A stretch of 64,000 bases of DNA from Physcomitrium patens (Eukaryota > Streptophyta > Bryopsida > Funariales > Funariaceae), in assembly GCF_000002425.4 (NCBI RefSeq), contig NC_037271.1, positions 5,525,878 through 5,589,877 on the forward strand, in the 5' to 3' direction. The notes under the pieces were generated by a model. The model was not told where the DNA came from. It made no database searches and saw nothing but the letters and a program-made list of their open reading frames with translations. Below are positions 1 through 64,000 of the stretch, piece by piece (position 1 is the first letter of the stretch; each line of letters begins with the position of its first letter). A program made the position numbers and the translations under genes.

Positions 1-49
1 GTGTACATCACGATAGCGGAGTTGCTAGCGCTTGCAGTAACGACCAATG
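1..49 (+). pseudogene. LAG1: Ceramide synthase (LAG1/TLC family) exon, left piece
   Basis: The first 49 bases read in frame as an exon whose residues end ..AELLALAVTTN, the stretch that precedes N-E-P-W-F in plant ceramide synthases. The enzyme N-acylates sphingoid bases in the ER membrane. The frame runs into the copia target duplication CAATG (45-49) and resumes at 24951 with E-P-W-F, so the two pieces are one exon split by a 24.9 kb insertion. The earlier part of the gene lies left of the window. Family assignment rests on recognising the motif and on the clear downstream exons. Confidence 0.8.
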
Positions 50-214
50 TGTTGAAAACGTCATTATTATTAATATGATTAATTGACACACAATATATAT
101 ATTGTGTGTACCACTGTGACACCAAGAGTCACAACTGTTGGTGTAAGGTCAATATAGAGTAGACAGTATTCTACACAAGAGACTAGTGTACTATATAGTA
201 TAATTCTCCCAATA
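50..214 (-). repeat. Copia LTR (3' LTR in element sense)
   Basis: 165 bp, matching 24767-24945 apart from a few substitutions and a shorter TA run. In element sense it begins TATTG and ends CAACA. The purine tract TAGTGGGAG immediately upstream (just right of 214 on the plus strand) is the likely polypurine tract for second-strand priming. Confidence 0.92.
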
Positions 215-1000
215 CTCCCACTAGTACACTAATCTTCATCCTTGAATTGGATTTCATCTATTGTAGAAGTTCATCCATTATGAGAAATATGTATGAGAAA
301 TATAGGGTTTCAATCTCTTTTTTGGATGTTGCGTTGATGTAGAGCTCTCCCACTCCTTCTTCAAATCTGAGAAGGTATGTGTTTCTTTGTTGATTTTGAA
401 CTGTTATTAGATTGTGTTTCATAATTGCTTCGTACACACTCCCTTTTTATTGCGAAGCTGTTTTCGTTGTTGTTGTTGGAGGAGCTGCTGCTATTGAAGA
501 TTGCTGTCGCCATGAAGATCGCCTCTACTACTTGTGTTTACATTGATGGAGGGTCGGCTGTCGATGTAGGTGCCTTAACGGGCTTTGCAGTAGGATCAAT
601 CGCCAATGCGGGGTCGATATGGCGGACTATGCGGTTATAGTGGAGTCGACCGCCAATGTGGGGTCGATCGTGGCGGGCTTCGCTGCTGCTGTGGCAGACT
701 CCGCTGTTGTAGTGAAGTTGCCAGCCAATGTGAGATCGACCGTGGCGAGCTCCACTGCTTCAGTGGCGTCAATCTATGTATTTTGATATTTCATGGATTT
801 GGAGTGAAGTGGCTTACTATGTGTTCTTCCACTCCATGATGTATCAAAATATGGTTGTTGTAGAATGTTTGGTGATTTTGAATAGACCAGCAATGCTTGA
901 ATTGTTGTAGAATAGGTTTCTTGTTTTGAATTGAGAGGAATAGAATACATGCCTAGTTGAAATAAGCACTGAAAATGTTTTTCTTTGAAAAAAGATTTTG
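215..1000 (-). other. Copia 3' untranslated region with GC-richer degenerate repeats
   Basis: Between the end of RNase H and the polypurine tract there are about 790 bases with no recognisable coding sequence. Bases 591-785 are clearly richer in G and C than the surroundings. They hold about three degenerate copies of a unit starting near CCAATGTGGGGTCGAT and followed by GTGGCGGGCTTC-like sequence. No ORF here resembles a known protein, and its origin is unknown. Confidence 0.5.
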
Positions 1001-2654
1001 TAAATATGGTTGGTACATATTATAATTTAATTTCCTTCGCAAGTATCTTTTCTCTTATGAAATGGTATTGTGTATCCAGATGTTTGCTTTTTGAGTGATA
1101 TTTTGGATTTTCACTAAGAGCAATTATACTTTGACTGTTTGAGTATATGATGGTTGGTGCATGTTAAGGGAATCCAAGTTCATATAATAATTTTCTCAAC
1201 CATATGGCTTCAGTGGTTGCTTTTGTTAAAGCTATGTATTCTAATTCTATGCATGACAAAGCAATAGATTGTTGTTTCTTGCTGCCACAAGAAATAACTC
1301 CTCTAGCTAGTAAGAAGCAAAAGCCAGAGGTGGAGCGTCACGTGCCCAGTCAGCATCAAAATAACCATGGAAAATATCACCTTGAAGTAAGTATTGATAT
1401 TTTATTCCAAAGGATAATGTGCCTTTTATATATCTCATAGTTCTTTTCAAAGTTTGAATATGTATAGGTCTTGGTTTAGAGAGATATTGTGCTAAACTGC
1501 TAATAGTATAAGCACATTCGGGTGTAGAATTAACAATGGCATGCATTAATCTGCCAACAACTTGAGAATAGGGGTAATCAGATAAAGTAATAGGGTCTTC
1601 ATTACTTAAGCAAATTCCTTGCTGAATTGGGGTACTTAATGGATTGGAATTCAACATATTGAATTTATTAAGTTTATTTGTTAAGTATTTGGCTTGATGG
1701 AGGATGATCCATCCTTCTTTTTGATTTCTTAATATGGCATTGCCTAAAGTATAATGGACTTTTCCTTCATCTGACATGTCAAATTTTTGGTGGAAAATGA
1801 TTTTGACTTGCTGAATTAAAAGAAGTTTATTGCTGACAAGAATACAATCATCAACATAGACTGTAATTATGATAAAATATTGATTATATTTTCTTTTGAT
1901 GTATATGTTTGCAGCTGATTTGACACATTGGTATTTGTGAAGGATTAAGTATTGATCTAATCATTGATACCATGCTCTAGATGATTGTTTAAGACCATAT
2001 AGGGATTTATTTAGTTTACATATCTTATTAGTATGTATAGAAGGTAATCCTTTAGGGATAGTCATATAGATGTCTTCTTCTATAAAACCATTTAAAAATG
2101 CTATTCTAACATCTAGTTGATATATTTCTAGATTATGTTGAGCAATTAAAGCAAGAAGAAATTTGATAGAGTTAAGTTTGACTACAAGAGAGTATGTCTC
2201 TGTGTAATCAATACCTTGAACTTGTGTGAAATCTCTAACAACTAGCCTTGCTTTATATTTGTCAACACTTCCATGAGTTTTAGTTTTGATTTTAAAAATC
2301 CACTTTGAACTGATTGATTTTTGATTAGGAGGTAAATTTTTCATGTGCCATATATTGTTCTTGTTTAAGGATGTAATTTTAGCATTGATTGTTTGTTGCC
2401 ATTCTTGAGCATCAATCCTCTCCATTGCTTCTTGAATGGAGTTTGGAGCTTCTATGTGAGTAGAAACAAGGTGAACTTGGTGATGTCAATTACATTATCC
2501 TTTATATTCTTTTCTACCTTATATAGACTCCAACAATCTTGTGGTTGGTTGAATAATTCTTGTTGGTCTAGAATTAGTAGGAAGATTTGGAGCCTTCAAT
2601 GTAGAATGTACTTCATCATCTCCAAGAGGTAAGATCTTTTGATCATTTGGTAAT
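1000..2654 (-). pseudogene. pol: Copia pol, reverse transcriptase and RNase H part
   Basis: On the minus strand 2425-1961 encodes the RT core (KWIFKIKTKTHGSVDKYKAR, then a LVVRDFTQVQGIDY-like stretch and YGLKQSSRAWYQ). Y-V-D-D is still present at 1858-1847. RT continues at 1777-1307 (VGRLMHAIVNSTPE, YLSKPRPIHIQ), and RNase H can be read on to about 1000 (S-K-K-Q-Q-S-I-A-L-S, then Q-S-I-I-A-L-S-E-N-P). Stops and frame changes at several points, for example near 1960 and 1300, make it nonfunctional. The upstream half of pol lies at 21802-23316, displaced by Ty3 element A. Confidence 0.88.
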
Positions 2655-2659
2655 GATAG

Positions 2660-3220
2660 TGTCACGGACATAATCATGTAAGCTAGTAATTATATATACA
2701 AATAGGTAGAAGTAAATAAAAATAGGTAAAAGTAAGTTAATTCTATAGTATTTAATATGGAAGCTTCCTAGAAGCTTCATAGATGTTGCTTTGACTTCAT
2801 AGGTATCTTTAATTGACTTTTTGGATTAGAAACGTAGTCAACAAGTTGGCCATGTGCCACACATGTTGTTAGCTTAAAGATCAAGCTAACTATGTGGCCC
2901 ACACGTAGAAAAACTTGCCTTGTAAGTCAAGGCATGTGTCCTACAAAGTCAACACATATTGGAGGTCCTATAGAACGTTGCTACGTAGCCCCTAGTAAGA
3001 TAATATATATAGAGACAAGAGTGAAGGCTTCTTCAGTCTTGTCAACTCCTTTCTTGCTTCCAGTATAGTTTCAAGGGTCTCTAGTTTTCTTGTCTTTTAG
3101 CAATAGCCATTCCAGTTTCTCTTTGAATATATATCCTTGTTTATATATATTTTGTTACTTCTCTTTGATTGAAGGCTCACTTGTCTGAATTATTTTTTCA
3201 TCGAGTTCTTGTCTTTGACA
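2660..3220 (+). repeat. 5' LTR of element A
   Basis: 561 bp, starting TGTCACGG and ending TTTGACA. It contains a TATATATAG box followed about 31 bases later by AGTCTTGTCAA, one base off the 11-mer that pairs with the priming site just beyond the LTR. GAAGCTTC palindromes (heat-shock-element dimers) lie in the first third. It differs visibly from the 3' LTR at 21238-21796. Confidence 0.93.
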
Positions 3221-3431
3221 GATTGACAAGAGTACACCTATAATATCAGAGTTTTGTCTAATTTGATTAAGAGTGGATTACCCCTTTTTCTTGATAAGAT
3301 ATAAGCATATTAGAAGTTGCGGATTATCCTCTTCTAAACTGATATAGTCCTTAATATTTTCTTTGCTCTCAAGTCCTTTCTTCTATTTGTCTTGAGCGAT
3401 ATTAGACATCTTCTCTCTTCTAAGTGTTATC

Positions 3432-3841
3432 ATGGCAGAACTTGTTGAAATGAAGAGTGCAATGGCACAAATGCAAGAGCAATTGAAGAAGTTAATGCTT
3501 GCGATGCATCAACTCAATTTACCATCATAAGGAGCAACAAGATTGGCAGGAAGTAAAGATATAGAAATGATTGGAGCTGCTTCAACATCTGTATCAAACC
3601 ATGTCCTTTCTCCTATGGTGGAACACCCTTCAAATGTTAGAGAACCAAGAATTGTCCTACTTGAGAAGTTTGATGGCACCAGATCCAAGTTTCGAGGATT
3701 TATCAATCAAGTGCAACTTGTGATTGAACTTCAATCCCAAAGCTATCCAACTCCAAGATCACAAGTTAGATTCATTAGTACGCTTCTTTCAAGTTCAGCA
3801 CTATCGTGGTTTTCATCTTTTTTTGAACGACGAGATCCAAT
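3432..3841 (+). pseudogene. gag: Element A gag, first part
   Basis: Starts with ATG at 3432 (M-A-E-L-V-E-M-K-S-A-M-A-Q-M) after a leader of about 210 bases, as in element C. A TAA interrupts it near residue 32. The conserved capsid-like stretch (EKFDGTRSKFRGFINQVQL, residues about 75-95) is intact. The frame stops at the CCAAT duplication where element B entered, and continues at 16589. Confidence 0.88.
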
Positions 3842-4393
3842 TGTCAAGGACAAAGACTCGATGAGGGAAAATATACACAAAAAGGCTATCTCGATATAAT
3901 AAGTCAAAATATAAACAAGTAGGTATATTAAAAGGAAACTGGAATGGCTATTGCCACAAGACAAGAAACTAAAGACTCTTGAACCTGGACTAGAAGCAAG
4001 AAAGGAGTTGACAAGAGTGAAGAAGCCTTCACTCTTGTCTCTATATATACTATCTAACTAGGGGCTACGTGGCGACGTTCTATAGGACCTCCAATATGTG
4101 TTGACTTTGTAGGACACATGCCTTGACTTACAAGGCAAGTTTTTCTACGTGTGGGCCACATAGTTAACTTGATCTTCAAGCTAACAACATGTGTGGTACA
4201 TGGCCAACTTGTTGACCACGTTTCTAATCCAAAAAGTCAATTAAAGACACCTATGAAGTCAAAGCAGCGTCTAAGAAGTTTCTAGGAAGCTTCTATATTA
4301 AATATTATAGAATTAACTTACTTTTATCTACTTTTACTTACTTCTATCTATTTCTATATGTAATTATTAGCTTACATGATTATGGCCGTGACA
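3842..4393 (-). repeat. 3' LTR of element B
   Basis: 552 bp. In element sense it begins TGTCACGG and ends CTTGACA. It is followed on its left by the CCAAT duplication and preceded in element sense by the purine tract AGAAGGGGGGGTAA. Nearly identical to 16032-16583. Confidence 0.95.
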
Positions 4394-4434
4394 TTACCCC
4401 CCCTTCTAGAGACGAGTTCCACGAGGAGCGGTCA

Positions 4435-4856
4435 TCATATGTTGAGGAAATCTATGATGCGACGAATTGTATTCGCCACATACTCTGATCTCTGTTCTCT
4501 TCGAAGATGATTGATAGGGCCTCTCAACCATCGGTAGTGTCCCATACCAGGGCGGGAAGACCACCCAGTTATTTGATCATTGTTGAGGCCTTCGTAACTT
4601 CCTTCGAATAGAATATTTGGAACACCATCAGGAGTTGTTTCTACCTCTAGCAAAATCACCAAACATCAGGAGTCCCTTCCCAAATCGTGATACCAAACGC
4701 GTTGTATCTCACCATCTATTCGAGGAAGAACATGTCATTCTTGAAGATGTTCATCTCGATTGCGTCGTCTTGAAGGTTGTGACAATCGTAATGTCTCCTC
4801 CGACAAGTCAGCAAACGAAGGTTCTTGAGTTGAATTTGCTGGTTGTTGGTCTCCAT
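4435..4856 (-). pseudogene. ORF3 of element B
   Basis: Copy of the third ORF that follows the chromodomain gene in this family. ATG is at 4856-4854 and TGA at 4437-4435. A 1-base loss near the start (GAGACC where C has GAGAGCC) and a TGA about two-fifths of the way along break the frame. The C-terminal 75 codons are open and nearly identical to C (FEGSYEGLNNDQITGW, GHYRWLRGPINHL). No known domain, signal peptide or membrane segment is apparent. Function unknown. Confidence 0.65.
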
Positions 4857-4950
4857 CTAATTAGCGTCACAAATGCAAAGAAGTTACAAACAAGGATAGG
4901 AAATTGAATGTTATCTTGCCTCAATCTTGTCTCTCTTATAAGAGAGATTT

Positions 4951-5199
4951 TCATCTTGGTTTCGATGGATGTCGTTGATGAAAAACTTTGACTTTAGCTG
5001 ATGCATTTGCTAGATTTCTAGATGGCTCCCATGTGCATTCACTAATATCATATCCGCGCTAATGAACAAGATATTCCAGCTTATTTCGGCACCGCCTTGA
5101 GTCTAATATCTCTTCCACCTCAAATTCTTCATTATTATCTACTTCTATAGGAGGCGGTGGCATTTGTCTTCTTCCTTGTATATCCATTGTCTTATATGG
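4951..5199 (-). pseudogene. pol: Element B pol, chromodomain end
   Basis: The last 80 or so codons of B pol, stop at 4953-4951, covering the chromodomain (in element C the equivalent reads FEVEEILDSGRRRNKLEYL, then HWHGYDISERTWEP). It is separated from the rest of B pol (11574 onward) by element C. The junction carries the C target duplication TATGG at 5195-5199. Confidence 0.85.
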
Positions 5200-5750
5200 T
5201 GTCACCGCCATAATCATGTAAGCTAATAATTACATATAGAAATAGGTAGAAGTAAGTAAAAGTAGATAAAAGTAAATTAATTCTATAATATTTAATATAG
5301 AAGCTTCCTAGAAACTTCCTAGATGCTGCTTTGACTTCATAGGTGTCTTTAATTGACTTTTTGGATTAGAAACGTGGTCAACAAGTTGGCCATGTGCCAC
5401 ACATGATGTTAACTTGAAGATCAAGCTAACTATGTGGCCCACACGTAGAAAAACTTGCCTTGTAAGTCAAGGCATGTGTCCTACAAAGTCAACACATATT
5501 GGAGGTCCTATAGAACGTCGCCACGTAGCCTTTAGTTAGATAGTATATATAGAGACAAGAGTGAAGGCTTCTTCACTCTTGTCAACTCCTTTCTTGCTTC
5601 TAGTCCAGGTTCAAGAGTCTTTAGTTTCTTGTCTTGTGGCAATAGCCATTCCAGTTTCCTTTTAATATACCTACTTGTTTATATTTTGACTTATTATATC
5701 GAGATAGCCTTTTGTGTATATTTTCCCTCATCGAGTCTTTGTCCTTGACA
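5200..5750 (+). repeat. 5' LTR of element C
   Basis: Begins TGTCACCG and ends CTTGACA. U3 holds CACGT-core motifs (CCACACGTAG, GCCACGTAG) and GAAGCTTC. A TATATAT box at 5544-5550 is the likely core promoter. It lies directly after the chromodomain fragment of element B. Confidence 0.95.
5544..5585 (+). promoter_or_regulatory. TATA box and predicted transcript start with self-complementary 11-mer
   Basis: TATATAT at 5544-5550 is followed by ACTCTTGTCAA at 5575-5585. The 11-mer begins 31 bases after the start of the TATA box, where plant transcription usually starts. It is the exact reverse complement of TTGACAAGAGT at 5753-5763. The start site itself is inferred, not observed. Confidence 0.65.
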
Positions 5751-5752
5751 GA

Positions 5753-5763
5753 TTGACAAGAGT
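5753..5763 (+). other. Probable self-priming primer-binding site of element C
   Basis: TTGACAAGAGT starts 2 bases after the LTR end and pairs perfectly with LTR bases 5575-5585. No TGG, the usual complement of a tRNA CCA end, lies at the LTR edge. A TATCAGAGC string, the core of the initiator-Met tRNA site, occurs 24 bases from the LTR (5774-5782) and is the main competing interpretation. Confidence 0.65.
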
Positions 5764-5959
5764 ACACTTACAATATCAGAGCTTTGTTTTTTCTTGAGTA
5801 AGAGTGGATTACCCCTTTCTCTTGACAAGACATAAGTGTATTAGAAGTTTGCGGATTACCCACTTCTAAACTGATATTGTTCTTAGTATCTTCTTTATTA
5901 TCAAGTCTTTCTTTTCTTTTGTCTTAAGCAATATCAAACAAATTTTTCTTAGTGTCATT

Positions 5960-6964
5960 ATGGCAGAGCTTGTTGAAATGAAGAGTGCAATGGCACAAAT
6001 GCAAGAGCAAATGAGGGAGTTAATGCTTGCGATGCATCAACTCAATTCACCAACACATGAAAGAACAAGAATAGCAGAAAGTGGAGATATTGAGATGATC
6101 GGAGCTGCTTCAACATCTATAACAAATCACGTTCCTTCTCCAATTGTACAACACCCTATAAGCACTAGAGAACCAAGAATTGCCTTACCTGAGAAATTTG
6201 ATGGTACGAGATCAAAGTTTCGAGGGTTCATCAATCAAGTACAATTGGCAATTGAACTTCAACCGCAAAGCTATCCAACTCCAAGATCACAAGTCAGGTT
6301 TATTGGCACTCTACTTTCTGGTTCTGCATTATCGTGGTTTTCATCTTTTCTTGAACAACGAAATCCAATATTGGACAATTTGGAAGCTTTTTTGGCGGAG
6401 TTTCGATCTATGTATGGTGAACACGATGCAACTCGTGTTGCAACAAATAAGATCCGAATTCTGCGACAAGGAAATCGCTCAGTAACAGTATATGCTTCAC
6501 GATTTCGACAACTTGCAATTGACATCAAGTGGGATGATGCTGCACTCATCAGTCAATTTCTTTATGGATTGCAATATGAAGTAAAGAAATTGATGCTCAA
6601 CTTACCTGATCCTCAAACTTTGAGTCAAGCAATCGATTTTGCGGTAAAATGTGATAATCGACTTTTCGAATTTCGATCCAAGAATCATTCACGGGAACCT
6701 CAACGTTATTACTCAATGGCAACATCAACATCTTTGCCAAACGTACATTCAGAAGTAGAAGACATGCAAATTGACGCGGTACGTTTTAAACCCCTAACTG
6801 AGCAAAAAAAGATTCGTCGTCGTCAAGAAGGATTATGTTTATATTACGGAGAACCTAAGCACACTGCTCAACATTGTCCAAAGAAACGACGCAACTATAA
6901 AATGAGGGGTACGACGGTCAAAGAAGACAACATGTCGGAAAACGGATTCGTCCAGCTACAATAG
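5960..6964 (+). CDS. gag: Gag (capsid/nucleocapsid) of element C
   Basis: 334 residues, fully open, starting at the ATG after a leader of about 210 bases. Residues 1-35 form a methionine- and glutamine-rich helix likely to coil. Residues about 75-230 are the Ty3-type capsid core (EKFDGTRSKFRGFINQVQL, GTLLSGSALSWF, NKIRILRQGNRSVTVYASRF). Near the end is a zinc knuckle of CX2CX4HX4C type with its second cysteine changed to tyrosine (CLYYGEPKHTAQHC); element B keeps all four ligands. Pol follows in the -1 frame. Gag would package element RNA. It is intact although pol is not. Confidence 0.9.
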   Translation: MAELVEMKSAMAQMQEQMRELMLAMHQLNSPTHERTRIAESGDIEMIGAASTSITNHVPSPIVQHPISTREPRIALPEKFDGTRSKFRGFINQVQLAIELQPQSYPTPRSQVRFIGTLLSGSALSWFSSFLEQRNPILDNLEAFLAEFRSMYGEHDATRVATNKIRILRQGNRSVTVYASRFRQLAIDIKWDDAALISQFLYGLQYEVKKLMLNLPDPQTLSQAIDFAVKCDNRLFEFRSKNHSREPQRYYSMATSTSLPNVHSEVEDMQIDAVRFKPLTEQKKIRRRQEGLCLYYGEPKHTAQHCPKKRRNYKMRGTTVKEDNMSENGFVQLQ

Positions 6965-6969
6965 GGACC

Positions 6970-9900
6970 GTGCAGCTGGAACCTTGTACAATTCCTAATG
7001 AAGGTCCTATCCTCTATTCAGAACCCTCTCCTTGTTTTATAATAGACTTATATTTAGGACCTAAGAATTACAAAGCCTCTGCTTTATTAGATTCAGGAGC
7101 CTCAGCATATTTTTTAGATGAACAATTTGTTAAAAGTCGTAAAATACCCTTTGTACAGAAACCTAAACCAGTACATGTAGAAGTCATAGATGGTCGTCCC
7201 TTGTCTTCTGGAGATGTCACTCATGAAACTCATCCTATAAAAGTAACAATAGACGGTCATGATAGCTACATAGCTTTTAACATAATTAAATCCCCGTCCA
7301 ATCCAGTTATTTTAGGTTTATCCTGGCTAGAAAAGTATAACCCTCGAATAGATTGGAATTTGCGTAAACTTGACTTTTCCCAAAGCATTATTAATAGTTC
7401 TACCAACCAAGTAAAAAATTATAAGTCTAGTATAGTAAAACCCGTACTGATAGGTGTAAAAGCATTTATACACGCAGCAAAAGAAGGACCAACTTTTGCT
7501 ATTTATGCTGCACCTATTTTTGAAAACGTAAAGACTTCAATTGGCATTCCAAGTCAATATCAGGAGTATCAAGACGTTTTTGAGAAAAAGAATGCAGATA
7601 TTCTTCCTGAGCATCGCCCATATGATTGTTCAATCGACCTCAAGGAAGGAACTCAGCCACCATTTGGACCAATTTACAGTTTATCGCAAGATGAGATGGC
7701 TGAACTCAAGACATATATTGACGAGAATTTAGCGAAGAATTTCATACGCCATTCAAAATCTCCAGTAGGAGCTCCAATTCTATTTGTAAAGAAAAAAGAT
7801 GGATCTTTACGAATGTGTGTTGATTATCGAGGACTCAACAAGATCACAATCAAGAACAGGTATCCATTACCTTTGATATCAGGACTCCTTGACCAGTTGA
7901 ATCAAGCTAAGATCTATACAAAAATAGATCTAAGAGGAGCATATAATCTAGTACGGATCAAAGAAGGAGATGAATGGAAGACTGCGTTTCGAACCAGGTA
8001 TGGACATTTCGAATATAATATCATGCCCTTTGGACTCACGAATGCACCAGCTGCTTTTGAACATCTCATAAATGATGTATTTCATGAATTCTTAGATAAT
8101 TTTGTCGTCTGCTATCTAGACAATATCCTGATCTATTCTAAGAACGTCGAAGAACATGAAATACATGTTCGTCAAGTATTACAAAAACTTAGAGATGCAG
8201 GATTGTATGCCAAGATGGAAAAGTGTGTATTTCACACTACTCAAGTTGACTTTTTAGGATACATCATTTCAAATGATGGTCTCATGATGGATTCTAAGAA
8301 AGTCCAAACAATCATGGATTAGAAGATTCCAAGGACAGTAAGAGATGTCCAATGTTTCTTGGGATTTGTCAATTACTATCGGATCTTCATCAAAGATTTC
8401 TCATGAGTTGCACCTCCACTTACACGCTTGACTAGTAAAGATAAATTCCAATGGAATCAAGAATCGGAAGCAGCATTTGAAGCCTTGAAGACATCGTTTG
8501 TCTCTGCACCAGTCTTATATCGTGTTGACTTTTCCAAGGCATTTTTTATGGAAACAGATGCATCAGATTTTGCCTTAGGTGCAGTTTTATCACAAATGGG
8601 AATAGATGACAAGCTTCATCCGATAGCTTTTCATTCAAGAAAATTCTCAGCAGCCGAGATCAATTATGAGATCTACGATAAAGAACTTCTTGCGATCGTG
8701 GATTCCTTTCAAGAATGGCGTCATTATCTAGAAGGCGCTTCTAGTCCAGTCACTGTGTATACAGATCACAAGAACCTCGAGTATTTCATGTCAGCACGCG
8801 TGTTGAATCGTCGTCAAGCTCGTTGGAGTATGTCTTTGTCAAGATTCGAGTTCATTATCACTTATCGACCAAGAAAACAACAAGGTTTGTCCGATGCATT
8901 GTCTAGACGTTCTTATTTTGCACCAAAAGAAGGAGATGCAGCTTTTGAGCAACAAAGAACGGTCCTCTTGAAACCGGAGCAATTTCATCTCTGAGCAATG
9001 AAATCAACATTGACTGTTGATTCAACTTTTCTCAAGCAAATCCAGTCCAGTATGTCCTCAGAGCCTCTTATTCATGATATCGAGAATAATTCTTCCAAGT
9101 CTCATGATTCTTCTAAGTTCGAGTTCAAGAATAATCTATTATATTTTGAAGGACGCCTATATGTTCCAGAAGGAGAAGCACGTTTACGTGTTCTTCAAGC
9201 ACGTCATGACTTTCCAACAGCAGGGCACTTTGGATATAATAAGACTTTGGAACTCATATCAAGAGATTTTTGGTGGCCACAAATGTGGAAGTCAGTAAAA
9301 GACTTTGTACAATCATGTGATATTTGTTCAAGATCAAAAATTCCTCGTCATCGACCTTACGGACTTCTTCAGCCATTACCTATACCAGAACAACCATGGT
9401 CTTCTGTTTCTATGGATTTCATCACAAATCTTCCAAGCTCAAGATCTTATGATTCTATATTTGTGATAGTAGATCATTTCACCAAGATGGCACATTTTGT
9501 GCCATGTACAAAATCTATCACAGGTGAAGAAACAGCTAAACTTTTCATTGATAATATCTATCGCTATCATGGATTATCTAAAGATATCATATAAGATAGG
9601 GGAACTCAATTTGTGTCAAGATTTTGGAGGACCCTTTTCAAGATTTTAAAAGTGGACATAAAGCTATCTTCGGCTTTCCATCCTCAAACTGATGGACAAA
9701 CAGAGCGTGTAAACCAAGTCTTGGAGCAGTATTTAAGGTGTACTATCAACTACCAACAAAATGATTGGATAACCCTTCTGCCATTGGCAGAGTTTGCTTA
9801 TAATAATACGGTACATTCTTCCACGCAACAAACACCTTTCTTTGCCAATTATGGCTATCATCCACGACTTGATACTTTTGATTTTTCAAAAGTTGATAAT

Positions 9901-10458
9901 CCTGCAGTAGAAGATATGGCAAATCGATTGTCAAAGTTACATGCAATAATGAAGACGCAATTGAAGGAAGCTCAAGAACGACAAAAGATAAAGGCAGATC
10001 TATATCGTAAAGAGCAACCACAAATCAACGTGGGCAATAAGGTATGGCTACTTCGTCGCAATATCAAGACTACTCGACCTTGTGACAAGTTGGACTATCG
10101 TAGGCTTGGCCCCTTTTTTGTTTTTGAACAGATCAACCCAGTTGCATATCGGTTACATCTACCGGAGTCAATGAAGATCCATCCTGTATTCCACGTGTCT
10201 CTTCTTGAAGCATATAAGACAGTGGATATACAAGGAAGAAGACAAATGCTACTGCCTCCTATAGAAGTAGATAATAATGAAGAATTTGAGGTGGAAGAGA
10301 TATTAGACTCAGGGCGGCGCCGAAATAAGCTGGAATATCTTGTTCATTGGCACGGATATGATATTAGTGAACGCACTTGGGAGCCATCCAAGAATCTAGC
10401 AAATGCATCAGCTAAAGTCAAAGTTTTTCATCAACAACATCCATCAAAACCAAGATGA
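6970..10458 (+). pseudogene. pol: Pol polyprotein of element C (protease, RT, RNase H, integrase, chromodomain)
   Basis: One frame of 1163 codons with four stops: TAG 8320 (Trp codon in relatives), TGA 8404 (Arg), TGA 8992 (Arg) and TAA 9592 (Ser). Domains in order: aspartic protease (LLDSGASAYFLDEQFV); RT, where the catalytic Y-L-D-D reads Y-L-D-N ([13 protein letters not shown]); RNase H ([29 protein letters not shown]); integrase with CDIC zinc finger, SMDFITNLP, DRGTQFVSRFW and TDGQTERVNQ; C-terminal chromodomain (EYLVHWHGYDISERTWEP). The first three stops and the Asp-to-Asn change are shared with element B. The frame relative to gag is -1. Confidence 0.93.
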
Positions 10459-10552
10459 AAATCTCTCTTATAAAAGAGACAAGATTGAGGCAAGATAATA
10501 TTCAATTTTTTATCCTTGTTTGTAACTTCTTTGCATTTGTGACGCTAATTAG
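10459..10552 (+). other. Spacer between pol and ORF3 with hairpin and TATA-like string
   Basis: 94 bases between the pol stop and the ORF3 start. TCTCTT-ATAA-AAGAGA forms a short hairpin and also contains TATAAAAG. Related TTATAAAA or TTATAAGA strings occur at the same place in A, B and H. Whether this is an internal promoter, an RNA structure or chance cannot be told from sequence. Confidence 0.35.
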
Positions 10553-10975
10553 ATGGAGAGCCAACAACCAGCGGATTCAACTCAAGAACCTTCGTTTGCT
10601 GACCTGCCGAAGGAGACATTATGATTGTCACAACCTTCAAGACGACGTAATCGAGATGAAGATCTTCAAGAACGACATGTTCTTCCTCGAATAGATGGTG
10701 AGATACAACGCGTTTGGTATCACGATTTGGGAAGGGACTCCTGATGTTTGGTGATTTTGCTAGAGGAAGGAACAACTCCTGATGGTGTTCCAAATATTCT
10801 ATTCGAAGGAAGTTACGAAGGCCTCAACAATGATCAAATAACTGGGTGGTCTTCCCACCTTGGTATGGGACACTACCGATGGTTGAGAGGCCCTATCAAT
10901 CATCTTCGAAGAGAACAGAGATCAGAGTATGTGGCGAATACAATTCGTCGCATCATAGATTTCTTCAACATATGA
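10553..10975 (+). pseudogene. ORF3 of element C, an uncharacterised 140-codon ORF
   Basis: From ATG 10553 to TGA 10973-10975 the frame is kept over 141 codons, with two internal TGA codons. One replaces CGA present in A; the other replaces CAA in A but is also TGA in B and K. The N-terminal third is polar with an arginine cluster (SRRRNRDEDLQERH). The C-terminal half is globular-looking (FEGSYEGLNNDQITGW, GHYRWLRGPINHLRREQ, RRIIDF). Compared with A, most differences in this frame are silent third-position changes, which argues for past selection on the protein. No membrane segment and no recognised family. It lies where some plant retroelements carry env-like genes, but nothing here looks like an envelope. 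Confidence 0.7.
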
Positions 10976-11002
10976 TGACCGCTCCTCGTGGAAATCGTCT
11001 CT

Positions 11003-11016
11003 AGAAGGGGGGCTAA
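11003..11016 (+). promoter_or_regulatory. Polypurine tract of element C
   Basis: AGAAGGGGGGCTAA directly before the 3' LTR, the expected primer for plus-strand synthesis. The same tract occurs before the 3' LTR in A, B and K. Confidence 0.85.
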
Positions 11017-11568
11017 TGTCACGGCCATAATCATGTAAGCTAATAATTACATATAGAAATAGGTAGAAGTAAGTAAAAATAGATAAAAGTAAGTTAATTC
11101 TATAATATTTAATATAGAAGCTTCCTAGAAACTTCCTAGACGCTGCTTTGACTTCATAGGTGTCTTTAATTGACTTTTTGGATTAGAAACGTGGTCAAGA
11201 AGTTGGGCATGTGCCACACATGTTGTTAACTTGAAGATCAAGCTAACTATGTGGCCCACACGTAGAAAAACTTGCCTTGTAAGTCAAGGCATGTGTCCTA
11301 CAAAGTCAACACATATTGGAGGTCTTATAGAACGTCGCCACGTAGCCCCTAGTTAGATAGTATATATAGAGACAAGAGTGAAGGCTTCTTCACTCTAGTC
11401 AACTCCTTTCTTGCTTCTAGTCCAGGTTCAAGAGTCTTTAGTTTCTTGTCTTGTGGCAATAGCCATTCCAGTTTCCTTTTAATATACCTAATTGTTTATA
11501 TTTTGACTTATTATATCGAGATAGCCTTTTTGTGTATATTTTCGCTCATCGAGTCTTTGTCCTTGACA
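11017..11568 (+). repeat. 3' LTR of element C
   Basis: 552 bp, near-identical to 5200-5750 with about 13-14 differences. It is followed by TATGA, the right copy of the target duplication, and then by the integrase C-terminus of element B on the minus strand. The B reading frame runs by chance into this LTR. Confidence 0.95.
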
Positions 11569-11573
11569 TATGA

Positions 11574-14500
11574 TTCAAGAAGAGACACGTGGAATATAGG
11601 ATGGATCTTCATTGACTCCGGTAGATGTAACCGATATGCAACTGGGTTGATCTGTTCAAAAACAAAAAAGGGGCCAAGCCTACGATAGTCCAACTTGTCA
11701 CAAGGTCGAGTAGTCTTGATATTGCGACGAAGTAGCCATACCTTATCGCCCACGTTGATTTGTGGTTGCTCTTTACGATATAGATCTGCGTTTATCTTTT
11801 GTCGTTCTTGAGCTTCCTTCAATTGCATCTTCATTATTGCATGTAACTTTGACAACCGATTTGCCATATCTTCTACTGCAGGATTATCAACTTTTGAAAA
11901 ATCAAAAGTATCAAGTCGTGGATGATAGCCATAATTGGCAAAGAAAGGTGTTTGTTGCGTGGAAGAATGTACCATATTATTATAAGCAAACTCTGCCAAT
12001 GGCAGAAGGGTTATCCAATCATTTTGTTGGTAGTTGATAGTACACCTTAAATACTGCTCCAAGACTTGATTTACACGCTCTGTTTGTCCATCAGTTTGAG
12101 GATAGAAAGCCGAAGATAGCTTTATGTCTACTTTTAAAATCTTGAAAAGGGTCCTCCAAAATCTTGACACAAATTGAGTTCCCCTATCCGATATGATATC
12201 TTTAGATAATCCATGATAGCGATAGATATTATCAATGAAAAGTTTAGCTGTTTCTTCACCTGTGATAGATTTTGTACATGGCACAAAATGTGCCATCTTG
12301 GTGAAACGATCTACTATCACAAATATAGAATCATAAGATCTTGAGCTTGGAAGATTTGTGATGAAATCCATAGAAACAGAAGACCATGGTTGTTCTGGTA
12401 TAGGTAATGGCTGAAGAAGTCCGTAAGGTCGATGACGAGGAATTTTTGATCTTGAACAAATATCACATGATTGTACAAAGTCTTTTACTGACTTCCACAT
12501 TTGTGGCCACCAAAAATCTCTTGATATGAGTTCCAAAGTCTTATTATATCCAAAGTGCCCTGCTGTTGGAAAGTCATGACGTGCTTGAAGAACACGTAAA
12601 CGTGCTTCTCCTTCTGGAACATATAGGCGTCCTTCAAAATATAATAGATTATTCTTGAACTCGAACTTAGAAGAATCATGAGACTTGGAAGAATTATTCT
12701 CGATATCATGAATAAGAGGCTCTGAGGACATACTGGACTGGATTTGCTTGAGAAAAGTTGAATCAACAGTCAATGTTGATTTCATTGCTCAGAGATGAAA
12801 TTGCTCCGGTTTCAAGAGGACCGTTCTTTGTTGCTCAAAAGCTGCATCTCCTTCTTTTGGTGCAAAATAAGAACGTCTAGACAATGCATCGGACAAACCT
12901 TGTTGTTTTCTTGGTCGATAAGTGATAATGAACTCGAATCTTGACAAAGACATACTCCAACGAGCTTGACGACGATTCAACACGCGTGCTGACATGAAAT
13001 ACTCGAGGTTCTTGTGATCTGTATACACAGTGACTGGACTAGAAGCGCCTTCTAGATAATGACGCCATTCTTGAAAGGAATCCACGATCGCAAGAAGTTC
13101 TTTATCGTAGATCTCATAATTGATCTCGGCTGCTGAGAATTTTCTTGAATGAAAAGCTATCGGATGAAGCTTGTCATCTGTTCCCATTTGTGATAAAACT
13201 GCACCTAAGGCAAAATCTGATGCATCTGTTTCCATAAAAAATGCCTTGGAAAAGTCAACACGATATAAGACTGGTGCAGAGACAAACGATGTCTTCAAGG
13301 CTTCAAATACTGCTTCCGATTCTTGATTCCATTGGAATTTATCTTTACTAGTCAAGCGTGTAAGTGGAGGTGCAACTCATGAGAAATCTTTGATGAAGAT
13401 CCGATAGTAATTGACAAATCCTAAGAAACATTGGACATCTCTTACTGTCCTTGGAATCTTCTAATCCATGATTGTTTGGACTTTCTTAGAATCCATCATG
13501 AGACCATCATTTGAAATGATGTATCCTAAAAAGTCAACTTGAGTAGTGTGAAATACACACTTTTCCATCTTGGCATACAATCCTGCATCTCTAAGTTTTT
13601 GTAATACTTGACGAACATGTATTTCATGTTCTTCGACGTTCTTAGAATAGATCAGGATATTGTCTAGATAGCAGACGACAAAATTATCTAAGAATTCATG
13701 AAATACATCATTTATGAGATGTTCAAAAGCAGCTGGTGCATTCGTGAGTCCAAAGGGCATGATATTATATTCGAAATGTCCATACCTGGTTCGAAACGCA
13801 GTCTTCCATTCATCTCCTTCTTTGATCCGTACTAGATTATATGCTCCTCTTAGATCTATTTTTGTATAGATCTTAGCTTGATTCAACTGGTCAAGGAGTC
13901 CTGATATCAAAAGTAATGGATACCTGTTCTTGATTGTGATCTTGTTGAGTCCTCGATAATCAACACACATTCGTAAAGATCCATCTTTTTTCTTTACAAA
14001 TAGAATTGGAGCTCCTACTGGAGATTTTGAATGGCGTATGAAATTCTTCGCTAAATTCTCGTCAATATATGTCTTGAGTTCAGCCATCTCATCTTGCGAT
14101 AAACTGTAAATTGGTCCAAATGGTGGCTGAGTTCCTTCCTTGAGGTCGATTGAACAATCATATGGGCGATGCTCAGGAAGAATATCTGCATTCTTTTTCT
14201 CAAAAACGTCTTGATACTCCTGATATTGACTTGGAATGCCACTTGAAGTCTTTATGTTTTCAGAAATAGGTGCATCATAAATAGCAAAAGTTGATCCTTC
14301 TTTTGCTGCGTGTATAAATGCTTTTACACCTATCAGTACGGGTTTTACTATACTAGACTTATAATTTTTTACTTGGTTAGTAGAACTATTAATAACGCTC
14401 TCGGAAAAGTCAAGTTTACGCGAATTCTAATCTATTCGAGGGTTATATTTTTCTAGCCAGGATAAACCTAAAATAACTGGATTGGATGGGAATTTAATTA

Positions 14501-14813
14501 TGTTAAAAGTTATGTAGCTATCATGACCGTCTATTGTTACTTTTATAGGATGAGTTTCATGAGTGACATCTCCAGAAGACAAGGGACGACCATCTATGAC
14601 TTCTACATGTACTGGTTTAGGTTTCTGTATAAAAGGTATTTTACGACTTTTAACAAATTGTTCATCTAAAAAATATGCTGAGGCTCCTGAATCTAATAAA
14701 GTAGAGGCTTTGTAATTCTTAGGTCCTAAATATAAGTCTATTATAAAACAAGAAGAGGGTTCTGAGGAGAGGATAGGACCTTCTTTAGGAATTGTACAAG
14801 GTTGTAGCTGCAT
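11574..14813 (-). pseudogene. pol: Pol of element B, main part
   Basis: Colinear, codon for codon, with element C pol. Protease (LLDSGASAYFLDEQFV), RT (Y-L-D-N in place of Y-L-D-D), RNase H and integrase (SDRGTQFVSRFW intact, unlike C) are all readable. Stops at 13463-13461 (TAG), 13379-13377 (TGA) and 12791-12789 (TGA) match the three in C; a TAG at 14429-14427 is private to B. It ends at the C insertion and continues at 5199-4951 with the chromodomain. Expressed relative to gag, pol lies in the -1 frame. Confidence 0.92.
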
Positions 14814-14818
14814 GGTCC

Positions 14819-15823
14819 CTATTGTAGCTGGACGAATCCGTTTTCCGACATGTTGTTTTCTATGACCGTCGTACCCCTCATTTTATAGTTGCGTCGCTTC
14901 TTTGGACATTGTTGAGCAGTGTGCTTAGGTTCTCCGCAATATAAACATAATCCTTCTTGACGACGACAAATCTTTTCTTGCTCAGTTAGGGGTTTAAAAC
15001 GTACCGCGTCAATTTGCATGTCTTCTACTTTCGAATGTACGTTTGGCAAAGATGTTGATGTTGCCATTGAGTAATAATGTTGAGGTTCCCGTGAGTGATT
15101 CTCAAATCAAAATTCGAAAAGTCGATTATCACATTTTACCACAAAATCGATTGCTTGACTCAAAGTTTGAGGATCAGGTAAGTTGAGCATCAATTTCTTT
15201 ACTTCGTATTGCAATCCATAAAGAAATTGACTGATGAGTGCAGCATCATCCCACTTGATGTCAATTGTAAGTTGTCGAAATCGTGAAGCATATACTGTTA
15301 CTGAGCGATTTTTTTGTCGCAGAATTCGGATCTTATTTGTTGCAACACGAGTTGCATCGTGTTCACCATACATAGATCGAAACTCCGCCAAAAAAGCTTC
15401 CAAATTGTCCAATATTGGATTTCATTGTTCAAGAAAAGACGAAAACTATGATAATGCAGAACCAGAAAGTAGAGTGCCAATAAACCTGACTTGTGATCCT
15501 GGAGTTGGATAGCTTTGCGGTTGAAGTTCAATTGCCAATTGTACTTGATTGATGAACCCTCGAAACTTAGATCTCGTACCATCAAATTTCTCGGATAAGG
15601 CAATTCTTGGTTCTCTAATGCTTACAGGGTGTTGTACAATTGGAGAAGGAACGTGATTTGTTATAGATGTTGAAGCAGCTCCGATCATCTCAATATCTCC
15701 ACTTTCTGCTATTCTTGTTCTTTCATGTGTTGGTGAATTGAGTTGATGCATCGCAAGCATTAACTCCCTCATTTGCTCTTGCATTTGTGCCATTGCACTC
15801 TTCATTTCAACAAGCTCTGCCAT
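14819..15823 (-). pseudogene. gag: Gag of element B
   Basis: Same length as element C gag (335 codons with stop), ATG at 15823-15821. Three private stops interrupt it: TAG at the Trp after GSALS, TGA in the LEQRN stretch, and TGA near 15106. All fit C-to-T decay on one strand or the other. The zinc knuckle CLYCGEPKHTAQQC keeps all four metal ligands, so it gives the best view of the original nucleocapsid of this family. Confidence 0.88.
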
Positions 15824-16018
15824 AATGACACTAAGAAAAATTTGTTTGATACTGCTCAAGACAAAAGAAAAAAAAGACTTGATAACAAAGAAGATACTAA
15901 GAACAATATCAGTTTAGAAGTGGGTAATCCGCAAACTTCTAATACGCTTATGTCTTGTCAAGACAAAGGGGTAATCCACTCTCACTCAAGAAAAACAAAG
16001 CTCTGATATTGTAAGTGC

Positions 16019-16029
16019 ACTCTTGTCAA
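16019..16029 (-). other. Probable self-priming site of element B
   Basis: In element sense TTGACAAGAGT lies 2 bases past the 5' LTR end, as in C. The matching ACTCTTGTCAA is present in both B LTRs after the TATA box. The site is unchanged from C. Confidence 0.62.
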
Positions 16030-16031
16030 TC

Positions 16032-16583
16032 TGTCAAGGACAAAGACTCGATGAAGGAAAATATACACAAAAAGGCTATCTCGATATAATAAGTCAAAAT
16101 ATAAACAAGTAGGTATATTAAAAGGAAACTGGAATGGCTATTGCCACAAGACAAGAAACTAAAGACTCTTGAACCTGGACTAGAAGCAAGAAAGGAGTTG
16201 ACAAGAGTGAAGAAGCCTTCACTCTTGTCTCTATATATACTATCTAACTAGGGGCTACGTGGCGACGTTCTATAGGACCTCCAATATGTGTTGACTTTGT
16301 AGGACACATGCCTTGACTTACAAGGCAAGTTTTTCTACGTGTGGGCCACATAGTTAGCTTGATCTTCAAGTTAACAACATGTGTGGCACATGCCCAACTT
16401 GTTGACCATGTTTCTAATCCAAAAAGTCAATTAAAGACACCTATGAAGTCAAAGCAGCGTCTAAGAAGTTTTTAGGAAGCTTCTATATTAAATATTATAG
16501 AATTAATTTACTTTTATCTACTTTTACTTACTTCTACCTATTTCTATATGTAATTATTTGCTTACATGATCATGGCCGTGACA
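16032..16583 (-). repeat. 5' LTR of element B
   Basis: 552 bp, near-identical to 3842-4393. Its right edge is followed by CCAAT, after which the gag of element A continues. Together the two LTRs and the duplication define B exactly. Confidence 0.95.
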
Positions 16584-16588
16584 CCAAT

Positions 16589-17186
16589 ATTGGATAATCT
16601 AGAGGCTTTTTTGGCAAAGTTTCGATCCATGTATGGAGAACATGATGCAATTCGTGTTGCAACCAATAAGATCCATATTTTACGACAAGGCAATCAATCA
16701 ATAACATTATATGCTTCACAATTTCGATAACTTGCAACTGATATCAAGTAGGATGATGCTCCACTTATTAGTCAATTTCTCTATGGATTACAATATGAGG
16801 TAAAAAAATTAATGCTCAACTTACGTGATCCTCAAACATTGAGTCAAGCAATTGACTTTGCTATGAAGTGCGACAATCACCTTTTTGAATTCCGATCTGA
16901 GAACCATACAAGTAAACCTCAACGTTACTATAATTCAATGGCAACACCAATACCTCTTTAATACATACATTCGAAAGTAGAGGATATGTAAATTGATGCA
17001 ATACGTTTCAAACCTCTTACTGAGCAAGAAAAGACTCGTAGTCGTCAAGAAGGATTATGTTTATATTATGGAGAACCAAAGCACACTACTCAACATTATC
17101 CAAAGAAATGACGCAATTACAAAATGAGGAGTATGGCTGTGAAAGAAAACAATATGTCGAAAAATAAGTTTGTCTAGCTACAATAG
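16589..17186 (+). pseudogene. gag: Element A gag, second part
   Basis: Continues the frame broken at 3841 (ILDNLEAFLAKFRSMYGEH-like). In-frame stops occur, for example TAA after SQFR and TAG in the I-K-W-D stretch. The zinc-knuckle region reads LCLYYGEPKHTTQHYPKK, so two ligands are lost. The terminal TAG at 17184-17186 is in the same place as in B and C. Confidence 0.85.
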
Positions 17187-17191
17187 GGTCC

Positions 17192-20100
17192 GTGTGGTTG
17201 GAACCTTGCACAACATCTAGTAAAGGTCCTATTCTCTCTTCAGAGGTCTCTCCTTGTTTTACATTAAATGTTATTTTAGGACCTAAACATTACAAAGTCT
17301 CTGCCTTGTTAGATTCAGGAGCCCTCAGCATGTTTTTTAGATGAAGAATTTACTAAAAGACATAGTATATCTTTAATAAAGAAAACTAAATCTGTTCATG
17401 TAGAAGTCATAGAAGGTCGTCCATTGTCTTCTGGAGATATTACTCATGAAATCCTTCCTATAGAAGTAATAATCAATGGTCATAATAGTTTTGTAGTATT
17501 TAATATCATTAGATCTTCCTCTAATCCAGTCATTTTAGGTTTATCGTGGTTAGAAAAATACAACCCTCAAATAGATTGGATTTCCCGAACTCTTACTTTC
17601 TCTAAAAGTATAACTAACAGTGTAGTTAATCAAGTAGAGAGTCATAAGTCCAGTTCAATTAAATCCGTATTTATAGGTGTAAAAGCTTTCTTGCATGCTG
17701 CTATGAAAGAATCACCATATATTATTTATGCCACACCCGTTTCTATTGGTAAAAAGACTTCAAGTGGCATTCCAAGCCAATATCAAGAATTTCAAGATGT
17801 ATTTGAAAAAAAAAATGTAGATACACTCCCGGAACATCGTCCCTATGATTGCTCAATTGACCTTCAAGAAGGAGCACAACCGCCATTCGGACCAATCTAC
17901 AGTTTATCACAAAATGAGTTGGCTGAACTCAAGGAGTATATTGAAGAAAATCTAGCCAAGAATTTCATATGCCATTCTAAATCTTCGGCAGGAGCTCCAA
18001 TTCTATTTGTAAAGAAAAAAGATGGATCATTGTGGATGTGTGTTGATTATTGAGGACTCAACAAGATTACCATCAAGAACAGGTATCTACTACTTTTAAT
18101 ATCTGGACTTCTTGATCAGCTGAATCAAGCTAAGATCTATACAAAAATAGATCTTCGTGGAGCACAAAATCTAGTACGCATCAAAGAAGGAGATGAATGG
18201 AAGACTGCATTTCGAAGTAGGTATGGACATTTTGAATACAACGTCATGCCTTTTGGACTTATAAATGCATGAGCAGCTTTTCAACATCTAATGAATGATG
18301 TTTTTCGAGAGTTTTTGGACGATTTTGTAGTCTGTTATCTAGACGGCATTTTGATCTATTCTAAGAATCCAAAAGAACATGAACTTCATGTTTGTCGCAT
18401 GTTACAAAAATTAAGAGATGCAAGACTCTATATCAAGATAGAAAAGTGTGTATTCCACACTACTCAAGTCGATTTTTTAGGTTACATCATTTCAAATGAT
18501 GGACTTATGATGGATGCTAAGAAAGTTCAAACTATTATAGACTGGAAGATCCTAAAAACGGTAAGAGATGTCTAATATTTTTTGGAATTTGCCAACTACT
18601 ATTGGATCTTCATCAAAGACTTCTCTCGAGTTGCAGCTCCACTTACATATTTGACTTGTAAAGACAAACTCCAATGGAATCAAGAAGCGAAAGTTGCTTT
18701 TGAATCTTTGAAGATAGCGTTTGTTTCTGCACCAATCTTATATCGTGTTGATTTTTTCAAAGCATTCTTTATGGAAATAGATGCATCGGACTTTGCTCTG
18801 GGTGCGATTTTATCACAAATGGGAATAGATGACAAACTTCATCAAGTAGCCTTTCATTCAAGAAAATTCTCAGTAATAAAAATCAATTATGAGATCCACG
18901 ACAAAGAACTTCTTGCAATTGTGGATTCTTTTCAAGAATGGCATCATTATCTAGAAGGTGCTTGCAGTCTAGTCACTATATATATAGATCATAAGAATCT
19001 CGAATATTTTATGTCAGCACGCATATTAAATCGTTGCCAAGCTCGTTGGAGCATATCTTTATCAAGATTCGAGTTCATCATCACTTATCGACTAGGAAAA
19101 CAACAAGGTTTATCTGATGCCTTGTCTAAACATTCTTATCTTGCACCAAAAGAAGAAGATGTAGCTTTTGAGCAACAAAGAACGGTTCTCTTGAGGCCAC
19201 AACAATTTCATCTTCGAGCAATAAAATCAACATTGATTATTGATTTAACTTTTTTTAAGCAAGTCTAGTGAAGTATGTCTTCAGACCTTCTTGTTTATGA
19301 TATCAAGAATAATTCTTTTAAATCTCATGATCCATCTAAATTTGAATTCAAGAACAACCTACTCTATTTCAAAGGACGCCTATATATTCCAGAAAGAGAA
19401 GCATGTTTATGTGTTCTTCAAGCTCGTCACGACTTCCCAGCAGTAGGATATTTTGGATATAATAAGACTTTGGAGCTGATATTTAGGGATTTTTGGTGGC
19501 CTCAAGTGTGGAAGGCAATTAAAGATTTTGTACAATCATGTGATATTTGCTCAAGATCGAAAACTCCTCGTCATCGATCTTTTGGACTTCTTCAGCCATT
19601 ACCCATCCAAAACAACCATGGTCTTCTGTTTCTATGGACTTCATTACGGATCTTCTAATCTCAGGTTCTTATGACTCTATATTCATGATAGTAGATCGTT
19701 TTACCAAGATGGCACATTTTGTACCATGTACAAAATCTATCACTAGTGAAGAAACAGCTAAACTCTTTTTTGACAATATCTATCACTATCATGGATTATC
19801 CAAGGATATTATATCAGATAGGGGAACTCAATTTGTATCAAGATTTTGACGGACTCTTTTTAAGATTCTTAAAGTGGATATAAAACTATCTTCAGCATTC
19901 CATCCTCAAACTGATGGACAAACGGAGTGTGTTAATTAAGTTTTGGACCAATACTTAAGATGTACCATTAATTATCAACAAGATGATTGGACAACTCTTT
20001 TGCCATTGGCAGAGTTTGCTTACAATAACATGGTACATTCTTCTACAAAACAAACACCTTTCTTTGCTAATTATGGTTATCATCCATGACTTGATACTTT

Positions 20101-20680
20101 TGACTTTTCAAAAGTAGATAATCTTGCTATAAAAGATTTGGCAATTCATTTATCAGAGCTACATGCAACGATGAAGGCGCAATTAAAAGAGGCTCAAGAA
20201 CAACAAAAGATCAATGCGGATGTCTATCAAAAGGAACAACCATCATTTGTTCTGGGTGATAAGGTATGGCTACTTCGTCATAATATCAAGACCACTCGTC
20301 CTTGAGACAAGTTGGACTATCGAATGCTTGGATCATTTTCTATTTCTGCACAAATCAATCCAGTTGCATATCATTTACATCTACTGGAATCAATGAAAAT
20401 CCATCCAGTATTCCACGTATCTCTTCTTGAACCATACAAGACAGTGGACATACCAAAAAGATGACAAGCTCTACCTCCTCCTATAGAAGTAGACAATAAT
20501 AAAGAGTTTGAAGTAGAAGAAGTCTTAGATTCAAGGCGGCGCCAAAATAAATTAGAATATCTTGTCCATTGACGCAGATATGGTATTAGTGAACACACAT
20601 AGGAGCCAATAAAGAATCTTGTAAATGCAGCAAAGGCGGTGGAGGCTTTTCATCGACGACATCCATCAAAATCAAGATGA
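17192..20680 (+). pseudogene. pol: Pol of element A
   Basis: Same order and nearly the same length as C pol. One extra base in the protease (GAGCCCTCAGC) shifts the frame, and a lost base near 19610 restores it. Many stops occur. The RT motif reads Y-L-D-G. The three sites that are stops in B and C are sense codons here (TGG, CGA, CGA), which shows those stops are derived in the B/C lineage. Integrase and chromodomain are recognisable (DRGTQFVSRF; FEVEEVLDSRRRQNKLEYL). Confidence 0.9.
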
Positions 20681-20774
20681 AAACCTACTTTATAAAAAAA
20701 ACAACATCTAGGCAAGATAACATTCTACTTTCAATTCTTGTTCGTAGCTTCTTTGTAGTAGTAACGCTCAGGAG

Positions 20775-21196
20775 ATGGAGAACCAACAACCAGCAGATTC
20801 GACTCAAGAGCCTTCATTTGCTGACCTACCGGATGAGACATTACGATTGTCACAACCTTCAAGATAATGCAATCGAGATGAAGATCTTCAAGAACGACAT
20901 GTTCTTCTCGAATAGATGGCGAGATACAACGTGTTTGGTATGATGATTCAAGAAGGGACTCTCAATGTTTGGTGATTGTGCTAGAGGTAGGAACAACTCC
21001 TGATGGTGTTCCAAATATTCTATTTGAAGGAAGTTATGAAGGCCTCAACAATGATCAAATAACTGGGTGGTCTTCTTGTTCTGGTATGGGACACTACCGA
21101 TGGTTGAGAGGCCCTATCAATCATCTTCGAAAAGAATAAAGATCAGAGTATGTGGCGAATACATTTTGTCGCATCATAGATTTTCTCAACATATGA
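20775..21196 (+). pseudogene. ORF3 of element A
   Basis: Third ORF downstream of the chromodomain, with start and stop at the same places as in C. One base is missing (CTTCTCG for CTTCCTCG) and stops occur after the arginine cluster and near the end. Relative to C, silent third-position changes dominate. A keeps CAA at the codon that is TGA in B, C and K, so the ancestral frame was probably continuous. Confidence 0.65.
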
Positions 21197-21237
21197 TGAC
21201 CGCTCTTTGTAGAACTCGTTCTTAGAAGGGGGGGTAA

Positions 21238-21796
21238 TGTCACGAACATAATCATATAAGCTAGTAATTATATATAGAAATAGATAGAAGTAAGTAAAAG
21301 TAGATAAAAGTAAGTTAATTCTGTAGTATTTAATATGGAAGCTTCTTAGAAGCTTTATAGACGCTGCTTTGACTTCATAGGTGTCTTTAATTGATTTTTT
21401 AGATTAGAAACGTGGTCAACAAGTTGGCCATGTACCACACATGTTGTTAGCTTGAAGATTAAGGTAACTATGTAGCCCACACGTAGAAAAACTTGCCTTG
21501 TAAGTCAAGGCATGTGTCCTACAAAGTCAACACATATTGGAGGTCCTATAGAACATCGCCACGTAGCCCCTAGTTAGATAGTATATATAGAGACAAGAGT
21601 GAAGGCTTCTTCATTCTTGTCAACTTCTTTCTTGCTTCTAGTCTAGTTTCAAGGGTATCTAAATCTTATCTTTTGGCAATAGCCATTCAAGTTTCTCTTT
21701 CAATATATATCCTTGTTTATATATATTTTGTTACCTCTCTTTGAGTGAAGGCTCACTTGTCTGAATTATTTTTTCATCGAGTTTTTATCCTTGACA
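21238..21796 (+). repeat. 3' LTR of element A
   Basis: 559 bp, preceded by the purine tract AGAAGGGGGGGTAA and followed by GATAG. It diverges clearly more from 2660-3220 than the B or C pairs do, in line with A being the older host of B. Confidence 0.93.
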
Positions 21797-21801
21797 GATA
21801 G

Positions 21802-23316
21802 TTGAGAGAAGTCTTCTATGTAAAAAAGAGGTTTTTCTCCCACATTTGAAGGAATACTATGTATTAGTGATTGATCAAATACATGTGTTTCTTGTGGTAG
21901 TGACACTGATATAGAAGACATGCCTTGAACAGAAGGGAGGATATGCTAATTGGTCCTTTTAATTAATGAAGGGTGTTTTAATAATTCTAAATCTAGTAAG
22001 AGTTCTTCATTGTCCTTTTGCAAGTATGGGATTATTTGTGGATCATGTAGATTCTCATTGAAGAGAATATCTCTTAAAATAAGAATTTGCTGACTTTGTA
22101 TATTCATAAGTCTATAGGCTTTAGATTCTTCACTATAGCCTAGAAAGATAGCCTCTTGTGAATGAGAGTCTAACTTCTTTCTTGTTTCTGTAGGAATGAA
22201 TACATGAGCTTTGTAACCAAATATTTTAAGGTAGGATAAATTTGGTTGTCGTTTGTACCATAATTCAAATGGTGTTTTGGTAACTTGTACAGATTTTGTA
22301 GGGCTCCTATTTTGGAGGTAATTTGCTGTTTTGAGTGCTTCATCCCAAAAAGTTTTAGATAAGTTTGAATAGGATAGTATTGCAAGTACTATTCCTATTA
22401 ATGTTCTATTTTTGCTTTCAAAAACACCATTTTGTTGTGGTGTATAAGCTGTAGTATATTATCATTTAATGCCTTCTTTGTTACAAAAATCTTTAAAATC
22501 ATTGGATGTATATTCACCTCCACGATGAGATCTTAAGGTTTTAATTTTGAAACTTGTTTGTTTTTTTACAATTTTTTTGTATAAGGTGAATTTTTCAAAT
22601 GCTTCAAATTTGTATTTCATCAAATATACTTGAAAATATCTTGTTAGATCATCAATAAATGTGATGAAGTAAGTACATCTTGAATGTGTGCCTACTTGCA
22701 TAGGTCCACAAATGTCAGAGTATATAAGTTCTAACAATTGGGTAGCTCTTTGTGCACCTTGTGTAGGAAACTTTTCTTTATGTTGTTTACCTTGCATACA
22801 AGGTTGGAATAAGGTAATTTTTCTTTCATCAAAAGGATCAATCCTCTTTGCCATGGTTTGTATTTATTTGAATCTTTGAGGATTTATGCGTCCTAGTCTT
22901 ACGTACCACAAATCAGCTTTATTTAATTGTGTTATTGCTGGAATAGCAATTTGAGGCTTTTTTGAAAGTATAATTGTATCTAATTCATATAAATCAGGGT
23001 TTAATTTGCATATTTCAATGGTTTGACCAAATTTATTTATAAATATAGCGGTGCCAACTCTTATGCAAATTTCTCCTCCTACCTTATCTAATTGTTCGGC
23101 AGAGAATAAATTCTTTGCAAGTCCAGATATATGTAATATATCAGGTATGATCTTCTCATCACCATTTGTAAGTTTGATATTTACATCACCATGTCCTTCT
23201 ATTATATATGATGTAGTATCATCTCCTAAGTAGACAACTTGTTTGTCTTCACTTTTGATGTATTTAACAAATCCTTCTAACTCATGACACATATGTTGAG
23301 TTGCTCCCAAGTCCAC
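21802..23316 (-). pseudogene. pol: Copia pol, protease and integrase part
   Basis: Read leftwards from 23316: protease with M-D-L-G-A-T-Q-H-M (expected D-S-G-A-T), the GAG-pre-integrase domain (QLNKADLWYVRLGRI), then integrase (ELIYSDICGPM, FITFIDDLTRYFQVY). The second catalytic Asp is lost (LRSHRGGEYTS, expected LRSDRGGEY). The integrase C-terminal part runs to the GATAG duplication of element A, and RT resumes at 2654. Several stops, for example near 22860 and 22460. Confidence 0.88.
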
Positions 23317-24056
23317 ATACTACATTGAATTTGGTTTTCCTTTAATTATACGTGCTGCCACATATAGTTTATTTGTTTTGGTAACAATATTTGTTTCTTT
23401 TCTGTTATTACAATTTTCAATTGCTATTCTTGTTCTGCAATCTTTGATCAAGTGACCTGTTTTCTTGCAGAAAAAATATTTCTTAATAGCAAAATTATTC
23501 TTTTCATGTGGTTTGGAGGTACTACTCTCTCCTTGTGAATTCCTCTTGAAATTCTTATTAAAATAAGATTTCTTATTATTATTCTGAAATTTCTTACTTA
23601 CATATAAGGCTGAAATATTATCAGATGTTAAATTCATGTTTTTCATGAGTGTTTCTTCTTAGATCAAATTTTTTATCAAGGATGTTCATGTAATCCCAAG
23701 CTACCTTCTTAAGGAGTTAATAAAGGATCTATAACTTAGAGCCAAACTTCTCATTAAAGTGAGAATTGCTTCATCATCTGGAACTACTGATCTTGTTGCC
23801 AACAATTGTTCCATATGTGCTCTAAAGGTATATATGTGTTTAATAACACTATCACCTTCTGTCATTTTTAAGGTATATAATTTTTCTTTTAAATACATCT
23901 TAGTTACTCTATCATGTAATTCAAATATTTTTATTAATTGTTGTCATGCTGAATTTGTTGATGTGCAAGATTGTATATGTGAAACAATATTTTTTTTTAG
24001 GCAATTATTAAATATAGTTAAAGACAAGGTATCCTTGTCTACCCATGCGCTTATAC

Positions 24057-24293
24057 TCCCTACTTCTGTGGTAGGTAAAGATGGGATTCCGGTAGCAACA
24101 CAATTAAATAAAGCTGATTTGTGGCACCTAAGACTAGGACACTTAAATCTTCAAAGACTCAAACAAATACAAACCATGGCAAAGGAGACTGATCCCTTTG
24201 ATGAAAGAAAAATTACCTTATGCCAACCTTGCATAGAAGGTAAACAACATAAAGAAAAGTTTCCTACATAAGGTGCACAAAGAGCTACCCAAT
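24057..24293 (+). repeat. Inverted fragment of copia pre-integrase inside copia gag
   Basis: The plus strand here reads QLNKADLWHLRLGHLNLQRL and DPFDERKITLCQPC, the same domain as on the minus strand at about 22750-22930 (QLNKADLWYVRLGRINPQRF). The two copies are similar but not identical. This copy is the less decayed (HLRLGHLN against YVRLGRIN), so it probably came from a sister element. Boundaries are accurate to about ten bases. Confidence 0.85.
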
Positions 24294-24325
24294 TTCAACT
24301 TCCGTTGGTTCCACTGGTAAGAATT

Positions 24326-24387
24326 CTTCACCATTTACTATGGGCCATAACTTTTCTTCACCATTTACTATGGGCCATAACTTTTCA
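24326..24387 (-). repeat. 30 bp tandem duplication in copia gag
   Basis: A 30 bp unit occurs twice in direct succession and repeats ten residues in frame (EKLWPIVNGE twice). It is a simple slippage-type duplication that does not break the frame. Confidence 0.85.
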
Positions 24388-24485
24388 GTCTCGAAAACTA
24401 ATGTTAGTCTATATTTCCATATATTAAAATATGAACTATCAAATTTTGGAACATGATTAATGTCCACTTTTTGTGTCATCTTCAA

Positions 24486-24754
24486 TATTCTTGATTTGAA
24501 ATTGAATTTTAATTATTTATAATTTTTTTTTTGATCAATTCAATGTTATCTTTGCTTATGGTTTGTATGTTGCCATTTTCAGTTCTTAAATTACTTTTTA
24601 TGGTTTGATGAACTTTAAGTTCTTCATCAACCTTTGTTGTTATAATGAATTGTGTTGATATTATTTTCATTATAAACTATTTTTATAATTTCAGCAATTA
24701 TTTTCTTAATAAAGCATTCACCAAAGCTTATTCCAGGGATCGAATATTTCTATA
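24486..24754 (-). other. Copia 5' leader
   Basis: AT-rich untranslated leader between the primer-binding site and the gag start. No ORF and no clear structure seen. Confidence 0.6.
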
Positions 24755-24766
24755 GCTTTGATACCA
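24755..24766 (-). other. Copia primer-binding site
   Basis: In element sense TGGTATCAAAGC follows the 5' LTR with no gap. It is complementary to the 3' end of plant initiator-Met tRNA with one mismatch (consensus TGGTATCAGAGC). It contrasts with the Ty3 elements in this window, which lack such a site at the LTR edge. Confidence 0.9.
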
Positions 24767-24945
24767 TGTTGAAAAAGTCATTATTATTAATATGATCAAT
24801 TGATATACAATATGTATATATATATATATATATTGTGTGTACCATGGTGACACCAAGAGTCACAACTCTTGGTGTAAGGTCAATATAGAGTAGATAGTAT
24901 TCTACACAAGAGAATAGTGTACTATACAGTATAATTCTCCCAATA
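24767..24945 (-). repeat. Copia 5' LTR (right side)
   Basis: 179 bp. It matches 50-214 and is longer mainly through a TA dinucleotide run. It is followed by CAATG, the right target duplication, and then by the ceramide synthase exon. Confidence 0.93.
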
Positions 24946-26497
24946 CAATGAGCCGTGGTTCATGGAATCGAGATGGTTCTATGTTGGCCCTAGTGACCAG
25001 ACATGGCCAAGTCTAAGCGCGAATTAAGCTGCAAGCATTGTATGCTAGGTTTGATCTTGGTTTTGCTTTTTCCGATGCACTCTTTAGTTTTTCAAGGAAT
25101 TCAAATGTAAGTTTCCTGTATTGTGAATCTCCACCACGCTAGAACGTACTGCATTGTACCGTCAGATCCCGGATGTCTAAAACTAAACGTGCAAATGGTA
25201 TATATTTAGCAATTTGACGGTTTAATCTGACGCAATTTAAACTATAGGTACAGAATTCGCATTGTAAATCGATTTATTGATTGCAGTCCTATATTTGTGT
25301 TTTGACGATTCCGGAATCGAGAAATGCTCCAAACCATATTGCACCCATTGCGTAGATTCGGACAATTGTTTGCTTGAAGTCGCCGTTTTGAGTTGGTCGG
25401 TAGACTTGAGGGGCAGTATACAATTTAGAAAGTGGCAGTACAAAACAAATTGCTCTGCATTTCCCTGTCATTTGAACTTTTTACTTGAATCTATTGGTAG
25501 AGGTTTGTTGATCTCTGAGACTAGGACGCTGATTTACTGGTGTCGAGCGATTATAAAGCCCAGATGCCGATTGTATAATTTCAGTACACAAGCATTTGTA
25601 TGTGTGCAGCTTAGAACGCGGGGCTTCAGTATTGTTTGCTATTCATGACGCAAGAGATGTGTTCCTAGAAATTGGGAAGTTGGCGAAGTATAGCGGCATG
25701 AATTATGTGCCAGAAATCGCATTAGGTGTGTTCGCAATCTCCTGGCTTCTGTTGCGACTTCTGTACTACCCGCTTTTCATCATCAGAAGCAGTACGTAAG
25801 TTCTCAATTGATCCTTCCAACTTGGTCTTAACGTAGTCATTCTGATTATTGATCATGAGTGCTTGCAAAAATTTGCGGATCTGACGTCCTTTGTCATTGT
25901 TGTTCAGTACCTGCAAATCAATAGTTCCTCCGATCAGGCTTCTCTACAGTTCTAGGCTTCAACCCACCTTATTATTCTAAAAAAACTACTGGGGTGTAGA
26001 GCGTGTCAAGTACACGCTTAATCTCGTCGCTCTTAAGCTGCTAAGTTGGTTCTACTATCAACATAATGTATAAGCCCACTACGAAATTCTGAGGTGGTCT
26101 TTGTGTGGTTATACAGGTACGAGGTGCTGCACGCAGTGTACAATAAGAAGCATATAATTGGACCATATCTGTATTACAGCTTAAATTCGCTGCTGATCTC
26201 CTTGCTGGTGTAGCACATTTACTGGTGGGTACTGATCTGGAGAATGCTACTGAGGCAGATTCAAAACTCGGGAAAAGTCCCGGATGACGTTCGCTCTGGT
26301 TCGGCTGTGCTCCTTGTGAAAATTAGCAACCACCTTTGCTGCGAAGCCAACTTTTCCACACATCTAGAATAGTAGAACAGATCGTGATGACTTGACTGTA
26401 TTTTGATGCCATCTATCATTTCAAAAACCGAATGTCTTACGTTGAGGATCTGGGACAAGCAGATTCAGAAGATGACGACAACGACAAAACGGAGTAA
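24946..26497 (+). pseudogene. LAG1: Ceramide synthase (LAG1/TLC family), remaining exons
   Basis: Exon continuation 24951-about 25055 reads EPWFMESRWFYVGPSDQTWP, then a frameshift of one base before I-K-L-Q-A-L-Y. Exon 25610-25795 carries the Lag1 motif (AIHDARDVFLEIGKLAKYSG) and ends LLRLLYYPLFIIRSS. The intron 25796-26116 has GTAAGT and CAG borders, and the join gives S-S-T-Y-E-V in frame. The next exon (from 26117) reads YLYYSLNSLLISLLV, a TAG at 26211-26213 where relatives have Leu, then [17 protein letters not shown] and a KVPDDVRS tail. An acidic end (SEDDDNDK) stops with TAA at 26495. The HHxxT exon between 25055 and 25609 is not confidently found; 25284-25340 is a weak candidate. Confidence 0.85.
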
Positions 26498-27419
26498 TGG
26501 TGCTCATGCACCGAAGTTTACTGATTGATTTCACAATCTTCAAAGAGGATTTTTGATTGATTCGAGCAACTCTGCTTCGAGCACTGGATTTGAGAAGTCA
26601 GAGCATGAGTTTCAGTCACAGATTTCCACTGCGTCAGTGGGTAGGCTTCACATTTTAACGATTAAGAACGCTTGTTCGGAGATGACATTTACAACAGAAT
26701 CTGAAGGTGAGAACTGCTGCTTTCAGTGGGAAGTTGTTTTATTTCCATGCAGCACCAAAGTTTACTAAACCATGATTATGCTTAGCATCGATTACATTCA
26801 CAATACCGATTGATGATCGGGACAAGAAGAGCAAACTTCCCTGTTCATATATTTATCAAAAGAATTGTTCTTTGAATAATATATTCTTAGGTTTACTTGT
26901 CACTTCATACATCATATGAATCCATTAGATGTAAATGGATAAATGTAGGAGTGGGTTATAAACTAGCATAAGAAACAAGCATAGAATTTCCAGTATAAAA
27001 GAAATATAATAAAAATTACTTTATTACTTCATCCGCAGTGGGATTCTTATTATTTATTTGCAATCACGTCGTATATTTTTGGAAAGTATATTACAAATGT
27101 AAAAGATAAAGCGTATGTATGTATATCTGTATGTTTGTATAAAAATGGAATTAAGTAGTAAAATTAAGAAAGAATAGAAACAAATAAAAGACTACTATTA
27201 AAAAAGCATCTTGCAACCTACATGTTTGTCTTATAAGTCTTGTAGTTCTTAAAAAGCTTCCATACAATGTATTTATTAACTAAAATATAAAAAAATAAGA
27301 TTGCAATTGTTCTTGATATTTCAATGCATTTCTTATATATTAGTTTTTCTTTAATATATTCTAGTCTCGTTATATTTAACAATGACCATTTTTTGTTTAT
27401 TCTAAAATATATTTATTTT

Positions 27420-27450
<31 letters not shown>

Positions 27451-27488
27451 AAGATTTTATTTAGATTTAAATCTCAATAATAAATATA

Positions 27489-27523
<35 letters not shown>

Positions 27524-29883
27524 GATAATAAATCAAACATAGATATATTGCTTTAATATAAAAAATACTATATATATTATAAATCTTATAAATTTTAAAA
27601 TACTATAAATGCATATAGCATATATATTATAAAAAATACCATAAAGATCTTGCTTAGAAATTTTAAAATAAAATAAAACCTATTTCCACGACATGTTTGG
27701 ATAAGACTTGGCACACATGATTTTCTCATGTAGCTGCTATGCTTAGTTGGGTTGGAATCATTTTGGATTAATGATATGCCTTACTAGCACGTTAATTGAT
27801 TACATCAGTGCAAAAAAATGAAGACATATACCAGAGCCACCATAATTTCGTCTCCATATCTATCACTCATGCTAAACCTACAAAGCTTAGGAACCTTAAT
27901 TGGCAATTTATTGCCAAAAGTGTATTGTGACAAAATTAATTAGAAGCAAATATGCTACTACAATTATTACATAAGCTTTCTTTAAATTCTTTTTTAATTT
28001 TTTTCTATACTATTGTTTATAATACAACTACTCAATGAAAGAAGAAAATAAAGATTATATTCTAAATAAGCTAAATAAAAAATATAGTAGAAAATTACTT
28101 TAGAAAATATACATAAAAATAGGGAGGTAGTAATACATTTATTGCCAATGTTGCTTTTTTTTAAAAAAGAACTTCTATTTACTTTGTAGAACTATAAACA
28201 AGACATGAAAAGAAAAATTCAGCAATAATAATATTATATGCGTCTTTAGGTGAAAATAAAGAATAAATTTCAATAAAAATTACTTGAAAATACCATAGAT
28301 TAATATCCAAAGAGGAATTGTTGTGAAATAAGGTTGAAAATAAAGAATAAAGAAATCAAACCTTGATGCACAAAACCATGAGTATATAACAAGTGTGGTC
28401 TTTTTTTGTTAATCAAAGAACAAGATTAGAGAGAAAAAATGATTGAATTTTTTTATGTATTTGTTTGGAGTGGTTTTATAATTAATCAGCATGTAAAAAA
28501 AAATTAGATTTGTGAATTTATTTGTCTTGGATGTGTTATAAATTTGAACTTAATAAAAAAAATTAAATCAAAGGTTATAAAAGTTTAAGTAGATTAAGAT
28601 CTTAAAAATTATATTTTGAAAGTTAATAAGGAATTGTATGATTTTGGACAATTTTTAAGTCGAATTGAAGTGATTTTTTATAAATTAATTATTGATTTTA
28701 TTTCCAACATTTTAAAACATTTTGAAAGTAAGTAGATAATAGAAAAAAGAGTTATTAACACTAAAAGATTAATATCAAGATTATCAATAGTCAAAACTGA
28801 AGTAAATTAGGGATTTTTTTTAATTAATAATTTTAATTCTCTTTAAATTTTATATGCTTCTATCAACTAAGAAATTATGAAGTTTAAAATTTTGAATTAA
28901 GATCAAATATTAATTTAATAATTATTAAATTTTTAAATATAATCTAATATTTTATTATAATTTAATTAGAAATATCTTAGGTTCTTTTTAAAGAATGCCA
29001 AAGGTTTTTTAAGATTTTTTTATAATTTTTTAAGAATTTCTCAGAGATTTCTATAATTTCTTTAGAGTTTCTTAAAAAAAATTCATAGTTGATTAGAGTT
29101 TCTTTAGGATTTTTTTGGACTATATAGGATATATTAAAGATTTAATTAGGATTTCTAAAAAAAAATTAAGGTTTATTTGGAATTAATTAGAATGTAATAA
29201 TGTATATTTAGGATTTTTAAATATTAATAGGATATATTTAGAATAATTAGAAGCTTATTTAAGTTATTTAATATAAGATTGTCAAGAAGAGGTTTTTAAA
29301 TACCTTATGCATTGTTTGGATTATAAATCTAACTTCAAAGTAAGATTAAATCCTTCTATAATCAAATTCATAGTGTATTTTTAAGCTTATTTTTGCATAA
29401 TACAACAATGCTTCTAATGTTTTTTTACATATAAATTTGTAAGCTTACAATACTTTTCATTTCTTAGAGCATAACAACAATATATTCTTTTCAAACTTAA
29501 AATTCTATTAGATTTTCTCTATGACTATGGTTTAAAGATGGAGTGTTGTTTTTCTATCCAATCTTTTAATATCATCAAGAATTGCATTAACATTAATTAT
29601 AATTATAATAGCCGTAGTAAAAACTATTGAAACCTTAAGAATAATAGTCAACTATACAATATAGAATTACAACTTATTAATTGTTATTTGATGTTTTTGA
29701 ACAAAATTAGAAAGATGCCTTATAGAAGTTGATTATTAAAGTTGTGATTGATTGTTAAGGTTGACAATCATAGTCATTTAAAAAAAGAAATATATTATAA
29801 AGAGACTAACATCAACATGTACAATGGAATAATAAATTTATAATTTTACATAATATAAAAGCCTAAACATTTTTAAAAATATT
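26498..29883. other. AT-rich intergenic sequence, no gene recognised
   Basis: The first 270 bases may be the 3' untranslated part of the ceramide synthase gene. An ORF at 26553-26768 resembles nothing I know. The rest is strongly AT-rich, without ORFs or RNA genes that I can support. Bases about 28840-29300 are rich in TTTAGGATTT-like words resembling, in reverse, the array at 57320-57800, perhaps a worn LTR. Confidence 0.55.
27421..27520. repeat. TA microsatellites
   Basis: Two TA-dinucleotide runs, about 27421-27452 and 27491-27520, separated by AT-rich sequence. Confidence 0.85.
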
Positions 29884-30419
29884 TATCATGAATATACACA
29901 TGTAAAATAATAATTACCTATATCATTTAAATAATAGTAGATAAAAATAGATTAATTCCATAATATCTTTTATAGAAGCTTCATAGACACTGCTTTCACT
30001 TTATAGGTGTCTTTAATTGACTTCTTAGATTAGAAACATAGTCAAAAAATTGGCCATGTACCACACATATTGGTAGCTTGAAGAACAAGCTTACTATGTG
30101 GCCGACACGTAGAAAACTTGCCTTGTAAACTAAAGCATTTGTCTTGCAAAGTCAACACATATTAGAAGTCCTATAGAACATTGTTATATAGCTCTTAGTT
30201 AGATAGTATATATAGAGGCAAAAGTGAAGCCTTCTTTATTCTTGTCAACTCCATTCTTGCTTCCAGTCTAGTTTCAAGGATCCTTAGTTTTCTTGTCTTT
30301 TGACAATAGCCATTCCAGTTTCTTTTATAATATACATATCAAGTTATTTCTATTTTGTTATCTTTCTTTGAAAGAAGACTCACTTGTTATTTGTCTTTAT
30401 TATGTTCTTGTCCTTGAAA
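29884..30419 (+). repeat. 5' LTR of element H
   Basis: About 536 bp, aligned with 63469-64000 and more loosely with the A/B/C LTRs. Ends are worn (start TATCATG for TGTCACG, end CCTTGAAA for CTTGACA). The TATATATAG box is kept. The 11-mer after it reads ATTCTTGTCAA, and the site past the LTR reads TTGACAAAAGT, each one base off the intact pair. Confidence 0.8.
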
Positions 30420-30631
30420 GATTGACAAAAGTACATCTACAATATCAGAGCTTTGTCTAATCTTGATTAAGAGTGGATTACCTCTTTTTTTTTATAAGAC
30501 ACAAGCATATTAGAAGTTGCGGATTACCTTCTTCTAAACTGATATTGTCCTTAGTATTTTCTTTGTTCTCAAGTCCTCTCTTCTATTTATCTTGAGCGAT
30601 ATTAGACATCTTCTCTTTTCTAAGTATTATT

Positions 30632-31055
30632 ATGGCAAAACTTCTTGAAATAAAGAGTGCAATGGCACAAATGTAAGAATAATTAAATGAGTTAATGCTT
30701 GCAATACATCAACTCAATTTACCACCACAAAGAACAACAAGATTGGCAAGAAGTGAAGATATAGAAATGATTGGAGCTGCTTCAACATGTGCACCAAATC
30801 ATGTACCTTCTCCTATGGAAGAATGCCCTTCCAGTGTTAGAGAACTAAGAATTGCCCAACTTGAGAAGTTTGATGGCACCAGATCAAAGTTTAGAAGATT
30901 TATCAATCAAGTGCAACTTGGGATTGATCTTCAACTCCAAAGCTATCCAACTCCAGGATCGCAAGTTAGATTCATTAGTACGCTTCTTTCAAGTTCAGCA
31001 CTATTATGGTTTTGATCTTTTCTTGAATGACGAGATGTAATATTGGATAATCTAG
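30632..31055 (+). pseudogene. gag: Element H gag, first part
   Basis: Starts M-A-K-L-L-E-I-K-S-A-M-A-Q-M at 30632, with early TAA and TAG stops. The capsid stretch EKFDGTRSKFRRFINQVQL is clear. Interrupted at TCTAG (31051-31055) by element F and continued at 46033. Confidence 0.85.
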
Positions 31056-31477
31056 TGTTAGGGACATAATCCTTAGAACCTTCTAGAGACAAGTTTCTAG
31101 AACCTTCTAGAAGCAAGTCTCTGGAACCTTCTAGAAGCAAGTCCCTAGAACCTTCTAGAAGCTTCTTAGTTGGTAGAAGATGTTAAGGACATAGTCCTTA
31201 GAACCTTCTAGAGATAAGTTTCTAGAACCTTCTAGAAACAAGTCTCTGGAACCTTCTAGAAGCTTCTTAATTGGTAGAAGTTGCTTTAGAAGCTTCCTAA
31301 ATATGAGTATATATTGGAATTGAGGCTGAAGAGTTCTTCAATCTCGACAACACATCTCTTGGAGCTCTAGCTCACCTCTCTAGTATTGTTCTTGTATTCA
31401 TCTGATTAATTTAGTTCGTGCTAGTTCTTCTTGAACTTCTTGTTAGATCTCAAGTCTGTTTTTCTGAGTCCGTGACA
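31056..31477 (+). repeat. 5' LTR of element F
   Basis: Starts TGTTAGGGACATAATCC and ends GTCCGTGACA. It contains a partial tandem duplication of about 125-135 bp (31056-31185 and 31185-31290), also in the 3' LTR. TATATATT follows near 31308, then AATCTCGACAA about 32 bases later (AGTCTCGACAA in the 3' LTR). Confidence 0.93.
31095..31266 (+). promoter_or_regulatory. Array of perfect heat-shock elements in the F LTR
   Basis: Four runs of alternating TTC/GAA triplets spaced by exactly 2 bases: 31095-31112, 31148-31165, 31220-31237 and 31249-31266, each with four units, plus shorter runs between. Three alternating units already form a canonical heat-shock-factor site. The array lies 40-210 bases before the TATA box, where an upstream activator would act. 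The same array occurs in the 3' LTR at about 45629-45790. Heat response is inferred by analogy with the Arabidopsis ONSEN element. Confidence 0.75.
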
Positions 31478-31479
31478 GT

Positions 31480-31490
31480 TTGTCGAGACT
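31480..31490 (+). other. Probable self-priming site of element F
   Basis: TTGTCGAGACT lies 2 bases past the LTR end. Its reverse complement AGTCTCGACAA is exactly present in the 3' LTR at 45890-45900, 32 bases after the start of TATATAT at 45858; the 5' LTR copy has one change. The site differs from the A/B/C site at several bases, and the LTR partner differs correspondingly. Confidence 0.65.
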
Positions 31491-31757
31491 CCACTCACCT
31501 CACATATCAGAGTTAGTTTCTTCCTTGTTAGAGCGCAGATTATCCCTCTGCTTGGAAGTGTACTAGCATTTTAGAGGTTGCAGATTATCCTCCTCTAAAC
31601 TGATACTTCTTTTGTTACAATATTGGAAACTTATTCTTCTTGGAGAGAGTGGATTATCCCTTTTCTTGAAGTTCTTAAGGCATTTTAGAGGTTGTGGAGT
31701 ACCCTCCTCTAAACCAATATTGTCTTCTTGTAGAGTCATTTCTGTCCTTCTCTTAGA

Positions 31758-32783
31758 ATGGCCGTAGGCCAAGACATTAGTATGACGAAAAGTTTGGAGT
31801 CCAAGTTAGATGCTATCATGAATGCCCTCACTACGTTATCGCAAAGAACTGTAGAGATTGAAGGAGTCGTGGCAAGGCTTCATAATGATAGAGCATCTGG
31901 GATGGCACAATCTAGGTTGCACCAACCTCAAACTTCTACACTTGGAGAAGCAACTTTACCTCAGGTTCGACAAGTACCATTGGTTCTACAACATAAAGAG
32001 CCCCGAGTTAGCCTTCCAGACAAGTTCGATGGTACGCGTTCCAAATTTCGAAGATTCGTCAATCAAATCAGGTTGATAACAGTTTTACAGCCAAAACGAT
32101 ATCCAACGGAGGAGTCACGAGTTGGGCTTGTTGGAACCTTACTTACAGGGCAAGCTTTATCATGGTTTGCTCTTTTGTTTGAGAAATGATCGTCCATACT
32201 AAACAACTTTGAAACCTTTTTGGAGGCATTTGGGGAAGCATTTCGTGAACACGATAAGATTCGATGGGCTACAACAAAGATCCGGTTACTACGACAAGGG
32301 ATGCACTCTACATCAATCTATGCATCGGACTTCAGGTAATTAGCATGCGACATCAATTGGGATGAAGAAGTGTTGATGAGTCAATTCTATTGGGATTTAA
32401 GGGATGATGTGAAGGATTTGTTGTTAACTCTTCCTGATCCACAAACGCTCAACAAAGCTATTAGCCAAGCTATGAAGTGCGATAACCGCCTATTTCAACA
32501 CCACCAAGACCAACGTTCAAGACAACATACGATTCGCCACGCCCTAACTATGTCGGCAAGCAGCGTGAATTCACATTCAGAGATAGAAGACATGCAAATT
32601 GATGCGGTACATGTCAAATCCCTTATCCTAGAAGAAAAAAAGCGGCGTATGGAAGAAGGTCTATGCTTGTATTACGGTGAAGAAGGCCACAAAGTTGGAA
32701 ACTGCCCCAAGAAGCAAAATCGACGTATTGTCAGGACTAGGGGTACATTTATTCAAGAAAATGAGGATGCCCAGCCACAATAG
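31758..32783 (+). pseudogene. gag: Gag of element F
   Basis: 341 codons with a TGA near 32187 (R codon after F-E-K) and a TAA near 32337. N-terminal coiled-coil-like region (LDAIMNALTTLSQRTVEIEG), capsid core (DKFDGTRSKFRRFVNQIRL, GTLLTGQALSWF) and a zinc knuckle with its second cysteine changed to tyrosine (CLYYGEEGHKVGNC). Terminal TAG at 32781-32783; pol follows in the -1 frame, as in B and C. Confidence 0.88.
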
Positions 32784-32788
32784 GAACC

Positions 32789-35700
32789 GTGCGGCTGGAC
32801 AGTAAAATATCGCAACAACAACCAAGTTCATTTCTTTCTGCTCAACGTGCCCTTTGCTTTACAATCCCTTTGTTTATTGGCCCTCAGAAACTGAGAACCT
32901 TAGCATTATTAGATTCAAGAGCATCTGCTTGTTTCTTAGACGAAGAATTTGTGAAGCGTCATAAGATCCTTTTAGTACAAAAATCCAAACCTGTTCACGT
33001 TGAGGTCATAGATAGGCGACCTTTATTGTCTGGTAGTGTCACCCATGAATCAAAACCTATAGAAGTGACGTTTAAGGGCCATAGTAGTCATATTATTTTC
33101 AATATTATTAGAATTCCATCAAATCCTGTTATTCTTGGTCTTTCCTAGTTAAAAAAGCATAACCCATCCATAGATTGGAAGTTGCGTAAGATGACTTTTT
33201 TCACAAAACCACCCAAGAGCAAGCCTAGTAGAAAACCCCAAATAGAGAAATCCTTATTCATTGGAGCAAGAGTGTTTATAAGATCATCCAAGGAAGGTAC
33301 ACTGTTTGTCATTTATGCAGCTCCAACTACTGGAGAGAAGATCTTGACAACAAGTATACCTGAGCAATATAAAGATTTTGAAGACGTGTTTCAAAAGAAG
33401 AATGCCGACATGCTACTGGAACACACACCAAATGATTGTGCCATAGACTTGCAGGAAGGAGCACAACTGCCTTTTGGTCCAATCTACAATCTATCGCAGA
33501 TGGAGTTGGCGGAGTTGCGGAAGTACATCGACAAGAATCTAGCCAAGAACTTCATCCGTCATTCATAATCATCAGCTAGAGCACCCATCTTATTTGTGAA
33601 GAAGAAAGATGGCTCATTGTGGATGTGCGTGGACTATCGAGGCCTCAACAAGGTAACAAAGAAGAATCGTTACCCGTTACCCTTAATTTTTGGTCTGTTA
33701 GAACAACTTAGATGTGCAAGGATCTTTAGAAAAATTGATCTAAGGGGAGCTTACAACCTCGTACGAATCAAGGAAGGAGATGAGTGGAAGACAGCGTTCC
33801 GTACAAGGTATGGCCATTTTGAGAATAATGTCATGCCCTTTGGTCTTACCAATGCTCCAGCGGTCTTTCAACATATGATGAATGACATTTTCTGAGAGCA
33901 CCTTGACAATTTTGTTGTCATCTATTTGGATGTTATTTTGATATTCTCCAAAAACGAAGAAGAGCATGAAAAGCATGTTCGTTTGGTCTTGGAGAAACTA
34001 TACGAGTGAGGATTATATGTCAAGTTGGAGAAGTGTTTATTTCACCAAATAGAGATGGAGTTTTTGGGGTTCGTTGCGACTACAGAAGGCTCAAAGATGG
34101 ACCCTAAGAAGGTGGAAGCAATCGTATCCTGGGGGGTTCCAAAGACGGTTAGAGACGTACAATGCTTTCTTGGTTTTGTCAACTTCTATCGGATCTTCAT
34201 CAAGAATTATTCTCAAGTTGCTACTCCTCTCACTCGGTTGACATGCAAGGATAAGCTGGAATGGAGACCTTTAGCGGAGAAGGTATTTCAAGACCTGAAG
34301 ACCACATTTACTACGGCTCCAATCTTGGTACATCTAGACTTTACAAAGGCCTTTTATTTAGAAATTGATGCTTCGGATTTTGCTTTGGGAGCTGTACTTT
34401 CACAAATGGGAGAAGACAAGAAGCTCCATCCGGTTTCATTCTATTCTCGAAAGTTCTCTACTACTGAAATCAATTATGAGATCCACGATAAGAAACTTTT
34501 TGCTATAGTGGATTCTTTCTAAGAATGGCGTCACTTTCTTAAAGAAGCTGCACACCCAGTGATCGTATACATATATCACAAGAATTTAGAATATTTTATG
34601 TCGGCTCGAGTTTTAAATCGACGTCAAGCTTGGTGGAGTATGTTGCTATCTAGGTTCGATTTTGTTATCATTTATCGACCTAGAAAGCAGCAAAGACTAT
34701 CTGATGCCTTATCGAGGAGATCGTATCTTGTACCAAAGGCTGGAGAAGCAACGTTTGATCAACAATGTATGACATTGTTGAAGCCAAAGCAATTTCAGCT
34801 TTGCGGTACTATTGTGCCAATTGATGCTGACTTCCTGAATCAGGTATGTGCTGTGACCATTGAAGATTCAGTAGCCATTGATATTAAGCAGCATGCCAAT
34901 GACGACAAGTTCAAGGTGGAGGGAGATCTTTTATACTTTGAGGAGCGGTTATATATTCCAAAAGGACCAACACGACTCTGAGTTCTTCAATCTCACCACG
35001 ATTTTCGAGCTGCGGGACATTTTGGATTCAACAAGACCTTGGAGCTTATTTCTCCAGATTTTTGGTGGCCCCAAATGTGGAAGGATGTAAAAGATTTTGT
35101 CCTCTCCTGCAACATCTGTTCAAGATCTAAGAATCCTCGGCATCGCCCTTAAAGACTCCTACAGCCATTGCCGATTCTACGTCGACCATGGTCTTCAATT
35201 TCCATGGACTTCATCACGGACCTACCATCATCGAACTCATTTGATAGTTTCTTTGTCATGGTAGATCGACTTACAAAGATGGCACACTTTGTTCTTTGCA
35301 AGAAGACATTGTCCAGTGAAGTCACAACAGGGCTCTTTCTCGATAATGTGTATCGATATCATGGACTACTAGATGATATCGTATCAGATCGAGGAACCCA
35401 GTTTGTATCAAAGTTTTGGAGATCTCTCTTTGAGATATTGAAGGTGGATATCAAGCTTTCTTCGGCTTTTCATCCTCAAATTGATGGCCAAACGAAACGG
35501 GTGAACTAAGACTTGGAATAATACTTACGATGCAACATCATCTATCAGCAAGACGATTGGACTACATATCTGTCGCTAGTCGAGTTTGCATATAACAACA
35601 CCCTCCATACGTCAACTCAATACACACCATTCTTTTCCAACTATGGGTATCATCCGAAGATTGATTTATTGAGTCCGTCAACAAATAACAATTCAGCAAC

Positions 35701-36170
35701 TGAAGGATTTACGAAACAACTATCAGAGCTTCAAAATACGTTGAAGCTTCAATTAGAATCCGCTCAAGAATCCTACAAGGCATCTGCAAATAGATTTCAA
35801 AATCAAGCACCTACTTTCAAAATTGGAGATAAAACATGGCTTCTTTGACGGAATATCAAGACCAAGCGACCATGTGATAAGTTGGACTATCGAAGATTGG
35901 AACCATTTATCATCCAGAAGCAAATCAATCTAGTGGCATACCGTCTGGAATTACCGGCTTCTATGAAGCTACATCCAGTCTTTCATGTTTTTCTTTTGGA
36001 GCCTTATCGAGAGTCATCTTTTCTTGGAAGAGTGCAATGTCCACCACCTAGTATTGAGATCGAGAACCATGAGGAATACGAGGTTGAAAAGGTACTGGAT
36101 TCACGGCGAAAGTGGGACAAGTTGGAGTACCTTGTTCATTGGTGCAGCTACGACATTAATGAGCGAACGT
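32789..36170 (+). pseudogene. pol: Pol of element F up to the chromodomain
   Basis: One frame with about eight stops. Protease active site is damaged (LLDSRASACFLDEEFV, Gly to Arg). RT motif reads Y-L-D-V. RNase H (FYLEIDASDFALGAVLSQM), integrase (DRGTQFVSKFWRS, then E replaced in the TDGQTE stretch, which reads IDGQTK) and the start of the chromodomain (EYEVEKVLDSRRKWDKLEYL) are readable. It ends at Glu-Arg-Thr, where element G entered. Confidence 0.9.
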
Positions 36171-37835
36171 TGTCGTATTACGTGCTTTCTTGCTCGAGAA
36201 CGCGCCGGGCATCTGGTTGTAGAAGGTAGTATAGAGATTCGCCAATAGTCAAGCAGTCTATCAGTTTTTGACTGCTGGAATATAAACGACTGCAAGAATA
36301 CACCGTAAATCTATACGGATGCCCTTCAACTGCTTGTCGAAGTCCTTTTTGCTCCAACTGGTAGGTCTCTAGACGTTACAGAGAACCCCGAACAACCCAA
36401 TCTGCTAATCTCCGATACCGCTTTGTACTTACGATCTTGTATCCACTGACTGTCTTGTTAGATTAACCCAATAAATTTCATTCACTCCGCATACTCAATC
36501 CTATAGACACCCTTTTAATCCTTCAATCACAGACGTAACTCGATTTCACAAAACAGTCAAGAGTAACCAAACCCACTTCATTAAAAAATCCCGATTCACC
36601 ATTACAACACTCACTTCAGCAACGATTACCTCAGTCTTCCCAAAACTCTATGAAGAAGAAAAATCCAATTCTCCGTCTTTTCTTCCCCGACCCGAAGCAT
36701 GAAGCTCCTCTCCAATCCCCTTGATCTTCAAAAACCTCTAATGAAACCGAACTAGTAACCTTGAAAAGAGCTTGAAGCTAGCTCCTCGATCCAAAAAAAA
36801 TCCCCCCTCAAAACTTATTCTCCCCCTAACCTTCTCCTCGGAATTTCTTCAATCTTCCATCTTGGATTCGGAATTGGCTCCCATCGTCAGAGCTTAGATC
36901 CGAAATTGGCTCCCACCGTCAGAGCTTTCTCCTTCGTTTTTACCTTTCAGAGATCCATTTACCGAAAACAACCTTCCTTGAAATGGCATAGAGAATAGGA
37001 CAGCCTGAAATAGAATCGAAACCCCATACTCGGGTCTACATTGAGTCGCCTGACCAATTCCGGTCTCATATTGAATAAGAGTCCAGTACTAAGATCCAGA
37101 TTTTCTCGTAATTAGACTGCATTGGGTTGCCCGACCAATTCAGGTCTCATATTGGGTAAGATGCCGGTAGTAACCTGGATTTTTCCATAACTAGACTGCA
37201 TTGGGTTGCCCGACCAATTCAGGTCTCATATTAGATAAGAGTCCAGTACTAAGACCCGGATTTTCCCGTAATTAGACTGCATTGGGTTGCCCGACCAATT
37301 CAGGTCTCATATTGGGTAAGATGCCCGTAATAACCTGGATTTTCCCGTAACTAGACTGCATTGGGTTGCCCGACCAATTCAGGTCTTATATTGGGTAAGA
37401 TGCCCGTAGTAACCAGGATGTTCCCATAACTAGACTGCATTGGGTTGTCCGACCAATCCAGGTCTCATATTGGGTAAGATGCCCATAGTAATCTGGATGT
37501 TCCCGTAACTTGACTGCATTAAATTGCTCGACCAATGCAGGTCTCATATTGGGTAGGAGGACTCGGATTGGATTCTCAAAATTGGATCCAATTGGCTCTT
37601 CGAACCAAGCTCACCCGTCGCGTGAATTGGTCCTTTCCCTTCTTGCTGTCTCCTGTTATTGGAATCGAATGGAGCATTTCAGTATGCCCCGGCTGACTGT
37701 AACGGGGTGACTAAACCTGACCACTCAGTATTTGCACTGGAATTGCTCGTTGCTCCCAATATTTGAGGTAACTGAATATTAATAAAAGTCCCCTTTCTTT
37801 ATATTTTCACGGTATACTCATGTTACAACTTGACA
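36171..37835 (-). repeat. 3' LTR of element G
   Basis: 1665 bp, about 80 bp longer than the partner because it carries one more copy of an internal tandem unit (see 37050-37560). A short duplication (GAATTGGCTCCCATCGTCAG-like) lies near 36870-36925. In element sense it starts TGTCAAGTTGTAAC and ends GTAATACGACA. Confidence 0.92.
37050..37560. repeat. Tandem repeats of about 78-80 bp in the G LTR
   Basis: About seven copies of a unit containing ACTGCATTGGGTTGCCCGAC, CAATTCAGGTCTCATATTGG and TGCCCGTAGTAACCTGGAT. The partner LTR has about six copies (44690-45140), so copy number has changed since insertion. A rearranged version lies in the solo LTR at 50690-50930. Confidence 0.9.
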
Positions 37836-37897
37836 TCCACCCCCTCTGAACCTATGCATCCTCCGGTATGCACCAATTTACCTAATTGCTGTTTGAT

Positions 37898-40800
37898 TCA
37901 GAATATATCCTCTACATCTCTGCCCAATTTGTCTTCGTCACCTTCATTATCTAAATCACTTTCATCTTCTTGCTGCGGAATCTCTATACCTTCATTAAGG
38001 TCTTCCATATTCATCTCCGCGTGTCTTCGTTTTAATATTTTTACTCACTTCCCTGCGATTGGTATTTTCAATTTTGTACCATCTAACTCCCGTAACGAGT
38101 AAGTCGCATTATCATGAACTGTTGTTACCACATATGGTCCAAACCAACGTTTTGAAAATTTCCGCAAAGTACTATGTTGATTATGCAGACTATTGTCATA
38201 AACAAGTACTCAATCACCTTTTTCAATTGCTTTTGGTCTCAATCGATGTTGCTTATCGAATCGCGCCTTGTTTTGTAACCTTGTTCTTTTTAACCTTTTC
38301 AATGCTATCTGGACATCTTCCGTTCTTTGCTCCAATTGTCGAATCCTAATAGCCAGAAGTTCTTCTCTTGTTAATCCATCTTCCCATGGTAGCATACTCT
38401 AAGTAAGTTTTTTTTCTTCAATCGACATAATTGGTTTTTGACCTGTCATAAGTTCTACTGGCATATATCCTGTCACCGAACTATGTGTTGTTCGATCAGC
38501 CTATAATGCAAATGACAAAAGTCGTGGCCATTCTTTAATTTTCCCATTACAAGCTTTAACCAATGCTTTCACAATCGGTGGGTGACCACATTCGCTTTAT
38601 GCATTCCCTTCTGGATTATAAGCAGTAGTCAGTGATAGTTTAACTCTACATCTTTCAAAGAACTTACGAGCTTCTTGTGCATTTAATTCTCCACGATCTG
38701 CAATGATTTTTCCCACGCACCCGTAACGGCAAATGACATCTTCAAGCAAAAACCTACAAATCCCCTCTGTAGATTTTGTCCTCAATGCTCTTCCTCCTAC
38801 TTGATTTGATAAATTTTCACGAGCTAAAACCAAATATCTCATCTGCCATAACCCAACCGGCATAATAACCAAATCAACAACCCATTTAAAATGAATAGCC
38901 AGAGGATATGTAGGATGAAGACCATCTCGATGTCGGATATTAGAATACGATTGACAGATTTCACATGACTCTACAAATGAGAGCACATCTCGATACATAT
39001 TTTTCCACCAATATCGTTCCTTGAATTTAGCAAAAGTAGCCCAGATTCCTCTATGCCCAGCCCATAAACTATCATGAAACTCCTTTAATAATTTTAGTCT
39101 TTCTTCTTTTTTGCCTATCACTCATTGTAGCATCCCAATTCCTTTCTTCGGTCTCTTCCATAAGAATCCATCTCAAAGTAAAAATCCATCTGTTTTTTTT
39201 CTTATTTGTTTGAATTTTTCTGTAGACTAATTCCCTTGCTTAGTCAAGGTATTCAAGTAATGACCAATATCCAATAATTCTCCTTCATAAGATTCTTCAA
39301 GAAATAGCTTGTCTTCTCTGTTGAGATTTGATATTGAATAGAATTTCAATCCGACATCATCAATGTCTTCAACCATTTCATCCTCCCTCTCGTATCTTGC
39401 TCGAGATAGCATGTCTGCTACTAAATTGTCCTTCCCAGTAATATGCTTAAATTCTGGATTTAGTGACTTAATATAAGCAATCCATCTCAACATTGCAATA
39501 TCTGGCGTTGAACAGTTAATAATCATTCCAAGCAATGGCAAGCAATCTGTTTCAATTACTACTACTGTCCCAATCAAATAATCCCTTTCAGCTTTCATAG
39601 CCGAAACGACTCCCCAAAGTTCTCTTTTGACTTGCGAATATGCACGCTGACGAATACTTAAAACTTTAGCCCCAAATCGAACTGCAAATCTATTCCCATT
39701 CGAATCATCTTGATCCATAGCCCACCCAATGGCAATTGGACTAGCGTCCATAGTAAGAATCACTGGTCTATTACACTTATAATCAACCTTCTTCAATATT
39801 AGAGGTGACATCAATAATTTCTTCAATCTTTGTATTGCCTGAATATGCCTTTCTTTCCATTTAAATCGGTAACCCTTGCGTAATAGTTCATATAATGGAT
39901 CCGCTATGTGAGCAAAATGAGGGATCCAGATTCGATAAAATACACATGCACCCAAAAACCTGCGAACCTCTGTTAAAGAATCACAATCCTCTTTCATCCT
40001 TTCAATTGCATCAACTTTAGTCGGATCTGGTTTTCTTCCGTAAGATCCACATAAATGTCTAACAATTACAACCTCTCGTACTCCAAATACGGACTTCATA
40101 CCCGATAATGTAAGATGAACTTTTCTAAGCCGAATTAAAATCTTTTCACAATCTTGTATATGATCAACAATATATTTGCGACACCCCCTCGTATCTAAAG
40201 TTTCATCCTTGTCTCCTTCTCTGCACCCTTTTATAGGAACATCATCCAAAAAAGGCATAGTCTTTTCTGGAATAAAATCTCTCAATACCTTATTCATCCC
40301 ATTCATCATATGCGCAACTGAGTTGGTCGCGCCTTGAGGAAGAGTGCACATTCTAACCAATCCAAGTGGTGTCCTCATTGTTGTCATATCTCTACTTCCT
40401 TCGACAAGTTGAAATTGATCATAACCTGAATACGAATCACCTATTGAATAGATCGCCCTTCCAATAAACGCCTCAGCAAATTCATCCACAATAGGTCGAA
40501 TTCCTGCATTCCTGACAGTTACTGCATTCACCGGTTGCATATCTTGAATAAACCGTAGTGACCCATTCTTCTTAGGTACCGTAAACCATCGACTAGAATA
40601 CGGCGCAAACGAAGGTTCCAATATTTTCATCTTTATCTTTTCTTTTAATAGTTCAACCAATTTAGGTAAATGTATCCTCGGTATTGGAATCGGTCTTAGA
40701 TTCCAAGGTACATGTGGTACAGTGAAGATAACCATAAGTATTATAATATTTGGATCCACACACCCAATTTCATGAGATTCGAAGGCAAACGATCTACCTT

Positions 40801-41841
40801 GTTTAGCCAACATCTTTATGAAGCAAATAATTTCCTCCTGTAATAAAGAACCATCAGAACCAATCTTCAATTCTTCAAAAGTCTCTCTAGTAAACTGGTG
40901 CCCAATACTCATTGGATCTCTTAAACTTGCTTCTTTTCATGCTTCTCCCATTTGTTCTTTATAATCTTCTGGTAATGGTCCGGCAACAGGCTTTACCTTC
41001 TTATCTACCGTTTTATATCTCGTCTCTACAGTGACTTCTGGTGCTTGAAAAGATTCAAGTATGATATAAACCTCTCTCGAATGAATCTCAACAATCTTAT
41101 CATTATCTCCTAACCCAATAGATGTAATCAATTTCAATGAATCTTCCAGTCCATTTTCTTCATAAACACTTAAAATCCTCTCATCATCTTACAATGTACC
41201 TAACTTGCATAATAGTCCTTCAATATCATATAATCTTTTTCTTTCCTTTCTTTTAAAATCATTAACTTTCTTATACATAATATTTCCATTCTCCAATATA
41301 CCAATAAAACTCGCATCAAAGGCACCTTCATCTCGTGAGAGTACCTCCTCTTTTGTACCTCCATAATCTCGCTTTACAGTGGTAACTCCCCAAAATCCTT
41401 AAATCCTTCAACAATCTTTGGTAATGGTTTCTCTCTCAACCTATCTCGATTCCGTTCATGGTTAGGAGGTACTGTTAGAAATTGTACAGCTTTCGTCCCA
41501 TCCTCGCTACGTACCCTTGCATAAGCCGAACCATCGTCCAGTAATTTTGTTTCTATCCGTGTTGCCATAATATAAGGTTGTCCTAAAATCAACGGATAAG
41601 ACGTTATATCTTGAACAAAGAAATGTTGCTCTGTCGCAACATCCCCAATCCAAATTTTGACATCTGGACAAGCTCCATATAATTCGCCCTGTGTGTTATT
41701 AGCTGCTCGAATTGCCCATCCATGTTCCATATCAATTGGCCATTTTTGCTTCTTATAAATATTTTTAGACATGAGATTTATTTTAGAACCATGGTCGACT
41801 AAAGCAACTATTGGTTCTTTTATATCTCCTACTTTCACCAA
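37898..41841 (-). pseudogene. pol: Pol of element G (protease, RT, RNase H, integrase)
   Basis: Protease 41841-41374 has A-L-V-D-H-G-S-K-I-N-L-M, with His where Thr or Ser is usual. After a frameshift near 41380, RT and RNase H (40912-39227) are open for 561 codons: SSRWFTVPKKNGSLRFIQDM, LPQGATNSVAHMMNGMN, catalytic F-L-D-D (PFLDDVPIKG), RNase H LTMDASPIAIGWAM. Integrase 39121-38597 shows H-RG, CEIC, VVDLV, IADRGELNA, then TAG after NPEGNA. A C-terminal region with REELLAIRIRQLEQR continues to the stop at 37900-37898. All from 41137 on is one frame with several stops, some of them CGA-to-TGA changes. Confidence 0.88.
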
Positions 41842-41862
41842 TACCTCAGTAGTTGCCCTTGC

Positions 41863-43746
41863 CTAATGCTTTTGAGTATAATGGCTCAAAGTTTCCATTT
41901 CCCTATCACTAGAATCTTCGAAATGTACTCGTTGATTATACCCATTCTTTTCATTTGTTAGTTGCTTGTAACCAATATCAACCTCTTCTTCATCTCTATA
42001 TATTCTTGCATCAATAGCATGACTCATTCGAGTTTCACCCATTAATTGCCTCTTTCGCTTAATGTTGTCAATGATAACATCATGAAACTCCTTCTTTGCA
42101 TTTCTTAAGACTTCTTTCAATAGGAATTCCACCTTAGCGTTTAATATATGTTCTTCCAACACCCCTTTCAAATTTGTTGTCGCTTCAATGTCAGAAAGTA
42201 GCTTATAAGCAATTGATTTGCCCTTATCTTTTGTCTCCTTTGTTTTTTCTCCCAATGATGCTGAGGTATCCTTTACAGGCAATTCTTGTGAAGCTGCCTC
42301 CCGAGCCTTGTCTCCTCGAGTTTGCATCTTAGAAGAATTTCCTTCTCTAGTATCATCAAAATTTCCTCGTCTCTTTTCTTCCATCAAAGCTTCATGTTGG
42401 CTCTTAGCAATATATGCATGAACTGAAAGAGACTCAACAGGATCCTCCCAACCTGTTCTACCTCGTATTGTAGCTGCAGTTCTCAATAACGCTTCTCGAG
42501 GTAATTTCCCTTCTTGCATTGTAGAAGCGGTAGAAGCCCAAAACTCACTAGTTTCCGTACTTCCACCAATTTCATCATCTACTCTAGAACCATAACTTGC
42601 ACTTTCTCGTGCTGCTGTTTCATGCTCTTTTAGGTAATCTTGAACCAATGCTCTCATTCCTCCCTTGCCAAAATTGGTTTGAAGAATGTCCTCTCTATTT
42701 TTCAATGCTATCTTTCCATCTTTCCAGCAAATAATTCTCTGCCGTATCATATTATTAAATTCATTGCAATCTTTTCTAGTGTGTGAAGCATCATCACACC
42801 AAATGCATCTTTGTACATATCCTTGTTTTGAAACATTCTTCGAATTGTTTATAGAAGTATTCTCTTCAAGTCTTGCTAATTTGATTTGAAGATCTTGCAT
42901 TCCTCGTATAATTTCTTCCATTCTCATATCTACTTTCTTTGATAAGGATGTCGAAGGTTGAACTGTAGGCATTGTTGGTGGTGTTGTACGTACTGCAGCT
43001 TTGGATGCTTGTACTGTTTTCTGAATATTGCTCCTATCCTTCCTCTTTTCTCTTTTTGTAAGCAACCCCACTGCATCTTCAACGTTCTTCCACTTTGTTG
43101 TCAATCCTTCATCTTCTTTTTTGTCTTCAAGAAGAAGTTCTAATTTCCCTTGCAATTCTCCATCAGCAGCTTGAAGAAATAGATCAACTTTGTTCGGCTC
43201 CAATGTCAATTTTTCTACCTTCGATAATTGAGAGTACTGCCTTTCAAATTTCCTTAGTAGCTTTGTTGCTTGCAAATTCTTATTGGGCCGTTCAATCCAT
43301 TCCAGAAACAGCTTTTTAGTAACGCGATCACTATCTTCCAAGAAATATTTGTCTTTCAATGCATGTGAAAAAACCTCCCATGAATTCCCATAATGATCCG
43401 TAATCGATGTAATGTGGTCTCTTATCTCCGGTATCGTGGCAAGTCCAAATAGTGCAACCATTTTCTTCTCAGAAACCCGATTTAATTCCATTTCACGAAC
43501 ATAACATCTTAAATACCTTGAAATATTCCTCCCATCAAATTGATCAATTTTATTGACCACTGCTTGCAATGCTTTGGTTGCCAAAGCTTCCTTTCGAGCA
43601 TTGCTTTGCTGTTGCTACATTGACAATGAGAAGGCTTGAAACATACTAGCAATAGACGGATCCATGTGCATACCTTCTCCTTTAGAAGACTCCCCACGAG
43701 AAACTCCTCCCAAAAATCCTTCAAATTTTTTATTTTCGTTTTCCAT
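41863..43746 (-). pseudogene. gag: Gag of element G
   Basis: ATG at 43746-43744 (MENENKKFEGFLGGVSRGES). A TAG near 43617 falls in a glutamine run (SM-stop-QQQ), consistent with CAG to TAG. The remaining 573 codons are open: capsid-like region (LRCYVREMELNRVSEKKMV, KYFLEDSDRVTKKLFLEWIE), a lysine-rich linker, and a C-X2-C-X4-H-X4-C-type knuckle (CIWCDDASHTRKDC). A TAG ends it 21 bases before the protease, which is in the same frame; readthrough or a mutated sense codon are both possible. Confidence 0.85.
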
Positions 43747-43800
43747 AAAATAAAGATAAAATCAACCAAAATCCAATACCTTCTACCTCAAGCTTTCACG

Positions 43801-43812
43801 TCGGATTCACCA
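43801..43812 (-). other. Primer-binding site of element G
   Basis: In element sense TGGTGAATCCGA lies 4 bases past the 5' LTR. It begins TGG, the complement of a tRNA CCA end, unlike the self-complementary sites of A/B/C and F. TGGTGAACCCGA is at the same place in G2 (57096-57085). I cannot name the tRNA with confidence. Confidence 0.6.
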
Positions 43813-43816
43813 CTTT

Positions 43817-45402
43817 TGTCGTATTACATGTTTTCTTGCTCGAGAACGCGCCGGGCGTCTGGCTGTAGAAGGTAGTATGGAGATTCGCCAATAGTCAAGC
43901 AGTCTATCAGTTTTTGACTGCTGGAATATAAACGACTACAAGAATATACCGTTAATCTATACGGATGCCCTTCAACTGCTTGTCGAAGTCCTTTTTGTTC
44001 CAACTGGTAGGTCTCTAGACGTTACAGAGAACCCCGAACAACCCAATCTACTAATCTCCGATACCGCTTTGTACTTACGATCTTGTATCCACTGACTGTC
44101 TTGTTAGATTAACCCAATAAATTTCATTCACTCCGCATACTCAATCCTATAGACACCCTTTTAATCCTTCAATCACAGACGTAACTCGATTTCACAAAAC
44201 AGTCAAGAGTAACCAAACCCACTTCATTAAAAAATCCCGATTCACCATTACAACACTCACTTCAGCAACGATTACCTCAGTCTTCCCAAAACTCTATGAA
44301 GAAGAAAAATCCAATTCTCCGTCTTTTCTTCCCCGACCCGAAGCATGAAGCTCCTCTCCAATCCCCTTGATCTTCAAAAACCTCTAATGAAACCGAACTA
44401 GTAACCTTGAAAAGAGCTTGAAGCTAGCTCCTCGATCCAAAAAAAACCCCCCCTCAAAACTTATTCTCCCCCTAATCTTATCCTCTGAATTTCTTCAATC
44501 TTCCGTCTTGGATTCGGAATTGGCTCCCATCGTCAGAGCTTAGATCCGAAATTGGCTCCCACCGTCAGAGCTTTCTCCTCCGTTTTTACCTTTAAGAGAT
44601 CCATTTATCAAAAATAACCTTCTTTGAAACGGCACAAAGAATAGGACAGCCTGAAATAGAATCGAAACCCCATACTCGGGTCCACATTGAATCGCCCGAC
44701 CAATTCAGGTCTCATATTGGATAAGAGTTCAGTACTAAGACCCGGATTTTCCCGTAATTAGACTGCATTGGGTTGCCCGACCAATTCAGGTCTCATATTG
44801 GGTAAGATGCCCGTAGTAACCTGGATTTTTCCGTAACTAGACTGCATTGGGTTGCCCGACCAATTCAGGTCTCATATTAGATAAGAGTCCAGTACTAAGA
44901 TCCGGATTTTCCCGTAATTAGACTGCATTGGATTGCCCGACCGATGCAGGTCTCATATTGGGTACGATGCCCGTAGTACCCTGGATGTTCCTGTAATTAG
45001 ACTGCATTGGGTTGCCCGACCAATGCAGGTCTCATATTGGGTAAGATGCCCGTAGTAACCTAGATGTTTCCATAATTAGACTGCATTGGGTTGCCCGACC
45101 AATGTAGGTCTCATATTGGGTAAGAGGACCCGGATTGGATTCTCGAAATTGGATCCAATTTGCTCTTCGAACCAGGCTCACCTGTCATGTGAATTTGTCC
45201 TTTCCCTTCCTGCTGACTCCCGTTATTAGAATTGAATGGAGCATTTCAGTATGCCCCGGCTGACTGTAACGGGGTGACTGAACCTGACCACTCAGTATTT
45301 GCACTGGAGTTGGTCGTTGCTCCCAATATTTGAGGTAACTGAATATTAATAAAAGTCCCCTTTCTTTATATTTTCACGGTATACTCGTGTTACAACACGA
45401 CA
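43817..45402 (-). repeat. 5' LTR of element G
   Basis: 1586 bp, closely matching 36171-37835. It contains about six tandem units at 44690-45140. A TTTATATTCC string near 43930 (read on the minus strand) may be its TATA box. Followed on the right by ACGG and the tail of element F. Confidence 0.92.
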
Positions 45403-45545
45403 ACGGAAGTTCATGCTTGGTCAGAAGTTGAAGGAGTGGGCCACTAACGTTGGCTTCAAGGGTTGATAAACCACTTGTCTCGTGAACAACAGTTGGAGTT
45501 CATAGTAGATGTTATGCGACAGATCTTCATTTTCTTGCGTTGGTA
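45403..45545 (+). pseudogene. Tail of ORF3 in element F
   Basis: Reads VGH-stop-RWLQGLINHLSREQQ, then LEFIVDVMRQIF and a terminal TGA. It is clearly related to the ORF3 end of the A/B/C family (GHYRWLRGPINHLRREQ). The chromodomain end and ORF3 start of F are missing between 36170 and here. The purine tract AAGAGGGGGTGA (45588-45599) precedes the 3' LTR. Confidence 0.72.
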
Positions 45546-45599
45546 CTGATTAATAACAACATTGCTTCTCAAAGACCTCGAAGCTAAAAGAGGGGGTGA

Positions 45600-46027
45600 T
45601 GTTAGGGACATAATCTTTAGAACCTTTTAGAGACAAGTTTCTAGAATCTTCTAGAAGCAAGTCTCTAGAACCTTCTAGAAGCTTCTTAGTTGGTAGAAGA
45701 TGTTAGGGACATAATCCTTAGAACCTTATAGAGATAAGTTTCTAGAACCTTCTAGAAGCAAGTCTTTGGAACCTTCTATAAGCTTCCTAGTTAGTAGAAG
45801 TTGCTTTAGAAGCTTCCTAGTTGGTAGAAGTTGCTTTAGAAGCTTCATAAATATGAGTATATATTGGAATCGAGGCTGAAGAGTTCTTCAGTCTCGACAA
45901 CACATCTCTTGGAACTCTAGCTCACCTCTCTAGTATTCTTCTTGTATTCATCTGATTAATCTAGTTCTTGCCAATTCTTCTTGAACTTCTTGTTAGATCT
46001 CAAGTCTGTATTTCTGTGTCCGTGACA
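45600..46027 (+). repeat. 3' LTR of element F
   Basis: 428 bp, with the same internal duplication and TTC/GAA arrays as 31056-31477. It carries an extra copy of TTGGTAGAAGTTGCTTTAGA near 45790-45840. Followed by TCTAG and the gag of element H. Confidence 0.93.
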
Positions 46028-46032
46028 TCTAG

Positions 46033-46617
46033 AGGCTTTTTTGATAGAGTTTCGATCCATGTATGGAAAACATGATGGAATTTGTGTTGCAACTAATAAG
46101 ATCCGTATTTTACGACAAGACAATCGATCAGTGACGTTGTATACTTCAAAATTTTGACAACTTACAACTGATATCAAGTGGGATGATGGTGCATTTATTA
46201 GCCAATTTTTCTATGGATTACAATATAAGGTAAAAAAAATTAATGCTCAACTTACCTAATCCTCAAATATTGAGTCAAGCAATTGATTTTGTTGTGAAGT
46301 GCGACAATCGTCTTTTTGAATTTCGATCTGAGAACCGTACAAGTGGACCTCAACATAACTATAATTCAATAGCAACACCAATATCTCTTCAACACATACA
46401 TTTAGAAGTAGAGAATATGCAAATTGATGCAATATGTTTCAAACCTCTTATTGAGCAAGAAAAGACTCGTCATCGTCAAGAAGGATTATACTTATATTGT
46501 GGAGAACCTAAGCACACTGCTCAACATTTCCCAAAGAAGTGACACAACTATAAAATGAGGAGTATGATGATCAAAGAAGATAACATATCTAAAAATAAAT
46601 TTATCCACGTACAATAA
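46033..46617 (+). pseudogene. gag: Element H gag, second part
   Basis: Continues the H gag after the F insertion. Contains SQAIDFVVKCDNRLFEF and a zinc knuckle that has lost two cysteines (LYLYCGEPKHTAQHFPKK). Stops near 46156 and 46540 and a frame change near 46230. Ends with TAA at 46615-46617. Confidence 0.85.
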
Positions 46618-46622
46618 GGACC

Positions 46623-47520
46623 GTGCGGCAGGAACCTTGTACAATGCCTAGTGAAGGTCCTATCCTCTCTTCAGAATCCTCTCCATGTTTTACGATAAAT
46701 GTTATTTTAGGACCTAAACATTTCAAAGCCTTTGCCTTGCTAGATTCAAGAGCCTCAGCTTGTTTCTTAGATGAAAAATTTGCTAAAAGACATAGCATAT
46801 TTTTAGTAAAGAAAACTAAACCTGTTCAGGTAGAAGTCATAGATTGTCATCTGTTGTCTTCACGAGATGTTACTCATGAAATCCTTCCTATAGAAATAGC
46901 AACTAATGGTCATAGTAGCTTTATAATATTTAATATCATTAGATCTCATTCTAATCCAATTATTTGAGGTTTATCATCGCTAAAAAAATATAACCTTAAA
47001 ATAGATTGGACTTCTCGTAGTCTTGACTTTTCTGAAAGTATAAGTAAGAGTGTAGTTAATCAAGTAGAAAGTCATAATTCTAGTATAATTAAACCTATAT
47101 TTGTAGGTGCAAGTACTTTCTTACATGTTGCAAAAAAAGGATCACCTTGTGTCATTTATGCCAAACTTGTTTCTACTGGTGGAAAGACTTCAAGTGGCAT
47201 TCCAAGCCAATATCAAGATTTTCAAGATGTATTTGAGAAAAAGAATGCGGATACTCTTTTAGAACATCGTTCCTATGACTGCTCAATTGACCTTCAAGAA
47301 GGAGCACAATAGCCATTTGGACCAATCTACAATTTATCTCAAAATAAATTGGCTGAACTCAAAGAGTATATTGAAGAAAATTTGGCTAAGAACTTCATAC
47401 GCCATTCCAAATCTCCAATACGAGCTCCAATTTTATTTGTGAAGAAAAAAGATGGATCATTGTGGATGTGTGTTGATTATCGAGGACTCAATAAAATCAC
47501 TATAAAAAATAGGTACCCGC
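46623..47520 (+). pseudogene. pol: Element H pol, protease and start of RT
   Basis: Protease motif LLDSRASACFLDEKFA has lost its Gly. RT begins with [20 protein letters not shown] and breaks off at N-R-Y-P, where the family I solo LTR entered. Stops near 46965 and 47310. Confidence 0.85.
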
Positions 47521-48854
47521 TGTCGTGTTGTGGTTTGGCTACTATATGAAAATAATGTAATTATGTACTTAATATATAATTTATTAAGTAACATGGTGAG
47601 AGCCATGTTAGTAGATTTTAGTTGGTTGTAGAATATAATTTGGTTATTATCTTGACAAGAGGTTGTTTAAAAAGGTTACTATAGAATTTTTATAACTTTG
47701 ATTTCTTTTTCATAGTGGCTTTTAAGATTGGTTTAGTTCATAGTGACTTCTAAATAATTAGAATCACCTTTGTTAGACATTGGTGACCTTTGAAAACTTC
47801 TTTTGGATTTTTTATTTGGTGTTAAAAAGACTCATTGTAAAAATCTTATAAGAAAAGGGATGAAGAAGGGGGTTTTGGTAGCAAAAGGATTAATTAGGGC
47901 ACCAATATGGATGAATGGAGATAAATAATAAAAATCTCCATTCCTATTGGTCAAAAATCATGACCAATGGGCTTTGAGGAGGCTGCCCGAGGCCATATTA
48001 GGGATTAGGGTTAGTTTCTCGTGGCCAATCGAACTTTGAAGGCTAGGGTCAGAAGGTTTAGGTTTTTGATTAAGGTTTTGGTGCAAGTTTTGTGTCATTT
48101 GGGGTTTTTATGAAGAAGTTATAGGCGCTCAAAGTTAAGGTGTTAGTTTTAGATCTACTGTCACTCTTTTGGACATAACGCACGCATACGGATGGCAATT
48201 GAGGATCGGCGACCGCGACTGGAGAGAGCACTTTTGCGGCTATACTTTTCACATACTGTTTACTGGATTCCAAGTTGGGATGAAGGAGTTATTGGATTTT
48301 GAAGTCAGCACATGCAATCTAAGGGTAGTAAGTAAACCGATTTACTAGTGTTTGTCTCTTGAGCTATATCTTAAGCAATTTTGTGAGGTTTTGGCTCAAA
48401 ATTTCAAGGAACGTGTAATTTCATGTTAGTAAACTTTGTGCATAAGTTTTATGACATTTGGAGTTCGGATTTTTGAGATATAAGGAAAATAGTTTTCGGG
48501 TGCTTGTAAATTAGGGTTTGGAGTGTCTATTAGGGTTTCTTAGATGCCAAAAGATCGGGAGTGAATTTGCGGTTGGTTTTTTTTGTGGTACAAGTTAAGG
48601 GTAAATTCTACCTATCTTGTAAATTTGAAACAATCTGAACGGTTAGATCAATAGTTATAATTTTCTAAAGTTCCGGGCGAGAAAACCCTTCGCGGGAAAA
48701 ATATGTTTTGAAGGGATTTTGTTATATTTGGAGTTTTATACAAAAAATAAAGGAGTTTTGGAAGCCAAGAAAAGAATCATATAAAGATTTAAGGTACACT
48801 CTCTACAGCTAGATACCCAGTGTATTCCCAGATAGCAAATCATGCCATACGACA
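47521..48854 (+). repeat. Solo LTR of family I in H reverse transcriptase
   Basis: About 1334 bp, starting TGTCGTGTTG and ending ATACGACA. It is homologous, over the middle part, to the reverse complement of 55840-57084 (shared CCTATTGGTC, GGCTTTGAGGAGGCTGCC, TTAGGGATTAGGG). No internal region follows; H RT resumes at once, so it arose by LTR-LTR recombination. Flanks CCGC / TGGC are a poor 4 bp duplication. A minus-strand ORF at 48070-48273 is not convincing. Confidence 0.8.
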
Positions 48855-50422
48855 TGGCTACCTTTGATATCTGGACTTCTTGATCAGTTGAATCAAACTA
48901 AGATCTATATAAAAATAGATCTACGGAAAGCATACAATTTGGTATACATCAAAGAAAGAGATGAGTAGAAGATTGCGTTTCGAACAAGGTATGGACATTT
49001 TGAATATAACGTCATGCCTTTTGGACTTACAAATGCACCAATAGTATTCCAACATCTAATAAATGATGTCTTTGGGAGTTTTTAAATGATTTTATTATTT
49101 GTTACCTAGACGACATCTTAATCTATTCTAAGAACCCTAAAGAATATGAACTTCATGTTTGTCAAGTATTACAAAAACTAAGAGATGCACGACTCTATAC
49201 CAAGATAGAAAAGTGTGTATTTCATACTACTCAAGTCGACTTCTTAGAATACATCATTTCAAATGATGGACTTATGATAGATCCTAAGAAAGTTCAAACT
49301 ATTATGGATTGGAAGATCCCAAAAATGGTAAGAGATGTCCAATACTTTTTGGGATTTTCCAACTACTATCGGATCTTCATCAAAGACTTCTTTCAAGTTG
49401 CAGCTCCACTTACACGTTTCACTTGCAAAGAAAAACTTCAATGGAATTAAGAAGCAGAAGTAGCATTTGAAGCTTTGAAGACAGTCTTTCTTTCTACACC
49501 AATCTTGTATTGCATCAATTTTTCTAAGCCATTTTTTATAGAAAAAGATGCATCTTATTTTGCTTAGGGTACCATATTGTCACAAATGGAAATAGATGAT
49601 AAACTTCATCCAATAGCTTTTCATTCCAGAAAATTTTCAGCAGTCGAGATCAACTATGAGATCCACGACAAAGAACTTCTTACAATTGTAGATTCATTTC
49701 AAGAGTGGCACCATTATCTAGAAGGTGCTTCTAGTCTAGTCACAATGTATACAGATCATAAGAACCTTGAATATTTTATATCAGCACGTATTTTCAATCA
49801 TTGCCAAGCCCATTGAAGTATGATTTTGTCAAGATTTGAATTCGAGATTACTTATTGACCAAGAAATCAACAAGCTTTGTCAAATGCACTCTTTAGACGA
49901 TCTCATCTTGTACCAAAGGAAGGAGATGCTACTTTTGATCAACAATGAATAATTCTCTTAAAGCTAGAGCATCTTCATTGCATCTTTGAGCAATGAAATC
50001 AACACTAATTATTGATTCAACTTTCATTAAGTAAATTCAGTCAAGTATGTCTTTTGATCCTCTTATTCGTGATATTAAGGAAAATCCTTCAAAGTCTCAT
50101 GATACTTCCAAGTTTGAATTCAAGAATAATCTACTACATTTTGAAAGACACCTATATGTTCCAAAAGGTGAAGGTCGATTACGTGTTCTTCAAGCTCATC
50201 ATAATTTTTCAGCAGCATGACATTTTGGGTACAATAAAACTTTGGAATTAATATCCAGGGACTTTTGGTAGCCCAAAATGTGGAAAGTAGTTAAAGATTT
50301 TGTACAATCTTGTGATGACTGCTCGAGATCAAAAACTCCTCGTCATCAACCTTACGGACTTCTTCAGCCATTACCCATTCCAAGATAATCATGGTCTTCT
50401 ATTTCTATGGATTTCATCACGG
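48855..50422 (+). pseudogene. pol: Element H pol, RT, RNase H and start of integrase
   Basis: RT resumes with [10 protein letters not shown] and retains Y-L-D-D at about 49107-49118, the only intact RT catalytic motif among the chromodomain elements here. RNase H ([30 protein letters not shown]) and the integrase zinc-finger region follow. Many stops and several frameshifts. Confidence 0.85.
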
Positions 50423-51738
50423 TGTCGTGTTGTAACACGAGTATACAGTGAAAATAAAAAGAAAGGGGGATTTTATTAATATTCAGTTATCTCGAATATT
50501 GGGAGCATCGACCAACTCCAGTACAAATACTGAGTGGTCAGGTTCAGTGACTCCGTTACAGTCAGCCGGGGCATACTGGAATGCCCCGTTCGATTCGAAT
50601 AACGGGAGTCAGTAGGAAGAGAAGGACCAATTCACACGACGGGTTCGAGGAGCCAATTGGATCCAATTTCGATAATCCAATCCGGGTCCTCTTACCCAAT
50701 ATGAGACCTGTATTGGAAGGGCAACCCAATGCAGTCTAGTTACGGGAAATCCAGGTCTTACTACGGGTCTTAGTCAATCTGACGCAAGGACCAATTTGAC
50801 CCAATTATGGGAAATCGAGGTCTTACTACGGATCTTAGCCAATCTGACGCGAGGACCAATTTGACCCAATTACGGGAACATCCAGGTTATTACGGGCATC
50901 TTTCCCAATATAGGACCTGAATTGGTCGGGCGACTCAATGAAGTCCCGATTACGGGGTTCGATTCTGTTTCAGGCTGTCCTGTTCTCTGTGCCGTCTCAG
51001 GGAACGTTGTTTTCGGTAAATGGATTTCTTAAAGGTAAAAACGGAGGAGAAAGCTTGAGGTGGGAGCCAATTCCGGATCTAAGACGGAAGATTGAAGAAA
51101 TTCAGAGGATAAGGTTAGGGGGGATATAGTTTTGGAGTGGTGTGGATTTTTATTAAGGGTGGATGGGAGGTTTTTGGAGATCAAGGGAATTAGAGAGAGG
51201 AGCTTCATGCTTCGGGTCGGGGAAGGAAAGACATAGGATTTGGATTTTTCTTCTTCGTAGAGTTTTGGGGAAGACTGAGGCTATCGCTGCTGAAGTCAGT
51301 GTTGTACTGGTGAATCGGGATTTTTAAATGAAGTGGGTTTGAATACTCTTGACTGTTTTGTGAAATCGAGTTACGTCTGTGATTGAAGGATTAAAAGGGT
51401 GTCTATAGGATTGAGTATGCGGAGTGAATGAAATTTATTGGGTTAATCTAACAAGACAGTCAGTGGATACAAGATCGTAAGTACAAAGGAGTATTGAAGG
51501 TTAACAGTTTGGGTTGTACGGGGTTCTCTGTAACGTCTAGAGACCTACCGGCTGGGACAAGAAGGACTCCGACAAGCAGTCGAAGAGCACCCGTATAGAT
51601 TTACGGTACATTGTTGCAGTCGTTTATATTCCAGCAGTCAAAAACTGATAGACTGCTTGACTATCGGCGAATCTCCATACTACCTTCTACAGCCAGACGC
51701 CCGGCGCGTTCTCGAGCAGGAAAGCACGTAATACGACA
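50423..51738 (+). repeat. Solo LTR of family G in H integrase
   Basis: 1316 bp, starting TGTCGTGTTGTAAC and ending GTAATACGACA, opposite in orientation to element G. Flanked by ACGG on both sides (50419-50422 and 51739-51742), a clean 4 bp target duplication within the H integrase sequence. It has fewer tandem units than the G LTRs and a different internal repeat (ACGCAAGGACCAATTTGACC, twice). Confidence 0.92.
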
Positions 51739-51742
51739 ACGG

Positions 51743-52772
51743 ACCTTCCAACCTCAGGTTCTTATGACTCTATATTCGTGATAGTAGATCGTTTTTCCTT
51801 ATTTTTTATGGAAAACGAAAATAAAAATTTTGAAGGATTTTTGGGAGAAATTTCTGGTGGGGAGTCTTCTAAAGGACAAGGATTATCCAAGGATATTATA
51901 TCAGATAAGGATATTATACTCAATTTATATCAAGATTTTAGCGAACTCTTTTCAAGATGCTAAAAGTGGATATAAAACCATCTTCGGTATTCTATCCTCA
52001 AACTGATAGACAAATAGAGCATGTTAATTAAGTTCTGAAGTAATATTTAAGATGTACCATTAATTACCAATAAGATGATTGGACAACTCTTAAGCCATTG
52101 GTAGAGTTTGCTTACAATAACATGGTACATTCTTCTATAAAATAAACACCTTTCTTTGCTAATTATGGTTATCATCTACTACTTGATACTTTTGACTTTT
52201 CAAAAGTTGATAATCCTGCTGTGAAAGATTTGGCAATTCATTTGTCAAAGCTACATGCAATGATGAAGGTGCAGTTAAAAGAAGCTCAAGAACAAGAATA
52301 GGTCAATGCGGATGTCTATCAAAAGGAACAACCACCATTCCACATAGGTTATAAGGTATGGTTACTTTGTCGCAATATCAAGACCACTCATTGTTGTGAT
52401 GAATTGGACTATTGAAGGCTTGGACTATTTTCTATTTCTACACAAATCAATCCAGTTGCATATCATTTATATCTACTGGAGTCAATAAAAATCCATCCAG
52501 TATTCCACATATCTCTTCTTGAACCATATAAGATAGTGGACATACCAAGAAGAAGACAAGCTCCACGTCCTCCTATAGAAGTGCACAATAATGAAGAGTT
52601 TGAAGTGGAAGAAGTCTTAGATTCAAGGCAGTGCCAAAATAAATTGGAATATCTTCTCCATTGGTACAGATATGATATTAGTGAATGCACATGGGAGCCA
52701 GTAAAAAATCTTACAAATGTAGCAAAGGCAATGGAGGCTTTTCATCCACGTCATCCATTAAAATTAAGATGA
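51743..52772 (+). pseudogene. pol: Element H pol, rest of integrase and chromodomain
   Basis: Continues from 50422 with the integrase core. About 90 bases of the core are replaced by foreign sequence at 51795-51881. The chromodomain end is well kept (FEVEEVLDSRQCQNKLEYLL, CTWEPVKNL). Stop TGA at 52770-52772. Many other stops. Confidence 0.85.
51795..51881 (+). other. Patch of G-type gag start inside H integrase
   Basis: Reads M-E-N-E-N-K-N-F-E-G-F-L-G-E-I-S-G-G-E-S, the N-terminus of the G gag (compare 43746 leftwards). It replaces the integrase stretch that should read TKMAHFVPCTKS and on to the Y-H-G before LSKDII. It is not contiguous with the solo LTR at 50423-51738: about 50 bases of H integrase lie between. 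Confidence 0.82.
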
Positions 52773-52789
52773 AAACCTTCTTTATAAAA

Positions 52790-52920
52790 GAAACAAGATC
52801 TAGACTAGATATTATGATTGTCTCAACCTTTAAGACGATGCAATCGAGATAAAGATCTTCAAGAACGACATGTTCTTCCTTGAATAGATGGCAAAATATA
52901 ATGTGTTTGGTATAACAAGG
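52790..52920 (+). pseudogene. ORF3 remnant of element H
   Basis: After the H pol stop come TTTATAAAAGAAAC and a shortened ORF3 start matching A and C (TTCAAGAACGACATGTTCTT). It breaks off after GTGTTTGGTAT at about 52913, where truncated F2 begins. The rest of ORF3 and the H 3' LTR are absent. Confidence 0.7.
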
Positions 52921-53805
52921 ATAATGGATAACGATTCTTCTTTGTCACCTTGTTAAAACTTCAATAATTCCGCAGCGAGCCATCTTTCTTCTTCACAAAT
53001 AAGATTGGTGCCTCAACTAGTGACTTTGAATGATGAATGAAGCTCTTGACTAGATTCTTGTCAATGTACTTTTGCAATTCTACTAACTCTGTCTACGAAA
53101 AATTGTAGATTGGGCCAAAAGGTGGTTGTGCTCCTTCTTGTAAGTCTATGGTACAATCGTATGGTCAATGCTCCGGTAGCATGTCGGCATTCTTCTTTTG
53201 AAACACGTCTTCAAAATCTTTACATTGCTACAATATACTTGGTGTCGAAATCTTCTCTCCGCTAGTTGGAGTCGCATAAATGACAAACAGTGTGCCTTTT
53301 TTAAACGATGTTACAAACACTCTTGTTCCAGTAAATAAGGATTTTTTGATTCAAAATCTTCTAACAAACTTATTCTTAGAATGTTCTATAGGAAATGTCA
53401 TCTTTCGTAACCTTCAATCTATAGATGGATTATGCATTTTTAACCAAGAAAGACGAAGAATAACAGGGTTTGATGGAATTCTAATAATATTGAAAATAAT
53501 ATAACTACTATAGTCTTTAAACGTCACCTCTATAGATTCTGATTCATGGGTGACACTATTGGACAATAAAGGTCGTCCATCTATTATTTCAATGTGAACG
53601 GGTTTAGATTTTTGTACTAAAAGAATCTCGTGATGCTTAGCAAATTCTTTGTCTAAAAAACAAGCAGATGCTCTTGAATCTAATAATGCAAAGGTTTTTA
53701 ATTTTTGAAGGCTAAAAGATAGAAGAATGGTAAAGTAATGGACAGATTGAGCAAAAAGAGAGGAACCTGATTATTGTTGTGGTATTGAATTGTCTAGCCG
53801 CACGA
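52921..53805 (-). pseudogene. pol: F2 pol fragment (protease and RT start)
   Basis: The minus strand matches F pol: the protease around 53690-53640 with L-D-S-R-A-S-A-C-F-L (Gly again replaced), the region before RT (FGPIYN), and RT with LFVKKKDG near 53000. Stops and frame changes throughout. Confidence 0.78.
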
Positions 53806-53808
53806 TCC

Positions 53809-54834
53809 CTATTATGGCTAGGCATCATCGTTTTCATGAACAAATGTGCCTCTAGTCTTGAAAATGCATCGATTTTGCTTCTTGGGGAAGTTTTAAGCTC
53901 TGTGGCCTTCTTCACCGCAATACAAGCATAGTCCTTCCTCCATACGCCACTTTTTTTCTTCTAGAGTTAGGAATTTGATATGTACCGTATTAATTTGTAT
54001 GTCTTCTACCTCTAAATGTGAATTCAGGCTGCTTGCTGACATAGTTGGAGCATGGTGAGCTATATGTTATCTTGAACATTAGTCTTGGCGACGTTGGAAT
54101 AGGCGATTATTATACTTCACTGCTTGGCTTATGGCTTCGTTAAGCATTTGCGAATTGGAAAGAGATAATAACAAATCCTTTAAATTGCCTCTCAAGCCCC
54201 AATAAAATTGATTCATCAATGCTTCCTCGTCTCAGTTGATATCGCATGCTAATTGTCTGAAATCTCATGCATAGACTGACGGGGAGGGTGCTCCTTGTCG
54301 TAGTGACTGGATCTTTCTTATAGCTCATCGTGCCTTATCATATTTGCCAAATGCTTTTGTAAATGCCTCCAAAAAAATTTCAAAGTTGTTCAAAATTGAC
54401 AATTCTTTCTCAAACAAAGGAATAAATCATGATAGAGCTTGTCTCGTGAACAAAGTTCCAACCATTCCAACATGTGACTCCTCCGTTGGATAGCGTTCAG
54501 GCTGTAAAGCTGTTATCAATCTAATTTCATTGACAAAACCTCGAAACTTAGAACGCGTACCATCAAACTTATTTGGAAGGCTAATTCGGGGCTCCTTTCG
54601 TTGTAAGACCAATGATCCTAGTTGAACTAGAGGTAAAGTTGCTTCTCTTGGTACTGAAGCTTGAGGCTGATGAATCCTCGATTGTGCCATTTCGGATGCT
54701 CCAATATCATGAAGTCTTATAATGAATCCTGCAATCTCTGCAATTCTCTGTGTTAATGTAATAAGAGCATTCATAATGGCATCCAACTTGGATTTTGAAC
54801 TTTTAGTCATACTAGTATCTTGATCTCCTTCCAT
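53809..54834 (-). pseudogene. gag: F2 gag
   Basis: Starts ATG at 54834 (M-E-G-D-Q-D-T-S-M-T-K-S), with capsid core NKFDGTRSKFRGFVNEIRL. A stop follows GTLFTRQALS. Zinc-knuckle region near 53920 reads CLYCGEEGHRA and keeps its first cysteines. Same length as F gag. Confidence 0.82.
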
Positions 54835-54838
54835 TCTA

Positions 54839-55000
54839 AGAAGCTAATCTATGAAGCTTCTCAAGCAGCTTCCACAAGCTAGAAAGCTTCTCAAGCAGCT
54901 TCCACAAGCTAGAAAGCTTCTCAAGCAGCTTCCACAAACTACAAAGCTTCTCTATAACCTTCTAGAATCTTCTATAACTTCCTAGTGTATGTCCTTGACA
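54839..55000 (-). repeat. F2 LTR fragment with three 30 bp tandem repeats
   Basis: Only about 160 bp of LTR is left, fused straight to the gag start; the leader, primer site and most of the LTR are missing. AAGCTTC recurs at 54854, 54884, 54914 and 54944, an exact 30 bp period. GAAGATTCTAGAAGG near the outer end is a three-unit heat-shock element. Confidence 0.8.
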
Positions 55001-55784
55001 TCCTATCTTTTTTTCTTTCTCTTTTTGCCAATAATCCTACTACCTCTTCAATTTCTTTCTAATTTGTTTTCAATCTTTTATCTTCTTCTTTATCTTCAAG
55101 CAAGATTTCCAACTTCTCTTATAACTCTTCATCAACTGCTTAAAAAAATAGCTCTACCTTATTTGGATCCAAAAATTGCCTTTTTTTCTTTGATAAAGAA
55201 TAATATTACTTTTCAAACTTCCTTAATAATTTTGTTGCTAAAAGACCCTTCTCTGGCCTTTCAATCCATTCAAAAAAAGACTTTTTTGTAACCCTATCAC
55301 TATCTTCTAAGAAAAACTCATCCTTCAATGCTTGAGAAAATTTCTCCCATGAACCTTCAAAATGTCCTATAAGAGACTTTATTTGATTTCTTATCTCTCG
55401 TGCAGAGGCTAATTCAAATAATTGAACCATCTCTCTTATTGAAATATGCTTCAATTCTATTTTCTTTACAAAACATCTTAAATATTTTATAATATTCTTT
55501 CCTTCAAATTGATCGATCTTATCTACAATTACTTATGATGCTTTGTTAGCCATACTCTCTTTGCAATCTTTAACATGTTGGTATTGTTGTTGCATGAATA
55601 AAGTAAAAGTATTAAATATGCTTGCAGAGTTAGGATCAAAATACATACCTTGTCCTCTAATCAAAGTTCTTCTTCCAACTCTACTCAAAGCACCACTTCC
55701 AATTCTACTTGAAGTTCTACTTCCAACTCCACTTGAAGCACCATCAAAAAATCTTCCTACCATCATCTTGCCTTCATTTTCCAA
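55001..55784 (-). pseudogene. gag: Gag of G2 (N-terminal part)
   Basis: Aligned with G gag: LRCFVKKIELKHISIREMVQ, DEFFLEDSDRVTKKSFFEWI, ERPEKGLLATKLLRKFEK. The start codon is TTG (784-782 of this kilobase) where G has ATG. The N-terminus has three near-repeats of about 24 bp encoding Ser-Arg-rich sequence (GVGSRTSSRIGSGALSRVG). Several stops. Confidence 0.8.
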
Positions 55785-55839
55785 AATTAAAATAATCCAA
55801 GAAAAAAAAATTACTTCCACCTCAAGCGTTTCACATTAG

Positions 55840-57084
55840 TGTCGGAGTAGAGAAAGTTTGCCTCAAGAAAGCAATGGACTTCTAGCTGCCACTCAATGCT
55901 CAATCAAGTCTAAGATATAAAAGTACCAAGTTTATATATATAATATATTCTCTTTTAGGGCAATTACATCAATATATAAGCCTAAGTACAAAGAAAACAC
56001 CCAAATGTATGATAAAGTATCTTAAAACCTTATACATTATTATGAGAAATGTTTTTCAAACTTCAAAAACTCATATCTTAGGATTGGACCATCCAAGCAA
56101 CCTAAAATTTTACATAAAGTACTGCTATTTTTTCAAATACTACGATAAAAAAAATTCAACTGCAAATTTATTACAGATCTTGAGATATCATCAAAACCCT
56201 AATAGTAGCTTTAAATCCTAGCTTACATATACCCACATACTGATTTCTTCATATTTCACAAAATAAGTACTTAAATACTATGAAACTTTAATCTATAGCT
56301 TTTAAACTTAATAATATACAGTTATAGAAATTTTGAGCCAAAAATTCGTCCAAAAACTTAAGATATGGCTCCAACCATTACTATCAACAAAATGATTCAC
56401 TTATTGCCTTTGAATTAGATGTGCAATCTTCAATGCCCTATAACTCCTTCATCTAGACTTAAAATTCATCAAATGATACATGTAAAATATAGCCAAGAAA
56501 GTGTTCTCTTCAATTCCAATTGCTGATCTTTCATTGCTCCTCATACGCATATGTTATGCTTCAAAGAGTAATAGTAGGTACAAATTTGACACCTTAACTT
56601 TGAACACCTATATCTCCTTCACAAAAACTCGAAATTAGATAAAATCTTCATCCAATCTATACCCAAAACCTTGAACTTGCTGGCCTCTAAAGCTCAAATG
56701 ACTTCGAAAGAAAAACCCTAATCCCTAATAAGGCCTTCGGCAGCCTCCTTAAAGCCCATTGGGCATGGCCTTCGACCAATAGGAATAAAGATCTCCATTC
56801 CTTGCCTTCATCCAACCATGCCTTGCTTTCATCCCTCCTAATAATCCTCCTATTAGTTCAAACTTTCATCTTTAGATTCCAACCTTTTCTTATGTTTTAT
56901 ACTAAATATCTAAATCCTACATAATATAAACACTATAATCAAAATAGATAAATCTCGAAATAAATTTTCTTATATCAATTCTCTTTAAATTTATTTACTA
57001 ACCACTCTAATCTACATCAAGACTTACAAACATATTACATATCTTAATTAATATTTAAATACTACAAGCAATTATAATACGACA
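55840..57084 (-). repeat. Solo LTR of family I in the G2 leader
   Basis: 1245 bp, TGTCGG..ACGACA on the plus strand. G2 leader lies on both sides: left TTAG, right TCGG, where element G has TCGG, so a 4 bp duplication with two CpG-type changes. Homologous to 47521-48854. No coding sequence. Confidence 0.78.
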
Positions 57085-57100
57085 TCGGGTTCACCAAATA

Positions 57101-58835
57101 TGTCGTAATATATGAAGTCTTATTTAAAAATGCTTTGGACACCTAATTGTGGAAGGTAGAATAAAAATTGCTACAAAAAAATCATAATTCTAATAGAATA
57201 TTAATAATGCTAAACAAGCTTTAATCAAATTCAGAGAAACCTCAAAGGAATTATAAAGAAATAATAAGAAATCTTAAAGAAATATTAGAATGATTACAAA
57301 TATATATAAAATACATCTCAATTCAATCTTAATTTAATCCTAGTTGAAATCCTATTGAAGTTCATTCAAACTTTAGGCCAAAAACTAACTAAAACTTAAA
57401 TCCTAAATAAACTCAAATAAAACCCTAAATTCTAAATCAAATCTTGACCAAATCTTAAATTCTAAATCAATTCCTAACCAAATCTTAATCCTAAATCAAA
57501 CCCTAACTAAATCTTAAATCTTAAATCAAATCTTAAATTCTAAACCAAATCCTAATCCTAAATCAAATTCTAACCAAATCCTAACCCAAAATCAAATCCT
57601 AACCTTATATCAAATCCTAACCAAATCCTAAATCCTACACCGAACCCTAACCAAATCTTAAATCCTAAACCACACCCTAAATCCTAAACCAAATCCTAAC
57701 CAAATCCTAATCCTAGATTAAATTCTAACCAAACCTTAAATCCTAAATCAAATCCTAATCAAACCCTAAACCCTAAATCAAATCCTAATAATTTCTATAA
57801 TAGATTTAAAGCTCAATAACTAATGAATGAACCGTTGATCTTAACTCAAAATTTTCACACTTCTTAAAAACTAAGTTGAAAGTAAGCACAAAAAATTGAA
57901 AAATGATCGAAATTACCAAATAGACGATAACCTCAAAAACGTACTTGGATATTGGCCAGCCTTCTTCTCTGACCTTAATGCCAATCTCCCAAAGTCAATA
58001 TCTCTTCTTCCACTATTTGATTGATTTCAAAATTATTATATACATAGAAAAACAAGTCTAATATCCTCACACACAAATTTTATTCCAATCCACTAGTAGA
58101 TTGCAAGAAATCTTAAAAATCCTCAATGGACCTAAAATTCTACTTTCTAAGACCTTGATCCTTGTAAACCTCAATAATCCTCAATTCAACCGTTAGATAG
58201 AGCTAAGATTTATAATACATATTAAGCACAACTATGACCATTAATTATATAAAATTTTACTAGTAGATCTATTACAAAACTCTTTAAATCGTCCAAAATA
58301 TCAATCCTATTTTATTTCACAAAATCTAAGTCATCCAAAAAAAAATTTGACTTTATAAAGCTCTTACAAAGTCATTACAAATCCTAATTACTCAAAACCA
58401 ATGCTCATAGAAACTTTATCTAGTTTGCTATCAAATCCTATTCTTCGATCTGCAAAAGAACCCCAAAGTCGTCATTGAAACTCAGTTTTATGCCTCAGGG
58501 TCTGGTTTCGATCCTGGTTCATAATTGGTACTCTCCGAGTATCAATATCTAGTTTTTCTTAATAAATTTTGCTAGAATTTATTCTTAACTTCCTTCTAAA
58601 GATGCTTATATCATTTATTTTTCTAATCTACCTTTTGTTTGCCTTATTTATGGTCCTACAAAGTAAGTAGAAGTCACCTTTCTAAAAAAGCAACATTGAT
58701 ATCTTTTAATTTTACTACCCTTTTGACTATTAAATATATTTCTAAGATAATTTTTTCTAATACTTTGAACTAAGATCTCCTACATTATAATAATTTCTAC
58801 ACTCTTTCACCTATTAGTCGTGTTACATCACAACA
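57101..58835 (-). repeat. Worn 5' LTR of G2
   Basis: Its left edge TGTCGTAATATATGAAGTC aligns with the G LTR edge TGTCGTATTACATGTTTTC, and the right edge AGTCGTGTTACATCACAACA with ACTCGTGTTACAACACGACA. The interior is AT-rich and largely unalignable by eye. No coding sequence seen. Confidence 0.65.
57320..57800. repeat. CCTAAAT-rich degenerate tandem array
   Basis: About 480 bases made of words such as AAATCCTAAATC, CCAAATCCTAA and ACCCTAAATCC. It lies inside the G2 LTR at the place where G has 78-80 bp tandem units. It resembles the plant telomere unit CCCTAAA, but the spacing is irregular and T or A often replaces C. Confidence 0.75.
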
Positions 58836-58916
58836 ATATAATTCTATAATGAGGAGTATGAATGTCAAAGAAGACAATATATTGAAAAACAAGTTAGTCG
58901 AGCTTTAATAAGGATC

Positions 58917-61900
58917 GTGCAGTTGGAACCTTATACAATACCTAATGAAGGTCTTATTCTATCTTTAGAATCCTCTTCTTCTTTTATATTTTATATTATT
59001 TTAGGACCTAAATATTACAAAGCCTTTACCTTGTTAAATTCAGGAGCCTCAACGTGTTTCTTAGATGAAGATTTGCTAAAAGACTTAAAATATTTTTAAT
59101 AAAGAAAACTAAACCTATTCACATAGAAGTCATAGATGATTACCCGTTGTCTTTTGGAGATGTTACCTATAAAATTCTTCCTATAAAAATAATAAATAAT
59201 GGTTATAATAGCTTTTTGGTATTTAATATCAATAAATCTCCCTCTAATCCAATCATTTTAGGTTTATTGTGGTTAAAAAAAATACAATCCTCAAGTAGAT
59301 TAGATTTCTCATTCTCTTAACTTTTCTAAAAGTATAACTAAGAGTATAATTAATCAATTAGAAAATCTCAAGTCTAGTACAATTAAACCTATGTTTGTAT
59401 GCTGTAAAAGAAGGATCACCTTGTGTCATTTATGCCACACCCATTTCTAATGGTGCAAAGACTTTAAGTGGCATTCTCAGCCAATATCAATATTTTTAAG
59501 ATGTATTTGAAAAAAAAATATAGATATTCTTTTAGAACATTACCCCTATGAGTATTCAATTGACCTTCAAGAACCAGCACAATTGCCATTTGAATCAATC
59601 TATAATTTATTAAAAAATGAGTTGATTGAATTCAAAGAGTATATTAAAGAGAATCTAGCTAAAAACTTCATACGCCATTCTAAAACTCTAGCAGGGATAC
59701 CAATTCTATTTGTGAAGAAAAAATATAGATCATTGCAGATATGTATTGATTATCGAGGACTCAACAAGATCACTATAAAAAATAGGTACCTACTACCTTT
59801 AATATCTAAACTTCTTAATCAGTTAAATCAAGCTAAGATCCATATAAAAATAGATCTACAAAGAGCATATAATCTAATATGCATCAAAGAAGAAGATGAA
59901 TAGAAGACTATATTTCGAACCAAGTATGGATATTTTGAATATAATGTCATGCCTTTTGAACTTACAAATTCATTAACATCTTTTCAACATCTTATAAATG
60001 ATATTATTCAATAGTTTTTGGATAATTTTGTGTCAAGGACATGAATCTCGAAGAAAGAGAATCCTCAATACACTCTTCTATCACTAAAGAAAACTATAAA
60101 GTCTCTCAAAAGGTGATATAATATTAATTAGAATCACTATTGCCAAAAATAAGTAGATTAAAAAATCTTGAAACAAGACTAAGACTAAAAAGGCATTGAC
60201 AAGAGAGAAGAAGGCTTCACTTTTGCCTCCATATATACTATCTAACTAAGAGCTACATGACGATGTCCTATAGGACCTCCAACATGTGTTGACTTTGCTA
60301 GCCACATGTCTTATCTTACAAGGTAAGTTATCTATGTATGCACCACATAATTAGCTTGTTCCACACGCTACCAATACATGATTAGCTTTTTGGCCAATTT
60401 TATAACCTACAAACACATCTAAAGTCAAAACCGTGTCTATAAAGCTTTTAGGAAGCTTCTCTAGAAGACTTTATGAAATTATTCTATATTTATCTACTTC
60501 TACTTAATCATATAAGTAACTATTGAGGTAAATATATATGTCTGTGATATTTTGTTGTTTATTATCTAAAGAATATCTTGATTTATTCTAAGAACACAAA
60601 AGAATATGAATTTCATGTTTGTCATATGTTATAAAAATTAAGAAATATGGGACTCTATGCTAAGATAGAAAAATATGTATTCCACACTACTGAAGTTGAC
60701 TTCTTAGGTTACATCATTTCAAACGATAGACTTATGATGGATCCTACAAAAATTCAAACTATTATGGATTGGAAGATTCCAAAAACGGTTCGAGATGTTT
60801 AATATTTTTTGATATTTGCCAATTACTATCGGATCTTCATCAAGGACTTCTCTCAAACTATAGCTCTACTTATATGTTTGACTTGTTTAAATAAACTTCA
60901 ATAGAATCAAGAATTCGAAGCAACATTTGAAGCTTTAAAGACAACTTTTGTTTCTACACCAATCTTGTATCATGATGACTTTTCTAAAGCATTTTTTATG
61001 GAAAAAAATGCATTGGACTTTGCTTTAGGTGTCATATTATCACAAATGGAAATAGATGATAAACTTCATCAAGTAACTTTTTATTCTAGGAAATTTTCAG
61101 CAGCCGAGATTAACTATGAGATCCACGACAAAGAGCTTCTTCTAATTGTGGATTCTTTCCAAGACTAGCATCATTATTTAGAAGATGCTTCTATTCTAGT
61201 CACCATATATACAAATCATAAGAACTTCAAGTATTTCATATCAGCTCATATTTTGAATTGTTGCCAAGCTTATTAGAACATGTTTTTGTGAAGATTTGAG
61301 TTCAATATTACTTATCGACCAAGAAAACAACAAGATTTGTCTGATGTCCTTTCTAGATATTCTTATCTTGTAGCTAAAGAAGAAAATGCAACTTTTGATT
61401 AATAAAAGGTAATTTTATTGAAAGTAGAAGAATTTCATCTTCGAGCAATGAAATCAACATTGATTGTTGATTCAACTTTTTTCAAACAAATTCAATCAAG
61501 TATGTCCTTTGATCCTCTTGTTTATGATATTAAGCATATTTCTTCTAAATCTTAGTTTGAGTTCAAGAACAACCTATTTTATTTCAAAGGACGTCAATAT
61601 ATGCCAGAAGATGAAGTACATTTATATGTTCTTCAAGCATGTCAAAACTTTCTAGTAGTAGGATATTTTGGATACAACAAGACTCTAAAGCTAATAAGTA
61701 GAGATTTTTGGTAGTCGCAAATGTGAAAAGCTATAAAAGACTTTGTTTAATCATATAACATTTGTTCAAAGGCAAAAACTCCTTGGCATTGATCTTATGG
61801 ACTTCTTCAACCATTATCTATTTCAGAACAACCATGGTCTTCTATTTCTATGAATTTTATTATGGATCTTCTAGTCTCAAGATTATAAGATTCAATATTT

Positions 61901-62902
61901 GTGATAGTAGATTATTTTACTAAAATAGCACATCTTGTACCATGCACAAAATTTATCACAAAAGAAGAAATTACTAAGTTTTTTCTTGACAATATCTATC
62001 AATATCATGGATTGCAGAAAGATATAATATTTGATAGGAGGACTCAATTTGTATCAAGATTTTAGAAAACTCTTTTTAAGATTCTAAAGATGGATATAAA
62101 GCTTTCTTTGGCCTTTTATTCTCAAATTGATAGTTAGACAAAGCGTGTAAATCAAATTTGGTTGATTGACCAATACTTAAGGTGTACCATCAATTATCAA
62201 TAAGGTAATTGGAAAATCCTCTTGTCATTGGTAAAATTTACTTATAATAATATGATGCATTTTTTTATATAATAAATATTTTTTTTTACCAATTATAGTT
62301 ACCATCTAAGATTCAATACTTTTGACTTTTTAAAAATTGATAATCTTGTGGCAAAAGGTTCGACAAATCGTTTGTCAGAGCTACATGCAATAATGAAGGT
62401 GCAATTAAAAGAAGCTCAAGAATGAAAAAAAAGTAATGCAGATGCCTATCGAAAGGAATAACTACAATTCAATGTAGGTGACAAGATATGGTTGCTTTGT
62501 CATAATATTAAGACTACTTGTTCTTGTGATAAGTTAGACTACCATGGGCTAGGATCTTTCCCTATTTGTTGACAAATCAATCCAGTTGTTTATTGATTAC
62601 ATCTAGCGGAGGCAATGAAGATCCATCCTATCTCCCACAAATCTCTTCTAGAACCATACAAGACTATGAACATACTAAGAAGAAGATAAGCTTCACTTCG
62701 TCCTATAGAAGTGGATAATAATGAAGAGTTTGAAGTGGAAGAAATTATAGACTCAAGGTAGTACCAAAATAAATTAAAATATCTTGTCCATTAGCGTAGA
62801 TATGATAATAGTGAATGCTCATAAGAACGAGTAAAGAATCTTATAAATACAGTAAAGGTGGTAGAAATTTTTCATCAACAATATTCATCTAAATTAAGAT
62901 GA
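58917..62902 (+). pseudogene. pol: Pol of element K
   Basis: Very decayed, with dozens of stops and several frameshifts. Recognisable parts: protease (LLNSGASTCFLDED), RT (APILF-like, [24 protein letters not shown] for Y-L-D-D, split by the solo LTR), RNase H ([20 protein letters not shown]), integrase and a faint chromodomain. Preceded by the gag end at 58836-58909. Confidence 0.85.
60031..60549 (-). repeat. Solo LTR of the A/B/C/K family in K reverse transcriptase
   Basis: 519 bp, plus strand TGTCAAGG..TGTGATA, flanked by TTTTG on both sides (60026-60030 and 60550-60554). RT reads across after removal (D-N-F-V then V-Y-Y-L). Opposite orientation to K. Clean evidence of insertion followed by LTR-LTR recombination. 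Confidence 0.92.
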
Positions 62903-63004
62903 AGAATAGTAAATCTTTTCTATAAAAAAATCAAAGTCCAAGAAAGATTGTATTCTACTTTCTATTTTTTTTTGTAACTTCTATGCATTTGTGATGTTAA
63001 AAAG

Positions 63005-63427
63005 ATAGAGAACTAAGAACTAGCAAATTCAACTCAAGAGCTTTCATTTGTGGACTTACAAGATAATATATTGTAATTGTTACAACCTTCAAGATAACAA
63101 AATTGAGATGAAGATCTTTAAGAACAACATATCCTTCCTTGAATAGATGGCAAGATACAACATATTTGGTGTCAGAACCTTAAAAGCGACTTCTGATGTT
63201 TGGTGATTTTATTAGAGGTAGGAACAACTCCTGATGGTATTCCAAATGTTTTAATTGAAGGAAGTTATGAAGGTCTCAATAATAACCAAATAATAAGTTG
63301 GTCTTCTCGCCTTGGTATGGGACTCTATTAATGGCTGAGAAAGCCTATCAACTATCTTCAAAGAGAAGAAAGATCAAAGTATGTGGCAAATACAATTCAT
63401 CGCATCTTGGATTTTGTCAACATATGA
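63005..63427 (+). pseudogene. ORF3 of element K
   Basis: 423 bases between the start position (ATA for ATG) and TGA, exactly the length in C although K is otherwise badly decayed. The conserved parts are still visible (EGSYEGLNN, then W-L-R-K-P-I-N-like, EYVANTIHRILDF-like). It has the same mid-ORF TGA as B and C. Confidence 0.6.
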
Positions 63428-63468
63428 AAACTACTTCTCATAGAAATCTTTCCTAGAAGGGGGAGTAA

Positions 63469-64000
63469 TGTCACGAACATACATATATAAACTAATAGTT
63501 ACGTATATGATTTAGATAATAGTGGGTAAAAGTAGGTTAATTCCATAATATATTCTATAAAAGCTTTTTAGAAGCTTCATAGACACTGCTTTGATTTTAT
63601 AGGTGTTTTTAATTGACTTTTTAGATTAGAAACATGGTCAACAAGTTAGCCATGTGCCACACATGTTGGTAGCTTGAAGAACAGGCTAACTATGTGGCCC
63701 ACACATAGAAAACTTGCCTTATAAGCTAAAGCATGTGTCCTACAAAGTCAATACATATTAGAGGTCTTATAGAATATTACCACATAGCTAATTATATAGT
63801 ATATATAGATGCAAGAGTGAAGCTCTCTTTACTCTTATCAACTCTTTTCTTGCTTCTAGTTTAAATTTAAGAGTCTTTAGTTTCCTTGACTTTTAACAAT
63901 AGCCATTTCAGTTTCCTTTTAATATACATACTATTTTATTGTTAGTTTATCACTTTTTTTAAAAAAAAGATTTTCTAAGTTTATGCATCTTCTTCTAGTT
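63469..64000 (+). repeat. 3' LTR of element K, cut by the window end
   Basis: Follows the purine tract GAAGGGGGAGTAA and starts TGTCACGAAC. It aligns with 29884-30419 and contains TATATATAG followed by ACTCTTATCAA, one base off the self-priming 11-mer. Its right end is worn or lies beyond the window. Confidence 0.85.

Follow-up and report, generated by a model that had tools for sequence, protein, structure and literature searches.

Nested chromoviruses of the window and their putative priming sites

The window analysed here is a stretch of 64,000 bases of the Physcomitrium patens genome (positions 5525878-5589877 of contig C19, genome G000), and genome-wide counts were made over the 470,438,890-base assembly (101 contigs). 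Three LTR retrotransposons of the same family (family 1) are nested at positions 2660-21796, element C lying within B and B within A. Their LTR ends were set by target-site duplications (TSDs) read from the flanks, and LTR identity is 97.6% for C, 98.0% for B and 92.5% for A. The features of these elements, and those of a second family (family 2) of the window, are as follows (window coordinates, strand, description):

2660-21796, plus: element A, split by B; TSD GATAG/GATAG
3842-16583, minus: element B, inserted in A and split by C; TSD CCAAT/CCAAT
5200-11568, plus: element C, inserted in B; TSD TATGG/TATGA (4/5)
5200..5750, plus: 5' LTR of C (TG...CA), ending ...TTGACA at 5750
5544..5552, plus: TATA box of C, TATATATAG, read directly
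5554..5583, plus: U3/R hairpin of C (arm 5554-5566, loop 5567-5570, arm 5571-5583; 13 pairs)
5575..5585, plus: self-primer of C, ACTCTTGTCAA, the predicted first 11 transcript bases, with the start placed by TATA spacing
5751..5752, plus: spacer GA between the 5' LTR and the primer-binding site (PBS) of C, read directly
5753..5763, plus: PBS of C, TTGACAAGAGT, perfect complement of the self-primer
5774..5782, plus: leader motif TATCAGAGC of C, without TGG, 10 bases past the PBS
5960..6961, plus: Gag ORF of C (Retrotrans_gag match)
6928..8319, plus: protease-reverse transcriptase part of pol, C (RVT_1 and RVP_2 matches)
9595..10455, plus: C-terminal part of the integrase with chromodomain, C (SH3_Tf2-1, Chromo)
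11017..11568, plus: 3' LTR of C, with a mutated primer copy, ACTCTAGTCAA
16198..16208, minus: self-primer of B (exact match search)
16019..16029, minus: PBS of B (exact match search)
4008-4018, minus: primer copy in the 3' LTR of B (exact match search)
3035-3045, plus: primer-like site in the 5' LTR of A, AGTCTTGTCAA, one mismatch
3223-3233, plus: PBS of A (exact match search)
31340..31350, plus: primer-like site in a family-2 LTR, AATCTCGACAA, decayed
31480..31490, plus: family-2 PBS, TTGTCGAGACT, 2 bases after GACA
45890..45900, plus: family-2 LTR copy with intact primer, AGTCTCGACAA

Element C encodes Gag, a protease, a reverse transcriptase (RT), a Tf2-1-like SH3 domain (SH3_Tf2-1, E 3e-20) and a chromodomain (Chromo, E 1.9e-13), the latter being located at the C-terminus of the integrase. 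Its 5' LTR end is fixed at 5750 by the TSDs, and the PBS at 5753 therefore lies two bases past it. As the original prediction had claimed, and as direct reading confirmed, this PBS is the exact reverse complement, over 11 bases, of a site in the LTR that begins at 5575, 31 bases past the start of the TATA box at 5544; the claim that element B has the same pair is also correct. The longest complement between the LTR of C and its PBS region is exactly this 11-base match. The PBS sequence has 6 exact matches in the window, both strands considered, against 0.08 expected from 100 dinucleotide shuffles; these matches (the pair of C, the pair of B, the PBS of A and the primer in the 3' LTR of B) are not independent, being repeat copies. 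In element A, the primer copy of the 5' LTR shows a single mismatch.

Other features of the window were recorded. In the family-2 LTR regions (31056-31477 and 45600-46027), the segment starting TGTTAGGGACATAATC has a near-duplicate. At 37036-37835 and 44685-45402 there are tandem repeats with a period of about 79-81 bases, within paired direct repeats flanking a minus-strand element, whose proteins gave no match with the chromovirus RT query. Between 28001 and 30000, GC content falls to 20% across 2 kb, with a GC skew of 0.18.

Conservation among genomic copies and covariation between families

Copies of family 1 were sampled using a 15-base leader motif located outside both sites, ATATCAGAGCTTTGT, which occurs 3,553 times in the genome (once for the backwards pattern). 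There are 6,928 occurrences of the primer with the eight bases after it, and the LTR end, spacer and PBS of family 1 are found together in 2,862 exact copies. From the 3,553 leader matches 70 were sampled, each from contig C1 (the first 50 of 100 listed places, plus a later run of 20), and the family-2 sample comprised 50 of 237 pattern matches; all 70 and all 50 copies were aligned at both sites and none was dropped.

In family 1, 11 Watson-Crick pairs are formed in 41 of the 70 copies, 10 in 20, 9 in 7 and 8 in 2, and full pairing is reached in 53 of 70 when G-U pairs are counted; the primers ATTCTTGTCAA (9/70) pair with the PBS in this way. Standard pairs make up 97.1% of all primer:PBS pairs, against 28-40% in slid controls, and 67 of the 70 have the GA spacer. 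As a stand-in for youth, each copy, whether or not of a full-length element, was scored by its identity to its nearest neighbour in the sample. On this scale, perfect pairing is found in 20 of the 23 copies whose nearest neighbour is at least 98% identical (22/23 with G-U), in 5 of 10 at 95-98%, in 15 of 24 at 90-95% and in 1 of 13 below 90%. Close-neighbour copies, taken as younger, retain the match, and isolated copies tend toward its loss; the original prediction had named as evidence against it that most young copies would have lost their complementarity, which is not what was found. In four of the 70 copies the LTR end aligns as TTGGCT and not TTGACA; three of these (L034, L035 and L038) have a perfect PBS, and copies of this kind are possibly a subfamily.

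Column conservation in family 1 is 0.975 for the primer and 0.973 for the PBS, against 0.877 for the U5 sequence between them. It reaches 0.989 in the TATA columns (5544-5553; 70 copies), and other stretches are as conserved as the two sites, since 23 of the 271 11-base windows exceed the primer and 31 exceed the PBS. Family 2, which looks older and decayed, has 11 Watson-Crick pairs in 15 of 50 copies (25/50 with G-U), and its sites (primer 0.958, PBS 0.947) are conserved no better than U5 (0.949).

The primer and PBS of family 2 (AGTCTCGACAA/TTGTCGAGACT) differ from those of family 1 at three primer positions, each being compensated in the PBS. More distant relatives were obtained by scanning GTDB contigs with an RT alignment, which gave 18 loci (L129-L146) taken as eukaryotic contaminants in bacterial records; these records are titled Trichormus, Synechococcales and other MAGs, with one Bradyrhizobium record. 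The cyanobacterium Trichormus azollae inhabits Azolla ferns, and for this reason L130-L136 and L143, from records titled uncultured Trichormus, are probably fern DNA; when part of L134 was searched as protein, none of the 120 rows listed bore the name of a fern or a moss. L129 (a cyanobacterium MAG) is probably moss DNA, because it groups with family 2 in the RT tree (100/99). A similar scan of viral contigs returned 127 pattern stretches and no relative.

The sequence upstream of the RT match in the 18 contigs was searched for inverted matches between sites separated by 80-450 bases. An exact match of 11 or 12 bases was found in 7 of 18 (L129, L130, L133, L134, L135, L136 and L143), all the remaining matches listed being of 9 bases. 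A two-base gap separates ...ACA from the second site in these seven contigs, whose first site begins with A, 32-33 bases past the TATA start; the match of L129 reaches one base further upstream. The other 11 contigs have no exact match longer than 9 bases: L131 and L142 start inside the coding match, L132 shows by eye a PBS-like site and a damaged primer, and the other eight give none. An approximate TATA-anchored pairing scan proved too loose (106 of 320 mononucleotide-shuffled sequences had a match scoring at least 8.5), and inexact matches were consequently not used as evidence.

Ten elements could be aligned, with a TATA-to-primer distance of 31-33 and five primer/PBS pairs (ACTCTTGTCAA, AGTCTCGACAA, AAGGTGAACAA, AAGGCGAACAA and ACTCTTGATCAA, each with its complement), the sole imperfect row being the decayed family-2 LTR copy of the window. 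In 8 elements, 88 of 88 primer:PBS cells are Watson-Crick, with changes spanning primer bases 2 to 8. The covariation of paired positions that the original prediction had proposed to look for across copies was observed between families; within families, no compensation beyond chance was found in the sampled family-1 and family-2 copies, the 3 doubly changed copies at family-2 primer base 6 being the number expected under independence.

RNA folding and the U3/R hairpin

In the fold of the first 301 bases of C (-64.4 kcal/mol), a check of the kind proposed in the original prediction, all 11 primer bases are paired with the PBS, but the fold as a whole only modestly beats shuffled sequences (z -1.93; 3/100 as good). 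Of nine 5' leaders folded, eight have a mean primer:PBS pairing probability of 0.92-0.96, and the ninth, from the family-2 copy, has 0.46. A Tf1-like LTR-end stem, joining R (from base 17 or 18) to the LTR end, beats shuffles in 5 of the nine elements (shuffles as good among 1,000: L130, 2; L133, 3; L134, 6; L143, 14; L136, 2). It was not found against shuffles in C, family 2 or L129, and in L135 it does not exceed chance (247/1,000). A second, downstream duplex of the kind described in the Tf1 "pretzel" is at best suggestive in one element (L130, 12/300 shuffles).

A hairpin spanning the U3/R boundary of C is more stable than all 200 shuffles (z -4.88). Such a hairpin takes up most of primer bases 1-9 in its pairing, and in 8 of the 9 elements it covaries with the primer and the PBS; its sequence varies between families, while its pairing and 4-base loop are constant. 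Hairpin and primer:PBS duplex have computed energies of -19.8/-14.4, -18.3/-16.2 and -17.2/-15.6 kcal/mol in three stems, which favour the hairpin, and of -12.1/-14.1 kcal/mol in a fourth, which favours the duplex. As these energies mostly favour the hairpin, the 3' primer copy and a read-through transcript would be masked, and a 5' RNA end starting at primer base 1, which has no U3 arm, would be free to pair with the PBS.

Two readings of the hairpin were considered. The first, to which we give a little less than an even chance, sees in it a palindrome of the promoter, a signal for the 3' end or a product of template switching, and not a mask of the 3' primer. Its position between the TATA box and the start site, where a role at the DNA level would be natural, agrees with this reading, as do its absence from the L136 lineage among the nine elements folded and the conservation of the family-1 arm (0.935), hardly above that of U3 upstream of the TATA box (0.912). 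A fixed protein-binding site, however, would not be expected to change in sequence from family to family with pairing and loop size kept, nor to cover most of primer bases 1-9. The second reading, put forward tentatively from modelled structures as the less expected of the two, is that, in self-priming elements of non-seed plants, the hairpin holds the pairing information a third time and co-evolves with the other two sites. It would form in 3' LTR or read-through RNA alone, where U3 stands before R, and lock away most of primer bases 1-9, leaving the PBS to genuine transcript 5' ends. If so, the element distinguishes its two identical R copies by RNA structure, and masking would explain how a self-primed RNA with identical ends avoids the wrong primer copy.

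Mode of priming and comparison with known systems

The pairing in genomic copies, the covariation between families, the constant geometry and the RT phylogeny make self-priming of the Tf1 type very likely, and these elements are considered, from sequence data, as very probable Tf1/sushi-type (Tcn1) chromoviruses that self-prime. The support covers sequence, geometry, conservation, covariation between families, phylogeny and computed folding, and from it we infer the transcript start, cleavage and priming as follows. Transcription would start at an A located 31-33 bases past the TATA start, and the first 11 RNA bases would fold back onto the PBS two bases after the LTR. The RNase H of the element's reverse transcriptase would then cut after base 11, and the freed 11-mer would prime minus-strand synthesis. 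The U3/R hairpin, formed only where U3 precedes R, may mask the second primer copy, so that only the true RNA 5' end would be left to pair with the PBS.

Complementary termini serve packaging, dimerisation or circularisation of the RNA in other retroelements. The pairing could accordingly be real and selected for one of these functions, the more so as priming is here deduced; this is nevertheless considered very unlikely, given that minus-strand synthesis must begin at the site two bases after the LTR, that the match begins exactly at the predicted +1, and that relatives of the same group self-prime, as stated for Tf1 in the parts of the literature cited (PMC4600332, PMC10085805).

Priming by a tRNA, for example initiator tRNA-Met at TATCAGAGC (5774-5782) with an incidental 11-base match, is judged less probable still, to the point of being highly improbable. 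TATCAGAG is kept in the leaders of families 1 and 2 (5774-5782; 31505-31512), and the TATCAGAGC/TATCAGAG motif resembles part of the PBS for plant initiator-Met tRNA; it is perhaps a relic of an older PBS. Against this, TATCAGAGC lacks the TGG that would pair with the CCA end of a tRNA and begins 24 bases beyond the LTR end fixed by the TSDs, and TATCAGAG was not seen after the PBS in the seven contaminant elements. In the tRNA-primed chromoviruses of plants (CRM, Tekay, Reina, Galadriel) the PBS begins with TGG at the LTR end; no such PBS was found in the elements described here, whose PBSs begin with TTG. The five PBS types were compared with 20 of the 63 tRNA genes listed (Arg, Gln, Lys, Asn and Ile only, with no initiator Met gene), and gave short matches only: at most 5 bases for the family-1 and family-2 PBS regions, 6 for L130 and 7 for L136.

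Chance, or common ancestry without function, has a practically negligible probability: copies in one genome are related, and the 70 and 50 copies are therefore not independent, but the five primer/PBS pairs of the ten elements, which come from more than one source, are complementary at the same place save for one decayed copy, and none of the 320 mononucleotide-shuffled sequences of the TATA-anchored scan had a perfect 11-pair match (best score 10.5).

Self-priming on the element's own RNA 5' end thus remains the preferred explanation, and the phylogenetic position of the elements agrees with it. Among the protein matches listed, the named ones are from frogs, reptiles and fungi, plus angiosperms, with best alignments over 31-52% of the query. 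A tree of 34 RT rows, none of which is named Tf1 or Tcn1, sets three angiosperm chromovirus rows (Lotus, Tanacetum) apart from all others (100/100); in it the moss elements side with the fungal and vertebrate rows and not with the angiosperm chromoviruses; families 1 and 2, L129 and two more copies of the window form a supported group (99/92). Membership of the Tcn1 clade is deduced from this position together with the placement given to moss elements in the published sections cited (PMC2864245, PMC6317226), where SM-Tcn1 of Selaginella moellendorffii belongs to the same clade. In the part of their article concerned, Novikova et al. 2010 (PMC2864245) reported SM-Tcn1 with evidence of neither tRNA priming nor self-priming.

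By its abundance and its chromodomain, and not by shared sequence, family 1 is probably RLG1 of P. patens, the most abundant element of this moss, described in the relevant sections of Vendrell-Mir et al. 2020 (PMC7466625) as a gypsy element with a chromodomain, present in 5,092 complete copies and transcribed in protonema, with expression limited to the youngest copies. The main text of that article makes no mention of a PBS, of primer binding or of self-priming. The setting would then be the probably dominant, expressed retrotransposon of a model moss.

Self-priming has been worked out in fission yeast. A chromodomain integrase is likewise found in Tf1 of Schizosaccharomyces pombe, Tj1 and Tosmo1-3, all of the Tf1/sushi group, according to the passages cited (PMC4600332, PMC10085805), where Tf1 is also said to need two duplexes beside the primer duplex (PMC10085805). 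An LTR-end stem as in the Tf1 pretzel is present in part of the elements described here and was not found in the moss families. The U3/R hairpin is unmentioned in the portions of the Tf1/sushi literature consulted, the comparison being made with published descriptions and not with the U3 sequence of Tf1; more generally, no hairpin of this kind was found described in the accessible parts of the open-access self-priming literature, a limited negative, and as a third site it may be new.

The original prediction was strongly supported by covariation between families, geometry and phylogeny as regards Tf1-like self-priming in place of a tRNA. It was wrong in knowing of no such description in plants, and self-priming had been put forward for plants before: Neumann et al. 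2019 (PMC6317226) predicted it for the majority of moss and club-moss elements of the Tcn1 clade, and likewise for the TAR lineage of copia elements, as given in the sections cited. Tf1/sushi elements were also noted in non-seed plants in a section of the S. osmophilus paper (PMC10085805). The RT position and chromodomain of the elements described here fit the Tcn1 clade. In the plant literature consulted self-priming is only predicted, whereas the present case draws on thousands of copies and on compensated changes that separate the families; relative to the prediction as given in PMC6317226, the present analysis works out the 11-base/2-base geometry, the U3/R hairpin and the way in which the sites covary from family to family, and the new part may be the strength of the test together with the third co-evolving site. 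Contigs of probable fern origin that share this geometry would widen the range of plants known for the Tf1/sushi group.
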